Positions 1-64,000 of a stretch of 64,000 bases of DNA are shown piece by piece. Every line of letters begins with the position of its first letter. The stretch's first letter is position 1. Source of the stretch: Comamonas testosteroni TK102 (GTDB lineage: Bacteria; Pseudomonadota; Gammaproteobacteria; Burkholderiales; Burkholderiaceae_C); assembly GCF_000739375.1 (NCBI RefSeq), contig NZ_CP006704.1, positions 5,642,001 through 5,706,000 on the forward strand, given 5' to 3'. Under the pieces are notes generated by a model. That model had not been told where the DNA came from. It saw nothing but the letters and a program-made list of their open reading frames with translations, and made no database searches. Both the position numbers and the translations under genes were made by a program.

Positions 1-196
1 CATCGGGTGTCACCGAATGAGGCTTCAAAGCCTGACAGATCATGGGGCCGAAGGTCAGATTCGGCACGTAATGGTTGTCCATCACGTCAAAGTGGATCCA
101 GTCGGCGCCGGCCGCAATGACATTACGCACTTCTTCACCCAGACGGGCGAAGTCGGCTGACAGGATGGAGGGGGCAATACGGTAGGTGGGGCTCAT
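1..196 (-). CDS. rpe: Ribulose-phosphate 3-epimerase, N-terminal part
   Basis: The first 65 residues of Rpe are visible; the rest lies beyond the left edge. Rpe interconverts ribulose 5-phosphate and xylulose 5-phosphate in the pentose phosphate and Calvin pathways. The reading frame opens [20 protein letters not shown] and continues with [19 protein letters not shown], which are the family's beta-1 strand (IAPSILSAD, catalytic Ser and Asp region) and the HxDxMD metal and catalytic motif. The ATG is at 194-196. The gene is divergent from apaG, with only 31 bases between the two start codons, so their promoters must overlap. Identification is firm because the motifs are diagnostic. Confidence 0.97.
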
Positions 197-227
197 GGAT
201 TGCCATTGTCGCAGTTACCATTAGCTC

Positions 228-635
228 ATGCCGATGAATGAGTTTCTGGTCCAAGTCCAGCCCGCCTACCTGCCCGAGCAATCCGCCCCGGCCGCCGGCG
301 TCTATGTGTTTTCCTACACCATTACCGTCACCAACACGGGTGAGGTGCCGGCGCAGCTGATTGCGCGGCACTGGATCATCACCAACGAGCTGGGCCATGT
401 CGAAGAGGTCAAAGGCCTGGGCGTGGTGGGCCGGCAGCCGTTGCTGCAGCCTGGTGAGTCCTTCGAGTACAGCAGCGGCTGCCAGCTGCGTACGCCCACG
501 GGCACCATGCGGGGAAGCTATCTCTGCGTGAATCACGAGGGCGAGACCTTCGAATGCGAGATTCCGCTCTTCGTATTGCAGATGAACGAGTCCGGCGACC
601 CCATGCCCATGCCCGAGAAGCGCGTTCTGCACTGA
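228..635 (+). CDS. apaG: ApaG (Co2+/Mg2+ efflux-associated protein)
   Basis: A 135-residue single-domain protein of the ApaG/DUF525 family, an immunoglobulin-like beta-sandwich fold of about 125-130 residues linked to cobalt and magnesium resistance; its biochemical role is not settled. Diagnostic stretches are YTITVTNTGEVPAQLIARHWIIT near residue 30, then VVGRQPLLQPGESFEYSSGC and GTMRGSYLCVNHEGETFECEIP in the second half. Two start codons are possible, 228 and 234, and nothing decides between them. It is followed after 18 bases by the large membrane protein gene, so the two are probably co-transcribed. Confidence 0.96.
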   Translation: MPMNEFLVQVQPAYLPEQSAPAAGVYVFSYTITVTNTGEVPAQLIARHWIITNELGHVEEVKGLGVVGRQPLLQPGESFEYSSGCQLRTPTGTMRGSYLCVNHEGETFECEIPLFVLQMNESGDPMPMPEKRVLH

Positions 636-653
636 GGCCTGCCCCACATTTGC

Positions 654-2621
654 ATGAAGAAAAGCACTCTTGATCTGCCCGGCCTGCTGGCCTCCCTGGA
701 CCCCGATGCAGGCCTTGCACAACGCCATTTGTGGCTGATTTATCTGGCTGAATGGATTCGCGCGGCCGAGCCCTCTGTCGAAGGCGCCGTGCAGCGCGTG
801 AAACAGGTCGTGGAGGCCTTCGAGGCCGACCCCGAAGCCCTGGCCCGGCTGCGCCGCTGGAGCCAGACGCTGATGGAGACGGTGGACATCACCGCCCTGC
901 TGGCCGATTTCGGCTTTGCCCCGCGCACTGCCATGGCCAGCGAAGTGGCCGAGCGCCTGCGCTACAAGCTGCTGCCCAGCACGCCCGAGACCGAGGACGC
1001 CTCCGAGCTGTTCATGCTGGTCTTTCCCGACCGCTTCGACGCCCGCTGGCTGCATGCGCTGGACAGCCAGCTCATGGCCCGCATCACCACCTTGCTGACC
1101 CCGCAGCAGCAGGACGAAGGCGTGAGCTTCTGGGAGCGCAATCTGCTGGACGCCATCACCTATTGCGCGGGCCAGATTCTCTCCACGGGGTTTGCCCCCG
1201 AGCTGCGTCTGCGCATGAGCGAGCAGGCACGCGAGGAAAAGCCGTTTCATGCGCTGATCCACGATGTGGAAAACCTGCGCGTGGAAGTCATGCTGCCGCT
1301 GCGCACCACCGACAGGCGCGACGCCGCTGCAGCGCAGTTGCGCGAGCGGCTTGAGGCTTGCCGCGCCGCCGTATCGTCGGTGTACTCCTATGTCGAGGCC
1401 GAAGGCATTTCCGTCGGACTGATCTTCCGCCTGCGCCAGGTGCGTGCGCGCATTCTGCGCATTCGCCGCCTGCTCGATTGCCTGCTGGCCGAAGACCGCG
1501 CCTACGAGACGTCAGAGCTGCTGTCCAACCTGGTGGCCGTGGGCATAGAGCGGCGCAGCGTGCGCGCGCTGATGTCCACCAACTCATCCCTGCTGGCCGC
1601 CAAGGTGGCCGAGCGCAGCGCCGAAACCGGCGAGCACTACATCACCCGTGACGGCAGTGAGTACCGCAAGATGGTGGCCAAGGCCGCGGGCGGCGGCCTG
1701 GTGATGGCCTTCACCACGCTGGCCAAGTTTGCGCTGTATGCGCTGGGCCTGTCGGTCTTCTGGGCGGGACTGGCTGCGGGCTTCAACTACGCCATCAGCT
1801 TTGTGCTGATCCAGATGCTGCATTTCACGGTGGCCACCAAGCAGCCGGCCATGACGGCGCCGGCCATGGCGGCCAAGCTCAAGGACATTCAAAGCGATGA
1901 CTCCATCCTGGAGTTCGTCGACGAAGTCGCCCATCTGGTGCGCTCCCAGGTGGCCGCCATTCTGGGCAACGTGCTCATCGTCTTCCCCGGGGCACTGCTG
2001 CTGTCGCTGGGCTATGCCTATCTGGTCGGTCATCAGGCGCTCAGCACCCCGCATGCGCGCCAGGTGCTGGACTCGCTGAGCCTGCTGGGGCCGTCCGTGC
2101 TCTTCGCCGCCTTTACCGGCGTGCTGCTGTTTGTCAGCAGCCTGATTGCCGGCGGTGCCGAAAACTGGTTTGTGCTGCGCAATATCGACTCGGTGATTCG
2201 CTACAACCCTGGCATCACCCGCTTTCTGGGCACGGCTCGCGCAGATCGCTGGGCGCGCTTCCTGCGCAAGAATGTCTCCAGCCTGGCATCCAATATCTCG
2301 CTGGGTTTCATGCTGGGGCTGGTGCCTGCATTTGCGGCCTTTTTCGGTCTGGGACTGGAAGTGCGCCACGTCACCCTGTCCACGGGCCAGATCGGCGTGG
2401 CCGTGGCATCGCTGGGCTGGGAGGTGCTGCATGACGACCTGCTGTGGTGGGCCGTGGCCATGCTGCCCTTCAATGCGGCGCTGAACGTGGGGGTGAGCTT
2501 TTACCTGGCCTTCCGCGTCGCACTGCGTGCCCACAACGTCAGCGGCGTGGACCGCTCGCGCATCTACAAGGCCATACGCCAGCGCTTCTGGCGCAGGCCG
2601 CTGAGCTTTTTCTGGCCTTGA
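654..2621 (+). CDS. Polytopic membrane protein of the 'site-specific recombinase' (Gcr, SpecificRecomb) family
   Basis: A 655-residue protein that I assign to the betaproteobacterial family usually named site-specific recombinase after a Neisseria gene (Gcr). What the sequence shows is a soluble, helix-rich N-terminal half (about 1-340) and a C-terminal half with about six hydrophobic segments: roughly 345-395 (two), 432-460, 478-500, 545-568 and 595-625. It ends in a basic tail. There is no tyrosine-recombinase RHRY signature and no serine-recombinase N-terminal motif. A membrane role is therefore more credible than DNA recombination; the inherited name should be treated with care. It lies between apaG and thiL, a housekeeping setting. 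Confidence 0.8.
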   Translation: MKKSTLDLPGLLASLDPDAGLAQRHLWLIYLAEWIRAAEPSVEGAVQRVKQVVEAFEADPEALARLRRWSQTLMETVDITALLADFGFAPRTAMASEVAERLRYKLLPSTPETEDASELFMLVFPDRFDARWLHALDSQLMARITTLLTPQQQDEGVSFWERNLLDAITYCAGQILSTGFAPELRLRMSEQAREEKPFHALIHDVENLRVEVMLPLRTTDRRDAAAAQLRERLEACRAAVSSVYSYVEAEGISVGLIFRLRQVRARILRIRRLLDCLLAEDRAYETSELLSNLVAVGIERRSVRALMSTNSSLLAAKVAERSAETGEHYITRDGSEYRKMVAKAAGGGLVMAFTTLAKFALYALGLSVFWAGLAAGFNYAISFVLIQMLHFTVATKQPAMTAPAMAAKLKDIQSDDSILEFVDEVAHLVRSQVAAILGNVLIVFPGALLLSLGYAYLVGHQALSTPHARQVLDSLSLLGPSVLFAAFTGVLLFVSSLIAGGAENWFVLRNIDSVIRYNPGITRFLGTARADRWARFLRKNVSSLASNISLGFMLGLVPAFAAFFGLGLEVRHVTLSTGQIGVAVASLGWEVLHDDLLWWAVAMLPFNAALNVGVSFYLAFRVALRAHNVSGVDRSRIYKAIRQRFWRRPLSFFWP

Positions 2622-2683
2622 CCTTCAACCGCCGCTGACCAGCGGCCCACCAGGCCGCAGCATTGCGGGCGGCCAGAGACCTC

Positions 2684-3661
2684 ATGGGTGAATTCGATCT
2701 GATCCGCCGCTATTTCCAGCGCCCCGTGCGTCGCGCCGCCCTTGGCGTGGGCGACGATTGCGCGCTGCTGGCCCCGGCCCCCGGCATGCAGCTGGCCATC
2801 TCCAGCGACATGCTGGTCGAGGGCCGCCACTTCTTTGCCGATGTGAACCCGCGCCTGCTGGGCCACAAGGCTCTGGCCGTGAACCTCAGCGATCTGGCCG
2901 CCAGCGGCGCCAGGCCACTGGCGTTCACGCTGGCCCTGTCCCTGCCCCGCGCTGACGAAGCCTGGATCAGCGAGTTTGCAGCCGGTCTGCTGACCCTGGC
3001 CGATGCCCATGACTGCGAACTCATCGGAGGCGACACCACGGGCGGCCCGCTCAATATCTGCATTACCGTGTTCGGCGAAGTCCCTGCCGGCCAGGCCTTG
3101 CTGCGCAGCGGTGCCAGGGCCGGCGATGAGATCTGGGTCAGCGGCACTCTCGGCGATGCACGCCTGGCACTGGAGGCCATGCTGGGCCATGCACCCTTGC
3201 CTGCCGAGCTGCTGCTGCAGGCCCGCCAGCGGCTGGAAGCACCGGCGCCGCGCGTAGCGCTGGGCCTGGCGCTGCGCGGCCTTGCCAGCAGTGCGCTGGA
3301 TGTCAGCGACGGCCTGCTCGGCGATCTCGGCCATATTCTGGAGCTGTCAAGCGTCGGCGCCACGGTAGACAGCCGCTGCGTCACGCCCCTGATGGCAGCT
3401 GCCGCCTACGCGTCAGGCAGTGCATGGCAACTGGATGCAAGACTGCAGCAGCAATGCACGCTGGCCGGCGGCGATGACTACGAGCTGTGCTTTACCGCCC
3501 CCGCCGCCCGGCATGCCGACGTGCTGGCAGCAGGCGCTGCCAGCGGCACGCCGGTGCATCGCATAGGCCGTATCGATGCCGAGCCAGGCCTGCGCGTGAT
3601 CGGTGCGGACGGTGCGCTGCTGCAAAACCGCTGGAAGTCCTTCGACCACTTCGGCGGATGA
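2684..3661 (+). CDS. thiL: Thiamine-monophosphate kinase
   Basis: ThiL phosphorylates thiamine monophosphate to thiamine diphosphate with ATP, the last step of cofactor synthesis. The 325-residue protein starts MGEFDLIRRYF and has the family landmarks in order: GVGDDCALL near residue 21 (ATP and Mg site), SSDMLVEGRHF near 40, the GHKALAVNLSDLAASGA segment near 60, IGGDTT near 110, DVSDGLLGDL near 207 and GGDDYELCFT near 260. The ATG at 2684 is preferred over an upstream TTG at 2663 because family members begin with MGEF(D/E)LI. In many proteobacteria thiL is followed directly by pgpA; here a DUF4139 gene lies between them. Confidence 0.96.
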   Translation: MGEFDLIRRYFQRPVRRAALGVGDDCALLAPAPGMQLAISSDMLVEGRHFFADVNPRLLGHKALAVNLSDLAASGARPLAFTLALSLPRADEAWISEFAAGLLTLADAHDCELIGGDTTGGPLNICITVFGEVPAGQALLRSGARAGDEIWVSGTLGDARLALEAMLGHAPLPAELLLQARQRLEAPAPRVALGLALRGLASSALDVSDGLLGDLGHILELSSVGATVDSRCVTPLMAAAAYASGSAWQLDARLQQQCTLAGGDDYELCFTAPAARHADVLAAGAASGTPVHRIGRIDAEPGLRVIGADGALLQNRWKSFDHFGG

Positions 3662-3848
3662 ACGCAAGGAGCGCGGTCCGGACGCAAGAGGCGCCAGCAA
3701 AGGGATAGGAAACCGCCTGGGTTAAGCTCAAACCCTTAGGACTTACGCAAACAGGAATGCATCAGGGGCCGGCCTGCTGAGGCAGTCGTCTTACCTGAGT
3801 CCGTTTTGCACAAGTCATGTCCCTGTCCACTGCCCAAAAGAGCTGCCA

Positions 3849-5466
3849 ATGCGTTCAAGCCGTCTTCTGCCTGTGTCCATGGTCTGTGTTGCAGCTGCTT
3901 TGCCCGGGCTCGTCCTGGCCGACGCCAGCAGCCTCAGTGTCTCGGGCAATCGCGCGCCTATCACCGAGGTCACGCTCTATCCCGGCATCGCCGCCATTCA
4001 GCGCGAGGCACGCATCGAAGCCCAGACCCGCCTGCTCAGCTTTGAATGCCTGCCCGCCAGCGTGGACACGCAAAGCCTGCAGATCAGCGGCGACGAAGGC
4101 GTGCGCGTGGGTGAGATCAAGACCCTGATGCAGTCCAGGCAGATGGCTGCCAAGGAATGCACCAGCCCGCTGGATCAGCAGATTCGCAGCCTTGAGGATC
4201 AGCTCGCGAACATCGAGGCCGAAGAAAGCGCCGCCAGGCTGGTGGGCGACTTTCTGCAGGGCATGAGCAAGCCTGGCGACGAAGCCAGAATCAGCCCCGC
4301 GCAGATCGCAGGCACCAGCCAGGTACTGCGCCAGACCAGCCGCGACAACAGCCTGCGTGCCCACCAGATTCAGCGCCAGAAACAGGACCTGCTGGCACAG
4401 CTGCAGCCTCTGCGCCAGGAGCGCGACCGCACGGGCTCCGAGCAGTCTCAGGTCATGAAAGTCAGCGTGCAGCTGGCCAGCGCACGCGCGGCCAATGTGC
4501 GCCTGAGCTATCAGGTGCGCGGCCCCAGCTGGCAGCCCAGCTACCGTGCGCAGCTGAACACCGCCAGACAGCAGGTGCAGCTGGAGCGCCAGGCCCTGGT
4601 CGTGCAGGCCAGTGGCGAAGACTGGAGCAATGTGCGCCTGCGCCTGTCCACCGGCCAGCCCGGCCGCAGCACCCAGGGGGTCATGCCACGCCCCTGGACG
4701 GTGGATATCGCCCAGCCGATGCCCCCCGCCGCACCGGCACCCGCCCCCCGTCGCCATGATGGCGCGCGGCGGAGCCAGGGCGATGCGCGAAGAGGCAGCG
4801 GCACCGGACTTGCCAGTGCTCGATGTCTCCAGCATCAACACGGCCTACAGCACGCAATTCATCGTGCCGTACAAGATCAGCGTGCCCTCCAGCGCCGAGC
4901 GCATCACGCTGTCGCTAGGTCAGGAAAATCTGGCCACCAGCTTGCTGACCCGCACCGCGCCGGCCATGGAAGAGGCGGCCTATCTGATTGCCACGCTGCA
5001 GGCTCCGCCAGGCATCTGGCCGGCAGGCCCGGTAGCGCTGTTCCGGGAGGAGGCACTGGTTGGCAATGGCAGACTGGACTTTGGCAACGCCCAGGCGCTG
5101 GCGCAAGGACTGTCTTTTGGCCGCGATGACAACGTGGTGGTGCGCCGCCTGCCTGCGCAAAGCCATACCGGCAGCGGCGGCTGGGCCAGCAGCAAGACCG
5201 AGCGCAGCATCGTGCGCAACTACGCCGTGGAAAACCGCCACAACCAGCCCATTGCGCTGCAGGTGCTGGACTCGGCCCCTGTTTCGCGCAACGAGCAGAT
5301 CAAGGTGCAGTCGCAATACAGCCCGCAGCCCGCCACCACCAGCTGGAATGCGCAAAACGGCATGATTGCCTGGGAGCAGAATCTGGCCGCCCGCAGCACG
5401 GCCCAATTCCAGGCCACGCACCAGATCCGCTTCCCCGAAAACCAGCCCATCACCGGCCTGCAGTAA
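3849..5466 (+). pseudogene. DUF4139 (mucoidy inhibitor A-like) exported protein, frameshifted
   Basis: The two halves of one protein lie in different frames. The first runs from MRSSRLLPVSMVCV with a signal peptide ending at VLADAS, then the DUF4140-type N-terminal domain (ITEVTLYPGIAAIQREA) and a coiled-coil stretch near residues 100-200, and stays coherent to WTVDIAQPMPP. It then becomes unrelated sequence. The other frame carries the C-terminal DUF4139 beta-rich domain (AYSTQFIVPYKISVPSS through AQFQATHQIRFPENQPITGLQ). The switch falls between about 4722 and 4760, where two runs of six C occur (4722-4727 and 4744-4749). Removing one C restores a 538-residue protein. This is either a real inactivation or a one-base sequencing error. 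Function of the family is unknown. Confidence 0.85.
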
Positions 5467-5487
5467 GGCAGCGCGTATCATCACGCC

Positions 5488-6081
5488 ATGACGGATGATC
5501 TATCAGATAGCGCCGCAGCGCATGTGGATAGTGCGCAAGCAGCTATCAATAACAAAGCACGCCCCAGCATGAGTGCGGCGGGAATCGCCCACCCCAGCGT
5601 GAAGTTCATGCTGCAACACCCGGCCCATCTGATTGCTCTGGGCTTTGGCTCCGGCCTGCCCCGCGTCGCCCCCGGCACGGTGGGCAGCCTGTGGGCCTGG
5701 CTGGCCTATCTGGTGCTGGCACTGTGGCTGAGCTCGGCACAGATCGGCTGGCTGATTGCCGCCAGCATTCCCGTAGGCTGGTGGGCCTGCACCGTCACCG
5801 CAAAGCATATGCGCGTGGCCGACCCCGGCCATATCGTCTGGGACGAAGTGGTCGCCATGTGGATTGTTCTGTGGCTGTGCATGCCCATGGGCTTCTGGGG
5901 CCAGCTCATCTGCTTTGCGCTGTTCCGATTTTTTGATGCCGTCAAGCCCCAGCCCGTCAAATGGGCCGACCGCCTGTTCAAAGGCTTCGGCCCGCGCGGC
6001 GGCTGGGGAATCATGTGGGATGACCTGGTTGCCGCTTTCTGCACCCTGCTGGTCGTGGCCCTCTGGCGGCATTTCTTCTGA
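5488..6081 (+). CDS. pgpA: Phosphatidylglycerophosphatase A
   Basis: PgpA removes the phosphate of phosphatidylglycerophosphate in the inner membrane during phosphatidylglycerol synthesis. Family motifs in the 197-residue protein are GFGSGLPRVAPGTVGSLWA near residue 55, HIVWDEVVAMW near 115 (acidic metal site) and LFRFFDAVKPQPVKWAD near 150. Hydrophobic segments flank these. The first ~35 residues are poorly conserved in character and are encoded partly by a copy of a short dispersed repeat (GCGCAAGCAGCTAT at 5533-5546), so translation might begin further in, for example near 5608. It is followed 23 bases later by the CinA-family gene. Confidence 0.95.
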   Translation: MTDDLSDSAAAHVDSAQAAINNKARPSMSAAGIAHPSVKFMLQHPAHLIALGFGSGLPRVAPGTVGSLWAWLAYLVLALWLSSAQIGWLIAASIPVGWWACTVTAKHMRVADPGHIVWDEVVAMWIVLWLCMPMGFWGQLICFALFRFFDAVKPQPVKWADRLFKGFGPRGGWGIMWDDLVAAFCTLLVVALWRHFF

Positions 6082-6104
6082 CTGCGCAAGCCATGGAGGA
6101 GACG

Positions 6105-6596
6105 ATGAGCAAACAAGAAGCCAATATCGAAGAACTGGTTCAGCAGCTGGCGGCCAGACTGACCGAAAAAGGCTGGATGCTGGCCACCGCCGAAAGCTGC
6201 ACCGGCGGCATGATTGCCGCTGCCTGCACCGATCTCGCGGGCTCCAGCCAGTGGTTCGAGCGTGGTTTCGTGACCTACTCCAACGAGGCCAAGACCGAGA
6301 TGCTGGGGGTGCCCGCCGAGCTGATCGCCAAGCACGGCGCCGTCAGCGAAGAAGTCGTGCGCGCCATGGCCGAGGGCGCCCTCCGTCACTCACGCGCCCA
6401 GGTCAGCATTGCCGTGACGGGGGTTGCCGGCCCGAGCGGAGGCTCTGCCGAAAAGCCTGTGGGGACGGTGTGGGTGGGCTGGGGTCTGGGCCAATCGATC
6501 CACAGCATGCCACTGAATCTGCAGGGATCACGGGCCCGGATTCGTCTGGAAACGACGTCGCACATCTTGAAGACGGTTCTTGAAAACCTGCATTGA
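6105..6596 (+). CDS. pncC: Nicotinamide-nucleotide amidohydrolase (PncC/CinA C-terminal family)
   Basis: A stand-alone CinA C-terminal domain of 163 residues. PncC converts nicotinamide mononucleotide to nicotinate mononucleotide in NAD salvage. The active-site signature TAESCTGGMIAA (Ser-Cys-Thr-Gly-Gly) lies near residue 28, followed by GSSQWFERGFVTYSNEAK and AVTGVAGPSGGSAEKPVGTVWVG. The ATG at 6105 is chosen because GGAGGA stands seven bases upstream; an ATG at 6093 would put this ribosome site inside the gene. The N-terminal molybdopterin-binding domain of full CinA is absent, as is normal for PncC. It ends six bases before the convergent tadG stop, with no clear terminator between. Confidence 0.94.
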   Translation: MSKQEANIEELVQQLAARLTEKGWMLATAESCTGGMIAAACTDLAGSSQWFERGFVTYSNEAKTEMLGVPAELIAKHGAVSEEVVRAMAEGALRHSRAQVSIAVTGVAGPSGGSAEKPVGTVWVGWGLGQSIHSMPLNLQGSRARIRLETTSHILKTVLENLH

Positions 6597-6602
6597 TTGC
6601 CA

Positions 6603-8492
6603 CTAATAGACCAGCGCAACCGTTCCGCAGTCCATGCGCCCCTCCAACTCGGCCTGTGCCAGATCGATCCCGAGAAGTCCCAGGAGCTGATTCAATACGG
6701 GGTCCAGCAAAGGGGCCAGGATTTGCGCAATCACTGTGGACAGTGTTTTGAGAATTTCCGCGACCAGCTTGGTCACAAGATCCAGCAACCCGGCCAGAAG
6801 ATCGCTGCCGGACGGAGGCTGAATGACTTCGATCTTGTTGTTGCCAAACAGTCCCTGCAAGCTGGCTATCAAACCCTTCATGCTGAATTTCTGAAATGCT
6901 TCATTGTTGCTGTTCAAGGACAGCAGGCTGTCCGGCGCGCTCAAATCGAATATCTTGGAATCTTTCAAGGCCTCTGAAGAGTCAATCTTCAAGCCTATTC
7001 CCCCGTAATAGCCAGCCTCTCTGGGGGAGAGCAGGAGCTGACGACCTATATCGATAATCTTGAAGGGCTGCAGATAGCTTGATGGGTTCTTGCTGAAGGC
7101 GTTCGTGAATGCCTCGTCAGCAGAGTTGCCGAACCGCCCGAACCGGATCTTGGCCACCGAGGTTTCGGCATGAACCCTCATCCTTCTGGTGGGTAAGCAT
7201 TGGCCATTCTCAACCCAGGCCTGCGCCCCAACCCCTTCGACCTGCACATCGAACCGGGTGGGCAACGTTGTCAACTGAGGTGAGACACTGGTCAGCAAGC
7301 CAATCAAACCTCCCAGTGCATTGACGAGCCCGGACAGGCCGTCCAGCACCTTGAGATCTACTGATATCAGCGCTTGAATCTGGGCGGTCTTCACCGCTAC
7401 TGCAGCGTTGGCATAAGAGGATGCGCTGGTGGAGGGCAAGGCGGCAATCACCGATGCCTGAGGCGGCTCAATCACCTTCAGGTTGAGCTTTACGCCAGCC
7501 ACTCCTGGAATGTCCAGCGCATTTCCCTTGACCGCCACTCCGTTCTTCTGCCCTGAAACCTGAGCCAGCAGCTGAATGATGTTCAAGGCGTTCAGTTGCG
7601 TCTGCAGTGCTGCTTCCGGCAAGCCTGAACTGACATTCAATATTTGTCTAAGCGTGATCTGCACATTGGATATATTTGCGGAAATCACGGCATTTAGTGC
7701 GGTAATCGCTGCATTGACTGCGGAGGCAGAGTCTCCATTGGAAATCGGCCTTTGGAAAAGCGTCAGCATGACGTTGACCACATCGAGAGCCGAAATAGGC
7801 GCATCCAATATCTTCTCGTAATCAATCACGGTCGCATTGATATCTATGAGTCCTTTTTTTCCACCCAATTCCTTGAAGAAATCGAGCAGGGAAACATGGG
7901 CATTGGCCAGACCGTTCCAGCCCACTGCCTGAATATTTAAATTCCCCCCCAGCAAACCGCCAATGATCGGATTCAAAATGGCCGATTTCTTATCGTCGAT
8001 GACAAGCAAGGTGCTTCTGATTCTCAGCTGTGCCAACGGCCTGCTTCGCGCCGCGGTTGCAACGGCTTCGACCTGACGGCCATTCGCGGCAGTCACTGAA
8101 AACAGGAACAAATACGGCACCGTTCGCGCAACGGTCACACGGGAAGCATTCAAGGGGCTGGCCCCATTCACAAAATAGGTCCTGGTATCGGCCACCCCGG
8201 GACTTGGGGTCCAGTTCCCGCATTCAACCTGCGGCGCACCCGTCATCCCGTTCAAGGTCGCGATACGAGCCGCATTCGCCTGGCAGTCTGCCGGGGTTTC
8301 GCCCTGGGCCCCCGCCAGCGCCGCGAGATCGGCGATCTTCTGCAGCTCACGCTTCTGCCAGAACACATTGCCGATATCGATGGTTGCCAGGCAGATCACG
8401 GCAATCATCAGCCACAGCGCCCCCAGCGTCGCTACGGAACCCGATTGGCGACGCATGCGAGCACGGCTCAGGCCTGTTGCAAATGACTGCAT
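6603..8492 (-). CDS. tadG: TadG-like pilus assembly protein with large extracytoplasmic domain
   Basis: The last gene of the tad locus, 629 residues. The N-terminus has the TadE/TadG class signature: a short basic start, then RRQSGSVATLGALWLMIAVICLATIDIGNVFW as the single pseudopilin-like helix near residues 14-45, followed by QKRELQKIADLAALAGAQ (the putative Flp/TadG domain). The remaining ~550 residues are rich in small and polar residues with repeated LNAL/ILNVS-type patterns and are expected to lie in the periplasm. A TadG role is inferred from the N-terminus and from position; the long C-terminal part matches nothing I recognise. Confidence 0.85.
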   Translation of the reverse strand: MQSFATGLSRARMRRQSGSVATLGALWLMIAVICLATIDIGNVFWQKRELQKIADLAALAGAQGETPADCQANAARIATLNGMTGAPQVECGNWTPSPGVADTRTYFVNGASPLNASRVTVARTVPYLFLFSVTAANGRQVEAVATAARSRPLAQLRIRSTLLVIDDKKSAILNPIIGGLLGGNLNIQAVGWNGLANAHVSLLDFFKELGGKKGLIDINATVIDYEKILDAPISALDVVNVMLTLFQRPISNGDSASAVNAAITALNAVISANISNVQITLRQILNVSSGLPEAALQTQLNALNIIQLLAQVSGQKNGVAVKGNALDIPGVAGVKLNLKVIEPPQASVIAALPSTSASSYANAAVAVKTAQIQALISVDLKVLDGLSGLVNALGGLIGLLTSVSPQLTTLPTRFDVQVEGVGAQAWVENGQCLPTRRMRVHAETSVAKIRFGRFGNSADEAFTNAFSKNPSSYLQPFKIIDIGRQLLLSPREAGYYGGIGLKIDSSEALKDSKIFDLSAPDSLLSLNSNNEAFQKFSMKGLIASLQGLFGNNKIEVIQPPSGSDLLAGLLDLVTKLVAEILKTLSTVIAQILAPLLDPVLNQLLGLLGIDLAQAELEGRMDCGTVALVY

Positions 8493-8513
8493 GCAAGAAA
8501 CCTCTGTGGCCGC

Positions 8514-8939
8514 CTAACGGCTGCTGCCCGCTTTACTACTCACCTGTGTTTCCGTGCTTTCCGGGATCTTGTGGGTAAAGCTCTCCAGATAGCGCTGATA
8601 GGTACGCTGTGCCACATCGCTTGTCACGGGATAGGCGTTGCGCGATGCGTACTGGCCGCTGGACTGCAATGCCAGCAGATAGCTGGTGGCGTCGCCCACC
8701 CGATTGCTTGCCGGTGGTGTCAGGGAAGCATTGCCGGGAGCTGGTGTCTGCGTCACTGCTGCCTGTGCAGGTGCTGCGGGCATCGCTGCCGCACTTCGGG
8801 GCGCACTCATATTGGTCACTCCCGTGCCGGCGCCGATACTGCTGCCGGCCTGCGCCATGGCGACCGAGGCCGTGCCCAGTGCAATCAACGCCAGGGTGAA
8901 TGCGCGGGCCCGTTGGGTGAATGCTGTCTGCGTATTCAT
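8514..8939 (-). CDS. DUF3613 domain protein of the tad locus
   Basis: A 141-residue exported protein with a signal peptide ending near ASVAMAQ. Residues ~40-75 are an alanine/proline/threonine-rich linker. The C-terminal ~55 residues (VGDATSYLLALQSSGQYAS, then PVTSDVAQRTYQRYLESFTHKIPE) match the DUF3613 family, which is found mainly inside beta- and gammaproteobacterial tad loci. It sits between tadD and tadG, 17 bases after tadD. The precise role in pilus assembly is not known. Confidence 0.85.
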   Translation of the reverse strand: MNTQTAFTQRARAFTLALIALGTASVAMAQAGSSIGAGTGVTNMSAPRSAAAMPAAPAQAAVTQTPAPGNASLTPPASNRVGDATSYLLALQSSGQYASRNAYPVTSDVAQRTYQRYLESFTHKIPESTETQVSSKAGSSR

Positions 8940-8956
8940 GGGGACTCCTTGAAGGT

Positions 8957-10633
8957 TCAGGGCCAGGCACGCTCGGGCGCACTCTTCTTGGCAGAAGCGG
9001 CAGGCTTGCTGCCGGCATCTTCATCGGGCGTCTCGAAAAACAAGCCGCCCGCCGCCGCGCGCTGGGGCAGCATGGCTTGCACCGCCTGTTTGCCACCGGA
9101 TTCACCGGCCTGGCGAACGGCGGCAGGATGTGCCGCAGCCATCACCACCGCAGCCTCCGGCATCGATCTTGTCGGGCGCACAGGCTGGCGCGCAATCACG
9201 GGCTGCACCGCAGGCTCGGCTTGCGAAGCCGGCTCCGGCTGCGTCTGCTGCGGTTTTGCGGGCATCGCCTCGGTAAGCAGGGGCTGTGCAGGCTTGGGCG
9301 TCTCCCGCTTCGCGGACCGAGAAGCCGTCGCCACGGCCGCCTCCAGCGGCGGCGCCACTATCGCTATCGATGCAGGAGCTGATTGCGCTTTAAATATGGA
9401 TACTTCAGACTGTTTTGACTCTGAAATCCTTTCCAATGGAGCGGCAGACGCTACATCGACAGGAGCAGCTATTGCCTGCACAGGCACAGGCGGCGCATAG
9501 GCATAGGTCTGCGGAGCCGCCGGCACAAACTGGCTCGCTCCCTGACCGGGGTGACGCGGTCTTCCTGCATCAAAGCTGCCGCCAGAGACCATCCACTGAC
9601 CGCCGCTGGGCGCCCGCTCCACATTCCGAGCCACCATGGGCTGCGCTTGGGGCAGCGGTAACAGGGGCTGGGGCACATGGGAACGAGACGGTACAGACTC
9701 CGCTGCCTTGACTACCACCACCGGAGCCTTTGCGGCTTCAGGCTCCGGTGCGGGCTTTTTTGCGGCAGGAACCTCCTGCACTGCCGCAGGCTCCGGCACT
9801 TCGGCGGATTTCCCGGAGCTGGCTACGGCCTCGGGGGCGGTCTTCACTTCCGGACGGGAAAGGTTGACGACCTTTCCCGTCGCAGCCGCAGCTGGCTTTG
9901 CTGCTGCCAGGCTTGCTGTCCTCAACCACTCTCCCGCCTGCTCCTTGACCAGTTGCTGAGTCTGGGCATCCAGCTTGCGCTGGCGCATGAATTCCTCGGC
10001 CTGTGCGCCCTGGCCGCTGACCATCATGAACAGGCTCAGATTGACGTTGACCTGTGCATCTTCCGGGTTGAGCTGCGCCGCCTGCATCAAGGGAATGCGC
10101 GCTGCGTTCAGATCACGCGCCCGCAGATAGGCGTAGCCCAGATCGGTCAAGAGGCGTGAATCCACGGGATTGCTCATGCGCGCCTGCTCCATCTGCTGAG
10201 CGGCACTGCGAAAGTCGCCCTGCTCTGCTGCCACACGGCCCAGGCCGTAGCGCGCAGCCCCATCCTTGGCGCTGCCCAGCAGGCCCTGGTAAATGGGGAT
10301 GGCCGCACTGAGCTGCCCCACCTGACGCAATGCATCGGCGCGCAGCAGCCGCGAATCGCTGGAAGCGCCCCATTGCTTGTCCAGTGCATCCAGGTGCGCG
10401 ATGGAGGCATACCAGAGCGACTTGGACTGCATCTGCTTGACCAGAGAGAGGTAGGTATCCTGCGTGTCGACCACCGCCTCCTTCTCCAGCGGCCTGTCTG
10501 CCGCAGCCTTGGCCGCGGGCGACAGCACGGGCTGGCTCTGCCCCAGCAGATTGCCCATGCTGGAGCAGCCCGACAGCAGGGCCATGGTTGCGGCCGCCAA
10601 TGGCAGCATCAGATATCGGCTTTCTTTTTTCAT
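8957..10633 (-). CDS. tadD: TadD-like tetratricopeptide lipoprotein
   Basis: A 558-residue predicted lipoprotein. The signal MKKESRYLMLPLAAATMALLSGC ends in a lipobox (LSGC). Residues ~85-230 hold TPR-like helical repeats (ALRQVGQLSAAIPIYQGLL, RYGLGRVAAEQGDFRSAAQQMEQA, AYLRARDLNAARIPLMQAAQLNPEDAQ), typical of TadD, thought to help place the pilus channel in the outer membrane. The C-terminal ~300 residues are Ala/Pro/Val/Gln-rich low complexity, much longer than in compact TadD proteins. Part of that region is encoded by degenerate copies of the short dispersed repeat near 9370-9475. The start at 10633 overlaps the tadC stop (ATGA) and has GGGAGGGA upstream. Confidence 0.9.
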   Translation of the reverse strand: MKKESRYLMLPLAAATMALLSGCSSMGNLLGQSQPVLSPAAKAAADRPLEKEAVVDTQDTYLSLVKQMQSKSLWYASIAHLDALDKQWGASSDSRLLRADALRQVGQLSAAIPIYQGLLGSAKDGAARYGLGRVAAEQGDFRSAAQQMEQARMSNPVDSRLLTDLGYAYLRARDLNAARIPLMQAAQLNPEDAQVNVNLSLFMMVSGQGAQAEEFMRQRKLDAQTQQLVKEQAGEWLRTASLAAAKPAAAATGKVVNLSRPEVKTAPEAVASSGKSAEVPEPAAVQEVPAAKKPAPEPEAAKAPVVVVKAAESVPSRSHVPQPLLPLPQAQPMVARNVERAPSGGQWMVSGGSFDAGRPRHPGQGASQFVPAAPQTYAYAPPVPVQAIAAPVDVASAAPLERISESKQSEVSIFKAQSAPASIAIVAPPLEAAVATASRSAKRETPKPAQPLLTEAMPAKPQQTQPEPASQAEPAVQPVIARQPVRPTRSMPEAAVVMAAAHPAAVRQAGESGGKQAVQAMLPQRAAAGGLFFETPDEDAGSKPAASAKKSAPERAWP

Positions 10634-11586
10634 TTGCTCATCCCTCCCAGTGCCCGAATCACGGCCAGAAAACCCGGTCCGGCGGTAATAATAATCAGGG
10701 CCGGAAGCAACGTCACCACCATGACACCAGTCATCTTGACCGAGATCTTTCCTATCAACTCCTTCATCTTGGCCTTGCGCTGCTCGCGCAGTCGTTCGCC
10801 AAAAATGCGCAGCGGCTCCTGCACGGCTCCGCCGTATCTGTCGATCTGAATCATCAACGATGTCAGATTGGCCAGGTTGTCGTTCTGATAGATCTCGCTC
10901 ATGCGCCCAAAGGAACGCTCGCGCGTGCTGCCCCGACTGTATTGCTGGCTGGCCAGCTGTATCTCCCGTGAAAGCACGGGCATGACATTGCCGAAATCGG
11001 AGCCAATGACCTGCAGGGTCTGGTCCAGACTCATCCCCGTGCCTTGCAGCAGGCCCAGCAGATCGACGAGCAAGGGCAGTTCGCGGGCGACGCTGGCCAT
11101 ACGGCGGCGGGCCGCGCTGCGCAGCACCCATTTGGGAAGCAAAAAGCCAATGGTGAAGGAAGCAAACAGATAGAGAATAAATAGCTTGCTACCCGAAAAA
11201 ATAAAGGCTGCAAGCAGCACGAGCAGTACAGAGACCACACAGCGCGCTATCAGATATTGCAGCTGTGCACGGATTGAGCCCCAGCCACATTTGCTCAGCA
11301 AAATGCGGTCTTCCTGCGCAACCAGCGCCTTGCCAAACGAGGTATTGAGCCAGTGCGCAGGCAGCTCGCCATCTCCATTGAGCGAGCGCAGCAGATCTGC
11401 GGGCCTTGAAGGCACTGTCGCCGCATTCGCCGCAGCAGCACCGCTGCGGCTCAGCGCATCCTGTACCACCTGACTGCTGCGTTCACGGCGCTGATGCGCA
11501 TAGGCAATCAAAACCGCACCGACCAACGCCGCCAAGGCCAGAAATGCCACGCTCAGCATCAGCAAAAGACGGGATGTCTCCATCAA
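10630..11586 (-). CDS. tadC: TadC inner-membrane platform protein
   Basis: A 318-residue type II secretion F-domain protein, one of two platform proteins that couple the TadA ATPase to Flp pilin assembly. It has an N-terminal membrane helix (LLLMLSVAFLALAALVGAVLIAYA), two central helices near 120-160, the F-domain cytosolic bundle (ELPLLVDLLGLLQGTGMSLDQTLQVIG), then KAKMKELIGKISVKMTGVMVVTLLPALIIITAGPGFL as the final membrane hairpin. It overlaps tadB by four bases and tadD by four, showing translational coupling. Confidence 0.95.
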   Translation of the reverse strand: MMETSRLLLMLSVAFLALAALVGAVLIAYAHQRRERSSQVVQDALSRSGAAAANAATVPSRPADLLRSLNGDGELPAHWLNTSFGKALVAQEDRILLSKCGWGSIRAQLQYLIARCVVSVLLVLLAAFIFSGSKLFILYLFASFTIGFLLPKWVLRSAARRRMASVARELPLLVDLLGLLQGTGMSLDQTLQVIGSDFGNVMPVLSREIQLASQQYSRGSTRERSFGRMSEIYQNDNLANLTSLMIQIDRYGGAVQEPLRIFGERLREQRKAKMKELIGKISVKMTGVMVVTLLPALIIITAGPGFLAVIRALGGMSK

Positions 11587-12551
11587 TCGCCCCCCTCTTC
11601 AAGCTTGGCCATGCGGTAGAGCAGCAACACGCCAAAGACCTGCAGAGCCGCCGCCGTCCAGATGATGTTGCGGCCACTGGCGTCATTCCACATATTCAGA
11701 AAATAACCTGCATTGAAGGAAATGATCAGACAGCACACAGCCACCGGCAGCAGACTCAGCACCCAGGCCGACATGCGCGTTTCGGCCGTCATGGCAGACA
11801 AGTCCTGCTCGGCCTGCTCGCGGTCACGCATGAAGTGGGCCACACGCTCCAGCAGCAGATCGACCCGGCCGCCATAACGCACGCTGATGCGCAGAATGGC
11901 AGCCAGCAAATGCAACTCGTCCAGTCTTGTCTGCCTGGCCACATGGGCCACCGCGTTCTCCAGATCCATACCCGCACGGGCCAGACTGGCGGCTTTTTCC
12001 ATGACCGACTGCAAAGGGTCTTTGGTGCTGGCCGCGGCCATCTGGAAGGCCGCCTGTACGGAGTTGCCAATCGTCACCAAGCGCACCGTGTTGTCGAGAA
12101 AGCCAGGCAGCTGCTGCGTGAGTCTGGCGCGAAACTTCTGAGCCCGCGCGTAAAGCAAAAAGAAGAAGCCAATCCCCAGCAGCACCAGCGCGGCACTGGC
12201 CGCCAGCCAGCCGACCGCAAGACCAACGGCCAGAAACGTCGCAGCAATCAGGACCAGCCCTCCATAGAAAAGCCGGGCGCTGACCGTACCCAGCAAAATC
12301 GCGGGAACCGGCCAGCCTGCCTTCTTCTCCTTGCCCAGCAGCGCATCTGCCACAGAGCTATCAAAAGCGGATGCCGCTGCATCCTTGGCGGTAAATCCGG
12401 CCGCCGCCGCCGCGCTTTTTTCCAGGCTCTGCTCCAGATGCCTGGTCATACGGTGCGTCTTCTGCTGCCGCCCGACAAGCATCCACAGCGCCATGGCGGC
12501 CGCAGCGATCAGCAGCGCCAGACTCAGGAGTAAGAACGCATGGCTAGCCAT
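11583..12551 (-). CDS. tadB: TadB inner-membrane platform protein
   Basis: The second F-domain platform protein, 322 residues. It starts [24 protein letters not shown], a membrane helix, has two helices near 100-145, the F domain (QQLPGFLDNTVRLVTIGNSV, LDELHLLAAILRISVRYGGRVDLLLERVA) and closing helices near 265-300. The start at 12551 overlaps the tadA stop by eight bases (ATGGCTAG). TadB and TadC together form the platform beneath the secretin in Tad systems. Confidence 0.95.
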   Translation of the reverse strand: MASHAFLLLSLALLIAAAAMALWMLVGRQQKTHRMTRHLEQSLEKSAAAAAGFTAKDAAASAFDSSVADALLGKEKKAGWPVPAILLGTVSARLFYGGLVLIAATFLAVGLAVGWLAASAALVLLGIGFFFLLYARAQKFRARLTQQLPGFLDNTVRLVTIGNSVQAAFQMAAASTKDPLQSVMEKAASLARAGMDLENAVAHVARQTRLDELHLLAAILRISVRYGGRVDLLLERVAHFMRDREQAEQDLSAMTAETRMSAWVLSLLPVAVCCLIISFNAGYFLNMWNDASGRNIIWTAAALQVFGVLLLYRMAKLEEGGD

Positions 12552-13878
12552 GGCGCAGCCCCCCATGGTTTGCGCCGTTGCCACCCGCGTGCTGCAGCAC
12601 CGCGCGATAGCGCGCCAGCTTGGGCGTATGCGGCACCATGCCCAGCGTGGTCCAGCGCTCCAGATCCTCCCCGTCGGGCTGCGGCAGCAACTCGTGACGA
12701 TAGAGTTCCTGGGTGGCAATCACGCTATCGATGATGCCTGTGACTTCGGTGATCGATGTGATGCGCCGCTTGCCATTGGGCAGGCGGCTGATCTGCACGA
12801 TGAAATCGAGCGCATTGGCAATCTGGCGGCGCAGGCTGACCTCGCTGCCCTGAAAACCCGCAAAGCCGGCAAGCATCTCCATGCGGTGCAGACACTCCCG
12901 AGGAGAGCTGGCGTGGATCGTGGCCATGGAGCCATCGTGACCGGTATTCATGGCCTGTAGCATCTCGAGCACTTCCGCACCGCGCACCTCGCCCACCACA
13001 ATGCGATCCGGGCGCATGCGCAAGCTGTTGCGCAGCAGATCCCGTATGGAAACCACTCCGGCGCCTTCAAAACCACCGGGGCGGCTTTCCATGCGCACCA
13101 CATGCGGATGAGGCAGCGTCAGCTCGGCTGTATCCTCAATCGTCACCACCCGCTCATTGCCGGGGATAAAGCCCGCAATCGCATTGAGCATGGAGGTCTT
13201 GCCGCAGCTGGTGCCGCCGCTGATGAGGATATTGCAGCGCTCGCGCACCGCCAGCTCCAGCAGGCGGGCCATGCCTTCGTCCATGGTGCCGAAATCGACC
13301 AGATCCTGAACCCGCAGCGGATCATTGCGAAACTTGCGTATCGAAACCGCCGGCCCGTCCAGCGACAGCGGCTCTATCACCACATTGATACGCCCGCCGT
13401 CCGGCAAACGCGCATCGACCATGGGCGTGGATTCATCAAGGCGGCGGCCCAGCGGGGAGATGATGCGACGCACGATGCGCAGCACATGGGCGTTGTCGGT
13501 GAAGTGCAGGGCCTCCTGCTGCAAAATGCCCTTTCGCGAGACAAAGACGCGCTGATAGCCGTTGATCAGAATGTCCTCAACTTCCGGGTCGGCCATCAGA
13601 TCGTCAAGTGGCCCCAGCCCCGACAGCTCCTTGTTCAGGGCCTGCGCAATCCATTGCACCTCCTCGTCGTTGACGGGAAAGCGCTGCTGACGCACAAACT
13701 GTTCAAGCTCCTGGTGCACAAACTGGCGCACACGGCTGGTCGACCATTTGGCAAACACCGCACCCAGTTCCTCCACACGCGTCAGCAAATGCTCGTGTGC
13801 GACATTCTTGATCAGCAGCAGCTGCTTGGAGTCCGAAAAATGACTGCTTTTTTCGGCGAAAACGATGTCCATGCTCAT
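12544..13878 (-). CDS. tadA: TadA/CpaF secretion ATPase
   Basis: A hexameric type II/IV secretion ATPase of 444 residues that powers Flp pilus assembly. Visible motifs are [21 protein letters not shown] (Walker A, with GGTSCGKT), [10 protein letters not shown] (Asp box), [15 protein letters not shown] (Walker B) and [14 protein letters not shown] (His box). The N-terminal half carries [24 protein letters not shown]. The ATG at 13878 is chosen over one nine codons upstream because GGAGG stands seven bases before it and the four-base overlap with the cpaE stop is typical of this operon. Confidence 0.97.
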
Positions 13879-15224
13879 TCGCCCCTCCTCCATCGCTTGG
13901 CCCATTGCCCCAGCACGCCCGACGCCGGCTCCGCGACCTTGTCGGCCGCAACCGCTCCGCTCAGCAATGCCCTGGCCATGCCTCTGACACAGCTCACATA
14001 GGGATCACCGCGCAGCGACTGCGACAACAGCTGGCCGCAGCTGGCGGCATTCAGCAAAACCGTGGACCGATCCGGAACCACATGCAGCAATTCCAGACCA
14101 AGGCGCTGTGCGACCTCTTTGGCGGGCAGCCCGGCTTGCGCATTGAAGCGGTTGAGCACCAGCTTGAGCGTGCCGCGATTCACGCCCTTGGCATCGAGTT
14201 CCTTGAGCATCTGCGCCGTGGACACAATACCTCCCAGCGACTGGTCACAAACCACCCAGCCCTGTCCGCTCTCGCGCAGCAGGGGAGCCAGAAAATCAGC
14301 CTGCGCCATGCCACCCAGATCAATCACCTGCACCCCAAGCAGGCTCTTGAGCGTGTTGACCACGCCCGCTGCAGCGGCTGGGCTGACGTCGCGCAGCATG
14401 CCCAGATCGGAGGGCCAGGCCAGAGTCACCGTACCCGTGGAGTGCTTGGCAAAGGCCGATTCAATCAATGTCGCGTCCAGGCGGCGCGTATTCTGAACCG
14501 CATCCACAAAACTGAAGTCACCCGCGATGCCCAGATACAGCAAGCCATCGCGTGCAGGCAAGCCCAGATCCAGCAACGCCGCATGTGCGGACTCTTCCAG
14601 CGGCACCTGACTTGCGCCAAAAGGCCTGGCAACCTGCTTTCTATTCTTGGTGCCTCGCACGTCATAGGCATGCATTTCCTGGAACATCACGGCCAGATGC
14701 GTTGCCAGCGTGGTCACACCCATGCCCACACGTGCCCCCAGCAAAGGCAGGGCAAAACCTTTGGTTTGCGGCTCCAGCGCCACCGCCGCAGGCAGCTGAC
14801 TGCGTGCATGCAGCTGATGCCTGATGGCCACATTGGCCTCGGATTCGGACGCATCCCAGTCAATGAATTCGGCCACGCCACAGCGCAGGGCCGCACGCAT
14901 CGAAGCGGGCTCGGCAGCAGAGCCGGCGCCCATGATCACCACACCGGGGAATGCGGCACGCAGCTCGCCGACCAGGGTGATGGCGGCCTCCGTCATGGGA
15001 GCCGAGAAATCCACCACCACCACGCCAAGCCCTGGCGCCGAAATCGCAGCGTGAAGCGTTGCCAGATCGCCGGCCACCGGTATCACTTGCGCATCGCTGC
15101 CCAAAGCACTCGCCAACCAGAAAGCGTGCGATGAGGACTGCGTCACCAGCACCACGCGTGCATTGCCGCTCACCACACCTGGCTGCGCGGTATTGAGCTG
15201 GGATGAGTCCATGCGCATATTCAT
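13875..15224 (-). CDS. cpaE: CpaE/TadZ-like pilus localisation ATPase
   Basis: A 449-residue MinD/ParA-fold protein that places the Tad machine at its cell site. It has a receiver-like N-terminal domain (RVVLVTQSSSHAFWLASAL, GLGVVVVDFSAPMTE, FPGVVIMGAGSAAEPASMRAALRCGVAEFI) without obvious phospho-acceptor chemistry. The ATPase domain begins at LGARVGMGVTTLATHLAVMF near residue 170. The deviant Walker A reads GARVGMGVTT and lacks the usual lysines, as in many TadZ proteins, so ATP hydrolysis is doubtful. Three in-frame ATGs lie within the first five codons; 15224 is the first. Confidence 0.92.
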   Translation of the reverse strand: MNMRMDSSQLNTAQPGVVSGNARVVLVTQSSSHAFWLASALGSDAQVIPVAGDLATLHAAISAPGLGVVVVDFSAPMTEAAITLVGELRAAFPGVVIMGAGSAAEPASMRAALRCGVAEFIDWDASESEANVAIRHQLHARSQLPAAVALEPQTKGFALPLLGARVGMGVTTLATHLAVMFQEMHAYDVRGTKNRKQVARPFGASQVPLEESAHAALLDLGLPARDGLLYLGIAGDFSFVDAVQNTRRLDATLIESAFAKHSTGTVTLAWPSDLGMLRDVSPAAAAGVVNTLKSLLGVQVIDLGGMAQADFLAPLLRESGQGWVVCDQSLGGIVSTAQMLKELDAKGVNRGTLKLVLNRFNAQAGLPAKEVAQRLGLELLHVVPDRSTVLLNAASCGQLLSQSLRGDPYVSCVRGMARALLSGAVAADKVAEPASGVLGQWAKRWRRGE

Positions 15225-15240
15225 GTCTCTACTCTGGCAG

Positions 15241-16606
15241 TCAGCGCGAGAAGCCCGGCGCCACGCTGGACGACAGACCACCCGCCACCCATGGACCCCA
15301 CACCGCAGGATCACGCTGCTCGGTGCGCCCGGGCAGCAGCGGCTCCACATTCACATCGCGAGCCAACGGCTTGACAAGACGTGGCGTCACCACAATCGCC
15401 AGCTCGCTCTCCTTTTGCTGAAACTCCTGACGCTTGAACAGCACGCCCCAGAATCGGGATATCGCCCAGCAAAGGAACCTTGTCGGTGCCTGATGTGGTG
15501 TTGCGGCTGACCAGGCCGCCAATCACAAAGCTTTCGCCGTCGCCCAGTTCCACCGTCGTGTCGGCACGGCGTGTGGTGATGGAAGGAATGGTCGCGCTGT
15601 TCAGGACAATGGTGTTGGCATAGTCCAGTTCGCTGGCCTCTGGCGCCACCTTGAGAACGATGCGATCGTTGGACAGCACCGTGGGAGAGACCGTCAAGCC
15701 GATGCCGTAAGGCTTGTACTGAATCGCCACCACTCCCGTGCCCGCTGGCACGGGAACCGGCACTTCGCCGCCCGACAGAAAGTTGGCGCTCTGACCAGAC
15801 AGGGCCACCAGGGTCGGCGCCGCCAGCACCCGCGCCAGATTGTTGCCTTCGAGCATGCCGATATTGACACCGATGCCGGCCTTGTCGAACTGCATCAGCA
15901 AGTTGAAGGCCTGAGTCAAAGGGTTGGACGCTGCACCAGTCGTGGAACTTCCTCCACTGGTGCCATAGGAGCCGCGCCCAAATATGCCAAAGCTGAAGCC
16001 CGAGCTGTTGGGAGAGGTGCTGAACAGATTGAGACCCACCTTCTTCATCTGGGTCTTGTTGAACTCGACCACCTTGACATCGACCTGCACCACATTGCTT
16101 TTGAGCTGAACGCTGGAGAGATCAACGGTCTTGGCCTTGTCGGAGGACTGCGCGTTCGCCAGTTCGCCGGCAAACTGCTGCTCTATCAGGCTGGAGGCCT
16201 TGGCCGTACGCAGTTCCACCCGCTGCTGCACATTGAGCATATAGGTCTGCGCCTGCGCTTCGCCGCGCGGCCAGACCATGAACGATGTACTGCCAGGCTT
16301 GAGCGGGCTCAGCAGTATCTTGGCGGCAGCCCCCTTGCCCGCACGCTTGATATGCACCGCCGCAATCGTGTCGTCACCGATGGCAATGCGTTCCACACCG
16401 CCCGGCAGATTCAACTCATGCTGAGAGCCCATCACGAGCTTGATTTCCCTGGCTGCTGTTGCTTGCTGCGCTCTGCTTTCGCCTGCATTGGGCACTTGCT
16501 GCGCAAGGGCCGGGACAGTGACGGCACTCAAGGACAGGCCGCAGAGCAGATACAGCGGCTTCATTGACGGGGTGCGGGGCGAAATCCAAAAAGTCTTATT
16601 ATTCAT
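15241..16606 (-). pseudogene. cpaC: CpaC/RcpA secretin, frameshifted near its C-terminus
   Basis: The outer-membrane channel of the Flp pilus. The main frame has a signal peptide (LYLLCGLSLSAVTVPALAQQ), the N-terminal BON/T2SS-N-like domain (REIKLVMGSQHELNLPGGVERIAIGDDTIAAV) and the secretin core (GMLEGNNLARVLAAPTLVALSGQSANFLSGGEVPVPV, YGIGLTVSPTVLSNDRIVLKV, ELGDGESFVIGGLVSRNT). At GDIPILG the frame is lost; another frame continues with VLFKRQEFQQKESELAIVVTPRLVKPLA, the expected end of a secretin, and stops at 15241. The shift is a G-run of four on the coding strand (15446-15449). With one base fewer, a 454-residue protein results. The start may be 16606 or 16564. Confidence 0.92.
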
Positions 16607-16609
16607 AGC

Positions 16610-17599
16610 TCAATACCGCACGGTTTGGGAGTTGGCGCCACGCACAAATTCAACGGGCAGGGAAGGATCTGCAGATGCGGTACGCGTGCGCGGCACGACA
16701 GGCTTGGCGACACCAGCGGGCATGGGCCTGGCCGCAGTCGTGCGGGCTGCCGAAGTACCTGCAGAACCGGCCAGGCTGCTCATGGCCACACCGGCCTGCG
16801 CTGCGTCAGCACCTTCCAGCGGAGCTGCAACAGACCCCTTGGTCATGGCGACGGTCAATACGCCAGGCAGCGGAGCAAACTTCTCGCTATCCGGCTCGGT
16901 CATATCCGTGGGATTGCGCAATGCCAGCAGCAGGCTGCCATTGGAGCCGCCCAGCAGCAACTGATTGACCTCGGCCACCGGCACCGCAAGCACTGCAGTT
17001 CGCGCGTTGTCTGGGCCATTGGCCGGCTTGCCCTCGGTTTTGTCCGCCGAGCTCAGAGCGTCCACCGATGCCGCACCATAGGCCAGCACGCGCTTGCGCG
17101 AGAGCAGCAAGCGCGCCTGGCTCTGGTCGATTTCATTGCCGTCGCGGCGCAGCGCAAAGAACACATCGACAAAGTCACCAGGTCTGATGCGATTGCCGGC
17201 GCCGATGCTTTCATCGACCTTGACCGCGACTGCACGCTCGCCCTCCGACAACTTGAGCGCCAGGCCAGTCACCATTTGCCCTTGGAGTACGGGTGCGCCC
17301 TTTGGAATGTCCACCGCAGGAACGGCGCCAATGGCTGCCTGAATCTCGCCAAAAGCACCATCGGGCTTGGCGGGCAACTGCATGAGCTGCAGATCCTCGG
17401 CCTTGAGTGCCTGACCCGCGGGAACGGCCTGTGCGGCCACCACCACACTCAGGCTGGCATTGGGTTGGCTGTTGCCGGCGGAAGCTTGAGCCTGAGGGTC
17501 CGGTGCTTGAGGAGCCCTGGCAAGCATCCACCCATAAACACCCAGAGCCAATGCCACTGCCAGTAAAACCCCGACCGCGATCTTTGCGACATTCACCAT
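16610..17599 (-). CDS. cpaB: CpaB/RcpC pilus assembly protein
   Basis: A 329-residue protein with an N-terminal membrane anchor (VAKIAVGVLLAVALALGVYGWML) and an SAF domain (VVVAAQAVPAGQALKAEDLQLMQLP, near residues 50-115), followed by the RcpC/CpaB domain (RAVAVKVDESIGAGNRIRPGDFVDVFFAL near 125, then LLLSRKRVLAYG and TAVLAVPVAEVNQLLLG). It is thought to bridge the secretin and pilus in the periplasm. The C-terminal ~80 residues are Ala/Pro/Thr-rich. Start at 17599 is supported by AAGAAGAGGGAA just upstream. Three bases separate it from cpaC. Confidence 0.94.
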   Translation of the reverse strand: MVNVAKIAVGVLLAVALALGVYGWMLARAPQAPDPQAQASAGNSQPNASLSVVVAAQAVPAGQALKAEDLQLMQLPAKPDGAFGEIQAAIGAVPAVDIPKGAPVLQGQMVTGLALKLSEGERAVAVKVDESIGAGNRIRPGDFVDVFFALRRDGNEIDQSQARLLLSRKRVLAYGAASVDALSSADKTEGKPANGPDNARTAVLAVPVAEVNQLLLGGSNGSLLLALRNPTDMTEPDSEKFAPLPGVLTVAMTKGSVAAPLEGADAAQAGVAMSSLAGSAGTSAARTTAARPMPAGVAKPVVPRTRTASADPSLPVEFVRGANSQTVRY

Positions 17600-17646
17600 A
17601 AATTCCCTCTTCTTACTGGGCCTCAAGGAGCAAGGCTTTATCGTTT

Positions 17647-18183
17647 TCAGTCAATCAAGCTAATTTGTGCGACCGCTTTTCCCCGCAAGAGATTGGGAGT
17701 GGGCAGACCCAGCAAAGGCCCCAGCAACCTCGGGATCAGCGGTGCAGAGGCGTAGTTGTAATTCACCTGCATGGTCACGCAGTTCACCAGGCTGGCATCG
17801 TTGGAGGCAGTGAACGACGCGGACCCCGTACCACATAAACCAGAGGTGGCGTAGAGCCCTGCAGCATCGCTGACACCCGTGCTGCAGCCTGCAGACCCCA
17901 GGCCGGCACCCATTCTGGAAAGCCAATCCGTCGCCAAGGCCGCAGTGGCACAGGCTGCAGTCAAACGGGCCTGCAACTGAGCCGGCTTGGTCATCGTGCC
18001 GCCCGTGGGAACCGAGGGATATCGCACCGCAGCTCTTGCCCCTTCAGCGGCAGCCAGGGCCAACGTCTGCTGAGCAGCAAATATCAAGCCGTAAGTGATG
18101 ATGGCGTAAAAGATCAGAAAGAAGATGGGAAAAAGAAAGGCAAATTCAATCGCTGCTGCGCCCTGCTGCTTTTTGAATTGCAT
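17647..18183 (-). CDS. tadE: TadE-family pseudopilin-like protein
   Basis: A 178-residue TadE-type protein. The N-terminus MQFKKQQGAAAIEFAFLFPIFFLIFYAIITYGLIF has the class signature: a Gly-Ala processing site, Glu at +5 in AAAIEF, and a long hydrophobic helix. This is a likely substrate of the prepilin peptidase encoded next to it. The rest is a small periplasmic domain with several cysteines (about residues 75-140). The ATG at 18183 follows a GGGGGG stretch; a longer frame starting at 18249 would overlap cpaA and adds an implausible leader. Confidence 0.92.
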   Translation of the reverse strand: MQFKKQQGAAAIEFAFLFPIFFLIFYAIITYGLIFAAQQTLALAAAEGARAAVRYPSVPTGGTMTKPAQLQARLTAACATAALATDWLSRMGAGLGSAGCSTGVSDAAGLYATSGLCGTGSASFTASNDASLVNCVTMQVNYNYASAPLIPRLLGPLLGLPTPNLLRGKAVAQISLID

Positions 18184-18203
18184 GATCCCCCCTTTCGTTC
18201 CTG

Positions 18204-18671
18204 CTACTTGCTCAGCATTAAAACAACTACCGTGGCTATTGATAGACATGCCACATATGGAATAAACCTCTTCTTGTATAAATCAACGGACTCCTCCTTC
18301 ATTAAAGGAGATAAGTAATACATTAATTTACTTCTAGAAATTAACCCAATAACAACTGCAAAAATACAACTCAGCGCCCATACTAATAGCAAAGGCTCCC
18401 AACCGAGAAATGCACCGAGAACCGCTGCAAACTTAACATCACCGGCCCCCATGACTCCACACACATAAAATATCAAAAAAACGGCAAGCGCCAAACAGAA
18501 GCCAATAAATTTACTATTTACAGAAACTTCAAATGAAAATATTTCAAGATTCAGGGCTGCTGATAATATCGCCAGCCCGAATCCCGAAATTACTAACCAA
18601 TTAAAGCATTTCCTATATACAACATCAACTGCTGCAGAAGACGAAATCCATAACAAGAATATAAATCCCAT
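18204..18671 (-). CDS. cpaA: CpaA/TadV prepilin peptidase
   Basis: A 155-residue aspartic prepilin peptidase of the short TadV type (no methylase domain). It has about five to six membrane segments. The two catalytic aspartates are visible: SSAAVDVVYRKCFNWL near residue 16 and the GAGDVKFAAVLGAFLG motif (GxGD) near residue 76. It cleaves Flp and TadE-type prepilins. It lies four bases after flp. Its base composition is clearly more A+T-rich than that of the downstream tad genes, with frequent AAA, ATT and TTA codons. Confidence 0.94.
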   Translation of the reverse strand: MGFIFLLWISSSAAVDVVYRKCFNWLVISGFGLAILSAALNLEIFSFEVSVNSKFIGFCLALAVFLIFYVCGVMGAGDVKFAAVLGAFLGWEPLLLVWALSCIFAVVIGLISRSKLMYYLSPLMKEESVDLYKKRFIPYVACLSIATVVVLMLSK

Positions 18672-18674
18672 TAT

Positions 18675-18851
18675 TTATTTCGTTGCTCCAGTGACTTTCC
18701 CACTAATGAACGTAAATAACGATCCGAGATCTGTGCCCAAGGTCGTCAGTGTCGCAACTAAAGCCACAGCAATCAGCCCCGCGATCAGACCGTATTCAAT
18801 CGCAGTTGCACCTTCTTCATCACGCCAGAATTTGATGATTTGGTCTTTCAT
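18675..18851 (-). CDS. flp: Flp major pilin
   Basis: A 58-residue Flp/Fap pilin: MKDQIIKFWRDEEGATAIEYGLIAGLIAVALVATLTTLG. The cleavage motif EEG|ATAIEYGLIAGLIAV has Gly at -1, and Glu5 and Tyr6 of the mature protein, all diagnostic. The mature pilin would be about 44 residues, nearly all one helix. The ATG at 18851 has GGAG eight bases upstream, so it is preferred over an earlier in-frame start. It is the first gene of the twelve-gene operon. Confidence 0.96.
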   Translation of the reverse strand: MKDQIIKFWRDEEGATAIEYGLIAGLIAVALVATLTTLGTDLGSLFTFISGKVTGATK

Positions 18852-19269
18852 GACTAGCTCCTTCAACAATCAGGTTTGTAGATCGCTGTGGCTGTTTTCG
18901 ACCACCGCGGAGTCCATCTTACGAAGCAAGAAACATCTTGAAATATTTGAAATAGCTATCAACAAATATGCAGCATAGCTCTCAGCAATTTCAACCGTCA
19001 GGTAAGCAAGCACTCCCGCACCAAAAAATCCAATAAAAACAATCACTTCACAGGATTAAAGAGATCATCTGTAATTTTTCCGACGAATCCCTCACGTGTG
19101 GCTTCCGGTTCAATCTACGCAATCTTCATTCATTTCCTACAGGCTATTGGATTTCATCCTACATTTAATAATCGGGTTAACCCTTGTTCTTAAATGAAAA
19201 AACAAAAAGGCCTGTATTTAACAGGCCTTTTTGAAACAAAAGAGATCGCTCAATACAGCGACTCGGGAA
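18852..19269 (-). promoter_or_regulatory. A+T-rich leader and promoter region of the tad operon
   Basis: No gene is supported in these ~420 bases. The stretch is much richer in A+T than the surrounding DNA. It must contain the promoter of the flp-tadG operon, but I cannot point to a convincing -35/-10 pair or sigma-54 site. A perfect 10-base palindrome, GGGTTAACCC, lies at 19174-19183, and a rho-independent terminator for the xre gene at 19204-19232. The palindrome is a possible regulator site only by form. Confidence 0.5.
19204..19232 (-). terminator. Rho-independent terminator after the XRE regulator gene
   Basis: A perfect inverted repeat: AAAAAGGCCTGT, loop of five bases (ATTTA), ACAGGCCTTTTT. 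Read on the minus strand it ends in a T-run and lies 37 bases after the stop of the xre gene. It can work in both directions and separates that gene from the tad operon. Confidence 0.88.
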
Positions 19270-19584
19270 TCACTGCAGAGCTTTTATCAGTTTGAGAGCG
19301 ATGTCCTGCAACGGCGGCTGCAGTTTTCTATAGCAGTCGAGCAAGCGCTGTTCATCATTTGGAAGAGACAGGGTTTCGGAATGCAGACCGGCCATCAACT
19401 CCAGTGCCGTGGTCTGCAGGGCGATAGCCAGTCTTGCCAGGGTGTCGTTCTTGAGAGTGCGAATGGCTCCCGACTCGATCTGCGAAATGGCGGATGCAGT
19501 GACATCCGCCATCTGCGCCAGCCGTCCCTGACTCAAACCCAGCGTCTGTCGCCGGGCGCGTATGCGCTCACCTAAATGCGTCAT
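19270..19584 (-). CDS. XRE-family helix-turn-helix regulator
   Basis: A 104-residue DNA-binding protein. The HTH_3 domain fills residues 5-60: LGERIRARRQTLGLSQGRLAQMADVTASAISQIESGAIRTLKNDTLARLAIAL, with the LSQGRLAQ and SAISQIESG helices clear. The last 45 residues (RLLDCYRKLQPPLQDIALKLIKAL) form a short helical tail, perhaps for dimerisation. It lies upstream of the tad operon on the same strand but is cut off from it by a terminator. Whether it controls tad is unknown. Confidence 0.9.
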   Translation of the reverse strand: MTHLGERIRARRQTLGLSQGRLAQMADVTASAISQIESGAIRTLKNDTLARLAIALQTTALELMAGLHSETLSLPNDEQRLLDCYRKLQPPLQDIALKLIKALQ

Positions 19585-19774
19585 CTATCCCACTAACTCA
19601 CACTACACGCCAATGGCTGCGCAAATATCACGCAGCCTTTATGTTTGAGCCACAACCGAGACGCTTTATAGAAAGCCTCTGCATCGCAGCAGCGACCAAC
19701 CCGGAAGCAGCCAGCAAAGGCCGCACTGCAGGGGACGCTGCGGCCCTGCAAAGGGCCTCAGGGGGCCGCTCTGG

Positions 19775-20623
19775 TCAAGCCCCGTGGCACTTCTTGAACT
19801 TCTTGCCGCTACCGCAGGGGCAAGGGTCGTTACGGCCGGGTTGCTCGCCCTTGACGATGGTTTCCTGGCGTGGGCCCATGCTCTTCCACAGACGGTACAG
19901 GTCATACACGGCCCAGATGGCTTCGCCAAAGGCATCCACACGCTCCTGGCTGGTCGAGGCAGGGCCTGCTTCGTCATACAGGTTCAGAGCCGGCTCGTCC
20001 GTGTCGTCTTCGGTCAGGTTGACGATGAACTCCATGGCCGCGTCCAGCAACTGGGCCGCGTCCTTGTCGCGGGGCGGCGCCCATTCGTCGGCCCAGTTTT
20101 CCACCACGAACATAAAGCCCAGTGCCCACACTTGCGAGAACGACGGCACTTCTTCGCCGGCCAGTTCGGCCTGTTCGGCTTCGGGCAGGATGGCGATGGC
20201 GCCACGCGTGTCCAGCGCCTCGGGCTGGAAGGCCGCGTCATCGGCCAGCGACTTGATGTCGGCATCGAGCTGCTCGCGCACTTCGGCCAGGCGCAGCTCG
20301 AACAACTCCATGAAGCGTGCCTGCTGGGCCTCGTCCTTGAAGGCTTCCAGCTTGGGCAGCGGTTGGCCTTCGGCCACTTGCAGGGCTTCGCCATCGCCCA
20401 GCAGCATGGGCATGTATTCGGCAGCGGCAATGGGGCGGCGTGTGCAGACCAGAGCGGTCAGGAAACCGTCACAGAATTCCCACTGGGGAATTTCGTCGCC
20501 ACGGGTGCGCAGCTCGTCGAGCAGCGCGTCCAGCTCTTCGAGCTGATCATTGCTCAGTGCGCCCTCGGGCATGTCGGCGAGGGCCGCGTCTTCTGCTGCG
20601 GAGTTAGGTGCTTGTTCTTGCAT
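19775..20623 (-). CDS. UPF0149 (YecA-like) protein with SEC-C zinc motif
   Basis: A 282-residue protein of the UPF0149/YecA family. The N-terminal ~200 residues form the helical UPF0149 domain ([69 protein letters not shown]). The C-terminus is a SEC-C motif, [20 protein letters not shown], with the CxC...C/H zinc ligands as in the SecA tail. E. coli YecA has been linked to SecA and ribosome interaction; for this protein that remains inference. It is divergent from the GltB-like gene. Confidence 0.93.
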
Positions 20624-20766
20624 AGGGAAAGGCTTTTATGATGGCCCGGACCGTTTCATCACTATCGAAGTGCAGGGCCGGGAGATGGATCAAGGGGAGA
20701 AAGCATCCAGGACGGATGCCCCCGTACAGGCTGAATTTTAGCGGGCCGCCATCAACACCCCCTGCC

Positions 20767-22515
20767 ATGGGAGTATCTGCAGTGCATCGCTTCTTCAACA
20801 GTCTGCCCCTGCGCTATGGCGCCCTCTTCATTTCTGCGCTCGTGCTGGCTATCTCGCTCTACATGCTGACGACGGCAGGCAAGGGACTTGGGTGGCTGAT
20901 TGCGTCGACCCTGCTGGTACTGCTGGGCATCTGGGATCTGCTGCAGAAACAGCATGCGATCTTGCGCAACTACCCCGTCATGGGCCATTTGCGCTTCATC
21001 TTCGAATTCATACGCCCCGAGATCCGCCAGTACTTCATCGAAGGCGATACCGAGGCCCAGCCTTTCTCTCGTGCCCAGCGCTCGCTGGTCTATCAGCGTG
21101 CCAAGGGCCAGGTCGACAACCGGCCATTCGGCACCCAGCTCGATGTCAGTCAGCAGGGCTATGAGTGGGTCAATCATTCCCTGCAACCCACCAAGCTCAG
21201 CTCGCATGACTTTCGTCTCTGGATTGGCGGCACGCAGGAGCAACCAGCCGAAGGGGTGGAGCCCTGCACCCGCCCCTATCACGCCAGCGTCTTCAATATC
21301 TCTGCCATGAGCTTTGGCGCGCTATCGGGCAATGCCATCCAGGCGCTCAACCAGGGCGCAAAGATGGGCGGCTTCATCCACGATACGGGCGAAGGCTCGA
21401 TCAGCCAGTACCACCGCATGCATGGCGGCGATCTGATCTGGGAGGTGGCTTCGGGCTATTTCGGCTGCCGCAATGCGGACGGCACGTTCAGCGAAGAGAA
21501 ATTCATCGCCAACGCCACCGACCCGCAAGTCAAGATGATCGAGATCAAGCTCAGCCAGGGCGCCAAGCCCGGTCATGGCGGCATGCTTCCCGGCGCCAAG
21601 GTCACTCCCGAAATTGCGGCAGCACGCGGCATACCGATTGGCGTGGACTGCATCTCACCGTCCAGCCATAGTGCATTCTCCACCCCTGTGGAGCTGATGC
21701 AGTTCATCGCCAGGCTGCGTCGTCTTTCCGGGGGCAAGCCCACGGGCTTCAAGTTCTGCGTCGGTCATCCCTGGGAATGGTTTGCCATGGTCAAGGCCAT
21801 GCTGGAAACCAATATCACGCCCGACTTCATCGTCGTCGACGGGGCCGAAGGCGGCACGGGTGCAGCCCCTGTGGAGTTTGTCGACCATGTGGGCGTGCCG
21901 CTGCAGGAAGGCCTGCTGCTGGTGCACAACACCTTGCTGGGCGTGAACCTTCGCCAGCGCATCAAGATCGGCGCGGCCGGCAAGGTCATCACGGCCTTCG
22001 ACATCGCGCGCATGATGGCCCTGGGCGCCGACTGGTGCAACTCGGGTCGCGGCTTCATGATGGCGCTGGGCTGTATCCAGGCCCAGAGTTGCCACACCGG
22101 CACCTGCCCCACGGGCGTCACCACGCAAGACGCCGTGCGCCAGCAGGCGCTGGTCGTGCCCGACAAGGCCACGCGCGTGGCCAACTTCCACCGCAATACC
22201 CTGCATGCGCTGCAGGAGCTGGTGCAGGCCGCCGGTCTCAGGCATCCCAACGAGATCACGGCCCACCACATCGTGCGCCGGCTGGACGACACCCAGGTCA
22301 GCCTGCTGTCCAACCTGATACTGCGCGTGGAGCCGGGCTGCCTGCTCAAGAGCCTGGAGCGCCAGCACAAGGTCTTCCAGAACTACTGGCCGCTGGCCAC
22401 GGCACAGAGCTTTCAGCCTCTGCATGAGCCCGTGTTGCGCCCATCTGCTGCGGGCAGTGCCGACAACGCGGCACAATCGCAAGCTTTTCCCCAGCGCAGC
22501 GGCATCTGGACCTGA
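20767..22515 (+). CDS. FMN-binding glutamate synthase-family protein, membrane-anchored
   Basis: A 582-residue protein with the FMN-binding synthase domain of glutamate synthase (Glu_synthase family) but no glutaminase domain. Two hydrophobic segments near residues 15-65 (RYGALFISALVLAISLYML, GLGWLIASTLLVLLGIWDLL) anchor it in the membrane. The TIM-barrel part has SAMSFGALSGNAIQALNQGA, GEGSISQYHRMHGGDLIW, DGAEGGTGAAPVEF and, near residue 440, the 3Fe-4S cysteines in GCIQAQSCHTGTCPTGV (C-x5-C-x4-C as in GltB). The substrate of such stand-alone proteins is not established. The ATG at 20767 is chosen because upstream sequence overlaps the divergent promoter region. Confidence 0.9.
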   Translation: MGVSAVHRFFNSLPLRYGALFISALVLAISLYMLTTAGKGLGWLIASTLLVLLGIWDLLQKQHAILRNYPVMGHLRFIFEFIRPEIRQYFIEGDTEAQPFSRAQRSLVYQRAKGQVDNRPFGTQLDVSQQGYEWVNHSLQPTKLSSHDFRLWIGGTQEQPAEGVEPCTRPYHASVFNISAMSFGALSGNAIQALNQGAKMGGFIHDTGEGSISQYHRMHGGDLIWEVASGYFGCRNADGTFSEEKFIANATDPQVKMIEIKLSQGAKPGHGGMLPGAKVTPEIAAARGIPIGVDCISPSSHSAFSTPVELMQFIARLRRLSGGKPTGFKFCVGHPWEWFAMVKAMLETNITPDFIVVDGAEGGTGAAPVEFVDHVGVPLQEGLLLVHNTLLGVNLRQRIKIGAAGKVITAFDIARMMALGADWCNSGRGFMMALGCIQAQSCHTGTCPTGVTTQDAVRQQALVVPDKATRVANFHRNTLHALQELVQAAGLRHPNEITAHHIVRRLDDTQVSLLSNLILRVEPGCLLKSLERQHKVFQNYWPLATAQSFQPLHEPVLRPSAAGSADNAAQSQAFPQRSGIWT

Positions 22516-22550
22516 GAAGCCAGAGCCCCGCGCCCGACAGACCCCACGCC

Positions 22551-23402
22551 GTGCCATCTCAGGATATTTCCGCCCCAGAGCAGATGCCCTCTGCGCAGAC
22601 CGCCATCGATTACCAGGTATTTCTGCACGAGCATCTGGACCAGCCTCACAGCATCATGCGCTATGAACTCGCGCATGAAACCCTTTGGGTCAAGCGCGCC
22701 AACAAGGGCAACCCGGCCCTCAACTACTGGCTGCTGAGCACGCTGGCCAAGCTGTTCAGCGCCGCCGTGCTTCAGCCCGTGCCCAACCCCGGCGGACCCG
22801 AGTCCCTGCAAACCGAGGTGCGCCGTCTGCGCAGTTTCAAGGCCAAGGGGCTGCGCGTGCCGCAGGTGCTGGCTACGACCGATCAGGCCTTTGTGATGCG
22901 TCACCTGGGGCGCCCGGGCGAAGAGGCTCCATCGCTGAGCAATGCCATCGAAGAAGCGATTGCTCGGGGCGCACAGCCCACGCTGGAGCTCTGGCTAAAA
23001 GGCCTGGAGGCCATACAGCAGGCACATGCCCGCGGCGAGGTGCTGAGCCAGGCCGTGGCGCGCAATATGGTGGTCTGCGCCGACGGGGTCATAGGCTTCA
23101 TCGACTTTGAAGACGATCCTGCCGCCCATTTGCCGCAAGCCGTCTGCATGGCGCGCGATGCGCTCAACTACGCCCAGTCCACGGCGCTGTTTCTGCAACA
23201 GGCAGGTGCGCTGGAGCCGGCCCGGAAGGCCTGGCAGCAGTTTGTGCAGCAACTGCCCGCCGAGGCCCGCCAGGTACTGGAGCGCACCGTCAACAAACTG
23301 AGCTGGGTGCGCTTTCTGCCCCGCAGCAAGCGCCTGGGGCGCGACACCTTGCGCGTGCTGGCGGCCCATGACTTGCTGACAGCGACCTCACTCTCCGCTT
23401 GA
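22551..23402 (+). CDS. Protein-kinase-fold (BUD32/LPS-kinase-like) phosphotransferase
   Basis: A 283-residue protein with features of small bacterial kinase-fold proteins: ETLWVKRANKG near residue 44 (candidate ATP-binding Lys), LRSFKAKGLRVPQVLATTDQAFVMRHLG in the N-lobe to hinge, LEAIQQAHARGEVLSQAVARNMVV near 165 (HxRG...N catalytic-loop-like) and VIGFIDFEDDPAA near 185 (D-F-E, DFG-like). The family includes KEOPS-kinase-like and lipopolysaccharide kinases; the true substrate cannot be told. The start is a GTG at 22551; an ATG at 22584 is an alternative. It lies 35 bases after the GltB-like gene and ends before a strong terminator shared with dctA. Confidence 0.8.
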   Translation: MPSQDISAPEQMPSAQTAIDYQVFLHEHLDQPHSIMRYELAHETLWVKRANKGNPALNYWLLSTLAKLFSAAVLQPVPNPGGPESLQTEVRRLRSFKAKGLRVPQVLATTDQAFVMRHLGRPGEEAPSLSNAIEEAIARGAQPTLELWLKGLEAIQQAHARGEVLSQAVARNMVVCADGVIGFIDFEDDPAAHLPQAVCMARDALNYAQSTALFLQQAGALEPARKAWQQFVQQLPAEARQVLERTVNKLSWVRFLPRSKRLGRDTLRVLAAHDLLTATSLSA

Positions 23403-23460
23403 ATGCCATAAAAGCGATAGCTACCAGCACCTTCCCCGGCAGGGCCTGAAGTCTGAAACC

Positions 23461-23502
23461 CATGAAAAAAGCCCCGACCTGATGGTCGGGGCTTTTTTCA
23501 TG
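23461..23502. terminator. Bidirectional rho-independent terminator
   Basis: A long perfect stem whose arms (23461-23479 and 23484-23502) each contain GAAAAAAGCCCCGACC or its complement, around a four-base loop TGAT. A- and T-runs flank the GC-rich core on both sides, so it can end transcripts of both the kinase-fold gene and the convergent dctA. Confidence 0.95.
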
Positions 23503-23516
23503 GGGCCTGGGCTCGC

Positions 23517-24833
23517 TCAGGCGTGAGCGGACACCGCCTCGTTTGCTTCCTTGCCAGCCAGCGCCGCATCCAGCTTTTCGTGGTCCAGCGCGTTTTCCCA
23601 CTTGGAAACCACCACGGTGGCGACGGCGTTACCTATGAAGTTGGTCAGGGACCGGCATTCGGACATGAAGCGGTCCACACCCAGAATCAGTGCCATGCCG
23701 GCCACGGGCACCTCGGGCACCACGGCCAGGGTCGCTGCCAGGGTGATGAAGCCAGCACCCGTCACGCCCGCCGCGCCCTTGGACGACAGCATGGCAACCA
23801 GCAGCAGCGCGATCTGGTGGCCCAGGGTCAGATGGGTATCGGTCGCCTGGGCAATGAACAGCGCAGCCAGCGTCATGTAGATATTGGTGCCGTCCAGGTT
23901 GAAGGAGTAGCCGGTAGGCACGACCAGACCGACGACGGACTTGCTGCAGCCGGCCTTTTCCATCTTGTGCATCAGCGAAGGCAGGGCCGACTCGGAAGAC
24001 GATGTGCCCAGCACCAGCAGCAGCTCGTCCTTGAGGTACTTGATCAGCTTGATCACGGAGAAGCCGCAAAAGCGCGCCACCGCCCCCAGGATCACCAGCA
24101 CGAACAGGGCCGAGGTGATGTAGAAGGTCAGCACCAGCTCGGCCAGGTTGACCAGCGAGCCCAGGCCGAACTTGCCGATGGTGAAGGCCATGGCGCCAAA
24201 CGCACCGATGGGGGCGAACTTCATCACGATGTTGACCAGCTTGAACACGGGCTTGGTCAGGGCTTCAAAGAAATTCAGCACGGGCTTGCCGGCCTCGCCG
24301 ACCATGGCCAGGGACACGCCGAACAGCACCGCCACCAGCAGCACCTGCAGGATGTTGTCACCCACAAACGGGCTGATCAGCGTCTTGGGGATGATGTCCA
24401 TCACGAAGCCGGTCAGCGTCATCTCGTGCGACTTCGCCACATAGCCCTTGACGGCCGTCTGGTCCAGATCGGCGGGGTTGATGTGCATGCCGGCACCGGG
24501 CTGCATGACATTGGCCACGATCAGGCCCACGACCAGCGCCAGTGTGGAGAAGGTCAGGAAGTACGCCATGGCCTTGCCGAACACACGGCCCACGGCGCTC
24601 AGGTGCGTCATGCTGGCAATGCCGGTGACGATGGTCAGGAAGATCACCGGCGCGATGATCATCTTGATGAGCTTGATGAAGGCATCGCCGAAGGGCTTCA
24701 TAGCCTCGCCATAGGCGGGTTCAAAGTGCCCCAGCAGCACGCCCACGATGATGGCGAACACCACCTGGAAGTAGAGCTGACGGTAGAACGGCAAGTGCTC
24801 GCGCGGAGCGGATTCTGTGGGCAGAGTGTGCAC
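23517..24833 (-). CDS. dctA: C4-dicarboxylate:cation symporter DctA
   Basis: DctA imports succinate, fumarate, malate and related acids across the inner membrane. The 438-residue protein has the DAACS/SDF family landmarks: [48 protein letters not shown], the serine-rich reentrant loop [16 protein letters not shown], the [17 protein letters not shown] motif and [26 protein letters not shown] take the GTG at 24833 as the start because GGAG lies nine bases upstream and the family begins a few residues before KLPFYKxLYFQV. It is divergent from the histidine kinase gene, which suggests that pair controls it. Confidence 0.96.
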
Positions 24834-24853
24834 GCTGCATCTCCAAAATTGCG

Positions 24854-24874
24854 GGCGCACCACCGTGGTGCGCC
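24854..24874. promoter_or_regulatory. 21-base perfect inverted repeat in the dctA leader
   Basis: Arms GGCGCACCAC and GTGGTGCGCC stand on either side of a single C, 21 bases before the dctA start codon. The core, GCACCA-CCG-TGGTGC at 24857-24871, is exactly the symmetric NtrC-box core. As RNA it would form a strong hairpin just before the ribosome site. It could therefore be a regulator operator or an mRNA structure; sequence alone does not decide. Confidence 0.6.
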
Positions 24875-24968
24875 GAATTGCTGCCGTTTGTACTCCTGCG
24901 CCCTTTTTGTGCCGATAACCCATTGGTATTAGGTCGGTACGCGCTCCCTGGGAGAGCATGCACCAACT

Positions 24969-24982
24969 TAGGGAAATCCCTA
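24969..24982. promoter_or_regulatory. Palindrome TAGGGA-AA-TCCCTA between dctA and the kinase gene
   Basis: A perfect 14-base palindrome with six-base arms in the divergent promoter region, 67 bases before the kinase start and about 135 before that of dctA. Dyads of this size are typical targets of dimeric LuxR-type response regulators. The regulator encoded at 29522-30160 is the natural candidate, by inference only. A TGCACCA half-site lies next to it at 24959-24965. Confidence 0.5.
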
Positions 24983-25048
24983 GGCCTCAGAATCCGCACT
25001 GAACCTGCTCCACCGCCACACTGGGCTCCTTGATCACCCAACCTCGTC

Positions 25049-27712
25049 ATGCGTCTTGCGCGAAACCTTGCCCGAAACCGACTCTTTCTGACCCTTGTCA
25101 TCGTGCTCAGCGGCATGCTGCTGAGCATGTGGGCGGCCAGTCGCGTCGCGCTGCAGACCTCTTTGCATGATGAAAGCGAGAGCGTGCAGCGCCAGCTCAC
25201 GCTCTATGCCCAGGCCATGGTGCAGCGCGTGGATCGCTACCGCACCCTGCCCGAGGTGCTGGCACTCGATGCCGAACTCAAGAACGCGCTCAGCCACCCG
25301 CTCAGCGCCGCCGAGGTAGACAGGCTCAACCACAAGCTGGAGCAGGCCAACGGCGCCAGCCGAGCCTCCACGCTGACTCTCATCGACAAAAGCGGCAAGG
25401 CCCTGGCCGCCAGCAACTGGCGCGACTCGCACAGCAACGTGGGCGAGGACTACAGCTTTCGCCCCTATGTGACCCAGGCGCTGAGCCAGGGCAGCGGCCG
25501 CTTCTACGGCATAGGCATGACCACCGGGCTGCCCGGCTACTTTCTTTCCCAGGCCATCCATGATGAAGACGGATCGGTGCTTGGGCTCATCGCCATCAAG
25601 ATCCTGTTTCAGGAACTCGAAGGCGAGTGGAGTCAGTCGCCCGACATCGTCTTCGCCTCGGACGAGCATGGCGTGGTCTTTCTTTCCAATCGCGACGAAT
25701 GGCGCTACCGCCTGCTGGAGCCGCTGTCCGCCAGCGACGAGCGGGAGGTGCGGGAAACCCACCAATACGCGGGCCAGGCCCTGATGCCGCTCGGCTACCG
25801 CACCAGCCACCAGCCTGCCGGCATCGGCATGCTGGCCCATTTCAGCCAGCCTCCACTGGTCGACCCCATGCTCTGGCTGCGCATGGAGCTCCCCGAAAGC
25901 CAATGGCAGCTACACCTGCTGCACGACATCGTCCATAGCCAGACAGCCAGCCACTGGGCGGCAGTGGCCGCTGGCGGCCTGTGGCTGGCCGCATCGCTGC
26001 TGGTGCTCTATATCCGCCAGCGCCAGCGCCTGGCCGCCCTGAGACAGCGCAGCCGCAAGGAACTGGAGGCCGTGCTGCACCAGCATGCACAGGAACTGCG
26101 CACCGCACAGGACGGCATTGTCCAGGCCGCCAAGCAAGCCGATACCGGACTTTCGCGCAGCCTGCAGCATCTGCCGCAAGGCGTGGTAGTGGTGGACCCG
26201 CAGCTGCGGCTGGTGGCCTGGAACTCGCGCTATGTGGAGCTGTTCCGCTACCCGCCAGAGCTGATGCATGTCGGCCAGCCCATCGAGGCCCTGATACGCC
26301 ACAACGCCAGGCGCGGCCTGCTGGGCAAGGGCAATGTGGAGCAAGCCATACAGCGCCGCCTGGAACACCTGCGCAGCGGCAGCCCCCATCTGCACGAAAG
26401 CGCCAAGGGAGACGGCACGGTGCTGGAGATCCGCGGCAACCCCCTGCCCGACGGCGGCTTTGTCACCAGCTACGCCGACATCACCAGCTACAAGAACACG
26501 GCGCGCGAGCTGCGCAATCTGGCCGACACGCTGGAAAAGCGCATTGCCGATCGCACCCGGGACCTGGCCAAGGCCAAGCAGGAAGCCGAGCGCGCCAATC
26601 GCTACAAGACCCGCTTTGTTGCCTCGGCCGTGCATGACCTGCTGCAGCCGCTGAATGCGGCGCGCATCTTCACCAGCCTGCTGCCCACCTATCTGCACGA
26701 TGATGCGGGCCGCCAGCTGGCCCAGCGGGTGGACAAGGCCCTGGCCTCGCAGGACGCCATCCTCACCAGCCTGCTCGATATCTCGCGCATGGAATCGGGC
26801 CAGCTCGAAGTCCGTGTGCGGGATTTCGCGCTCAGTTCCTTGCTGGAAGTGGTGCACAACAATTTTGCGCTGCAGGCCGGGAACGAGGGCCTGAGCCTGC
26901 ACTGCATGCCCAGCCGGCTGATCGTGCGCAGCGATGAGGCCTTGCTGCGTCGCATACTGCAGAACTTTGTCTCCAACGCCATCCGCTACACGCGCAAGGG
27001 CCGCATTGTCGTGGGCTGTCGCCGCCAGGGCGACCAGGTGCGTATCGAGGTGCATGACCAGGGGCCGGGCATTCCCCAGAGCCTGCAAAAGGAAATCTTC
27101 GAGGAGTTCCGCCGCCTCGACGAAGGCCATGCCGACGACCGCGGCACCGGCCTGGGCCTGGCCATCGTGGAGCGCCTGGGCAGATTGCTGGACCATGAGA
27201 TCGGCCTGCGCTCCACCCTGGGCAAGGGAAGCGTCTTCTGGGTCAAGGTTCCTCTGGGCCAGGCCGCAGCATTGACACCGGTCTCCCAGGAGCCTTCTCC
27301 CAGCACTCGCGTGGACAGCCCGCTGCAGGGCGGCACTGTCTGGTATGTGGAGGACGATCCCGCCACCCGCGACGCCACCTGTGCCTTGCTGGAACGCTGG
27401 GGCTGCGATGTGCCGCTGGCCGCCAACGCCCCCGAAGCCCTGGCCTATGCCGCGCCCGGCAATGCCCCGCAACTGGTGCTGCTCGATGTGCACCTGGGCC
27501 AGCTTTACGGCCCCGATGTCTACGCCCAGCTCTGCGAACGCTGGGGCCGGCAGCCTCCCGTCATCCTGCTGACCGCAGAAGGTGACAGCACCCTGCGCCG
27601 CCAGGCAGCCGAACGCGGCTGGGGCTTTCTCGCCAAACCGGTAAGACCGCCGGCGCTGCGAGCGCTGATGAGCCAGACCTTTTTGCGCGGACGAGAAGGC
27701 GGCAGCACCTGA
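25049..27712 (+). CDS. Hybrid sensor histidine kinase with periplasmic sensor, PAS and receiver domains
   Basis: An 887-residue membrane kinase. Membrane helix near 11-33, a periplasmic DctB-like sensor region (about 35-300; LTLIDKSGKALAASNW, GEDYSFRPYVTQAL), a second helix near 303-326, a PAS domain (SLQHLPQGVVVVDPQLRLVAWNSRYVELF) near 368-480, a coiled coil, then the HisKA domain with SAVHDLLQPLNAARIF (His529 as phospho-acceptor). The ATPase part has NFVSNAIRYTRKG (N box), DQGPGIP (G1) and RGTGLGLAIVERL (G2). The C-terminal receiver has Asp813 in LVLLDVHLG and Lys in FLAKPVRPP. It faces dctA, so sensing of C4-dicarboxylates or related acids is a reasonable inference. Confidence 0.93.
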   Translation: MRLARNLARNRLFLTLVIVLSGMLLSMWAASRVALQTSLHDESESVQRQLTLYAQAMVQRVDRYRTLPEVLALDAELKNALSHPLSAAEVDRLNHKLEQANGASRASTLTLIDKSGKALAASNWRDSHSNVGEDYSFRPYVTQALSQGSGRFYGIGMTTGLPGYFLSQAIHDEDGSVLGLIAIKILFQELEGEWSQSPDIVFASDEHGVVFLSNRDEWRYRLLEPLSASDEREVRETHQYAGQALMPLGYRTSHQPAGIGMLAHFSQPPLVDPMLWLRMELPESQWQLHLLHDIVHSQTASHWAAVAAGGLWLAASLLVLYIRQRQRLAALRQRSRKELEAVLHQHAQELRTAQDGIVQAAKQADTGLSRSLQHLPQGVVVVDPQLRLVAWNSRYVELFRYPPELMHVGQPIEALIRHNARRGLLGKGNVEQAIQRRLEHLRSGSPHLHESAKGDGTVLEIRGNPLPDGGFVTSYADITSYKNTARELRNLADTLEKRIADRTRDLAKAKQEAERANRYKTRFVASAVHDLLQPLNAARIFTSLLPTYLHDDAGRQLAQRVDKALASQDAILTSLLDISRMESGQLEVRVRDFALSSLLEVVHNNFALQAGNEGLSLHCMPSRLIVRSDEALLRRILQNFVSNAIRYTRKGRIVVGCRRQGDQVRIEVHDQGPGIPQSLQKEIFEEFRRLDEGHADDRGTGLGLAIVERLGRLLDHEIGLRSTLGKGSVFWVKVPLGQAAALTPVSQEPSPSTRVDSPLQGGTVWYVEDDPATRDATCALLERWGCDVPLAANAPEALAYAAPGNAPQLVLLDVHLGQLYGPDVYAQLCERWGRQPPVILLTAEGDSTLRRQAAERGWGFLAKPVRPPALRALMSQTFLRGREGGST

Positions 27713-27890
27713 GAAACAAAGTCGTTTCCAGCGGCGGCGATTTCAGCGCATTGCACTCTCGCTATGAACTCAGGAAGAGCGCCCCTCTGCACGCCGTGGC
27801 TGCGCAAGCCGAGCGGCGGATTCTTCGATATGCTGCTGCAGCCTCTGCGGTATTTCCGGCCCGCAGCTCACGCCACTCAGGCCAGACCGC

Positions 27891-28427
27891 ATGAACCATC
27901 ATCCCGTTGAATCCGCTGTTCCGCCCGGCAGCCGCATCGCCGAACGACTGGCCGGGGCCAGCTTTCACGACTCCTGGAGCATCGCCTCGGACGCAACCGC
28001 CCTTTCGGCGCTGGACCACTTCCTGCTCGCCGCGCGCAAAACGCCGCGCTGGATAGAAGCCTGTATGCGCGCGCGCAATCTGGCTGGCGGCCTGGTGGGG
28101 CTCAAGGATCTGGGCAGCCTGTCGGCCTTGACGCCTGGCAAGACAGCAGCCAGCTACCGATTGGGCGATCGGGTCGGTATCTTCACGGTATTCGAGAACA
28201 CCTTTGATGAAGCCCTGATCGGCGACGACGACAAGCACCTGAGTGTCGTGCTCAGCATCCATCGCCAGAACGACATCAGCTCCCGTGAAGCCATCATCAC
28301 CGTCACCACCGTTGTGCATGTCAAGAACACACTGGGGCGCCTCTACATGCTGCCCGTCAAACCCATGCACAGGCTGATCGCTCCTGCCGTTCTGTCCTCC
28401 CTGGGAGGACAAACCCATGCTGCATGA
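27891..28427 (+). CDS. DUF2867 domain protein
   Basis: A 178-residue protein with DUF2867 character: FHDSWSIASDATALSALDHFLLAARKTPRWIEACMRARNLAGGLVGLKDLG near the N-terminus and GDRVGIFTVFENTFDEALIGDDDKHLSVVLSIHR in the middle, ending with a short hydrophobic stretch. The family has no assigned function. It overlaps the next gene by 11 bases and starts 178 bases after the kinase; those 178 bases hold no other gene that I can support. Confidence 0.82.
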   Translation: MNHHPVESAVPPGSRIAERLAGASFHDSWSIASDATALSALDHFLLAARKTPRWIEACMRARNLAGGLVGLKDLGSLSALTPGKTAASYRLGDRVGIFTVFENTFDEALIGDDDKHLSVVLSIHRQNDISSREAIITVTTVVHVKNTLGRLYMLPVKPMHRLIAPAVLSSLGGQTHAA

Positions 28428-28953
28428 GGAGACACGCCTCTGCATGCCTGCTCTTCCCTGGACGGTTGCAGAAGACATGCGCGACTACGACAGCCTGGCT
28501 CATCGACACAGCAGCAAAGACATGTGCGTGGAAAAGCCCGTGTCGCTCATTGCCAATCTGATCGGCTTTGCGCCTGCAGCAGAAGACTTGCAGTATGTGC
28601 TGGGCTTTTATGCCGGAGACAGCGGCATTGACGACCGCCTGGCTGTGCGCTGCCGGATCGATCTCGCTCATTGGCCCGATGTGGTCAGCAGGCTGCGTCT
28701 GAAATCCGTGCATGACGTATCGTGCGACCCCGACTGGCAAGAGGATTTCCGCTGGCTGATCGATGCGCAAGATGCCGAAGGCCAGCTCCATGCCCATTGT
28801 CATCGCTTCATCAATGCGGCGAGACGGGTTTTTCAGGACAAGGTCGATCATCGCTGGGAGATCTTTTTCTCCCACGGCAGCGATATCAACGCATGGTGTG
28901 CGGTCTGGCGTAGCCAGGAGCATCTGAACTATCTAAGCTTCGATCAAGGCTGA
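28417..28953 (+). CDS. Hypothetical protein
   Basis: A 178-residue soluble protein that I do not recognise. It has no signal peptide or membrane helix. The centre is moderately acidic (VLGFYAGDSGIDDRLAVRCRIDLAHWPDVVSRLRL) and the C-terminus is rich in aromatic residues (DHRWEIFFSHGSDINAWCAVWRSQEHLNYLSF). The ATG at 28417 has GGAGG nine bases upstream, inside the DUF2867 gene, which supports that start and translational coupling. An ATG at 28444 is less likely. Good codon use and the coupled start make it a real gene. Confidence 0.75.
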   Translation: MLHEETRLCMPALPWTVAEDMRDYDSLAHRHSSKDMCVEKPVSLIANLIGFAPAAEDLQYVLGFYAGDSGIDDRLAVRCRIDLAHWPDVVSRLRLKSVHDVSCDPDWQEDFRWLIDAQDAEGQLHAHCHRFINAARRVFQDKVDHRWEIFFSHGSDINAWCAVWRSQEHLNYLSFDQG

Positions 28954-28993
28954 CATCCCGATGGCAGCCCGTCTCAACACAGGGGGTCGCCAG

Positions 28994-29395
28994 ATGCTGA
29001 AGTCCTATCGTGCCAGCTGCCATTGCAGCCGGGTTCAGGTTGAAGTCGGCCTGGACCTGAGCCAGCCCAGCTATCGCTGCAACTGCTCCATCTGCAGGCG
29101 CAGCCGGTTCTGGCCCGCCATCGCCAGCCCCGAAAATTTCCGCCTTATTACGGGTGAGAAGGAACTCACCCTCTATATGTTTGGCTCGCAAAAGAACCAG
29201 CATTTCTTCTGCAGGCGCTGCGGCATCCGCGTCTTTGGTGTGGGCCACGACACGCCGATAGGCCAGATGTACGGCATCAATATCGGTTGCCTGGAAGAGC
29301 TGTCGGAGGAGGAGCTTTCGCGAATTCCCGTCACGTATGTCGATGGCATGCACGATCGCTGGGACGCGACGCCGGAGTTTTTCGCGCACTTGTAG
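28994..29395 (+). CDS. GFA-family (CENP-V/Gfa-like) zinc protein
   Basis: A 133-residue protein of the GFA family, named for glutathione-dependent formaldehyde-activating enzyme, though most members have unproven functions. Zinc-binding cysteines appear as SCHCSRVQVEVG (CxC near residue 7), YRCNCSICRRSRFW (CxCxxC near 30) and HFFCRRCGIRVFG (CxxC near 74). The ATG at 28994 gives the usual family N-terminus (MLKSYRASCHCS); an upstream ATG at 28961 adds 11 unrelated residues. It ends the three-gene set between the kinase and its likely response regulator. Confidence 0.88.
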   Translation: MLKSYRASCHCSRVQVEVGLDLSQPSYRCNCSICRRSRFWPAIASPENFRLITGEKELTLYMFGSQKNQHFFCRRCGIRVFGVGHDTPIGQMYGINIGCLEELSEEELSRIPVTYVDGMHDRWDATPEFFAHL

Positions 29396-29521
29396 CCATC
29401 GAACTGCGAAGACGGCATGCAGCTGCAAGCTGCACAGAAATGAGGTCAAGAAGGCCTCAATCCATGACCAGCAAAGCGCAGCAAGCTATCAAGACAGATG
29501 ACTCTTGAGGCACCAGGGCAA

Positions 29522-30160
29522 TCAAACCTCGTGATCGTTTTCCAGGCTCTTGACCAGCACGGCCGCCTGAGTGCGTGAATAGCATTCGAGCTTCTTGAGG
29601 ATCGCCGTCACATGGACCTTGACCGTGTTCTCGGCCAGACCCAGTTCGTGCGCGATCTGCTTGTTGAGCAGCCCGTCGGCAATGCACAGCAGCACGCGAA
29701 ACTGCTGGGGCGTGAGCTGGGCCAGACGAGCGGCCAGGGCCGCATCGGCCTCGGAGCGCTCGGCCACCATGGACGGGAAGCTGATATCCCCGTTGAGCAC
29801 GTCGTCAATCGCGGCACTCATATCGTCTGCAGCCGCAGACTTGGAGATAAAGCCCGCCGCCCCGAACTGCTGGGCGCGGCGGATGATGCGCGGATCGTCG
29901 TTGGACGAGATGATGATCACCGGCACCTGCGCATATTCGCCACGCAGATGCAGCAGCGACGAAAAGCCCCGTGCGCCGGGCATGGCCAGATCCAGCAGCA
30001 CCAGCTCGATCTCGGGGTGCTCCTGCATCGCAGCGCCCAGGGTCTGGGCGCTGGCCGCCTCCACAATGCGGGATTGCGGGAAGCGGTCGTGCAGCACCTG
30101 GATCAACGCTGCGCGAAACAGCGGGTGATCGTCGGCAACGAGAAGAGTGGGCTCGGACAT
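29522..30160 (-). CDS. LuxR/NarL-family response regulator
   Basis: A 212-residue regulator with a receiver domain (TLLVADDHPLFRAALIQVL, phospho-acceptor Asp57 in LVLLDLAMPGARG, Lys in GFISKSA near 107) and a C-terminal LuxR helix-turn-helix (LTPQQFRVLLCIADGLLNKQIAHELGLAENTVKVHVTAILKKL, about 149-195). The start at 30160 begins directly with the receiver; a longer frame to 30202 adds 14 atypical residues. It probably serves the hybrid kinase at 25049, which lacks an adjacent regulator gene. The 126-base stretch between the GFA gene and this one holds nothing I can identify. Confidence 0.92.
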   Translation of the reverse strand: MSEPTLLVADDHPLFRAALIQVLHDRFPQSRIVEAASAQTLGAAMQEHPEIELVLLDLAMPGARGFSSLLHLRGEYAQVPVIIISSNDDPRIIRRAQQFGAAGFISKSAAADDMSAAIDDVLNGDISFPSMVAERSEADAALAARLAQLTPQQFRVLLCIADGLLNKQIAHELGLAENTVKVHVTAILKKLECYSRTQAAVLVKSLENDHEV

Positions 30161-30267
30161 GGGCCGCAGTCTGCCACGGCTGGCACGGCGCTGCATCTGC
30201 AAAAACGCATATCCCGCAGCGCCCGTGCCTGTCCGTCATCCAGGCTCCGACTCATTGAGTCCGTATC

Positions 30268-31242
30268 TCAATCGAGCTTGATGTTGTTGGTCGTGATCAC
30301 GCGCCCCCATTTGCTGCGCTCGGTGCTGACGAATTTCTCCATCTGCTCGGAGCTGCCGGGCATGGGCTCGACCCCCATGGCTGCCAGACGAGCCTTGGTG
30401 CGCGTGTCGGCCAGTGCAAACTGCAGCGACTGGCTGAACTTCTTGACCACCTCGGCCGAGCTGCCCTTGGGCACGACAATGCCCTGCCAGGCATAGCCTT
30501 CAAAGCCCTTGAGGCCTTGCTCCTGCAAGGTGGCAACCTTGGGCAGCACATCGATGCGGGCCGGGCTGGCCACGCCTATGGCCTTGAGCTTTTTCTCGCC
30601 GAGGAAGGGAACAATGGTTGCGCTGTCGGCCCACATGGCGGGAATCTGGCCGCCGATCACATCCTGCACTGCGGGCGCTGCACCGCGATAGGGAACATGG
30701 GTCATATTGCCCAGGCCCACTTCTTCGCGGAACAACTCACCGACCAGGTGATGGGGGCTGCCCAGTCCGGCCGAACCCCAGCTCACGCCAGCCTTCTGCT
30801 GCTTGGCCCAGGCGACAAACTCGGTCAGATTGCTGACCGGCACATCGTTGTTGACCACCAGCAGCATGGGAAAGCGCACCAGCATGCCCACGGGCTTGAA
30901 GTCTTTCTCGGCGTTGTAGTTGAGCTTGCGGAACAGAAACGGGTTGGCCGCCAGCGTGGCGAAGTCGGCCGTGAACATCAGGTTGCCATAGTCATGCGAG
31001 CGCGCGCTGTACTCGGCCGCGATATTGGTGCCGGCACCGGGCTTGTTGTTGATGACGATGGGCCGCTCCAGATTGCGGCCCATGGATTCCGCAATCACGC
31101 GGGCCACCACGTCGGAGCCCCCGCCTGCGGCATAGCCGATGACCCACTCCAGAGGCTTTTCCTGGGCCATGGCGGCCGGCCCTGCAGCCCAGGCCAGCGT
31201 CGAGCAGGCCAGTGCGGCCAGAAACTGTTTGCGTTGCATCAT
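30268..31242 (-). CDS. Bug-family periplasmic solute receptor (TctC-like)
   Basis: A 324-residue tripartite tricarboxylate transporter receptor. A Sec signal peptide (FLAALACSTLAWAAGPAAMAQ) is followed by family motifs: WVIGYAAGGGSDVVARVIAE near residue 33, VINNKPGAGTNIAAEY near 63, WGSAGLGSPHHLVGELF near 155 and HVPYRGAAPAVQDVIGGQIPAMW near 182. Bug proteins bind small organic acids or amides. No TctA/TctB membrane genes are next to it, as is usual for orphan Bug genes in Comamonadaceae and Burkholderiales. It follows the monooxygenase and DUF2783 genes on the same strand, so it may bind the substrate of that pathway. Confidence 0.94.
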   Translation of the reverse strand: MMQRKQFLAALACSTLAWAAGPAAMAQEKPLEWVIGYAAGGGSDVVARVIAESMGRNLERPIVINNKPGAGTNIAAEYSARSHDYGNLMFTADFATLAANPFLFRKLNYNAEKDFKPVGMLVRFPMLLVVNNDVPVSNLTEFVAWAKQQKAGVSWGSAGLGSPHHLVGELFREEVGLGNMTHVPYRGAAPAVQDVIGGQIPAMWADSATIVPFLGEKKLKAIGVASPARIDVLPKVATLQEQGLKGFEGYAWQGIVVPKGSSAEVVKKFSQSLQFALADTRTKARLAAMGVEPMPGSSEQMEKFVSTERSKWGRVITTNNIKLD

Positions 31243-31338
31243 CCTTGTCTCCTTGATTCATGGCCCCTGGAATAGATTTTGGTGACGGGGCCTTTAGGGG
31301 ATGGCGCAGCTGCCGCCAGAGCGGCGGCGCGCTGCTTC

Positions 31339-31605
31339 TCAAACGGCAGCGTGTACCGGGGCAACCGGTGTCACGGCACCGCGCTCGGCCGCGTCCGCGC
31401 CGGCAGGAGCGAATCCTGCGCTGGCGCGGGCCAGTTCGAGCGCATGCAGCAAGGTCTTCTGATGGCCAATGTGATTGGCCAGCAGCAGCACTAGGCGGGC
31501 ATTGAGGGCATGGCTTTGCGCGGTTTCAAGGCCCTGATGCGTGGCGATCAGGGCTTCATAGAAATCGTCGCAGGCCTGCAGATTCGGGTGGGTGGACAGC
31601 AGCAT
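31339..31605 (-). CDS. DUF2783 domain protein
   Basis: An 88-residue protein; the first ~60 residues (FYEALIATHQGLETAQSHALNARLVLLLANHIGHQKTLLHALELAR) match the DUF2783 family, which is commonly encoded beside FAD-dependent aromatic hydroxylases, and the tail is Ala/Pro-rich. It lies 37 bases after the monooxygenase gene and 96 bases before the Bug gene. Its role is unknown; association with the flavoprotein is suggested by context only. Confidence 0.85.
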   Translation of the reverse strand: MLLSTHPNLQACDDFYEALIATHQGLETAQSHALNARLVLLLANHIGHQKTLLHALELARASAGFAPAGADAAERGAVTPVAPVHAAV

Positions 31606-31642
31606 GGCAGTCTCCTAAAAAAGGGGAATCCTCTGGGGTATT

Positions 31643-33331
31643 TCATTGCAAGGCGCCGCTGGCTTGCAGCAACGCAGCACGCACGGCAGCCTCGTCGGGA
31701 CGACGCCAGCGCGCGCAGACATGCTGGTCGGGGCGCAGCAGGTAACTGGTGCCGGTGCGCGCATCCAGACGCTGTGCGGCCAGACCCTGCACATCCAGCA
31801 GATCGGCTTGCGCGGCCCCTGCATCGCCCTCGGCGGCTATCGAGAGATTGAGTACGCCGCCAAGTCCGTGTGCCCATGCCGGCGTGGGGCCAAAATGCAG
31901 CAGCGTGAAGTCCGGGCCCAGGGCACGCAGCAGCCATGTGGTCTGGCTGTCGCCGGGGCGGCGCATGGGCGCATCGCTGAGCACGGCGCCGGGCAGTTGC
32001 GAGCCTTCGAAGACCTCGCTGTCCGGCGTGTTGAGCGATGAATGATGCAGCGTGGCCGGCACCGACAGACGCCCGCTGTTGACGATGCGACGCGCAAACT
32101 CATGCTCGCGCGCCAGCTCCAGCGCCGCATCGCGAAACAGACGACTGATCTCGCTCTTTGGCGTGATGAAGTCGGTGGCGCGCGTCGAGTTGCGGATGTT
32201 CTCGTCGGCCGCGTATTCGCGCTCGGCGCCGTAGGTCGCGATCAGCGCAGCATCGGCCTGGCCGCGCAGCACGCGGTCGAGCTTCCAGGCCAGGTTTTCG
32301 GCATCCTGGACGCCGCTGTTGGCGCCGCGTGCGCCAAAGGGCGAGACGCCATGCGCGCTGTCGCCCGCGAAGACCACGCGACCGTGGACAAAGCGGTCCA
32401 TGCGCAGGCAGGCAAAGGTGTAGACGCTGGCCCATTCGAGCTCGAAGTCCGCATCCTTGCCCAGCAATGCGCGGATGCGCGGCAGGATGTTCTCGGGCTT
32501 TTTCTCCTCCTCGGGATCGGCCTCCCAGCCCAGCTGGAAGTCGATGCGCCAGACATCGTCGGGCTGGCGGTGCAGCAGCACGCTCTGACCCGGATGAAAC
32601 GGCGGATCGAACCAGAACCAGCGCTCGGTCGGGAAATCCGCATGCATCTTCACATCGGCAATCAGAAAGCGGTCGCGGAAGATGCGGCCATGGCTTTCCT
32701 GACCCAGCAGGCCGCGCAAGGGCGAGCGCGAGCCGTCGCAGGCCAGCACCCACTGGGCATCGATCCGATACTCGCCCTCGGGCGTTTCCACTGTCAGCAG
32801 CGCACCATCGGCGCGCGGCGCCAGCGCCGTGACCTTGTTGTGCCAGCGCAGATCGATCAGCGGCAGCTGCAGTGCGCGCTCGACCAGATAGGCTTCGGCG
32901 TAGTACTGCTGCAGATTGATGAAGGCCGGGCGCTCGTGGCCGGCTTCGGGCAGCAGATCGAACTGGTAGAGCGACCGATCCCTGGCAAACACCTTGCCCA
33001 GATTCCAGGACACGCCCTTGTCCACCATGGACTGGCCCACGCCCAGGCGATCCCAGATCTCCAGCGTACGCTTGGAAAAACAGATGGCGCGCGAGCCTGT
33101 GGACAGCTTGCAGTCGTTGTCGAGCACCACCACCGGCTGGCCGCGCTGCGCCAGATCGATGGCCAGAGACAGGCCCACAGGCCCGGCGCCGACGACGACC
33201 ACGGGGTGGCGAGCCGGCGCATCGGCATCCTGGTCCGCATGTCGCCGATAGGGAATCTGGATGGACTGAATGTCGGCGGCGCTGCCGCGCAGGGCCTCAG
33301 GGGCAATGGCTGGGGTGGACATGGCGTTCAT
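31643..33331 (-). CDS. FAD-dependent aromatic hydroxylase (MhpA/PheA-like flavoprotein monooxygenase)
   Basis: A 562-residue class A flavoprotein monooxygenase. The Rossmann GxGxxG is in VVVVGAGPVGLSLAIDLAQRGQPVVVLD near residue 45; VLACDGSRSPLR near 205 is the DG motif; VVFAGDSAHGVSPFGARGANSGVQDAENLAWKLD near 330 is the GD motif with the FAD ribityl contact. The C-terminal ~150 residues are the thioredoxin-like domain found in phenol and 3-(3-hydroxyphenyl)propionate hydroxylases. An aromatic substrate is inferred; which one is not evident. Starts at 33331 and 33322 are both possible. The 245 bases upstream hold no gene. Confidence 0.9.
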   Translation of the reverse strand: MNAMSTPAIAPEALRGSAADIQSIQIPYRRHADQDADAPARHPVVVVGAGPVGLSLAIDLAQRGQPVVVLDNDCKLSTGSRAICFSKRTLEIWDRLGVGQSMVDKGVSWNLGKVFARDRSLYQFDLLPEAGHERPAFINLQQYYAEAYLVERALQLPLIDLRWHNKVTALAPRADGALLTVETPEGEYRIDAQWVLACDGSRSPLRGLLGQESHGRIFRDRFLIADVKMHADFPTERWFWFDPPFHPGQSVLLHRQPDDVWRIDFQLGWEADPEEEKKPENILPRIRALLGKDADFELEWASVYTFACLRMDRFVHGRVVFAGDSAHGVSPFGARGANSGVQDAENLAWKLDRVLRGQADAALIATYGAEREYAADENIRNSTRATDFITPKSEISRLFRDAALELAREHEFARRIVNSGRLSVPATLHHSSLNTPDSEVFEGSQLPGAVLSDAPMRRPGDSQTTWLLRALGPDFTLLHFGPTPAWAHGLGGVLNLSIAAEGDAGAAQADLLDVQGLAAQRLDARTGTSYLLRPDQHVCARWRRPDEAAVRAALLQASGALQ

Positions 33332-33576
33332 CGGTGCGCAAACCTTGAAAAGCGTGGATCTGTTCTTTGGGGCAAAAGCCACCCCTCCGGCTCTTCGCAG
33401 CCGGATCTAAACTCTATTTTTTTGATAGCTACTACCGCTTGTCAGTCAAAGAATTCAACATCTTTTCAACTTGAATTCCTTGTATTCAAAGCGAAAGCAG
33501 CTCCTATTTTTGAAAGATTTGCCGTAGATCGCCGCACTAAGTGCTGGAGACTGCCAGCCGGGCGGCCCGGGGATGA

Positions 33577-34533
33577 CTAGCCTTCCAGCGCCAGCCACAT
33601 CTCGCGGTCGCGCTCGGCGGTCCAGATGCGCGGGTCGGCATGGCCCGATGCCTCGTCATAGGCGCGCGTCACGTCGAACGGCATGCAGTGGTTGAAGATC
33701 ACCCAATGGCCGTATTTGGGCTGCAACTTGGCAAAGGCTGCCTCGTAGACCTTGCGCAGGTCCTGGCGCGCATCGGCGCCGGCCTTGACCTCGGCCCACA
33801 GGTCGCTGATGAAATTGCGCGTGCCCGCCAGGCCGGCCTGCACTTCGGCCGCGTTCTGCAGTGCCGCACCGCGGCCGGGCACCAGCTTTTCGGGCTGGAG
33901 CGCGGCAATGGCATCCAGCGTCTGCGGCCAGTCCTGGAAATAGGCATCGCCGGCATAGGGCGTGGCATCGAACTCGACCAGATCGCCGCTGAACAGCACC
34001 TTCTCCTGTGGCAGCCAGACCACGGTATCGCCCTTGGTGTGGCCACGGCCCAGCTGCAGGATCTGCACCTCGAGCTTGCCCAGCCACAGCGTCATCTTGC
34101 CGGTGAAGGTCATGGTCGGCCAGGTCATGCCCTCGGGCACGCTCTCGACGTTCTGGAACAGGCGCGGAAAGCGCCCGATCTCGCTGGCCTTGTCCTGCTC
34201 GCCGCGCTCGACGATGAGGTCGTAGGTGTCCTGGCTGGCAATGATGTGCTCGGCGCCGTAGGCCGAGGCACCCAGCACGCGCACCGCGTGGTAATGCGAC
34301 AGCGTGACGTATTTGATGGGCTTGTCCGTGACCTCGCGGATGCGGCGGATCACGTCCTCGGCCATGACGGGCGTGGCCTGGGTGTCGATGACCATCACGG
34401 CATCGTCGCCGATGATGATGCCGGTGTTGGGGTCACCCTCGGCCGTATAGGCATAGGCATGTTCGGAGAGCTTGTCGAAGCTCACCTTCTTGACTTCGAG
34501 GTCGGCGGCGGAGGCAAAGGTCTTGGTGCTCAT
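33577..34533 (-). CDS. Metallo-beta-lactamase-fold protein with altered metal motif
   Basis: A 318-residue MBL-fold protein. The fold is clear: HAYAYTAEGDPNTGIIIGDDAVMVIDTQATP near the N-terminus, then VTLSHYHAVRVLGASAYGAEHIIAS, LGRGHTKGDTVVWLPQEKVLFSGDLVEF and VPGRGAALQNAAEV. The usual HxHxDH motif is replaced by HYHAVR, so Asp and the third His of the zinc site are missing, while the later His (GRGHTKGD) and Asp (FSGD) positions remain. It may bind one metal ion or act differently. It belongs to the monooxygenase cluster and is divergent from an IclR gene. Confidence 0.88.
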   Translation of the reverse strand: MSTKTFASAADLEVKKVSFDKLSEHAYAYTAEGDPNTGIIIGDDAVMVIDTQATPVMAEDVIRRIREVTDKPIKYVTLSHYHAVRVLGASAYGAEHIIASQDTYDLIVERGEQDKASEIGRFPRLFQNVESVPEGMTWPTMTFTGKMTLWLGKLEVQILQLGRGHTKGDTVVWLPQEKVLFSGDLVEFDATPYAGDAYFQDWPQTLDAIAALQPEKLVPGRGAALQNAAEVQAGLAGTRNFISDLWAEVKAGADARQDLRKVYEAAFAKLQPKYGHWVIFNHCMPFDVTRAYDEASGHADPRIWTAERDREMWLALEG

Positions 34534-34561
34534 CGTTGCAGTCTCTTTGTTTTAAACAAAT

Positions 34562-34624
34562 GCATTCATCTTTATCGAATTTCTGAATGCTAGATACAAA
34601 TTCAACATTGCACAATTGATTTGT
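34562..34624. promoter_or_regulatory. Palindromic control region between the MBL gene and IclR gene
   Basis: This A+T-rich divergent intergenic region holds two inverted repeats: GCATTCA (34562-34568) with TGAATGC (34584-34590), and ACAAAT (34596-34601) with ATTTGT (34619-34624). Inside the second is the dyad ATTG-CA-CAAT. Both promoters lie here. Binding by the adjacent IclR protein is the likely use, by position only. Confidence 0.5.
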
Positions 34625-34680
34625 CATAGTGAAAAACCCTGGAGGATTTTCAGTCGCGGTTCCCCCGTCACAATGCCGTC

Positions 34681-35508
34681 ATGCCTCACGCCAACACCTC
34701 TTCGACCGACGCCCGCTTCCCACTCGACGCCTGTGACGACGAGCCCACACGCGCACCGCGCGGCATACAGAGCGTGGAGGTAGGCGGCCAGCTGCTCAAG
34801 GTGCTGGCGCGCACGGGCCGGCGCATGGCGCTCAAGGATCTGGCGCGCGAGGCCGAGATGACGGCCGCCAAGGCCCACCCCTATCTGGTGAGCTTTTGCA
34901 AGCTGGGGCTGATGGAGCAGGATCGCGTCAGCGGCCACTACGGCCTGGGTCCGCTGGCCATCCAGATGGGGCTGATCAGCCTGCAACAGGCCGACCCCGT
35001 TCGCATGGCGATTGCCGAGCTGCCTGCTCTGGCGCAGGAGGTGGGCTACACCGTGTCGGTGTCCATGTGGAGCGGCCAGGGGCCGACCATCATCCGCGTC
35101 GAGGAAGGCCCGACCCACGTCTATGTGGCCATGCGCCACGGCACGCCGGCCTCGCTGCGCCATACCGCCACAGGCAAGATTTTTGCGGCCTTTGGCGAGC
35201 CGGCCCGCATCGCACCGCTGCTGCAGGCCGAAGGCCATAGCCTGGACGAGCCGGCATTTGCGCAGGAGTTGCAAGCCATCCGCCGCAACCACCTGAGCGT
35301 GGTCGAGAACCAGTTGCTGTCGGGCGTGAGCGCACTGGCGGTGCCGGTGTTCGACGGCTTCGGCCAGCTGGTGCTGGCGATTGCCGCCATCGGCCCTTCC
35401 GTCACGCTGACGCTGGACCCCGCCGGTCTGCCGGCCCGCAAGCTGCAGGCCCAGGCGCGTGCGCTTTCCCGGCGCCTGGGCGCCCCGGCTACGCTGACCG
35501 AGGCCTAG
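34681..35508 (+). CDS. IclR-family transcriptional regulator
   Basis: A 275-residue IclR regulator. The winged HTH spans about residues 30-95 (VGGQLLKVLARTGRRMALKDLAREAEMTAAKAHPYLVSFCKLGLMEQD) and the effector domain follows (VRMAIAELPALAQEVGYTVSVSMWSGQGPTIIRVEEG, LRHTATGKIFAAF, GVSALAVPVFDGFGQLVLAIAAIG). It is divergent from the MBL gene and presumably controls that gene and the monooxygenase operon. Its 3' end overlaps the next, convergent IclR gene by four bases. Confidence 0.94.
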   Translation: MPHANTSSTDARFPLDACDDEPTRAPRGIQSVEVGGQLLKVLARTGRRMALKDLAREAEMTAAKAHPYLVSFCKLGLMEQDRVSGHYGLGPLAIQMGLISLQQADPVRMAIAELPALAQEVGYTVSVSMWSGQGPTIIRVEEGPTHVYVAMRHGTPASLRHTATGKIFAAFGEPARIAPLLQAEGHSLDEPAFAQELQAIRRNHLSVVENQLLSGVSALAVPVFDGFGQLVLAIAAIGPSVTLTLDPAGLPARKLQAQARALSRRLGAPATLTEA

Positions 35509-36392
35509 GCTCGGTAGCCCAGCGAAGCGCTGATGGCGCGTGCCTGCTCGCACACGGCCTGGGCAATCCTGCCCTGCGGATCGGGGTCGAAGCCGCCGCT
35601 GGCACCCAGCGCGCAGAGCACGGCCACCACATGGCCGTTGTAGTCGAACAAGGGAGCAGCCACGGCGCTGATGCCGGGCAGATTCAGATCGCGGATCGCT
35701 GCACAGCCGGCTGCGCGAATCTCGCTGCGCAGTTGCTCCAGGGGCTTGCTGGCATGCAGCAGACGGCGATGCTCCGGGCTGGCGGCATCCAGCTCACGCG
35801 CCAGCAGCACCTCGACTTCGGGCTGCGGCTCCATGAAGGCAAAGAATGCGCGCCCCGTGGCCGACCACAGCATGGACATGACCGAACCCACGCGCACATT
35901 GACGGTAATGGGCAGGCTGGGCTCCTCGAAACGCACGATGGTGGGCCCCATATTGCCCATCACCGCCACAAAGCTCGTGACCTGCAGTGACTCGCGCAGC
36001 TGCTGCAGGGCCGGCTCGGCCATGCGCACCGGATCGTTCTGGCGCATCGCGGCCAGGCCGATATGGATGGCCTCGCGTCCGAGCGCGTACTGGGTGCCGC
36101 CACGGTCCTGCTCCACCAGGCCTTCGGCCATGAGACTGGCCAGATAGCGATGCACCTTGGCCGGGCTTTCATCGACGGCAGCACCGATGGCCGTCAGGCT
36201 GGCACGCCCGCCCAGGCCGGCCAGCGCCTTGAGCACGGCCAGACAGGTCTCGGCGGCCTGCACACGCTGACGACGCTCGCGCCCGTCCGCGGCTTCTGCG
36301 GCAGCACCAGGCTGGCGCAGCTTTGTGGCGCGCGGCGCTTGCGCAGCGGTGGTCGGCAGCACGGCGTCCGCAGTCCTCTTGTCTTTTTTCAT
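35505..36392 (-). CDS. IclR-family transcriptional regulator
   Basis: A 295-residue IclR regulator with a longer, Ala/Lys-rich N-terminus before the HTH (LAVLKALAGLGGRASLTAIGAAVDESPAKVHRYLASLMAEGLVEQD, about 55-105). Effector-domain motifs are VAVMGNMGPTIVRFEEPSLPITVNVRVGSVMSMLWSATGRAFFAF and GISAVAAPLFDYNGHVVAVLCALG. The start MKKDKR at 36392 is taken; a longer frame to 36428 is possible. It is divergent from a Bug receptor gene with a P450 gene next, so it probably controls that pair. Confidence 0.93.
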   Translation of the reverse strand: MKKDKRTADAVLPTTAAQAPRATKLRQPGAAAEAADGRERRQRVQAAETCLAVLKALAGLGGRASLTAIGAAVDESPAKVHRYLASLMAEGLVEQDRGGTQYALGREAIHIGLAAMRQNDPVRMAEPALQQLRESLQVTSFVAVMGNMGPTIVRFEEPSLPITVNVRVGSVMSMLWSATGRAFFAFMEPQPEVEVLLARELDAASPEHRRLLHASKPLEQLRSEIRAAGCAAIRDLNLPGISAVAAPLFDYNGHVVAVLCALGASGGFDPDPQGRIAQAVCEQARAISASLGYRA

Positions 36393-36476
36393 GTCTGTAG
36401 CGATTGATGGCAGGGCTTGGACCGGCATTCTGATTCAAATTCGTGACTCAAGTCATGGAAATCCCTTGGGCTTAAT

Positions 36477-36504
36477 TTACGCAATGCGTATAAAAATTAC
36501 GCAA
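36477..36504. promoter_or_regulatory. Candidate operator: TACGCAATGCGTA palindrome with repeated half-site
   Basis: A perfect 13-base palindrome TACGCA-A-TGCGTA (36478-36490) lies between the IclR and Bug genes. The eight-base string TTACGCAA occurs at 36477-36484 and again at 36497-36504, exactly 20 bases apart, about two helical turns. This is the form expected for cooperative binding of an IclR dimer pair. Confidence 0.55.
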
Positions 36505-36594
36505 AACAATTTCTGTATTAAAGCGGAATCGCAGGCGGAGTGAAGCTTGGTTAACCCGCAGGCAAACAACACCACAGCCCAGGAGACACCCTCA

Positions 36595-37581
36595 ATGAAA
36601 AAACGCCTCTTCACCGCCTCTGTTCTTGCCGCCAGCATGCTCTGGCTGGCCGCAGTCCCCGGCACCGCCATGGCCCAGGACAAGTTCCCCAGCAAGAGCG
36701 TGCGCTGGATCGTGCCCTACGCCGCGGGCGGCGGCTCGGACTTCCTGGCCCGCACCATAGGCCAGGCATGGGGCGCCCAGGCCCATCAACCCATCGTCGT
36801 GGACAACCGCCCGGGCGGCAACACGGCCATCGGCGCCTCTGAGACCGCGCGCGCACCGGCCGACGGCTATACCGTGCTGTCTGCCGACAACGGCACGCTG
36901 ATCTTCAATCCCGTGCTCTACAAGAGCCTGAGCTACAACCCCGGCAAGGACCTCATGCCCGTCACGCTCATGGGTCGCTTTCCCATGATTCTGGTGGCCG
37001 GCCCCGCCGAGAAGGCCAAGACCGCCAAGGAGTTCATTGCTGCCGCCAAGGCCAGCACCGAGGGTGTGAACTACGGCTCCGCCGGTGCGGGCAGTCCCCA
37101 TCATCTGGCCATGGAACTGCTGAAGTCCGAGGCCGGCCTCAAGCTCGCCCATGCACCCTATCGCGGCGCGGCTCCGGCGCTGGCCGATGTGGCGGGCGGT
37201 CAGATTCCCGTGATGATGGTGGACCTGGCCGCCGGCGCCGGCTTCATCAAGGGCGGCAAGGTGCGCCCCCTGGCCGTGGCCAATGCCACGCGCCTGCCCC
37301 AGCTGCCCGATGTGCCCACCTTTGCCGAGCTGGGCCTGCCCGGCGTGCAGGCCGCGGCCCTGGTCGGCATGGTGGCCCCGGCCAAGACACCGGCCACGGT
37401 CGTCACCGCGCTGAACAAGCAGGTGGTCGCCGCCATCAACGAGCCTGCGGTCAAGCAAAAGCTCATCGACTTTGGCGTGGAGCCGGTGGGCAACACGCCC
37501 GAGCAGTTCCAGACACTGATCCACAGCGAAAGCGCACGCTGGCAAAAGCTCATCAAGGATCTGAACATCACGCTGGACTGA
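36595..37581 (+). CDS. Bug-family periplasmic solute receptor (TctC-like)
   Basis: A 328-residue orphan Bug receptor with a Sec signal (MKKRLFTASVLAASMLWLAAVPGTAMAQ). Motifs: WIVPYAAGGGSDFLARTIGQ, VVDNRPGGNTAIGASE, YGSAGAGSPHHLAMELL and HAPYRGAAPALADVAGGQIPVMM. The ATG at 36595 follows an AGGAG eleven bases upstream. No membrane subunits are encoded nearby. It is followed by the P450 fusion gene after 251 bases containing a dispersed repeat, so common substrate use is plausible but not shown. Confidence 0.94.
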   Translation: MKKRLFTASVLAASMLWLAAVPGTAMAQDKFPSKSVRWIVPYAAGGGSDFLARTIGQAWGAQAHQPIVVDNRPGGNTAIGASETARAPADGYTVLSADNGTLIFNPVLYKSLSYNPGKDLMPVTLMGRFPMILVAGPAEKAKTAKEFIAAAKASTEGVNYGSAGAGSPHHLAMELLKSEAGLKLAHAPYRGAAPALADVAGGQIPVMMVDLAAGAGFIKGGKVRPLAVANATRLPQLPDVPTFAELGLPGVQAAALVGMVAPAKTPATVVTALNKQVVAAINEPAVKQKLIDFGVEPVGNTPEQFQTLIHSESARWQKLIKDLNITLD

Positions 37582-37587
37582 GACTGC

Positions 37588-37705
37588 CCCCTGAGTCGCT
37601 TCGCGCCTTCCCCCAATGGGGGACGACAGCCTCGCTGGGGCAGCCCTCGCTGGGGCAGCCCCCGCTGCGAGGCGGCTCTTGCTCGCTGTCTCTCTTTTGC
37701 GAGCG
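37588..37705 (+). repeat. Dispersed intergenic repeat, copy A
   Basis: A ~115-base element starting CCCCCTGAGTCGCTTCGCGC, with an early inverted repeat (CCCCC...GGGGG), then GACGACAGCCTCGCTG and ending near CTTGCTCGCTGTC. Its closest relative is the reversed copy at 47826-47925, and a diverged reversed copy lies at 45560-45690. Here an internal 16-base unit (CTCGCTGGGGCAGCCC) is duplicated. No coding capacity is evident. Confidence 0.75.
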
Positions 37706-37832
37706 CGCCAGTTTTGCCGACCAGGAACTATTTTCGTAGCGCAAGCTTTGCAAACGCAGAGGCTGGCGGCAGGCCGTCTCTGCATGCCCTATAGATGGTT
37801 GCCCCATCTACCTGCCACCCCATGAGATAGCC

Positions 37833-40184
37833 ATGACCATTTCCACCCCCAGCCGTTGCCCCATCGATCACAGCCAGTTCGGCAAGCCCACCGGCCAGAG
37901 CGGCCCTACGGGCTGCCCCATCAGCCACGGGGCCGCCAGCTTCGACCCCTTTGCCGACGGCTACCAGCAGGACCCGCCCGAATATGTGCGCTGGGCACGC
38001 GAACAGGAGCCGGTGTTCTACAGCCCGCAGCTGGGCTACTGGGTGGTCACGCGCTTCGACGACATCAAGGCCATCTTCCGCGACAACCTGACCTTCAGCC
38101 CCTCGATCGCACTGGAGAAGATCACGCCGACAGGCGATGAGGCCAATGCCGTGCTCGCCAGCTATGGCTTTGCGCTGAACCGCACCCTGGTCAACGAGGA
38201 CGAGCCCGCCCACATGCCGCGCCGACGCGCGCTGATGCAGCCCTTCACGCCCGAGGAGCTCAAGCACCACGAGCCCATGGTGCGCCGGCTGGCCCGCGAA
38301 TATGTGGACCGTTTCATCGACGACGGCCGTGCCGATCTCGTCGATCAGATGCTGTGGGAAGTACCGCTGACGGTGGCCATGCATTTTCTGGGCGTGCCCG
38401 CAGACGATATGGACACGCTGCGCCAGTACAGCATTGCCCACACCGTCAACACCTGGGGACGACCCCGGGCCGAGGAGCAGCTTGCCGTGGCTCATGCCGT
38501 GGGCAACTTCTGGCAGCACGCGGGCCGGATTCTCGACAAGATGCGTGCCGATCCCGACGCCGAGGGCTGGATGCAATACGGCATCCGCAAGCAAAAGGAG
38601 CTGCCCGAAGTCGTCACCGATTCCTATCTGCACTCCATGATGATGGCCGGCCTGGTCGCCGCGCACGAGACCACGGCCAACGCCGCGGCCAATGCCGTCA
38701 AGCTGCTGCTGCAGCACCCCAAGGTCTGGCAGGAAATCTGCGCCGATCCCTCGCTGATCCCCAACGCCGTGGAGGAATGCCTGCGTCACAACGGCTCGGT
38801 GGCCGCCTGGCGGCGCCTGGCCACCAAGGATGTGGTGATCGGCGGCCAGGCCATTCCGGCCGGCAGCAAGCTGCTCATCGTTACCTCTTCGGCCAACCAC
38901 GACGAGCAGCATTTTGTCGATGCCGACCTGTTCGACATCCACCGCGACAATGCCAGCGATCACCTGACCTTCGGCTACGGCTCCCACCAGTGCATGGGCA
39001 AGAATCTGGCGCGCATGGAAATGCAGATCTTCCTTGAGGAATTCACGCGCCGCCTGCCTCACATGCAGCTGGCCGAGCAACGCTTCACCTATGTGCCCAA
39101 CACCTCGTTCCGCGGCCCCGAACATCTGTGGGTGCAATGGGACGTGAGCCGCAACCCCGAACGCGGCAATCCCGCCGTGCTGGCCGAGCAGCAGCCCGTG
39201 CGCATCGGCGAATCCTCGCAGGGCGGCGTCAGCCGCAGCATGCTGGTGCAAAGCACCGAGCTGATTGCGCAGGACGTGCTGCGCGTGCGCCTCAAGGCGC
39301 CCGACGGGCGCGACCTGCCGCGCTGGACCCCGGGCTCGCATATCGACCTGCACTGCGGCGACACGGGCATCTCGCGCCAGTACTCGCTATGCGGTGATCC
39401 GCAGCAGGCGGACACCTACGAGATCGCCGTGCTGCGCGAGGAGCACAGCCGCGGCGGTTCGGCCTGGATACATGGGGCGCTGCAGGCCGGCATGAAGGTG
39501 CAGATGCGCGGCCCGCGCAACCACTTCAAGCTCGACGAAAGCGCGCAGCAGCTGATTCTCGTCGCCGGCGGCATAGGCATCACGCCGGTTGCGGCCATGG
39601 CGGCGCGCGCCCAGGCCCTGGGCATTCCCTATGAAATTCACTACAGCTGCAGTCAGCGCGAGCGCATGGCGCTGCTTACTGCATTGCAGGCACGGCATGG
39701 CGAGCGTCTGCAGATCTATGTGGGCGCAGAAGGCCAGCGAGCCGATTACCAGGCGCTGCTGGCCCAGGTCAGGCCCGACGCACAGATCTATGCCTGCGGT
39801 CCGCAGCGCATGCTCGACGGCCTTGCCCAGGCCAGCCAGCACTGGCCCGAGGACAGCCTGCGCGTGGAGCATTTCTCCAGCACCCTGGGCGCGCTGGACC
39901 CGGACCAGGAGCACGGCTTTGAAGTCGAGTTGCGCGAATCCGGCATCACGCTGCAGGTGCGCAACGATGAAACCCTGCTCGATGCGCTGCGCAGCGCCAA
40001 TATCGATATCGAGTGCGACTGCCGCGAAGGCCTGTGCGGCTCCTGCGAGGTGCCGGTGCTCGAAGGCGATATCGATCATCGCGACATGGTGCTGACCCGT
40101 GCCGAGCGCACGGCCTGCACCAAGATGATGAGCTGCTGCTCGCGCGCCAGGACGCCGGAGTCCAGAATCGTTCTGGCGCTGTAG
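37833..40184 (+). CDS. Self-sufficient cytochrome P450 fused to FMN/2Fe-2S reductase (CYP116B type)
   Basis: A 783-residue class VII P450: monooxygenase and its electron chain in one chain. The P450 domain (about 30-440) has the I-helix AAHETTANA near His278-Thr281, the ExxR region around ECLRHNGSVAAWRR, and the heme loop FGYGSHQCMGK with Cys387 as ligand. The reductase part is phthalate-dioxygenase-reductase-like: FMN site ISRQYSLCGDP near 508, NAD(P)H site AGGIGITPVAAM near 580, and a C-terminal ferredoxin (CDCREGLCGSC near 730 plus a later Cys, C-x4-C-x2-C-xn-C). Such enzymes hydroxylate or dealkylate varied aromatics; the native substrate is unknown. It is downstream of a Bug gene and an IclR gene. 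Confidence 0.95.
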   Translation: MTISTPSRCPIDHSQFGKPTGQSGPTGCPISHGAASFDPFADGYQQDPPEYVRWAREQEPVFYSPQLGYWVVTRFDDIKAIFRDNLTFSPSIALEKITPTGDEANAVLASYGFALNRTLVNEDEPAHMPRRRALMQPFTPEELKHHEPMVRRLAREYVDRFIDDGRADLVDQMLWEVPLTVAMHFLGVPADDMDTLRQYSIAHTVNTWGRPRAEEQLAVAHAVGNFWQHAGRILDKMRADPDAEGWMQYGIRKQKELPEVVTDSYLHSMMMAGLVAAHETTANAAANAVKLLLQHPKVWQEICADPSLIPNAVEECLRHNGSVAAWRRLATKDVVIGGQAIPAGSKLLIVTSSANHDEQHFVDADLFDIHRDNASDHLTFGYGSHQCMGKNLARMEMQIFLEEFTRRLPHMQLAEQRFTYVPNTSFRGPEHLWVQWDVSRNPERGNPAVLAEQQPVRIGESSQGGVSRSMLVQSTELIAQDVLRVRLKAPDGRDLPRWTPGSHIDLHCGDTGISRQYSLCGDPQQADTYEIAVLREEHSRGGSAWIHGALQAGMKVQMRGPRNHFKLDESAQQLILVAGGIGITPVAAMAARAQALGIPYEIHYSCSQRERMALLTALQARHGERLQIYVGAEGQRADYQALLAQVRPDAQIYACGPQRMLDGLAQASQHWPEDSLRVEHFSSTLGALDPDQEHGFEVELRESGITLQVRNDETLLDALRSANIDIECDCREGLCGSCEVPVLEGDIDHRDMVLTRAERTACTKMMSCCSRARTPESRIVLAL

Positions 40185-40189
40185 CGTCC

Positions 40190-40227
40190 CGGGCGGGCAG
40201 CCCCAGGCGGGCAGCCCCAGGCGGGCA
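40190..40227. repeat. 14-base tandem repeat after the P450 gene
   Basis: The unit GGCGGGCAGCCCCA occurs twice in full (40190-40203, 40204-40217) and once in part (40218-40227). It lies six bases after the P450 stop codon and before the hypothetical membrane protein gene. GGGCAGCCC is partly self-complementary, so a transcript here could fold. Confidence 0.85.
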
Positions 40228-40286
40228 GCACCTGGCCGGCGGCCGCCGCCAGGCCATATAGGCTTGTGCCTAGAATCAATGCCCAT

Positions 40287-41594
40287 ATGGGCCTGTTGCA
40301 AATACTGCTGATTCTTGTGTGGGCACCGGCTGTGGCGCTCATCGCCTTCGTTCTCACCAGCTGGCTGGGCCATGGCGCTCAAGCCATCTGGAGCGCCATG
40401 ACTGGCGCTCGCGCTGACGAGCGCTCGACCTGGCCGCTGCTGCTGGGCGGCGTGGCGGCCATGGCGGCCATGGTGGGGGCGGTCATCACCTTTCCGAACC
40501 AGGCCGTCATGCAGCATGCGTTCGGCAAACTGCTGGGCTATGGCTCCACACGCGTGGAGATCACGCTGCGCCAGGACGACGCCGCCACACGCCAGGCCTT
40601 GCTGGAGACGCTGAGTTCCTTCATGGAAATGGGCGCGCGCGAGATCCGCTACCGGGTCTCCACCCGCCATGGCAGCTACACCGAAACCGACGAAGTGCCC
40701 AGCCACTACCGTTTCGAGAACGGGCGACTGGAGATCGCCACAGGCGGTATTGTCAGCAGCGACCGGCTGTCCGCGATGCAGCATGGCTTCAAGGCACTGG
40801 CGCAATTTCCCACAGCCAGCTCGATTGACGCCGGCGTGCCGGCAACCGTAAGCCTGGGCAAGGAGCGGATAGCCGTGGAGATGCTGCCGCGCACCGCCAT
40901 GCTGGTCCACCGCGACGCTGCCAAGGACTGGTCAAGCGTGCTGCGCCCCGCCGCGCCTGCCCGTTGCCATCTGGAGATCCAGGCGCTGTTCTCCACGGAT
41001 GCCTTCAGGCTGCTCATGTTCGCGGGCCGGGCCTCGGGGGAGGTCGAGATCCACACCGGCCCCGATACCGCCCTGCGCGACACGCAGTACCAACTGGTCG
41101 GCATGGGCCTGGTGCCGGGCCGGAACGGGCGCAGCGTCAAGGAACTGGAGACCGACGCCACCCGCATCTATGGCGTGCTGAGACTGCTGCCGCCGGGCCT
41201 GGATCCCGATGTCATGGACTGCGATACCGCCCTGGGACGCATGAGCGACCCGGCCCTGGTGGCCGCCGCCATGCTGTCCACATTTCCCGGCCTGGAGGGA
41301 CGCGTGAGCGGCATAGAGATCACGCCTTCAGCCTCCTTCTCGCCCTGGTACAATCGGGGCTGGACGGCCGTGCCGCCCGGCACACGCTCGCAAGGCGGAA
41401 CGCGAGCCGAAGCGGGCACGCGCGCCTGCACCCTGGAGCAGAACCGCCACACGCGCGCCCTGATATCCATGGTCGAGGAGCACTGCACGGAACGCGATCC
41501 GCAAAACGCCGGTGCGGCCTGCTCCCAGCTGCGCGAACGCCTGAACTGGGCCCAGGCCGAGCTGGCCCGATGCAGGAAACAGTTGGTGCGTTGA
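40287..41594 (+). CDS. Hypothetical membrane-anchored protein
   Basis: A 435-residue protein that I do not recognise. It has two N-terminal membrane helices, about 2-24 (LLQILLILVWAPAVALIAFVLTSWL) and 48-66 (WPLLLGGVAAMAAMVGAVITF), and a ~360-residue C-terminal part probably outside the cytoplasm. That part contains YGSTRVEITLRQDDAATRQALLETL, a cysteine-containing end (HCTERDPQNAGAACSQLRERL) and a coiled-coil-like tail. The ATG at 40287 begins just before the first helix; a GTG at 40266 is an alternative. It is convergent with ureD, with 28 bases between stops. Confidence 0.7.
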   Translation: MGLLQILLILVWAPAVALIAFVLTSWLGHGAQAIWSAMTGARADERSTWPLLLGGVAAMAAMVGAVITFPNQAVMQHAFGKLLGYGSTRVEITLRQDDAATRQALLETLSSFMEMGAREIRYRVSTRHGSYTETDEVPSHYRFENGRLEIATGGIVSSDRLSAMQHGFKALAQFPTASSIDAGVPATVSLGKERIAVEMLPRTAMLVHRDAAKDWSSVLRPAAPARCHLEIQALFSTDAFRLLMFAGRASGEVEIHTGPDTALRDTQYQLVGMGLVPGRNGRSVKELETDATRIYGVLRLLPPGLDPDVMDCDTALGRMSDPALVAAAMLSTFPGLEGRVSGIEITPSASFSPWYNRGWTAVPPGTRSQGGTRAEAGTRACTLEQNRHTRALISMVEEHCTERDPQNAGAACSQLRERLNWAQAELARCRKQLVR

Positions 41595-41622
41595 AACGGC
41601 GCCGAGGCCCGCGCAACAGCGA

Positions 41623-42453
41623 TCACATGGACCAGATTCTGGGAGTCCCCCCCTGCAGCCCCCAGAGTTCTTTTCTCCAGGAACTCCACACGGTTTTCCA
41701 CAGCATCATCACAGGCTCGACCACAGGTGATGCACTGCGCAGAATCAGCATGTTTTCATTGGGAGCCGTCACTCCGCTCAACACTGCCGGGGCGGCCTCT
41801 GCAAGCAGCTCCTGCGTGCCTTCCAGCAAGGCCTCGCGCTGATGGCGCGCAATCGGTGAGCCGCTGGCAAAGATCAGACTGCCCAGGCAGCGATGCCCGG
41901 CCAGCCCCAGATCGCCGTTAAGCAGCAGCTCATCCTGCGCGTTGACCACGCCGCGCTCCAGGAACCGGCCCGGCCATTCGATGTGCTGCTCGAACCTGCC
42001 GGACTCATAGGGCTGGGCGGCCAGCGGCAGGCCCAGTGCCGTGACATCCCAGGTCAGCAGCTGTGCGTCTTCGGCAAGCTCGAACTCCAGGTGGTTGACG
42101 GCATCACAGGCGTTGTACGCAATCGCCTCCAGCGGCAGCCACTCCAGCCGCGCACCGGGGTCCAGCCGCAGCCGGGTGCGCTGCATGGCCTGCTTGCCGT
42201 TGCTTTTGTAAAAGCGCGTGGCACCGGGCGTGGTGACCAGCGCATGCGCACCTTCTGCGACATGGACATCTATGTCCAGCACATCACCGCCCACCAGCCC
42301 GCCCGGCGGGTGTACCAGCACGTTGTGGCAGATGGCCGGCCCCTCGGGATACAGGCTTTTGAGGATGCGCAGCGGACCATCGTGCGTGAAATGCACCGAG
42401 GTCTTGCCGGCCTGCAGGGAATAGTTCAGCGCCAGTTGCGCATGCCAGGTCAT
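41623..42453 (-). CDS. ureD: Urease accessory protein UreD
   Basis: UreD (UreH) helps load nickel into urease, with UreF and UreG. The 276-residue protein has the family stretches WHAQLALNYSLQAGKTSVHFTHDGPLRILKSLYPEGPAICHNVLVHPPGGLVGGDVLDIDV at the N-terminus, TTPGATRFYKSNG near 77, WLPLEAIAYNACDAVNHLEFEL near 105 and the C-terminal LWKTVWSSWRKELWG...PRIW, so it is complete. Unusually it is not next to ureA: the structural genes start at 62881 on the other strand. It is on the same strand as urtABCDE, separated from urtE by two plus-strand genes. Confidence 0.95.
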   Translation of the reverse strand: MTWHAQLALNYSLQAGKTSVHFTHDGPLRILKSLYPEGPAICHNVLVHPPGGLVGGDVLDIDVHVAEGAHALVTTPGATRFYKSNGKQAMQRTRLRLDPGARLEWLPLEAIAYNACDAVNHLEFELAEDAQLLTWDVTALGLPLAAQPYESGRFEQHIEWPGRFLERGVVNAQDELLLNGDLGLAGHRCLGSLIFASGSPIARHQREALLEGTQELLAEAAPAVLSGVTAPNENMLILRSASPVVEPVMMLWKTVWSSWRKELWGLQGGTPRIWSM

Positions 42454-42619
42454 TGTCGTTCTTGCCTCTTCAAGCAGGCCTGCCGCTCAGGCCCAGGTAG
42501 CTCAGCTCTTTTGCTTACTAACTCATGAAAATTCATTCGTTGTTGCAAGGCTGGCGCGCTTCTACAGTCTTCAGCACGCCAGCCCGCAAAGCGCATGGCG
42601 ATTGATTTCAGGAGCATTC

Positions 42620-43687
42620 ATGTCGGCCAGTACCGTAACTCATTCCCGCCTGCATCGCACTCTGGCCCCATGGCTGACATCGATGGCGGTGCTGTGCTGC
42701 ACGCTGGCAACTGGCCCTGCTGCCGCGCAATCCGGCGGTGCAGCGGCACAGGCCTGGAAGCCCAGCAAGTCCACGGAATTCATTGTCCCCAGCGGGGCCG
42801 GCGCGGCGCTGGATCTGGCAGCCCGCAAGCTCACCGAGCTGCTGGCACGCGATGGCCATGCACCGCAGTTCGTGGTCAGCAACAAGTCCGGCGCGCATGC
42901 GATCGCCGCGCTGGAAAGCCTGCACCGCCACCCTGGCGACGCCCACACGCTGATGACGCTGAGCACCAGCTACGGCAACAGCCTGGCGCAGAACGCCCTG
43001 CCCGCACACCTGCAAAAAGGCACGCCGCTGGTGACCTTGCTGCGCGAATTCACCACGGTGGTCGTGCGTGCGGATTCGCCGCTGCGCAATGCCCAGGACC
43101 TGATCGCCCAGCTGCGCCAGGACCCCGAGAAATACTCCATCGGCATCGCCACCACGCTGGGCAATCACATCCATCTGGGCGTGGCCCAGCCCTTGCAGCA
43201 GGGCGGCGTGAATATCCAGAAGCTGCGCATCGTTCCCTACAAGTCCTCCGCCGAATCCATGGTGGCACTGGCCGGCGGCCATCTCGATGTGGTTTCGGCC
43301 ACCACGCCGAACCTGCTGCCCTACCTGCAGTCGGGCCGCGTGCGCGTGCTGGCGATTGCCGCCGACAAGCGGCTTGAAGGCGTGTTCGCCCAGTCGCCCA
43401 CCTGGAAGGAGCAGGGCATCGACTATGTCAGCGATTCGTTTCAGGGCGTGATGACGGCGCCCGGTGCCAGCACCGCGCAACAAGCGTATTGGGTGAATGC
43501 GCTGCGCAAGGTTTCCGAAACCCGGGAGTGGAAGGAATTTGTGACGCTGAACCAGTGGGAGCCCGTGTTTCTCGGCCCGCAGGAAACCGCCCGCGCCCTG
43601 AGTGCACAGGTCGAACGCAGCCATGCTCTGCTGAACGCACTCGGCCTGCTGTCGCCCAGCGCCTCCCGTATCGCCCAGGCCCGCTGA
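42620..43687 (+). CDS. Bug-like periplasmic solute receptor
   Basis: A 355-residue receptor of the Bug/TctC fold, more divergent than the other two here. A long signal region (LHRTLAPWLTSMAVLCCTLATGPAAAQ) precedes TEFIVPSGAGAALDLAARKL near 48, NKSGAHAIAALESLHRHPGDAHTLMTLSTSYGNSL near 80, YSIGIATTLGNHIHLGVAQPL near 170 and IVPYKSSAESMVALAGGHLDVVSA near 200, which parallel Bug motifs. The start at 42620 has AGGAGC eight bases upstream. It is followed after 27 bases by a TauD-type dioxygenase; the pair looks like a transcription unit placed between urtE and ureD on the opposite strand. Confidence 0.87.
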   Translation: MSASTVTHSRLHRTLAPWLTSMAVLCCTLATGPAAAQSGGAAAQAWKPSKSTEFIVPSGAGAALDLAARKLTELLARDGHAPQFVVSNKSGAHAIAALESLHRHPGDAHTLMTLSTSYGNSLAQNALPAHLQKGTPLVTLLREFTTVVVRADSPLRNAQDLIAQLRQDPEKYSIGIATTLGNHIHLGVAQPLQQGGVNIQKLRIVPYKSSAESMVALAGGHLDVVSATTPNLLPYLQSGRVRVLAIAADKRLEGVFAQSPTWKEQGIDYVSDSFQGVMTAPGASTAQQAYWVNALRKVSETREWKEFVTLNQWEPVFLGPQETARALSAQVERSHALLNALGLLSPSASRIAQAR

Positions 43688-43714
43688 AGCACCGCTCTCA
43701 TCAGGAAAAATCCC

Positions 43715-44704
43715 ATGAACATGCCCCTTCCCCACGCTCCGCTGCAGCATCTGGACGAACGCCTGAGCTCCGCAAGCAACATCACTCCGCATATCCGCAT
43801 CACGCCGCAGTCGGCGCATATCGGCGCGCTGATCAGCGGCGTCAATCTGAAGCAGGCCTTGAGTGCCGCCGAAGTGCACACCATCCGCTCGGCATTGCTG
43901 CGCTGGAAGGTGATCTTCTTTCGTGATCAGCACCTCAGCCATGAGCAGCAGATTGCCTTTTCGCGCCAGTTTGGCGAGCTGACGCCCGGCCACCCCGTCT
44001 TCGGTCATGTCGAAGGCTTTCCCGAGCTGTATTCGATTGCCAAGCACCGCAAGGCCAACCGCCACAGCGGCCAGGCCGAACAGCGCCCCTGGACCGGCTG
44101 GCATGCCGATGTGACGGCAGCCCACAACCCGCCTGCCGCATCGATTCTGCGCGGCGTGACAATTCCGCCCTATGGCGGCGACACGCAATGGACCAATCTG
44201 GCCGCTGCCTACGAAGCGCTCTCCAAACCGCTGCAGGCCTTTTTGCAGGGCCTGCGTGGTGAGCACCGCTTCAGCGCCCCGCAGGGAGCCACGGCATCGC
44301 AGGAATATCTGGATCTGGTGCGCGACAACACCCTGATCAGCGAACACCCGCTGGTCACGATTCATCCCGAGACCGGCGAGAAGGTACTCTACATCAGCCC
44401 CGGCTTTCTCAAGTCCATCGTGGAACTCTCCACCCGCGAATCGCGCGTGCTGCTGGAGCTGCTCTGGGAGCACGCCGTCAGCAGCGAGTTCACCGTGCGC
44501 TTCAAGTGGGAACCCGGTTCGCTGGCCTTCTGGGACAACCGCTCCACTGCCCATGTGGCACCGCAGGATATTTTTGCGCTGGAGTTCGATCGCCAGCTCT
44601 ACCGCACCACGCTGGTGGGCGAAGTCCCCCGGGGCGCGGACGGCCGTGCCAGCACTGCCATACAGGGCAATCCGGTGCTGGCCGCGCACGGCGCGGCGTA
44701 TTGA
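43715..44704 (+). CDS. TauD/TfdA-family Fe(II)/2-oxoglutarate dioxygenase
   Basis: A 329-residue non-heme iron dioxygenase. The iron facial triad is visible as His and Asp in WTGWHADVTAAHNPPAASILRG near residue 128 and the distal His in NRSTAHVAPQD near 285; the 2-oxoglutarate Arg is expected in DRQLYRTTLVG near 302. N-terminal LRWKVIFFRDQHLSHEQQIAFSRQFGELTPGHPV is typical of the family. Members oxidise taurine, alkyl sulfates, phenoxyacetates and similar compounds. Here the substrate may be the ligand of the adjacent Bug receptor. It ends just before a clear terminator. Confidence 0.93.
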   Translation: MNMPLPHAPLQHLDERLSSASNITPHIRITPQSAHIGALISGVNLKQALSAAEVHTIRSALLRWKVIFFRDQHLSHEQQIAFSRQFGELTPGHPVFGHVEGFPELYSIAKHRKANRHSGQAEQRPWTGWHADVTAAHNPPAASILRGVTIPPYGGDTQWTNLAAAYEALSKPLQAFLQGLRGEHRFSAPQGATASQEYLDLVRDNTLISEHPLVTIHPETGEKVLYISPGFLKSIVELSTRESRVLLELLWEHAVSSEFTVRFKWEPGSLAFWDNRSTAHVAPQDIFALEFDRQLYRTTLVGEVPRGADGRASTAIQGNPVLAAHGAAY

Positions 44705-44742
44705 CGAAATGAGTTGTCCTCCGGGCATGGCCTGAGGCTTTG

Positions 44743-44767
44743 AGGTGCCGCTTGCGGCACCTTTTTT
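44743..44767 (+). terminator. Rho-independent terminator of the Bug-tauD unit
   Basis: AGGTGCCG, loop CTTG, CGGCACCT, followed by a run of T, 38 bases after the tauD stop. There is no T-run in the other direction, so it serves mainly the plus-strand unit. Confidence 0.9.
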
Positions 44768-44781
44768 TCTTCGCCCGCTGT

Positions 44782-45474
44782 TCAAATAGCCACCAGCGAG
44801 CGCACGTTCTTCTCCTGCATCTCGCTGCCCGGGCCCGATGCGATCACCTCGCCGCGCTCCATCACCACATAGTGGTCGGCCAGCTCCTCGGCGAAGTCGT
44901 AGTACTGCTCGCACAGCAGGATGGCCATGTCTCCGCGATTGGCCAGCATGCGGATCACGCGGCCGATGTCCTTGATGATGCTGGGCTGTATGCCCTCGGT
45001 GGGCTCATCCAGGATCAGGATCTTGGGCTGCGGCGCCAGCGCGCGCGCAATGGCCAACTGCTGCTGCTGCCCGCCCGAGAGATCGCCGCCACGGCGGTGC
45101 AGCATCTGCCCCAGCACGGGGAACAGCTCGTACAGCTCGCCCGGAATCCGGGTGCCTGCCGAACAATAGGACAGACCCATACGCAGATTGTCTTCCACCG
45201 ACAGGCGCGAGAAGATTTCGCGCCCCTGAGGCACATAGCCGATGCCGCTGCGCGCGCGCTCATAGGGCGTCCTGCGCGCGATATCGCGGCCCTGCCATTC
45301 AATGCCGCCGCTTCTGATGGGAACCAGCCCCATCAGACTTTTGAGCAAGGTGGTCTTGCCCACGCCGTTGCGGCCCAGCAGCACCGTGACCTTGCCGATC
45401 TCGGCCGTGAAATTCACGTCCCGCAGGATGTGCGAGCCGCCGTAGTACTGATGCAGGTTCTGAACTTTAAGCAT
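44782..45474 (-). CDS. urtE: Urea ABC transporter ATP-binding protein UrtE
   Basis: A 230-residue LivF-type ATPase. Walker A is LLGRNGVGKTTLLKSL, the signature LSGGQQQQLAIARAL, Walker B ILILDEPTEGIQPSII. The DEPTEGIQPSI string is typical of UrtE. The ATG at 45474 has GAGG six bases upstream. It is separated from urtD by ~210 bases holding a dispersed repeat, so it may have lower or separate expression. Confidence 0.96.
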   Translation of the reverse strand: MLKVQNLHQYYGGSHILRDVNFTAEIGKVTVLLGRNGVGKTTLLKSLMGLVPIRSGGIEWQGRDIARRTPYERARSGIGYVPQGREIFSRLSVEDNLRMGLSYCSAGTRIPGELYELFPVLGQMLHRRGGDLSGGQQQQLAIARALAPQPKILILDEPTEGIQPSIIKDIGRVIRMLANRGDMAILLCEQYYDFAEELADHYVVMERGEVIASGPGSEMQEKNVRSLVAI

Positions 45475-45501
45475 TTTCAACCTCTAACGCTTACACAGAA
45501 A

Positions 45502-45515
45502 GCGCAAGCAGCTAT
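45502..45515 (+). repeat. Short dispersed repeat GCGCAAGCAGCTAT
   Basis: An exact copy of a 14-base string also found at 49581-49594 (between urtA and urtB) and 5533-5546 (inside pgpA), with a one-mismatch copy at 63233-63246. All four are on the plus strand. AAA or TAAA often precedes it. The copies resemble a small family scattered in intergenic DNA; no function is known to me. Confidence 0.7.
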
Positions 45516-45559
45516 CTAATTTGACTATCTGCGAAGCGCATGACGTTTGAAACTGGCGC

Positions 45560-45690
45560 TGCCCAATCAAAGAGACAGCGAGGAAGCGCCGCCGCGCACC
45601 GAAGCAGTCGTCCCCCTCCCTCAGCGCGAAGCGCGCAGAGAGAGGGGAAGGCGCGGGGCCGCCCAGGCAAAGTGCCTCAGGGGGTTACCT
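45560..45690 (-). repeat. Dispersed intergenic repeat, copy C (diverged, reversed)
   Basis: Read on the minus strand it begins CCCCCTGAGGCACTTTGCC, then GCGCCTTCCCC, a long inverted repeat around GCGCGCTTCGCGC, GGGGGACGACTGCTTCGG and finally TCGCTGTCTCTT. It shares order and borders with copies A and B but has a larger hairpin insert. It fills most of the urtD-urtE gap. Confidence 0.65.
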
Positions 45691-46560
45691 CCCAAGATAC
45701 ACCTCGATCACGCGCTCGTCAGCCTGCACCTCGGCCAGCGTTCCCTCGGCCAGTACCGAGCCATCGCAAAGCACCGTGACCTTCTCGCTGATGGTGTCGA
45801 TAAAGCTCATGTCGTGCTCCACCACCATCAGCGAATGCTTACCCTTGAGCGTCAGAAACAGCTCGGCCGTGCGCACCGTTTCCTCATCGGTCATGCCGGC
45901 CACAGGCTCGTCGAGCAGCAGCAGCTTGGGCTCCTGCACCAGCAGCATGCCGATCTCCAGCCACTGCTTCTGTCCGTGACTGAGCAGCCCGGCTTGGCGC
46001 GTTACGCTGCCTGCCAGATGAATGGTGTGCAGTACCTCGGCAATGCGATCCCTCTGCGCGCCGCTGAGCTTGAACAGCATGGAGGAGGCAATGCCCTTGT
46101 GGGTCTTGAGCGCCAGCTCCAGGTTCTCGAACACGCTGAGCTGCTCGAACACCGTGGGCTTCTGGAACTTGCGGCCAATGCCCATGGCGGCGATCTCGGG
46201 TTCCTTGTAGCGCAGCAGATCGATGGTGGAGCCGAAGAACACCGTGCCGCTGTCGGGCCGGGTCTTGCCGGTGATGATGTCCATCATCGTGGTCTTGCCC
46301 GCACCATTGGGGCCGATGATGCAGCGCAGTTCACCGGGCGCGATATCGAGGTTCAGACCGTTGATGGCCTTGAAGCCGTCGAAGCTCACATGCACGTCTT
46401 CGAGATAGAGGATGCGGCCGTGGGTCACATCCACTTCGCCGGCCACCACGGGGCGCGCCAGACTGGCGTTGCGGCCGCCGGATTCGGTGCGCAGCGCGGC
46501 TTCGCGCTGCTGGTAGGAAGCCAGGCGCTGCTCGCCTTCCTGCATCAGATCGGGGGTCAT
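45685..46560 (-). CDS. urtD: Urea ABC transporter ATP-binding protein UrtD
   Basis: A 291-residue LivG-type ATPase. An N-terminal extension of ~45 residues precedes ILYLEDVHVSFDGFKAINGLNLDI; Walker A is IIGPNGAGKTTMMDIITG, followed by the long insertion RKFQKPTVFEQLSVFENLELALKTHKG typical of UrtD, the signature-like LLSHGQKQWLEIGMLL and Walker B LLLLDEPVAGMTDEET. Its start overlaps the urtC stop by four bases, showing coupling. Confidence 0.96.
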   Translation of the reverse strand: MTPDLMQEGEQRLASYQQREAALRTESGGRNASLARPVVAGEVDVTHGRILYLEDVHVSFDGFKAINGLNLDIAPGELRCIIGPNGAGKTTMMDIITGKTRPDSGTVFFGSTIDLLRYKEPEIAAMGIGRKFQKPTVFEQLSVFENLELALKTHKGIASSMLFKLSGAQRDRIAEVLHTIHLAGSVTRQAGLLSHGQKQWLEIGMLLVQEPKLLLLDEPVAGMTDEETVRTAELFLTLKGKHSLMVVEHDMSFIDTISEKVTVLCDGSVLAEGTLAEVQADERVIEVYLGR

Positions 46561-47786
46561 GCGCGCACTCCTTCAAGGGCATCGGCAGAAGCCGGCTCGG
46601 CAGCGGCTTTGGCAGCTGCGGCTGCAGTCTGGTTCAACGGATCCCGGACCTGGGCCTTGCGCTTCTCACGCCACTGGCGAAGCTGCTGCGGCAGGCGAAT
46701 CAGTCCTCCCGGCATGAACAGCGTCACGACGATGAACAGCGCACCCAGCACGTACAGCCAGTATTCGGGTGCGGCCACGGTGAGCCAGCTCTTGCCGCCA
46801 TTGACGGCAAACGCGCCGATGATGGGGCCGACCAGCGAGGCACGTCCGCCCACGGCAGTCCACACCGCCATTTCGATGGAATTGCCCACGCTCATCTCGC
46901 TGGGGTTGATGATGCCCACCTGGGGCACATAGAGCGCGCCCGCCAGGCCGCACATCATGGCCGAGATGACCCAGATCGACAGCTTGTAGGGCAGCGGGTT
47001 GTAGCCGCAGAACATGGTGCGCGATTCGGCATCGCGCACGGCCTGCAGCACGCGGCCGTACTTGCTGCGCACCAGCCAGCGCGAGAACAGAAAGCAGCCC
47101 AGCAGCGCCAGCCCCGACAGCGCGAACAGCAGCACATGCATGGCTTGCGAATTGACGGAAAAACCCAGCAGGGTCTTGAAGCCCGTGAAGCCGTTGTTGC
47201 CGCCGAAACCGGTCTCGTTGCGGAAGAACAGCAGCATGGCGGCGTAGGTCAGGGCCTGGGTGATGATGGAGAAATACACGCCCTTGATGCGCGAGCGAAA
47301 GGCGAAGTAGCCGAACAGCCCGCCGATCAGGCCCGGAACCAGAAACACCAGCAGCACGGTGGCGGCAAAGCTGCCCGACAGCGCCCAGTGCCAGGGCAGC
47401 TCCTTCCAGTCCAGAAAACCCATGAAGGCAGGCAATGCATCGGGGCCTGCGGCCTCGCGCATCAGGTACATGCCCATCACATAACCGCCCAGTGCGAAGA
47501 ACAGGCCGTGGCCCAGGCTCAGGATGCCGGTATAACCCCAGATCAGGTCAATCGCCAGCGCGCAGATGGCATAGCACATGAACTTGCCCAGCAGGCCCAG
47601 CATGTAGTCGGACAGGTGCAGCGCACTGTCCTCGGGCACCCACAGATTGAGTGCGGGAGCCACGGCGCAGACCATGGTCAGGGCCAGCAGAAATGCCGTC
47701 CAGCCCTTGCCGCTGAGCAAGGACTCGGGAGCAGGAAGTACCAGCGGTGGTGCGGATGCAGGGGATGAAGAAGTTGACACGCTCAT
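46557..47786 (-). CDS. urtC: Urea ABC transporter permease UrtC
   Basis: A 409-residue LivM-type permease with about nine to ten membrane segments. Family hallmarks: AICALAIDLIWGYTGILSLGHGLFFALGGYVMGMYLMREA near residue 70, RSRIKGVYFSIITQALTYAAMLLFFRNETGFGGNNGFTGF near 165, YGRVLQAVRDAESRTMFCGYNPLPYKLSIWVISAMMCGLAGALYVPQVG and WTAVGGRASLVGPIIGAFAVNGGKSWL. The ATG at 47786 has GGAG four bases upstream and begins MSVSTSSSPASAPP. A 139-base gap containing repeat copy B separates it from urtB. Confidence 0.96.
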   Translation of the reverse strand: MSVSTSSSPASAPPLVLPAPESLLSGKGWTAFLLALTMVCAVAPALNLWVPEDSALHLSDYMLGLLGKFMCYAICALAIDLIWGYTGILSLGHGLFFALGGYVMGMYLMREAAGPDALPAFMGFLDWKELPWHWALSGSFAATVLLVFLVPGLIGGLFGYFAFRSRIKGVYFSIITQALTYAAMLLFFRNETGFGGNNGFTGFKTLLGFSVNSQAMHVLLFALSGLALLGCFLFSRWLVRSKYGRVLQAVRDAESRTMFCGYNPLPYKLSIWVISAMMCGLAGALYVPQVGIINPSEMSVGNSIEMAVWTAVGGRASLVGPIIGAFAVNGGKSWLTVAAPEYWLYVLGALFIVVTLFMPGGLIRLPQQLRQWREKRKAQVRDPLNQTAAAAAKAAAEPASADALEGVRA

Positions 47787-47825
47787 AGCTCCGGTCCAGA
47801 ACGCAATGTTTGAGAAAGCCAGCTT

Positions 47826-47925
47826 TCGCAAGGAACAGCGAGCAAGGGCCTACGCCGGCCGCGCCGCCCCGCAGCGAGGCTGTCGTCCTCCTTGAGGGGG
47901 GAAGGCGCGAAGCGACTCAGGGAGT
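47826..47925 (-). repeat. Dispersed intergenic repeat, copy B (reversed)
   Basis: Read on the minus strand: CTGAGTCGCTTCGCGCCTTC, a C-rich then G-rich inverted pair, GGACGACAGCCTCGCTGCGG and, after a short variable stretch, CCCTTGCTCGCTGTTCCTTG. It agrees almost base for base with copy A at both ends. It lies between urtB and urtC, within the operon. Confidence 0.75.
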
Positions 47926-49539
47926 TCATGTTTCCGCACTGCGGCCCTTCAGGGCAAAAATGCCTTGCGGACGCTTTTGAATGAAGACCACGATGAACAG
48001 CAGCACGGCGATCTTGGCCAGCACTGCCCCGGTCCAGCCTTCCAGCAGCTTGCTGAGCACGCCCAGGCCCAGAGCCGCGTAGACGGTGCCAGCCAACTGC
48101 CCCACGCCGCCCAGCACCACCACCAGGAAACTGTCCACGATGTAGTTCTGCCCCAGATCCGGGCCCACATTGCCGATCTGACTCAGGGCGCAGCCGGCAA
48201 GACCAGCGATACCGGAGCCCAGTGCAAACGCATAGGTGTCGGTGCGTGCCGTGTTGACGCCGACACAGGAGGCCATGGCGCGGTTCTGCGTCACGCCGCG
48301 CACGAACAGGCCCAGCCGCGTTCTGGCGATCATGAAGGCCACGCCCGCCAGCACGGCAAACGCAAAGACGATGATGGCGATGCGGTTCCAGGGCAGTGTG
48401 AGATTGGGCAGCAGCGCAATCCCGCCGCTCATCCAGACGGGGTTTTCCACACCCACGTTCTGCGCCCCGAAAAGGCTGCGCACGGTTTGCTGCAGCACCA
48501 GGCTGATGCCGAAGGTGGCCAGCAGGGTCTCCAGCGGGCGACCGTAGAGAAAGCGGATCACGCCGCGCTCCAGCACCGCACCGACCAACGCCGAGGCCAG
48601 AAAGGCCACGGGAACGGCCACCACCAGATACCAGCCGAACAGGGACTCGGGCAGCCAGCGCTGGAATGCGACCTGCACCAGATAGGTCGCATAGGCACCG
48701 ATCATGATCAGCTCGCCGTGCGCCATATTGATAACGCCCATCAGGCCATAAGTGATGGCCAGACCCAGCGCCGCCAGCAACAGCACCGAGCCCAGGCTGA
48801 TGCCGCTGAAAATCGCCCCCAGCCTGTCGCCCCAGGCCAGGCCTTCGGCAATGCCGGCCAGCGCGGCCTTGATGGCTTTCTGCACGCCGGGATCGGACTC
48901 TTCGGACAGGCGCTGGTTCAACAGCAGCTGCGTCTCCGGCGTCTGCTGGCGCGACAGCTGCTCCACCGCCTTCAGACGCTGCTGCACCTCGTCGCTGCCC
49001 AGCAGGCTGGCAGCCTGGCTGCGCTCCAGCAGAGCTCTGACCTGCCCGTCCTGTTCAGCGGCCAGCGCTTTTTCGATCAGCGGAAGCCGCCCGGCATCAG
49101 GCTCGGAGGCCAGTTGCTCGGCAGCCTTGCGGCGCGCCTGCACATCGCTGCTGCCCAACGCCAGCGCGGCCTGCGCCGTGTCGATGACCGAGCGCAGGTA
49201 ATTGTTGCTGACGACCTCCTCGGCATCCGCCGGGAGTTGGACGGCCTGGCCGGTCACCGGGTCGGTGACCGCGTCGCCGCTCATTACATAGACCTTGCCC
49301 TGGGACACGCGCACTTCATCGTTGGCGAGCGCGCCCAGATAGGCCGACAGGCGGCCGCCGTCGGTCTGTGCATCCGGCGCCAGCACGGCCTGATTGATCG
49401 CCAGCACGCGCTGCTCGGAGTCGTCTGCCGCAGCCATGGCATAGGCCTGCTCGGTCGTCAGTGCGTGACTGGCAAAGCTCAGCAACGAGCCCAGCCCGGC
49501 GGCCAATGCCAGCCTCAATGACTTGCGCAGTATGTTCAT
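47926..49539 (-). CDS. urtB: Urea ABC transporter permease UrtB
   Basis: A 537-residue LivH-type permease with the long N-terminal extension typical of UrtB. A signal-like segment (LRLALAAGLGSLLSFASHALT) is followed by ~220 residues of helical, Ala/Leu/Gln-rich periplasmic sequence, including two related stretches (SSDVQARRKAAEQLASEPD and SDEVQQRLKAVEQLSRQQT). The membrane part has LAITYGLMGVINMAHGELIMIGAYATYLVQ, ETLLATFGISLVLQQTVRSLFGAQNVGVENP and NRAMASCVGVNTARTDTYAFALGSGIAGLAGCALSQIGNVGPDLGQNYIVDSFLVVVLGGVGQL. It matches the usual family layout. Confidence 0.96.
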   Translation of the reverse strand: MNILRKSLRLALAAGLGSLLSFASHALTTEQAYAMAAADDSEQRVLAINQAVLAPDAQTDGGRLSAYLGALANDEVRVSQGKVYVMSGDAVTDPVTGQAVQLPADAEEVVSNNYLRSVIDTAQAALALGSSDVQARRKAAEQLASEPDAGRLPLIEKALAAEQDGQVRALLERSQAASLLGSDEVQQRLKAVEQLSRQQTPETQLLLNQRLSEESDPGVQKAIKAALAGIAEGLAWGDRLGAIFSGISLGSVLLLAALGLAITYGLMGVINMAHGELIMIGAYATYLVQVAFQRWLPESLFGWYLVVAVPVAFLASALVGAVLERGVIRFLYGRPLETLLATFGISLVLQQTVRSLFGAQNVGVENPVWMSGGIALLPNLTLPWNRIAIIVFAFAVLAGVAFMIARTRLGLFVRGVTQNRAMASCVGVNTARTDTYAFALGSGIAGLAGCALSQIGNVGPDLGQNYIVDSFLVVVLGGVGQLAGTVYAALGLGVLSKLLEGWTGAVLAKIAVLLFIVVFIQKRPQGIFALKGRSAET

Positions 49540-49580
49540 AGGAATTTCAGGTTTCTAGCGCTGCAGCCCTTGTCAATAAA

Positions 49581-49594
49581 GCGCAAGCAGCTAT
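49581..49594 (+). repeat. Short dispersed repeat GCGCAAGCAGCTAT
   Basis: An exact 14-base match to the copies at 45502-45515 and 5533-5546, here in the urtA-urtB gap and preceded by AATAAA. Confidence 0.7.
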
Positions 49595-49601
49595 CTCTTC
49601 A

Positions 49602-49633
49602 GGACTGGAGAGCCCACCAGACCTCTCCAGTCC
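49602..49633 (-). promoter_or_regulatory. 11-base-pair stem-loop between urtA and urtB
   Basis: GGACTGGAGAG (49602-49612) pairs perfectly with CTCTCCAGTCC (49623-49633) across a ten-base loop, starting 11 bases after the urtA stop. No T-run follows, so it is not a classical terminator. Stable hairpins after a binding-protein gene often protect its mRNA end and allow more receptor than permease; that role is inferred. Confidence 0.7.
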
Positions 49634-49644
49634 GAGGGAGCGAA

Positions 49645-50913
49645 TCAGGAGCTCTTGCCGTTGGGCTCATCCTTCTTCTTGTCGTTGCCTTCGATATACG
49701 GGCTCCAGGGCTGGGCCTTGATCGGGCCCTTGGTCTTCCAGACCACGCTGAACTGGCCGTCTGCCTTGATCTCGCCGACCATCACGGGCTTGTGCAGATG
49801 GTGGTTCTTCTCGTCCATCTTCAGGGTGAAGCCGCTGGGTGCGGCAAAGGTCTGGCCGGCCATGGCGGCAATCACCTTGTCGGTATCCGTGCTCTTGGCT
49901 TTTTCCACGGCCTGCTTCCACATGTGGATGCCAACCCAGGTGGCTTCCATCGGGTCGTTGGTCAGCGGCTTGTCCTTGTGGCCGGCGATGTTCTTGGCCT
50001 TGGCGTAATCGCCCCACTGCTTGATGAAGGCCGTGTTGGTCGGGTTCTTCACACTCATGAAGTAGTTCCATGCCGCCAGGTGACCGACCAGAGGCTTGGT
50101 GTCCACGCCGCGCAGCTCTTCCTCACCCACGCTGAAGGCCACCACCGGCACGTCCTTGGCCTTGAGGCCGGCATTGCCCAGCTCCTTGTAGAAGGGCACG
50201 TTGGAGTCGCCGTTGATGGTCGAGATCACGGCGGTCTTGCCACCGGTGGAGAACTTCTTCACATCGGCCACGATGGTCTGGTAGTCGCTGTGGCCGAAGG
50301 GAGTGTAGGTTTCCATGATGTCGGAATCCTTCACGCCCTTGGACTTGAGGAAGGCACGCAGAATCTTGTTGGTGGTGCGTGGGTACACATAGTCCGTGCC
50401 CAGCAGCACAAAGCGCTTGGCACCGCCGCCTTCCTTGCTCATCAGGTACTCGACAGCGGGAATCGCCTGCTGGTTGGGCGCGGCACCGGTGTAGAAGACG
50501 TTCTTGGAGAGTTCCTCGCCCTCGTACTGCACGGGGTAGAACAGCAGACCGTTGTTCTGCTCGAACACCGGCAGCACGGATTTGCGCGACACGCTGGTCC
50601 AGCAGCCGAAGACCACGGCCACCTTGTCCTGGGTGATCAGCTGTTTGGCTTTTTCGGCAAACAGCGGCCAGTTGGAGGCGGGGTCCACCACCACGGGCTC
50701 CAGCTTCTTGCCCATCACGCCGCCCTTGGCGTTGATGTCGTCGATGGCCATCAGCACCGTGTCCTTGAGCACGGTCTCCGAGATCGCCATGGTGCCCGAG
50801 AGGCTGTGCAGCACCCCGACCTTGATGGTGTCTGCAGCCAGCACCTGAGAAGTCAACCCCAGGCCCAGAGCCATGGATGCAGCCAGTGTTGTGAGGGTTC
50901 CGCGACGATTCAT
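49645..50913 (-). CDS. urtA: Urea ABC transporter substrate-binding protein UrtA
   Basis: A 422-residue periplasmic urea receptor (LivJ fold). The signal peptide ends near TSQVLAADTIKVGVLHSLSGTMAISETVLKDTVLMAIDDINAKGGVMGKKLEPVVVDPASNWPLFAEKA, a highly typical UrtA start. Later motifs include VFGCWTSVSRKSVLPVFEQNNGLLFYPVQYEGEE, YTGAAPNQQAIPAVEYL, FVLLGTDYVYPRTTNKIL and DPMEATWVGIHMWKQAVEKA. The ATG at 50913 is used, with GGGAG upstream. A sigma-54 promoter lies 53-68 bases before the start, so nitrogen control is expected. Confidence 0.97.
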   Translation of the reverse strand: MNRRGTLTTLAASMALGLGLTSQVLAADTIKVGVLHSLSGTMAISETVLKDTVLMAIDDINAKGGVMGKKLEPVVVDPASNWPLFAEKAKQLITQDKVAVVFGCWTSVSRKSVLPVFEQNNGLLFYPVQYEGEELSKNVFYTGAAPNQQAIPAVEYLMSKEGGGAKRFVLLGTDYVYPRTTNKILRAFLKSKGVKDSDIMETYTPFGHSDYQTIVADVKKFSTGGKTAVISTINGDSNVPFYKELGNAGLKAKDVPVVAFSVGEEELRGVDTKPLVGHLAAWNYFMSVKNPTNTAFIKQWGDYAKAKNIAGHKDKPLTNDPMEATWVGIHMWKQAVEKAKSTDTDKVIAAMAGQTFAAPSGFTLKMDEKNHHLHKPVMVGEIKADGQFSVVWKTKGPIKAQPWSPYIEGNDKKKDEPNGKSS

Positions 50914-50965
50914 TTCAGCACTCCCAGGAGGTTTTGTTCGGTCACATTGACCGCAGAACCTGAAG

Positions 50966-50981
50966 TGCAATTACCGTGCCA
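50966..50981 (-). promoter_or_regulatory. Sigma-54 promoter of the urtABCDE operon
   Basis: On the minus strand TGGCACGGTAATTGCA, a complete match to the consensus TGGCACG-N4-TTGCW with GG and GC exactly ten bases apart. Predicted start of transcription is near 50955, leaving a leader of about 42 bases before urtA. Confidence 0.85.
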
Positions 50982-51087
50982 GCCCCCTGCGGCACGGCCT
51001 GAAAGCCGCCGGAATCGGCGCCGCTGCCTCTTTTGGGTCAGATGCGGCCCGGACGCGTCTTCCTGCGCTCAGCAACGTCCGTCAGCA

Positions 51088-51113
51088 AGCACCATTGCAG
51101 TGCCCCATGCACC
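51088..51113. promoter_or_regulatory. NtrC-like box and half-site upstream of urtA
   Basis: AGCACCATTGCAGTGCC (51088-51104) matches the NtrC box TGCACCA-N3-TGGTGCA at 10 of 14 specified bases. A further half-site, TGCACC, lies at 51108-51113. They stand about 107 bases upstream of the sigma-54 promoter, a normal enhancer distance. Confidence 0.6.
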
Positions 51114-51162
51114 AGATGCAGACCGCACCGGGCCGCAGGCACTATTGAAGTGCATGACCGCC

Positions 51163-52557
51163 TCAGTCGGTCGGGATGCAGGCCGGCAGCGCTGCGCTGC
51201 GCAGCTTTCCGGGATTGAGCAGATTCAGGGGGTCGAAATCGGCCTTGGTCTGCAACAGCGCGGGATCGAGCTGGTTGTTGGCCTTGCCGTCTTCCACCAC
51301 GTAGACATGCGGATTGTTGATCTGCACGCCATGCTTGCGATAGATGTCCATGATCGCGTTGAGCCGCTCGGCCGAGCTGAAGCGCACCAGCTCCAGCCCG
51401 CTGCAGTTGAACTGTCCCTCCTTGGTGCGCAGAAACTCCAGATGGAACAGGACCTCGTCACCGAGCTCGCTGCGCAAGGCCTTGAGCTGCTCGCCAAACC
51501 TTGCGGGGTTGTAGCCGGTCTGCAGATAGGTCAGCTCCCGGTCCAGCTTCAGCGCATGCAGGGTCGTATGGTTCCAGCAATACTCGATCAGCGATTTGTA
51601 GCCCGCAGCCGGCTGCGCAGACCAGCGCCCGCGCTCGCAGTAGCTGAGGGTGCCGCCGTGACGCTCCAGCAATAGCTGCATGGCCTCCTCGGCTTCGGGT
51701 GCCACCAGCGCGATGACCGCGTGGCAGCCCGGGGGCAGATGCTCGGCCAGACTGGTGAAATAGGCCGGCACCGGAGCCGCCACCAGGCTCAGCTCCTTCT
51801 TGCGGATGCCAGGAGCATTGCCCAGCTGCTGCGCAAAGCCCAGCGCCTCGTCAAAACCCGTGAACGTGGCAATGCATTCCGTCCAGTTCGTAGCATCTGC
51901 CAGCGCCACTTCGAGCTCGAGCACGATGCCGGTCGTGCCATAGGTATGGTGCAGACGCATGGCATCGGCACCGCGCAGTTCCAGAATGCGGGGCTCGGCC
52001 TCCACCGTCATCACGCGCGCAGCCAGCACATTGCCCGCAGAGGCGAGCGGCCCGTAGGTGATGGAGCCGGCACCGCCGAAGCCTCCGCCGAACAGTCCGC
52101 CCAGGGTGGCGCTGCGATAGGTGGACGGCAGCCAGCGCAGCTCCTGCCCCTGCTCGCGCGCCAGCTGGTCAAAGTCCGCCAGACGTATGCCGGCCTGTGC
52201 CCGGCCCACACTGCCGCGCACCCAGCACAGGCTGTTGTAGCCGCTCAGATCCAGGATCAGGCCGCCGTGCAGCGGCGTGCTCTGGCCGTAGTTGCCGGTG
52301 CCGCTGCCGCGCAGCGTGATGGGAACGCCCCGACGCGCGCAATGGGCCACGACCTGGGCAATCTCGGCCTCGGTGCGCGGACGCACCGCAATGTCGCCGC
52401 GCTTGCCCTGCAGGGCCTGCTTCAGAACCGGACTGAACCAGGAAAAATCCTGGGACAGGCGCGACACTTTCAGGGAGTCGGTGATCCAGTCCAGCGCAGG
52501 CAAGACGCTGGCCAGCTGGCTGCTGTTCTCGGCAATCGAATGGGTGTTCATGGTCAT
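51163..52557 (-). CDS. FAD-binding oxidase/dehydrogenase (FAD_binding_4 family)
   Basis: A 464-residue flavoprotein of the glycolate/D-lactate dehydrogenase type. The PP-loop FAD domain is visible as DIAVRPRTEAEIAQVVAHCARRGVPITLRGSGTGNYGQSTPLHGGLILDLSGYN near residue 55, then WLPSTYRSATLGGLFGGGFGGAGSITYG and HTYGTTGIVLELEVAL. The C-terminus ends with NNQLDPALLQTKADFDPLNLLNPGKL, the usual family ending. It is the last gene of the minus-strand nine-gene run, 85 bases after the ABC permease. It probably oxidises a hydroxy acid or amine-derived product of that pathway. Starts at 52557 and 52551 are equally possible. Confidence 0.88.
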   Translation of the reverse strand: MTMNTHSIAENSSQLASVLPALDWITDSLKVSRLSQDFSWFSPVLKQALQGKRGDIAVRPRTEAEIAQVVAHCARRGVPITLRGSGTGNYGQSTPLHGGLILDLSGYNSLCWVRGSVGRAQAGIRLADFDQLAREQGQELRWLPSTYRSATLGGLFGGGFGGAGSITYGPLASAGNVLAARVMTVEAEPRILELRGADAMRLHHTYGTTGIVLELEVALADATNWTECIATFTGFDEALGFAQQLGNAPGIRKKELSLVAAPVPAYFTSLAEHLPPGCHAVIALVAPEAEEAMQLLLERHGGTLSYCERGRWSAQPAAGYKSLIEYCWNHTTLHALKLDRELTYLQTGYNPARFGEQLKALRSELGDEVLFHLEFLRTKEGQFNCSGLELVRFSSAERLNAIMDIYRKHGVQINNPHVYVVEDGKANNQLDPALLQTKADFDPLNLLNPGKLRSAALPACIPTD

Positions 52558-52642
52558 GGCGCAAAAAAACAAGGCGTGAGTCGGCCCATATGCCGCGCAG
52601 TGCGGGCATGACGGGAGCAGAAATGAGCAAAGGGGTAAAGCG

Positions 52643-53548
52643 CTAGTCGCTACCGGATTCGCTGGCATGCCAGCCGCCCAGCGCCCGGCGTGTGCACCAG
52701 GCCATGAGCACGAACAGCGCCACGCCGGTCAGCGAAATCAGCAGCAGTGCGGCGAACATGCGCGGGATGTTGAGCTGAAAGCCCGCTTGCAGGATCTGGT
52801 AGGCAAGACCCGCCCCCTGCCCGCCGGTTCCGGCAACAAACTCGGCCACCACGGCACCTATCAACGCCAGGCCGCTGGAGATGCGCAGCCCCCCGAAGAA
52901 ATAGGGCAAGGCACTGGGAATGCGCAAGCGCATCAGCACCTGCAGGCGCGTGGCCCGGTTGAGCTTGAAGTAGGCCAGCAGATCCGGCTCCACACTGCGC
53001 AGGCCCAGCGTGGTGTTGCTGATGATGGGAAACAGCGCCACCAGCGCCGCACAGATCACCATGGACAGCACCGGGTCCTTGACCCAGATGATGATCAGCG
53101 GCGCCACGGCCACGATAGGCGTCACCTGCAGCAGCACGGCATAGGGAAACAAGGCCGTCTCGATCAGCTTGCTCTGCACGAATACAAAGCTGATCAGGAC
53201 GCCCGCCACGGTGGCCAGGGCAAAGGCCAGCAAGGTGATCTTGACGGTGACCCACAGGGACAGGCCGAGTGCCACCCAGTCCGTCATCAGGGTCTGCAGC
53301 ATCAGCAGAGGCGAAGGCACCAGATAAGGCGGCAACTCCAGCCCCGTCACCAGGGCCTGCCAGACCAGCAGCAGCACAAGGCCCACCAGCGCCGGCAAAA
53401 GCACGCGCTGCACCTTGGGCTGAAGCAGCCAGGGGGTGGCCGCCTTGCCGGACTTGGCGGCAGCCACCGCACGCGCGCCGGTCGCGGCAGACCTGCTGTC
53501 GGCGGCCCTGGCCGCATCATCGGGAATGGAAGCGGGCAAGGCGCTCAT
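52643..53548 (-). CDS. ABC transporter permease (SsuC/TauC/ThiX-like)
   Basis: A 301-residue permease with about six membrane helices after a ~45-residue Ala-rich cytoplasmic start. It has the inner-membrane-component EAA-type loop near LLAYFKLNRATRLQVLMRLRIPSALPYFFGGLRISSGLALIGAVVAEFVAG. The family transports sulfonates, nitrate, pyrimidine and hydroxymethylpyrimidine precursors. The ATG at 53548 overlaps the ATPase stop by four bases and has GGAGGAGAG upstream. Confidence 0.93.
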   Translation of the reverse strand: MSALPASIPDDAARAADSRSAATGARAVAAAKSGKAATPWLLQPKVQRVLLPALVGLVLLLVWQALVTGLELPPYLVPSPLLMLQTLMTDWVALGLSLWVTVKITLLAFALATVAGVLISFVFVQSKLIETALFPYAVLLQVTPIVAVAPLIIIWVKDPVLSMVICAALVALFPIISNTTLGLRSVEPDLLAYFKLNRATRLQVLMRLRIPSALPYFFGGLRISSGLALIGAVVAEFVAGTGGQGAGLAYQILQAGFQLNIPRMFAALLLISLTGVALFVLMAWCTRRALGGWHASESGSD

Positions 53549-54357
53549 GACAGACTCTCCTCCACAATGGCACTGGCGCGCAGCAGGCTCGATTGCAACT
53601 GCTGCGCATGGCGGGCGAACTCGGGGCCGAGCATGAAATCGGCAGGCCGAGGATAGGGGGCATCGATGCGAAACTCCTCCACCACCCGTCCCGGCCTGGC
53701 CGCCATCATCACCACCCGGCTGGACAGAAAGACGGCCTCGTGGAGGGAGTGGGTGACAAAGATCACCGTCAGCTTCTTCTTGCTCCAAAGCTCCAACAAC
53801 TCCGCGTCCAGCTTGTGGCGCGTGATCTCGTCGAGCGCGCCGAAAGGCTCATCCATCAGCAGCAGATCGGGCTCGGTCACCAGGCCGCGGGCAATCGAGA
53901 CGCGCATCTGCATGCCTCCGGACAACTCGCGCGGCAGGGCCTTGGCAAAGCGTGCCAGACCCACCAGTTGCAGTGCCTCCGCGACGCGCGCATCGGCCTC
54001 TGCACGCGGCACACCAGCCAGATCCAGCGGCAGCCGCACATTGGTATGCACGCTGGACCAGGGCATGAGCGTGGGCTGCTGAAAGACAAACGCCATCTTC
54101 TTGCCGCCGGCCTGCAGCTGCGGCACCGGCTTGCGCCAGAGCAGCAGTCTGCCGTCGCTGGGCTCGAGCAGACCCGCAACCATCTTGAGCAAGGTGCTCT
54201 TGCCGCAGCCCGAGGGGCCGAGCAAGGTCACGAACTCCCCCTCTTCGATGCGCAGGTCGACGGGCAGCAGCGCCTGCGTGCCGCCGGGATAGGTTTTCTC
54301 TGCAGACAGCACCTCCACTGCGGGAATTGCTGCTGCGGGAATATCAGAGCCGCTCAT
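53545..54357 (-). CDS. ABC transporter ATP-binding protein (SsuB/TauB-like)
   Basis: A 270-residue ATPase: Walker A LLGPSGCGKSTLLKMVAGLL, Q-loop VFQQPTLMPWSSVHTN, signature LSGGMQMRVSIARGL, Walker B LLLMDEPFGALDEITR and the H-loop VTHSLHEAVFLSSRVVMM. It belongs to the nitrate/sulfonate/taurine class, which matches the permease and NMT1-like receptor encoded beside it. It starts 34 bases after the receptor gene. Confidence 0.95.
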   Translation of the reverse strand: MSGSDIPAAAIPAVEVLSAEKTYPGGTQALLPVDLRIEEGEFVTLLGPSGCGKSTLLKMVAGLLEPSDGRLLLWRKPVPQLQAGGKKMAFVFQQPTLMPWSSVHTNVRLPLDLAGVPRAEADARVAEALQLVGLARFAKALPRELSGGMQMRVSIARGLVTEPDLLLMDEPFGALDEITRHKLDAELLELWSKKKLTVIFVTHSLHEAVFLSSRVVMMAARPGRVVEEFRIDAPYPRPADFMLGPEFARHAQQLQSSLLRASAIVEESLS

Positions 54358-54391
54358 AGTTGCCTTTCGCTGCTGCTGCCAGCCCATGCCC

Positions 54392-55384
54392 TCAGGGCAG
54401 GACCTTGATGTTCTGAATCAGGCTCAGGTTGTAGGCATCGGCCTGCTTGACCTTGGCCGGATCGATCAGCTTGGCGCTGACCAGGAAGTCATAGCTGGCC
54501 TTGGCCCGCGCATCGGTCATCACGCCGATGCCCAGCTTGGCTGCATCTCCGCCGGCGACCATATTCATTTCCTTGAGCTTGCCCACGCTGTAGGCCAGCT
54601 GTTCGTCGGTCATGTTGGGGTTGTCTTTCTTGATCAGGGCATTGGCCGGCGCGGGATCGGCCAGATAGCTCTTCCAGCCTTCCATGGAGGCGGTGACAAA
54701 GGCCTGCACCGCCTTGCTGCGCTCCTTGATCGTCTTGTCCATGCAGGAGATGGTGGTCGCATAGGCCGGGAAGCCCTGATCGCTGAACATCAGCGTGTTC
54801 GCCTTGACGCCGGCCTTCTGAATCGCAAAGGGCTCGGAAGTCAGATAGCCTTGCTGGGCCGAGTTCTTGTCCACCAGGAACGGCTGGATATTGAAGGTAT
54901 AGGGCCGGGTCTGGGAGTCGGTGAAACCATATTTGGCCTTGAGCCAGGGCCAGTAGCCGCGCTGCGCGGAGGCGGCGATCAGAATGGTCTTGCCCTTGAG
55001 GTCCTCGAACCGCTTCACGTCCTCGTGAGCGATCAGCACCTGCGGATCCTTCTGGAACACCGCTGCCACCGTGGTCACGGGAACACCGCCCTCGCGCATC
55101 TGCACCATCTGCAGATCGCTGGAACCCATGACACAGTCGGCCTGACCGGCGGCCATCATCTGCGTGATATTGACCTGGGGGCCGCCCATCTTGATGCTGA
55201 CATCCAGGCCATGCCTTTTGTACAGCCCTGTGGCCACGGCCTGGTAGAAGCCGCCATGCTCGGCCTGGGCATACCAGTTGGTCATGTAGACGAATTTTTC
55301 CTCGGCATGGCCGAGGCCGCTCAGACCGCAGGCCAGCATGGCCGCGCAGGTCAGGGGTTTGAGGAGTTTGGCAGTCTTCATCAT
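54392..55384 (-). CDS. ABC transporter substrate-binding protein (NMT1/THI5-like)
   Basis: A 330-residue periplasmic receptor of the SsuA/NMT1 fold. The signal peptide ends near GLSGLGHAEEKFVYMTNWYAQAEHGGFYQAVATGLYKRHGLDVSIKMGGPQVNITQMMAAGQADCVMGSSD. The TNWYAQAEHGGFYQA stretch is that of THI5/NMT1-like receptors, which bind pyrimidines and related small heterocycles. This favours a heterocyclic nitrogen compound as the ligand, by inference. The ATG at 55384 follows CGGAGATCC. Confidence 0.92.
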   Translation of the reverse strand: MMKTAKLLKPLTCAAMLACGLSGLGHAEEKFVYMTNWYAQAEHGGFYQAVATGLYKRHGLDVSIKMGGPQVNITQMMAAGQADCVMGSSDLQMVQMREGGVPVTTVAAVFQKDPQVLIAHEDVKRFEDLKGKTILIAASAQRGYWPWLKAKYGFTDSQTRPYTFNIQPFLVDKNSAQQGYLTSEPFAIQKAGVKANTLMFSDQGFPAYATTISCMDKTIKERSKAVQAFVTASMEGWKSYLADPAPANALIKKDNPNMTDEQLAYSVGKLKEMNMVAGGDAAKLGIGVMTDARAKASYDFLVSAKLIDPAKVKQADAYNLSLIQNIKVLP

Positions 55385-55428
55385 GGCGGATCTCCGAAGG
55401 TTTGAAACAGGCAAGGCGTGGAAAGGCG

Positions 55429-56286
55429 TCAGGCCAGGGCAGGCTCCACATGCCCCTGATGCTGGGCCCGGCCCCAGGTGGCTTCGTCGCGGCTGGCCCA
55501 TTGCAGCTCGTGCAGCTCGGCAATGGCGGCGGCCCAGCTGCGGGCCAGGGATTGCAGAATCTCCTGCCCCTGCTCCGCAGTTGCGGGGGTCGGATCACCG
55601 ATCACGCCGCTGGGTCCGAAGTCCCGTGCGGTCCAGGCGCAGGCGGGACGGCCGTCGGGCGACAGCAGGCTGGAGGGGAACACGGGCGGATAGTTGATGA
55701 CGGCCCGCTCCATGTGCACGGTCTGCGGCGCCAGCGCCAGCATCAGCGCGGTCTCGGCATGGCCTGCATGCATGGCCAGCTTTTTCTCCAGGTTCGACAG
55801 GTACTGGCCTGCGACATGCGGCACGCGCCAGGTAAAGCTCGGCACCACGATGAAGTCGCCATGGCGCAGGCGCAGCTCGCGCGCCGCGATCTCCAGCACC
55901 TGGGGCTGGCCGCCGTGGCCGTTGACGAACAGCAGCTTGCGAAACCCTGCGCGATACACCGACTCGCCGATTTCATTGATCGTGGCCAGCAGGGTTTCAC
56001 CGCTCAAGGTCACCGTGCCGGGAAAGTGCAGATGCTCCTCCGACTTGCCATAGACGATGGGGGCCATGGCGAATGCAGGCACGGCAGCGGGCAGCTGCGC
56101 CATGGCGGCACCGACCACGCCCGCCGCAATCGTTGCGTCCACCGAGCAGGGCAGATGCGGGCCATGCTGCTCCATGGCGCCCACAGGCAGCACGATCACG
56201 GTATTGGCCTTGTCCGGCAGGGCCGCAACCTCAGTCCAGCTCAGATAGGGCAGAAAGCGGTCGGCAGGGGTGTATCCATGCAGCAT
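55429..56286 (-). CDS. Creatininase-family amidohydrolase
   Basis: A 285-residue enzyme of the creatininase family, which opens cyclic amides (creatinine) or hydrolyses formamides (ArfB, MftE). Metal and catalytic motifs are present: LPVGAMEQHGPHLPCSVDATIA near residue 33 (Glu, His, Asp), SEEHLHFPGTVTLSGETLL near 85, FVNGHGGQPQVL near 120 and HAGHAETALML near 175. Creatinine itself is only one possible substrate; the neighbours point to opening of a nitrogen ring or removal of formate/amide from its product. Confidence 0.92.
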   Translation of the reverse strand: MLHGYTPADRFLPYLSWTEVAALPDKANTVIVLPVGAMEQHGPHLPCSVDATIAAGVVGAAMAQLPAAVPAFAMAPIVYGKSEEHLHFPGTVTLSGETLLATINEIGESVYRAGFRKLLFVNGHGGQPQVLEIAARELRLRHGDFIVVPSFTWRVPHVAGQYLSNLEKKLAMHAGHAETALMLALAPQTVHMERAVINYPPVFPSSLLSPDGRPACAWTARDFGPSGVIGDPTPATAEQGQEILQSLARSWAAAIAELHELQWASRDEATWGRAQHQGHVEPALA

Positions 56287-56314
56287 GGGTTCTCCGGGGT
56301 GAGTGATGAATGGG

Positions 56315-56776
56315 TCAACGCAAGGGCAGATAGGCCGTGGCCTCCACCTCGATCAGAATGTCCGGCGTGGGCAACATGCCCGTCACCTCGACCACCGTGG
56401 AAGCCGGTGATTCGCCAGGAAAAAACAGCTTGCGTACACGGCTGTACTGCGGAAACTGGTCCAGATTGCGGAAGTACTGCACCAGCTTGAAGACATCCGA
56501 CATCTGGCCGCCGGCGGCCTCCACCGTCTGGCGAATGCGGTCCAGCACCCACCAGCTCTGTGCCAGGATGGGGCCCTCCTTGATATCGGTGCTGAATTCA
56601 CCGGTACGCCCGATCAGCGCCGCCGCTTCAGCAGGAATGTCGGCATAGCCACGCACGATGCGATTGGCCCCCGGGTCCACGGCGATCACGCCCGACAGGA
56701 ACACCAGATCGCCCGCCCGCCGCCAGGCCGCATAACGTGCCAGGGGCTGGGCAATGCCTGTGGTATCTGTGCTCAT
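56315..56776 (-). CDS. RidA/YjgF-family protein
   Basis: A 153-residue RidA-fold protein. RidA hydrolyses reactive enamines and imines; relatives such as RutC act on catabolic intermediates (3-aminoacrylate). Visible are GDLVFLSGVIAVDPGANRIVRGYADIPAEAAALIGRTGEFST, QSWWVLDRIRQTVEAAGGQMSDVFKLVQYFRNLDQFPQYSRVRKLFF and a final EVTGMLPTPDILIEVEATAYLP with the conserved Glu. It is slightly longer than plain RidA (~130). Its start overlaps the amidohydrolase stop (ATGA), so the two are coupled. Confidence 0.93.
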   Translation of the reverse strand: MSTDTTGIAQPLARYAAWRRAGDLVFLSGVIAVDPGANRIVRGYADIPAEAAALIGRTGEFSTDIKEGPILAQSWWVLDRIRQTVEAAGGQMSDVFKLVQYFRNLDQFPQYSRVRKLFFPGESPASTVVEVTGMLPTPDILIEVEATAYLPLR

Positions 56777-58068
56777 GCAACGCTCCGTTCAATGCAGGCT
56801 GTGAACCAGGCAGCCAGCGGCTCTCCGTTGCTGACGCGCCCCTCGCGCATCACCACACGGCGGTGGCTGCGGGATGGAAAGCCGCTGACGCCGGACTGAG
56901 GAAGGATCACCAGATCGGCTGTCGAGCCTGGCTGCAGCGGCATACGGCCGACACCATGACCCAGCCAATCGCGGCGACAGACGCTGTCGCTCCACTCGTC
57001 GAAGGCCGAAGTCAGCTGCGCGGCCGCCACTGCGGTACTGAGCGCCTCCAGCGGATCGAAACTGCCCAGCGGGCAGAAGGGGTCCTGCACGTTGTCGCTG
57101 GAGATCATCAGCGGTATGCCGCGCGCCCTGGCCTCCTTGACCAGCGTCAGACCTCGCTGCCGCGGCGTGACACCGGTTTGCGCGTCCTGCAGCAGCAGGT
57201 TCGTCACCGGCAGGCTGACCATGGTGATGGGAGTGCTGGCCACGGCATCCAGCGTGCGCAGCGCCTGCTCCAGCGGTTGCGCCGCCAGCGCGCAGGTATG
57301 GCCACAGACCACACGGCCTTCGAAGCGCAGTTCCTTGAGCAGCGCGGCCGTGGTGGCCAGTCCCTGGGCTGCGGGGTTAAGTTCCTCATCCACATGCAGG
57401 TCCACGTCCAGGCCGTGCTGCTGCGCAGCCTCAAGCAGATTGCACAAGGCCTGCGGGCTCCAGTTGGTGGAATGGACAAAGCCGCCGAGCAAGGCCCCCG
57501 CGCCACTGAGCGCCACCTGCTTGGCCAGACGCATCGCCACACCGCGCTCCTCATACAGATGCAGGGGAATCAGGCTGACGCGCTCGAGCAGCACACGCCC
57601 GGCCCATTCCTGCGCCAGCTCGCGCAGCACTTCCCAGGCCACGGGCACCGAGTCCGGCTCCCACCAGTCGCAATGGCTGCGTGCATGCGAAACACCGGCT
57701 TCATAGGCCCATTGCAGGCCCTGGCCCGCACGACGGCGCACATCGGCCGCCGTCCAGTTCTGCTTGTCCTCCATCATCGCCTCTATCGCTGCCAGCAGGC
57801 CCGGCTTCACGGGTCCCATGCGCTCCAGCGTGAACGCCTTGTCCAGATGCAGATGTGCGTCCACCATGGTCGGCAGCACCAGCGCTCCTTGCAGATCCCA
57901 TACCTGGGAGCCAAAGCTGCGCGGCAGGCCAGGAGCTTCGTCGGCTATGGCAGCAATGCGCCCGTTGGCGATTTCCAGGCGCGACAACGGCATCTCGCTG
58001 CGCTGTCCCAGGGCCGCGAGCAACCAGTGCGGCAGCCGTGCGTTGCAGAGAGTCAGATGTGAGGACAT
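56773..58068 (-). CDS. Cytosine-deaminase-like amidohydrolase
   Basis: A 431-residue metal-dependent amidohydrolase. Metal and catalytic motifs: VDAHLHLDKAFT near residue 66 (HxHLDK as in CodA and AtzC), SHARSHCDWW near 120, LDVDLHVDEELNPAAQG near 205, RVVCGHTCALA near 238 and LMISSDNVQDPFCPLGSFDPLEAL near 315 (Asp metal ligand). It resembles cytosine deaminase and N-isopropylammelide hydrolase, enzymes that remove amino groups from pyrimidine or triazine rings. The ATG at 58068 has GGAGAG eight bases upstream. A longer frame reaching 58446 is not plausible because it covers the next gene. Confidence 0.92.
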   Translation of the reverse strand: MSSHLTLCNARLPHWLLAALGQRSEMPLSRLEIANGRIAAIADEAPGLPRSFGSQVWDLQGALVLPTMVDAHLHLDKAFTLERMGPVKPGLLAAIEAMMEDKQNWTAADVRRRAGQGLQWAYEAGVSHARSHCDWWEPDSVPVAWEVLRELAQEWAGRVLLERVSLIPLHLYEERGVAMRLAKQVALSGAGALLGGFVHSTNWSPQALCNLLEAAQQHGLDVDLHVDEELNPAAQGLATTAALLKELRFEGRVVCGHTCALAAQPLEQALRTLDAVASTPITMVSLPVTNLLLQDAQTGVTPRQRGLTLVKEARARGIPLMISSDNVQDPFCPLGSFDPLEALSTAVAAAQLTSAFDEWSDSVCRRDWLGHGVGRMPLQPGSTADLVILPQSGVSGFPSRSHRRVVMREGRVSNGEPLAAWFTACIERSVA

Positions 58069-58079
58069 GGAGAGCTCTC

Positions 58080-58667
58080 CTAGGCAAAGCGGCGCATGGC
58101 CCGGCCGACATGGGCCTTGAAGGACTGCAGCCGAGATGGCGTGGCCACGTTCATGTGGTAGCAGGCGTGATAGTCGATACGCGCCTTGCCGCCCGTGAGA
58201 ATGCGCAGATAGCGCGTGATGCATTTGCGCGGAGGATCGCCCATGAACAGCGCGGTCCAGCGGGGACGCCCATAAGTCACCACCGCCGCAATGCGCTTGA
58301 GATGGGTCAGCGCCGGTTTGACGTGCTGCGGATCGCTGATGTCGAAGGCCACACCGGGCATCAGCACGCGATCGAAGAACCCCTTGAGCATGGCCGGCAG
58401 ACCGAAACACCAGGTCGGGAAGCAGAAGACTACGGCCTCGGCCCACAGCAGGCGGTCCACATAGCGCTGCACGGGCAGCCGGTTCTGCGGCACCTCGTGA
58501 TAGCCCAGGCGCTCCTCGCGGGACATCACGGGATTGAAGCCTTCCGCGTACAGGTCGCAGTCATCGACCTCATGCCCGGCGCCGCGCAACTGCTGTACCA
58601 CCTCGGCATGCAATGCGGCCTGATAGCTGGTTTCCACGGGATGGGAAAAGATCACAAGCACTCGCAT
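58080..58667 (-). CDS. NAD(P)H oxidoreductase, flavodoxin-2 fold
   Basis: A 195-residue flavoprotein of the NQO1/MdaB/KefF type. It starts MRVLVIFSHPVETSYQAALHAEVVQQLRGAGHEVDDCDLYAEGFNPVMS, with the SHP FMN/FAD phosphate loop, and has VVFCFPTWCFGLPAMLKGFFDRVLMPGVAF near residue 80. It could supply reduced flavin or electrons to an oxygenase. It lies between the ferredoxin and amidohydrolase genes, with gaps of 9 and 11 bases. Confidence 0.92.
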   Translation of the reverse strand: MRVLVIFSHPVETSYQAALHAEVVQQLRGAGHEVDDCDLYAEGFNPVMSREERLGYHEVPQNRLPVQRYVDRLLWAEAVVFCFPTWCFGLPAMLKGFFDRVLMPGVAFDISDPQHVKPALTHLKRIAAVVTYGRPRWTALFMGDPPRKCITRYLRILTGGKARIDYHACYHMNVATPSRLQSFKAHVGRAMRRFA

Positions 58668-58676
58668 GTCGACCCT

Positions 58677-58979
58677 TCAAAGATCCAGGGTCAGAGCTGC
58701 GCCGCGATTGCGTGCGCAGCACAAAGCCACATGCGTGCTGCGCTCCTCATCGGTCAGGCAGCGGTCATGGTGTTCGGGATCACCGGCCGTCCAGCGCGTG
58801 ACGCAAGTGCCGCAAATGCCTTGCTCGCACACCGTCTCTATGACCACACCGGCCAGTTGCAGCACATCGGTAATGCGCTCTGCGGGCTCCACCGGCAAGC
58901 GCAATCCCTGACGCAGCAATACCAGCTCAAAGCCTTGTTCTACGGGCGTTTCCAGAGTATCCGGGGCAGTGTTGGGCAT
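58677..58979 (-). CDS. 2Fe-2S ferredoxin (vanillate/phthalate reductase C-terminal type)
   Basis: A 100-residue plant-type ferredoxin. Cluster cysteines are in VIETVCEQGICGTCVTRW (C-x4-C-x2-C) and LCCARNRG further on. The sequence GDPEHHDRCLTDEER between them matches the ferredoxin domain of Rieske-oxygenase reductases (VanB, OphA1 type), here encoded without its flavin and NAD domains. No oxygenase gene is in the window, so its partner is unknown; the adjacent flavodoxin-fold reductase may feed it. It is the first gene of the nine-gene operon, behind a sigma-54 promoter and a RutR-like operator. Confidence 0.92.
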   Translation of the reverse strand: MPNTAPDTLETPVEQGFELVLLRQGLRLPVEPAERITDVLQLAGVVIETVCEQGICGTCVTRWTAGDPEHHDRCLTDEERSTHVALCCARNRGAALTLDL

Positions 58980-58981
58980 GA

Positions 58982-59010
58982 TTGACCATCCGATTTGATC
59001 GACTGGTCAA
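58982..59010. promoter_or_regulatory. RutR-type operator before the ferredoxin operon
   Basis: TTGATCGACTGGTCAA (58995-59010) matches 12 of the 14 specified bases of the RutR box TTGACCA-N2-TGGTCAA. The symmetry extends outward to ATTTGA...TCAAAT at 58993-59012. A second half-site, TTGACCA, lies at 58982-58988. The box covers the predicted start of transcription (near 59005), so binding should block the promoter. The RutR-like protein encoded just upstream is the obvious ligand. Confidence 0.75.
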
Positions 59011-59015
59011 ATCTA

Positions 59016-59031
59016 AGCAAACGGTGTGCCA
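59016..59031 (-). promoter_or_regulatory. Sigma-54 promoter of the nine-gene catabolic operon
   Basis: On the minus strand TGGCACACCGTTTGCT, one mismatch to TGGCACG-N4-TTGCW and exact GG-N10-GC spacing. Predicted transcription start is near 59005, about 26 bases before the ferredoxin ATG. Confidence 0.8.
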
Positions 59032-59072
59032 GAACACGCCAGGGAGAGCTAGCCGCCTGCGGCCCGGCGACC

Positions 59073-59110
59073 TGCACCAGGCTTGCGCAGACCGTCTTCA
59101 AATTGGTGCC
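59073..59110. promoter_or_regulatory. NtrC-like box and half-site upstream of the ferredoxin operon
   Basis: TGCACCAGGCTTGCGCA (59073-59089) matches TGCACCA-N3-TGGTGCA at 12 of 14 specified bases. A half-site TGGTGCC follows at 59104-59110, within the 3' end of the TetR gene. They stand 40-80 bases upstream of the sigma-54 promoter. Confidence 0.65.
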
Positions 59111-59727
59111 AGACCACAGCTCAACAGCACGGAAGTGGTGAGCTCCCGGGCAATATGCTCGCGATCCAGCGGCTGGTCGTCGGCACACTCCAGCATGACC
59201 CTGGCCTGCACCGCATAGTCCGCATAGTGCTGGGTCATGCCCCAGATCTGCATCAGCAGCACGCGCGCATCGAGGCTGCGCATGCGGCCCTGCGCGATCC
59301 AGGCGTTGATCAGATCCACCTTCTGCGCCGTGGAACTCAGCGCGACAGGCCAGTATTGATGCAGACGCAAGCCCCCACCCAGCACCTCGTTGGTGAAGAT
59401 GCGCGACAGGGCCGGATTGTCCAGCGCATAGTCCAGCTTGCGCCGCACATAGTTGCCGATGATCTGCGCCGGATCGTCGAGTGCCGGATCGAACGCAAAA
59501 GCCGCAGACCAGGCCTCCAGCAGCGCATAGAGCAGCTCGTCATACAAGGCCTGTTTGCTCTCGATGTAGTAGTGCAGCTGGGGCTTGGTCAGGCCGGCTC
59601 TTTCCGCGATCGCCTGCGTGGATGCGCCCTTGAAGCCGTGGCTGCTGAACTCCGCAATCGCCGCATCGCGGATGGCTTGCAGAATCTGCTCTCGGGTGCG
59701 GCGGGCAACAGGCGTGGAATCGGTCAT
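59098..59727 (-). CDS. TetR-family regulator, RutR-like
   Basis: A 209-residue TetR repressor. The HTH is REQILQAIRDAAIAEFSSHGFKGASTQAIAERAGLTKPQLHYYIESKQALYDEL (residues ~12-65), followed by a YcdC/RutR-type C-terminal domain (NYVRRKLDYALDNPALSRIFTNEVLGGG, LINAWIAQGRMRSLDARVLLMQIWGMTQHYADYAVQARVML). TKPQLHYYIESK is the RutR-class recognition helix region. RutR itself binds uracil. This protein probably represses the ferredoxin operon through the operator at 58995-59010. An alternative start at 59775 overlaps the DUF4198 stop (TGATG), so it may also be read from the TonB unit. Confidence 0.9.
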   Translation of the reverse strand: MTDSTPVARRTREQILQAIRDAAIAEFSSHGFKGASTQAIAERAGLTKPQLHYYIESKQALYDELLYALLEAWSAAFAFDPALDDPAQIIGNYVRRKLDYALDNPALSRIFTNEVLGGGLRLHQYWPVALSSTAQKVDLINAWIAQGRMRSLDARVLLMQIWGMTQHYADYAVQARVMLECADDQPLDREHIARELTTSVLLSCGLAPI

Positions 59728-59774
59728 GGCAGCAGGCTGTGAAACGGATCTTGAACTGACGGAATGCGGCTTCA

Positions 59775-60506
59775 TCAATGCACGGCAAAGCGCAGCAGAT
59801 ACTCGTAGCTGTTCTCGGTGGTCCTGGGATCGCCATGCACAGGCTGACGCAGTATGGCCTGCAGCGTATTGCTGCCGACAGCTGGCGTCATGGTCGCCTG
59901 ACCCTGCGCGTCCGTCATCGTGGGAGAACCGTTCTCTCCCCAGGACAGTCTGACGCCAGGCTGCGGCTTGCCATGCAGCAACACCTGCAGCCTGAACGGC
60001 TGACCGGCATGGGGAGACTGCCCCTGCAGCGGCACCACCTCGAACATCTGACCCAGCGGCTTTTGCATGACAGCCCCCCAGCGCACCACGGTCTTGTGGA
60101 ACTTGCGTGCATGCACGCCGCGCACGGCACCGGGGTTCTGGTCGATGGGCAAAGGCAGCATGGCGCCCTCTTTCCCCGTACTGCTGAAATAGCCGTTATC
60201 GAGTTCCACAGCAATCAGCGCCGCCCTGGCATCGGGCTTGATGCGTATGCCGCCCTGCATATTCTGCACGGCGCTGGGCACTTCACGGCCGCGCAGGTCA
60301 TAGGCGTGTACACGCTGCAGCTTGGCCGGATCGAAGGCCTCTGTCCGGCCTTCATGACCGCCAAACTGCATGACATAGCCGCCCTGCGCATAGGGCTCCA
60401 GCCAGACGTTATCGGCAGAAGCCGGGTGGGCGCAGAGCAGCCAGGCAGCGGCCGTGGTGCACAGAATGCGGGCGATGATGTGGTGACGTGTCCTGCAAAC
60501 AGACAT
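59775..60506 (-). CDS. DUF4198 periplasmic protein, probable nickel-uptake component
   Basis: A 243-residue exported protein. The signal peptide ends near LLCAHPASADNVWLEPYAQGGYVMQFGGHEGRTEAFDPAKLQRVHAYDLRGRE, the DUF4198 (NikK-like) start with His near the mature N-terminus. The C-terminal part is an Ig-like domain (PFRLQVLLHGKPQPGVRLSWGENGSPTMTDAQGQATMTP). DUF4198 proteins accompany nickel and cobalt transporters and TonB receptors. Here it follows a TonB receptor by 15 bases and sits close to ureA, so a role in nickel delivery for urease is likely but inferred. Confidence 0.88.
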   Translation of the reverse strand: MSVCRTRHHIIARILCTTAAAWLLCAHPASADNVWLEPYAQGGYVMQFGGHEGRTEAFDPAKLQRVHAYDLRGREVPSAVQNMQGGIRIKPDARAALIAVELDNGYFSSTGKEGAMLPLPIDQNPGAVRGVHARKFHKTVVRWGAVMQKPLGQMFEVVPLQGQSPHAGQPFRLQVLLHGKPQPGVRLSWGENGSPTMTDAQGQATMTPAVGSNTLQAILRQPVHGDPRTTENSYEYLLRFAVH

Positions 60507-60521
60507 GGAAGCTCCGGAAAA

Positions 60522-62576
60522 TCACAAGGAAAACTGCAGGCCCAGCTGCACGCTGCGCGGCGCGCCGGGCGCGACCAGACGCTGGCCGGCAATCATGGTG
60601 GTGGTACTGGCATAGCGGGTGTTGGCGGCGTTGCGCAGCCACAGGCTCAGGCTGGCATTGCGCGCCAGGCTTGCGGGCAAGCGGTATTGCAGGCCCAGGT
60701 CCAGCCAGCGATAGCTGCCTGCCCATTCGGTATTGCCGGTGTTGATGGGCGCGCGGCCCACATGGCGCAGCAATCCATGCACGGTGACATCGCTGCGCGG
60801 CATCCAGCGTGCATGCAAGGTGCTGGTGTACTCGGGCACGGCCACCACACGCCGGCCCAGCAATGCGCCATTCGCGTTCTGCGTGACTTCGGAGCGATTG
60901 TGGCCATAAGCCCATTCCACATGCCAGTTGCGACTGGGCAGCCAGTGCAGCTGCAGCTCGGCGCCCCTGCGTACGGTCGCTCCCAGATTTTCATACTCGC
61001 CAGGTGCTGTGTTGCGTATTTCATGGCTGGAGCTGATGCGATAGAGCGATGCATCGATCAGCCAATGGCCCGATGGCTTCCACTCCACGCCCAGCTCGCT
61101 CTGGCGAAAGATATTGGCATGCAGGTCGCTGTTGCGCAGCGCGTATTTGGCAAAGTCGCTGGGCAGCGCAAAGCCTTGCGACCAGCTGGCCCGCACGGCC
61201 GTGCGGGCATTGAGCTGCGCCAATGCTCCCAGCTTGGGGCTGGCATGGCTGCGGCCCAGCATGCGATTGCATTCATCGCCACCGGCCTCCTCGCCCAGCA
61301 GACGGCAGCGGCCGTCAAAGTGGTCCCAGCGCAGGGCCGCCGTGGTCTGCAACCAGGCCGTCGGCTGCCAGCCAGCCTGGCCGTAGATCGCCGTGTTGTC
61401 GAGCCGTGTATTGCGATCATTCAATGCAGGGCCGGTGCGCCGGCGGTCGAGCAATCCATCCCAGTAGCCATAGTCGGTGGACTCGCGCACCTGCTCCAGG
61501 CCCAGCATCCAGTTCAGCTCGCGCGCCGCCAGGCGGGACTTGCCGCTGACATTCAGCCCCGCTCCCAGCACGCTGCGGTCGTAGCGCTCCTCGCGCTGCA
61601 TCCAGGTGGCGCTGCGCGGGCGGGTGAACCAGCGCACAAAATCCTGCTGCGTGCCGTAGACAAAGCCCAGCAGCCGGGTCTCGGCATCCAGTGCGTACTG
61701 CGCATCCAGGCGCACCGTGCCAAAGTGCTTGTCGGCACCATCACCCGCCACACGGCTGTCCTTGCCCTGGGGATTCTGCCGCCATTGGGCTTCGGTCAGA
61801 TAGCCGGGCGAGTCGCCACGCGCCTCGTGCCAGCGACCGGACAGCGAGATATCGAGCTTTTCATGCACCTGGTGCTTCCAGGTACCGCTGATGGTGCTGC
61901 GCTCAAAGCCCGAACTGGGCCGGTTTCCATCTCCGCGCGAATGCTGGGCCGCCAGATTGAGCTGATCGCCCCCCTCCAGCCCACGCCCGAGTGCGGCCTG
62001 GGCATCGAACATGCCGTCCGAACCGGCGCTGACTTCGAGCTCCGTATAGCTGCCGCTGCGCCGCGTGCGCAGCTCCAGCAATCCGGCGCGGTTGTAATTG
62101 CCCTGCATCACCGACACGGGACCGCGATAGACATTGAGCTGATCCAGCTCCAGCGGCACCACCACATTGAGATCGAAATAGCCATCGGCATGCGACATGG
62201 CTTCGTTGAGCGGGATGCCATCCAGTGTGGCGGCCACATCGCCGCCATGGCCGCCGCCGCCAAAGCCGCGCATCACCAGCCCGTTGGCCACCCCGCTGAG
62301 CTGGTAGTGATTGACATGCATGCCGGGCACCAGACTCCACAGCGACTCCACTTCCTGTCTGGGCTGCTCGCGAATTTCGTCGCGCCTGAACTCGGTGACG
62401 GAAAACGCGCGCTGCGCCTCATCCAGTGCCTGCCCCTTGACCATGGCACTCACCTGCACCTCGGGCAATGTCTTGTCACCTTCCTGAACCGTCCTTGCCC
62501 ACACTGCGCCCGTACACAGGGAGACACATCCCCAGGTCAGCAAGCCCTGCCTTGCTGCAGCCTGCAAAAGCGGCAT
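60522..62576 (-). CDS. TonB-dependent outer-membrane receptor, probably for nickel
   Basis: A receptor of about 684 residues. Signal peptide MPLLQAAARQGLLTWGCVSLCTGAVWA, then a TonB-box-like stretch (TLPEVQVSAMVKGQ), the plug domain (FRRDEIREQPRQEVESLWSLVPGMHVNHYQLSGVANGLVMRGFGGGGHGGDVAATLDGIPLNEAMS, DQLNVYRGPVSVMQGNYNRAGLLEL) and a beta-barrel ending ...VAPGAPRSVQLGLQFSL with a terminal aromatic-rich strand. The ATG at 62576 is chosen because the sigma-54 promoter predicts a transcript beginning near 62606, on top of the earlier ATG at 62604-62606. Nickel as ligand is inferred from the DUF4198 partner and the divergent ureA. Confidence 0.9.
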   Translation of the reverse strand: MPLLQAAARQGLLTWGCVSLCTGAVWARTVQEGDKTLPEVQVSAMVKGQALDEAQRAFSVTEFRRDEIREQPRQEVESLWSLVPGMHVNHYQLSGVANGLVMRGFGGGGHGGDVAATLDGIPLNEAMSHADGYFDLNVVVPLELDQLNVYRGPVSVMQGNYNRAGLLELRTRRSGSYTELEVSAGSDGMFDAQAALGRGLEGGDQLNLAAQHSRGDGNRPSSGFERSTISGTWKHQVHEKLDISLSGRWHEARGDSPGYLTEAQWRQNPQGKDSRVAGDGADKHFGTVRLDAQYALDAETRLLGFVYGTQQDFVRWFTRPRSATWMQREERYDRSVLGAGLNVSGKSRLAARELNWMLGLEQVRESTDYGYWDGLLDRRRTGPALNDRNTRLDNTAIYGQAGWQPTAWLQTTAALRWDHFDGRCRLLGEEAGGDECNRMLGRSHASPKLGALAQLNARTAVRASWSQGFALPSDFAKYALRNSDLHANIFRQSELGVEWKPSGHWLIDASLYRISSSHEIRNTAPGEYENLGATVRRGAELQLHWLPSRNWHVEWAYGHNRSEVTQNANGALLGRRVVAVPEYTSTLHARWMPRSDVTVHGLLRHVGRAPINTGNTEWAGSYRWLDLGLQYRLPASLARNASLSLWLRNAANTRYASTTTMIAGQRLVAPGAPRSVQLGLQFSL

Positions 62577-62616
62577 GCCTTTTCTGTTCAATAGTCCTTG
62601 ATACATGCACCAGAAA

Positions 62617-62632
62617 AGCAAGGTCCGTGCCA
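62617..62632 (-). promoter_or_regulatory. Sigma-54 promoter of the TonB receptor-DUF4198 unit
   Basis: On the minus strand TGGCACGGACCTTGCT, a complete match to TGGCACG-N4-TTGCW with exact spacing. It predicts a start near 62606, which favours translation of the receptor from 62576. Confidence 0.82.
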
Positions 62633-62737
62633 CGCACTGCACCGTCATCGCCCCGCAATGCACCAAGAAGTGCCAGCCACGGCATCCAGGGAACGCCATG
62701 GTGCATATCCGCAAACCCAATGCACCAACAAGGTGCC
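62633..62737. promoter_or_regulatory. Cluster of NtrC-like boxes between the TonB receptor and ureA
   Basis: The best box is TGCACCAACAAGGTGCC (62721-62737), 12 of 14 specified bases of TGCACCA-N3-TGGTGCA. Further half-sites are TGCACC at 62637-62642, TGCACCA at 62659-62665 (followed by AGTGCC) and GGTGCA in ATGGTGCAT near 62700. Together they lie between two divergent sigma-54 promoters and could serve both. The rest of this 304-base gap between the two genes holds no coding sequence. Confidence 0.65.
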
Positions 62738-62784
62738 ATATCACAGCAACCCAGCCGCCATCCACCAGCAACAAGGGCTTGCCA

Positions 62785-62801
62785 TTGGCATAGCACTTGC
62801 T
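62785..62801 (+). promoter_or_regulatory. Sigma-54 promoter of the urease operon (ureA)
   Basis: TTGGCATAGCACTTGCT: GG at 62787-62788 and GC at 62799-62800, exactly ten bases between, with TTGGCA and TTGCT both conserved (mismatches only in the CG of the -24 element). Predicted start is near 62812, giving a ~70-base leader before ureA. Confidence 0.8.
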
Positions 62802-62880
62802 ACATAAAAGGGCATGAAACTCCCAGCGCGCGTTCTGCCGGTGCCACCGGCTGCGCGAGCTGACTGAGGGATTGAAGACG

Positions 62881-63183
62881 ATGGAACTGACACCGCGCGA
62901 AAAAGACAAGCTGCTGATCTTCACTGCGGCCCTGCTGGCCGAGCGGCGCATGGCCCGCGGCCTCAAGCTCAACTACCCCGAGGCCGTGGCACTGATCAGC
63001 GCCTTTGTGATGGAAGGTGCACGTGACGGCAAGACCGTGGCCCAGCTCATGAGCGAAGGCCGCAGCGTGCTGACCCGTGCCGATGTGATGGAAGGCATTC
63101 CCGAGATGATTCCCGACATCCAGATCGAGGCCACCTTCCCCGATGGCACCAAGCTCGTCACCGTGCACGAACCCATCGCCTGA
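62881..63183 (+). CDS. ureA: Urease subunit gamma
   Basis: A 100-residue protein, the exact usual length. [40 protein letters not shown], then [50 protein letters not shown], are near-universal urease gamma sequences. With beta and alpha it forms the nickel enzyme that splits urea to ammonia and carbon dioxide. The ATG at 62881 is used; a TTG nine bases upstream is unlikely. It is preceded by a sigma-54 promoter and NtrC boxes. Confidence 0.98.
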
Positions 63184-63232
63184 CTCGGCTCCGAGAATTC
63201 AGGCCTTTAGCCATCAAACCCTTACCCTTCAA

Positions 63233-63246
63233 GCGCAAACAGCTAT
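63233..63246 (+). repeat. Short dispersed repeat (variant GCGCAAACAGCTAT)
   Basis: One mismatch from the 14-base string found at 5533, 45502 and 49581. Here its last bases provide the first two bases of the ureJ start codon (63245). Confidence 0.65.
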
Positions 63247-63862
63247 GAAATTCACTAAGCTCCTTGCCACCACAGCCGCCGCTGCGACTGCACTGCCCCT
63301 GTCCGCTCTCGCCCATATGGGCTCCGATGCAGGCGGCCATCACCACTTTCTCGACAGCCTGGGCCATGCCTTTGCCCACCCGTTTACCGGCGCAGACCAT
63401 CTGGCCGCCATGCTGGCCGTGGGCGCCTGGAGCGCGCTGACCATGCCCGGCCTGCGCACGGCCTGGCGTGCACCTGCGGCCTTTGTGGCCCTGCTGGTGG
63501 CAGGTGCCGTGGCCGGCTTTGCCGGCCTGTGGGTGCCGGGCGTGGAGCCCATGATTGCCGCATCCGTGCTGGTGCTGGGCCTGCTGGTGCTGGTTCAGCA
63601 ACGAATGCCCTGGGCCGCCGCCGCCTCCCTGGCTGCCGTGTTTGCCTTCTTCCATGGCGCTGCACACGGCTTTGAGCTGGCCGGAGACAGCGGCCTGGCT
63701 GCCGTCGGCGCGCTGGTGGGCATTGCACTGGGCTCGGCCACACTGCATATCGCAGGCATGGTGCTCGGTCATGCCCTCATGCAGCGCCACCAGTGGGTGG
63801 CCCGGTTCGGCGGTGCAGCCACCGCCGCGCTCGGCGCTTTCATGCTGACGAAACTGGCGTGA
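63245..63862 (+). CDS. ureJ: HupE/UreJ family nickel-related membrane protein
   Basis: A 205-residue protein with a signal-like start (FTKLLATTAAAATALPLSALAH), a His-rich stretch (MGSDAGGHHHFLDSLGHAFAHPFTGADHLAAMLAVGAW; HPFTGADHL is the family's metal motif) and about six membrane helices to the C-terminus. HupE/UreJ proteins are thought to transport nickel. Its position between ureA and ureB fits that role. The ATG at 63245 gives the usual N-terminus, 61 bases after ureA. Confidence 0.93.
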   Translation: MKFTKLLATTAAAATALPLSALAHMGSDAGGHHHFLDSLGHAFAHPFTGADHLAAMLAVGAWSALTMPGLRTAWRAPAAFVALLVAGAVAGFAGLWVPGVEPMIAASVLVLGLLVLVQQRMPWAAAASLAAVFAFFHGAAHGFELAGDSGLAAVGALVGIALGSATLHIAGMVLGHALMQRHQWVARFGGAATAALGAFMLTKLA

Positions 63863-63916
63863 CATGAAACACCCCGGCACAGCGCAGCACAAGGCCTTTG
63901 CGCAAGGAGACGAAAG

Positions 63917-64000
63917 ATGATCCCCGGCGAACTGATTCTTGACGAGGGCAGCCATGCACTCAACCCCGGCCGCCGCACGCTCACGCTGGTGGTGAAAAAT
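63917..64000 (+). CDS. ureB: Urease subunit beta, N-terminal part
   Basis: The first 28 residues of Ure[21 protein letters not shown] followed by TLTLVVKN, before the window ends. The opening MIPGE is characteristic of the family. AAGGAG lies nine bases before the ATG. The alpha subunit and remaining accessory genes presumably follow outside the window. Confidence 0.95.

Follow-up and report, generated by a model that had tools for sequence, protein, structure and literature searches.

The nine genes that lie between positions 51163 and 58979 on the minus strand of the window (the whole 64-kb stretch of DNA analysed here) probably constitute an operon for the catabolism of pterins or other pteridines, an assignment drawn from sequence comparison. 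The earlier note on this DNA knew of no described pathway with such a set, and our literature search gave no paper that we recognised as describing all of it. That claim was nevertheless too broad, because relatives of two of the enzymes have already been tied to folate or pterin catabolism, one by the title of PDB entry 6V42 and the other by the Variovorax pterin deaminase, as described in the accessible text of PMC9513972.

The operon encodes a 2Fe-2S ferredoxin (58677-58979; Fer2, E 5.4e-9), a flavodoxin-fold NAD(P)H oxidoreductase (58080-58667; Flavodoxin_2, E 9.8e-31), an amidohydrolase akin to pterin deaminases and cytosine deaminases (56773-58068), a Rid-family protein (56315-56776; Ribonuc_L-PSP, E 1.9e-16), a creatininase-family hydrolase (55429-56286; Creatininase, E 7.8e-74), the NMT1/THI5-like substrate-binding protein (SBP; 54392-55384; NMT1, E 1.4e-31), ATPase (53545-54357; ABC_tran, E 8e-34) and permease (52643-53548; BPD_transp_1, E 9.5e-24) of a complete NMT1-type ABC importer, and an FAD_binding_4 flavoprotein homologous to 6V42 (51163-52557). 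The intergenic gaps read from the sequence are 9, 11, 28, 44, 34 and 85 bases, and four-base overlaps join the amidohydrolase gene to the Rid gene and the ATPase gene to the permease gene. For all nine proteins the best Pfam match exceeded the cut-off of its own family, the start points of four of them in that scan being slightly off those listed. The arrangement reported in the earlier note, with its short gaps, two overlaps and named families, was thereby reproduced. No Rfam family matched within the 64-kb window.

A contig scan with an alignment of the amidohydrolase confirmed 199 stretches, the best 80 of which were analysed; all counts out of 80 refer to these. The creatininase, SBP, ATPase, permease and FAD genes lie downstream of the amidohydrolase gene on the same strand in 73/80, and a flavodoxin gene lies 5′ of it in 73/80. 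Among the 70 loci (of the best 80) having at least 6.5 kb of downstream sequence, these five core genes are complete in 69, the sole exception (L106) missing the FAD gene. A Rid gene is near by in 46 of the 80, a tetR gene in 66 and a ferredoxin gene in 28. The set is thus linked beyond chance (73 of the best 80) in the gene-order search that the earlier note had proposed, and its picture of a conserved operon, in which an importer, a deaminase and an amide hydrolase deal with a small nitrogen heterocycle, is upheld. The 80 loci are not independent, because 52 are from Acidovorax or Variovorax and the remainder, apart from two gammaproteobacterial ones (L042, Pantoea sp. 18069, and L054, a MAG), come from other Comamonadaceae or related MAGs. 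Among named loci the nearest belong to Comamonas testosteroni, where the amidohydrolase of L027 is 97% identical. The operon is also present on the contig of Acidovorax sp. GW101-3H11 (L052).

Among annotated stretches the gene set also occurs on plasmids of Rahnella, Pantoea and Klebsiella, where one full PDR/VanB reductase replaces the ferredoxin and the flavodoxin-fold protein, and on one Comamonadaceae and six alphaproteobacterial plasmids. The order permease, amidohydrolase, FAD gene is found in five of six alphaproteobacterial loci; in the plasmid stretch of Agrobacterium CFBP6625 the amidohydrolase and flavodoxin genes were not found.

We propose that the amidohydrolase is a deaminase of the pterin type. 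It is 38-39% identical over 358 residues to the likely Variovorax orthologs of pterin deaminase, and it has both the homology and the metal site of the Arad3529/Variovorax F1 type, the residues H72, H74, H225, E228, H257 and D325 being kept in all 17 aligned sequences. A fully supported split in the tree of these 17 parts it from the Variovorax enzymes, and we therefore place it beside the pterin-deaminase clade, as a relative, and not inside it. Its nearest fold is that of cytosine deaminase. We rejected identity with CodA: the position of CodA D314 is Asn in 17/17 sequences, that of Q156 aligns with residues 167-170 (IPLH), and the cytosine deaminase model PRK07583 scored 315.1 bits against an NCBIfam cut-off of 403. 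Asp314 and Gln156 are residues that we take to have functional roles in cytosine deaminase. The same model fits a Rhizobium etli protein of the same gene set with 691 bits.

Variovorax sp. F1, which belongs to the same bacterial family as the host, degrades folic acid with carboxypeptidase G and a pterin deaminase, according to the accessible text of PMC9513972. In Variovorax a Rid-type gene lies directly 3′ of the deaminase gene, as in the window, and at L158 the remainder of our gene set adjoins a gene of the pterin deaminase type.

The flavoprotein (51163-52557) is clearly homologous to a flavin oxygenase of folate catabolism, as judged by sequence: its closest structure is 6V42, whose PDB title, in the depositors' wording, names that function, and the full-length homology stands well above that to other FAD_binding_4 proteins. 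Our literature search gave no paper on either 6V42 or 6V43. The 6V42 protein falls in a separate FAD clade and is 39-44% identical to the FAD proteins of the 73 betaproteobacterial-type loci. The earlier note had the flavoprotein oxidise a hydroxy-acid product, which sits badly with the title of the closest structure and with a score of 54.7 bits against the 567.9-bit cut-off of the GlcD equivalog; a glycolate or lactate oxidase was rejected on the latter ground. The flavodoxin-fold oxidoreductase would be the flavin reductase. The ferredoxin resembles the C-terminal domain of VanB/PDR-type reductases and matches the C-terminus of the GbcB model (E 2.8e-7, far under cut-off). Rieske genes lie inside the fetched stretch of 8 of the best 80 loci, and their products are possible partners for it.

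The names of two further proteins are also misleading. Imine hydrolysis by Rid proteins requires an arginine that is kept in RidA and Rid1-3 and absent from Rid4-7, according to the accessible part of PMC4433059. The loci hold 61 Rid genes, 60 of them within 9 kb of operon genes; the arginine position is Ser in 59 of these 60, as it is in the window's protein, and the other is cut off by a contig end. The 61st, away from operon genes, also has Ser. The suggestion that a RidA clears an enamine or imine is thus not supported, the catalytic arginine being absent. The creatininase-family protein scored 106.3 of 235 bits with the creatininase model TIGR04448 and 149.8 of 172 bits with MftE. Its metal His is followed by Gly-Gly, versus Tyr121-Glu122 in creatininase, a pair that presumably has a functional role there; on the equivalog score and this replacement, identity with creatininase was rejected.

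A second deaminase touches the operon in some relatives. In Klebsiella and Rahnella, genes for an SBP, an amidohydrolase and a 2-oxoglutarate (2OG) oxygenase are divergent to the operon, and this amidohydrolase matches 2PAJ, which we take to be isoxanthopterin deaminase, with 673 bits. Orthologs of the latter (E 1e-80 or better) occur in 10 of 150 genomes of the family. At six of the ten loci (L151, L152, L154, L156, L157 and L165) a neighbouring gene encodes an FAD protein that shares 54-61% identity with that of the window; L153 and L164 are on contigs shorter than 8 kb, and L155 and L166 are without the FAD gene. At L151, L156 and L157 the permease gene is followed by that for isoxanthopterin deaminase and then by the FAD gene; at L154 the amidohydrolase is missing between the flavodoxin and creatininase genes, and the locus closes with a Rieske gene and isoxanthopterin deaminase. 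Such orthologs can thus fill the deaminase slot.

The FAD clade (15 genomes, matches of 38-43% identity being left out) and isoxanthopterin deaminase (10) co-occur in 7 of the 150 family genomes (p 2e-6), and the clade is present in all nine that have the operon amidohydrolase. These nine are not enriched for isoxanthopterin deaminase (2/9, p 0.11), which is itself not enriched with the 2OG oxygenase (1/10, p 0.71). The clade-separating cut was chosen after the lists were seen, and all p-values, here and below, ignore shared ancestry. Among the matches listed, both systems are carried by plasmid records of five Pantoea, three Klebsiella and one Rahnella, and a fourth Klebsiella joins them on the evidence of its FAD gene; on the Pantoea plasmids a long distance separates the two, in BRR-3P some 180 kb. 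A universal partnership was rejected, as an ortholog of isoxanthopterin deaminase is lacking in the host genome (best match 39%) and just 4 of the best 80 operon loci have the gene inside the fetched stretch. The missing ortholog and the absence of enrichment among the nine genomes speak against the pterin reading. 2PAJ is also absent among the sequence matches of the window amidohydrolase. Amidohydrolases from environmental DNA deaminate isoxanthopterin and pterin-6-carboxylate, according to the part of a review available to us (PMC5270733).

Upstream of the operon, on the same minus strand, lies a gene for a RutR-like TetR regulator (59098-59778; TetR_C_3, E 1.9e-28), which scored 128.2 of 368 bits with the RutR model. 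Between them is a putative RutR-type operator (58995-59010, strand unassigned), with two mismatches to what we take to be the RutR consensus. In the window alone it is not significant, there being six matches with at most three mismatches in 64 kb, as reached by 3/100 shuffles. Of 64 loci scored with this assumed consensus, none numbered above L089, 34 have a site with at most three mismatches, and at these 0-6% of 50 same-length control stretches per locus, drawn from the same locus and possibly containing the site itself, equalled it. The putative site is shared by relatives in Comamonas, Acidovorax and Hydrogenophaga; in most scored Variovorax loci, with L047, L056 and L071 as exceptions, the best match has four mismatches and is equalled by many controls. 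Following the operon are urtA of a urea importer (601.5 bits; cut-off 492.75), urtB and urtC, with a urease alpha gene 0.9 kb beyond the window edge, and ureD is inside the fetched stretch of 18 of the best 80 relatives. These neighbours fit a release of urea; they could also reflect shared nitrogen regulation.

The regulator and its putative operator are among the features that would suit a pathway for a purine or pyrimidine nucleobase, for instance a modified or oxidised one, in which the regulator responds to a pyrimidine while enzymes of the 2OG and CDA types act one after another. The fetched stretch includes the 2OG oxygenase, nearest to thymine dioxygenase, at 20 of the best 80 loci, and at 36 of them it includes a CDA-fold deaminase; in the host genome, a single contig of 6.06 Mb, the oxygenase is some 210 kb away from the operon, in the company of SBPs and a CDA-fold deaminase. 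It is found in six of the nine family genomes with the operon (p 6e-5), a count that left out G074 (partial, about 299 residues, 53%) and matches of 37-41% identity. However, 11 of the 17 family genomes that have the oxygenase lack the operon amidohydrolase, for which reason its role as an obligate partner was not borne out. The cytosine deaminase-like fold of the amidohydrolase also favours a nucleobase, whereas the invariant Asn at the CodA D314 position and the action of its assayed relatives on pterins do not, and we consider this reading rather improbable. The 2OG, CDA-fold and Rieske neighbours may carry out upstream hydroxylation steps or form a separate nucleobase module.

Other substrates are less probable still. 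A triazine or cyanurate type of pathway is suggested by plasmid pADP-1, on which the gene for an amidohydrolase 52% identical to the window's is found next to atzD, atzE and atzF; but the two plasmid stretches share only that gene with the operon, no FAD, creatininase or NMT1 gene being annotated on them, and no atz gene appears in the annotated operon stretches of enterobacterial, Comamonadaceae and alphaproteobacterial plasmids, which makes such a pathway very unlikely. We give equally little credence to another fused or vitamin heterocycle, such as flavin-derived lumichrome or the thiamin pyrimidine: the SBP does resemble ThiY-type (formylaminopyrimidine-binding) and THI5 structures, but weakly (E 8e-9 to 3e-5), and no other link to flavins or thiamin was seen. 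Degradation of creatinine or N-methylhydantoin is scarcely credible, for although a creatininase-family protein is present and some homologs are named cytosine/creatinine deaminase by one source, that protein falls below the equivalog cut-off and hydantoinase and sarcosine genes are absent among the nine.

The Rut pathway of E. coli, as outlined in the accessible part of PMC7662398, follows a parallel plan, with a flavin oxygenase and its separate reductase, an amide hydrolase, a Rid protein and a RutR-type regulator. In contrast, the flavoprotein of the window is of the FAD_binding_4 family, its hydrolase is creatininase-like and its Rid protein lacks the arginine. No RutA-, RutB- or RutF-type protein was found by family matches among the nine, and the Rid protein scored 50.5 of 169.1 bits with the RutC equivalog. 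Membership of the Rut pathway was rejected on these absences and on the RutR and RutC scores, and the earlier view that the operon serves neither Rut nor creatinine breakdown stands.

If the operon does serve pteridine catabolism, the importer would take up a pterin or another pteridine, and the amidohydrolase would strip its 2-amino group to yield a lumazine. The flavoprotein would then oxygenate or cleave the deaminated ring with reducing power from the flavodoxin-fold protein, and the creatininase-family enzyme would hydrolyse the exposed amide or ureide. The ferredoxin would supply an oxygenase encoded elsewhere. Nitrogen would leave partly as urea, in keeping with the adjoining urea-transport and urease genes. 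The actual substrate may differ, because a fully supported split parts the deaminase from its pterin-deaminase relatives and 6V42 belongs to the other FAD clade. More tentatively, and with considerable doubt, the operon could represent a pteridine ring-opening route that is Rut-like yet unrelated, combining a flavin oxygenase that has its own reductase and cleaves the deaminated ring, creatininase-family hydrolysis of the product, an arginine-less Rid protein with a new reaction, and the operon amidohydrolase and isoxanthopterin deaminase as entry enzymes that can replace each other.

Folates and pterins are very widespread, yet little is known of how the pterin ring fares in soil. In its accessible text, PMC9513972, the only genetic work on folate breakdown that our search gave, follows degradation to deaminopteroic acid, infers further steps without enzymes and raises the question of whether bacteria break down products of that stage, and by what route; the word "cluster" does not occur in its main text and "operon" occurs in the reference list only. 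If true, the ring-opening route would be, as far as our literature search reaches, the first genetic account of the bacterial mineralisation of the pterin ring from folates. Names assigned automatically (cytosine deaminase, creatininase, RidA, glycolate-oxidase-like) are misleading in this case. The conserved operon supplies candidate genes for the missing pterin-ring steps, namely those for a deaminase relative, a flavin oxygenase relative and two further enzymes.

The nine-gene operon, which we read as probably serving pterin or pteridine catabolism, is followed immediately downstream by the urea importer genes urtA, urtB and urtC, in that order, on the minus strand (46557-50970), and the gene for the urease alpha subunit lies 0.9 kb beyond the end of the window. 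On the other side, upstream of the RutR-like regulator gene, a TonB-dependent receptor is encoded on the minus strand (60522-62972). TonB receptors are likewise present in Rahnella and in Pantoea BRR-3P, where they come after the operon.

Among relatives, Variovorax sp. WS11 carries the operon on plasmid pVarWS11_iso, and most of it is present as two tandem copies in one genome (G105). A homolog of the operon's amidohydrolase (52%) is found in pADP-1 (13947-15278) and on a second plasmid stretch, L023 (11947-13251); the cyanurate genes atzD, atzG, atzE and atzF are close by and a BMP-type importer adjoins the homolog.

Elsewhere in the window, a row of Tad/Flp pilus genes on the minus strand (11583-17626) encodes T2SSF, the T2SSE ATPase, TadZ (a weak match), a secretin and RcpC/CpaB. 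The plus-strand gene at 37833-40184 specifies a cytochrome P450-reductase fusion in a single protein, the reductase part of which has FAD_binding_6 and 2Fe-2S domains.

At 1.49 Mb in the TK102 genome, a 2OG oxygenase, an NMT1-type importer and a CDA-fold deaminase are encoded in a single run, together with a xanthine-dehydrogenase-like enzyme that is split. At 2.70 Mb, 2OG oxygenases occur beside a Rieske oxygenase accompanied by a reductase of the PDR type, grouped with genes assigned by eye to an alcohol dehydrogenase, an esterase and a nucleobase permease; this group may represent a demethylating heterocycle pathway.
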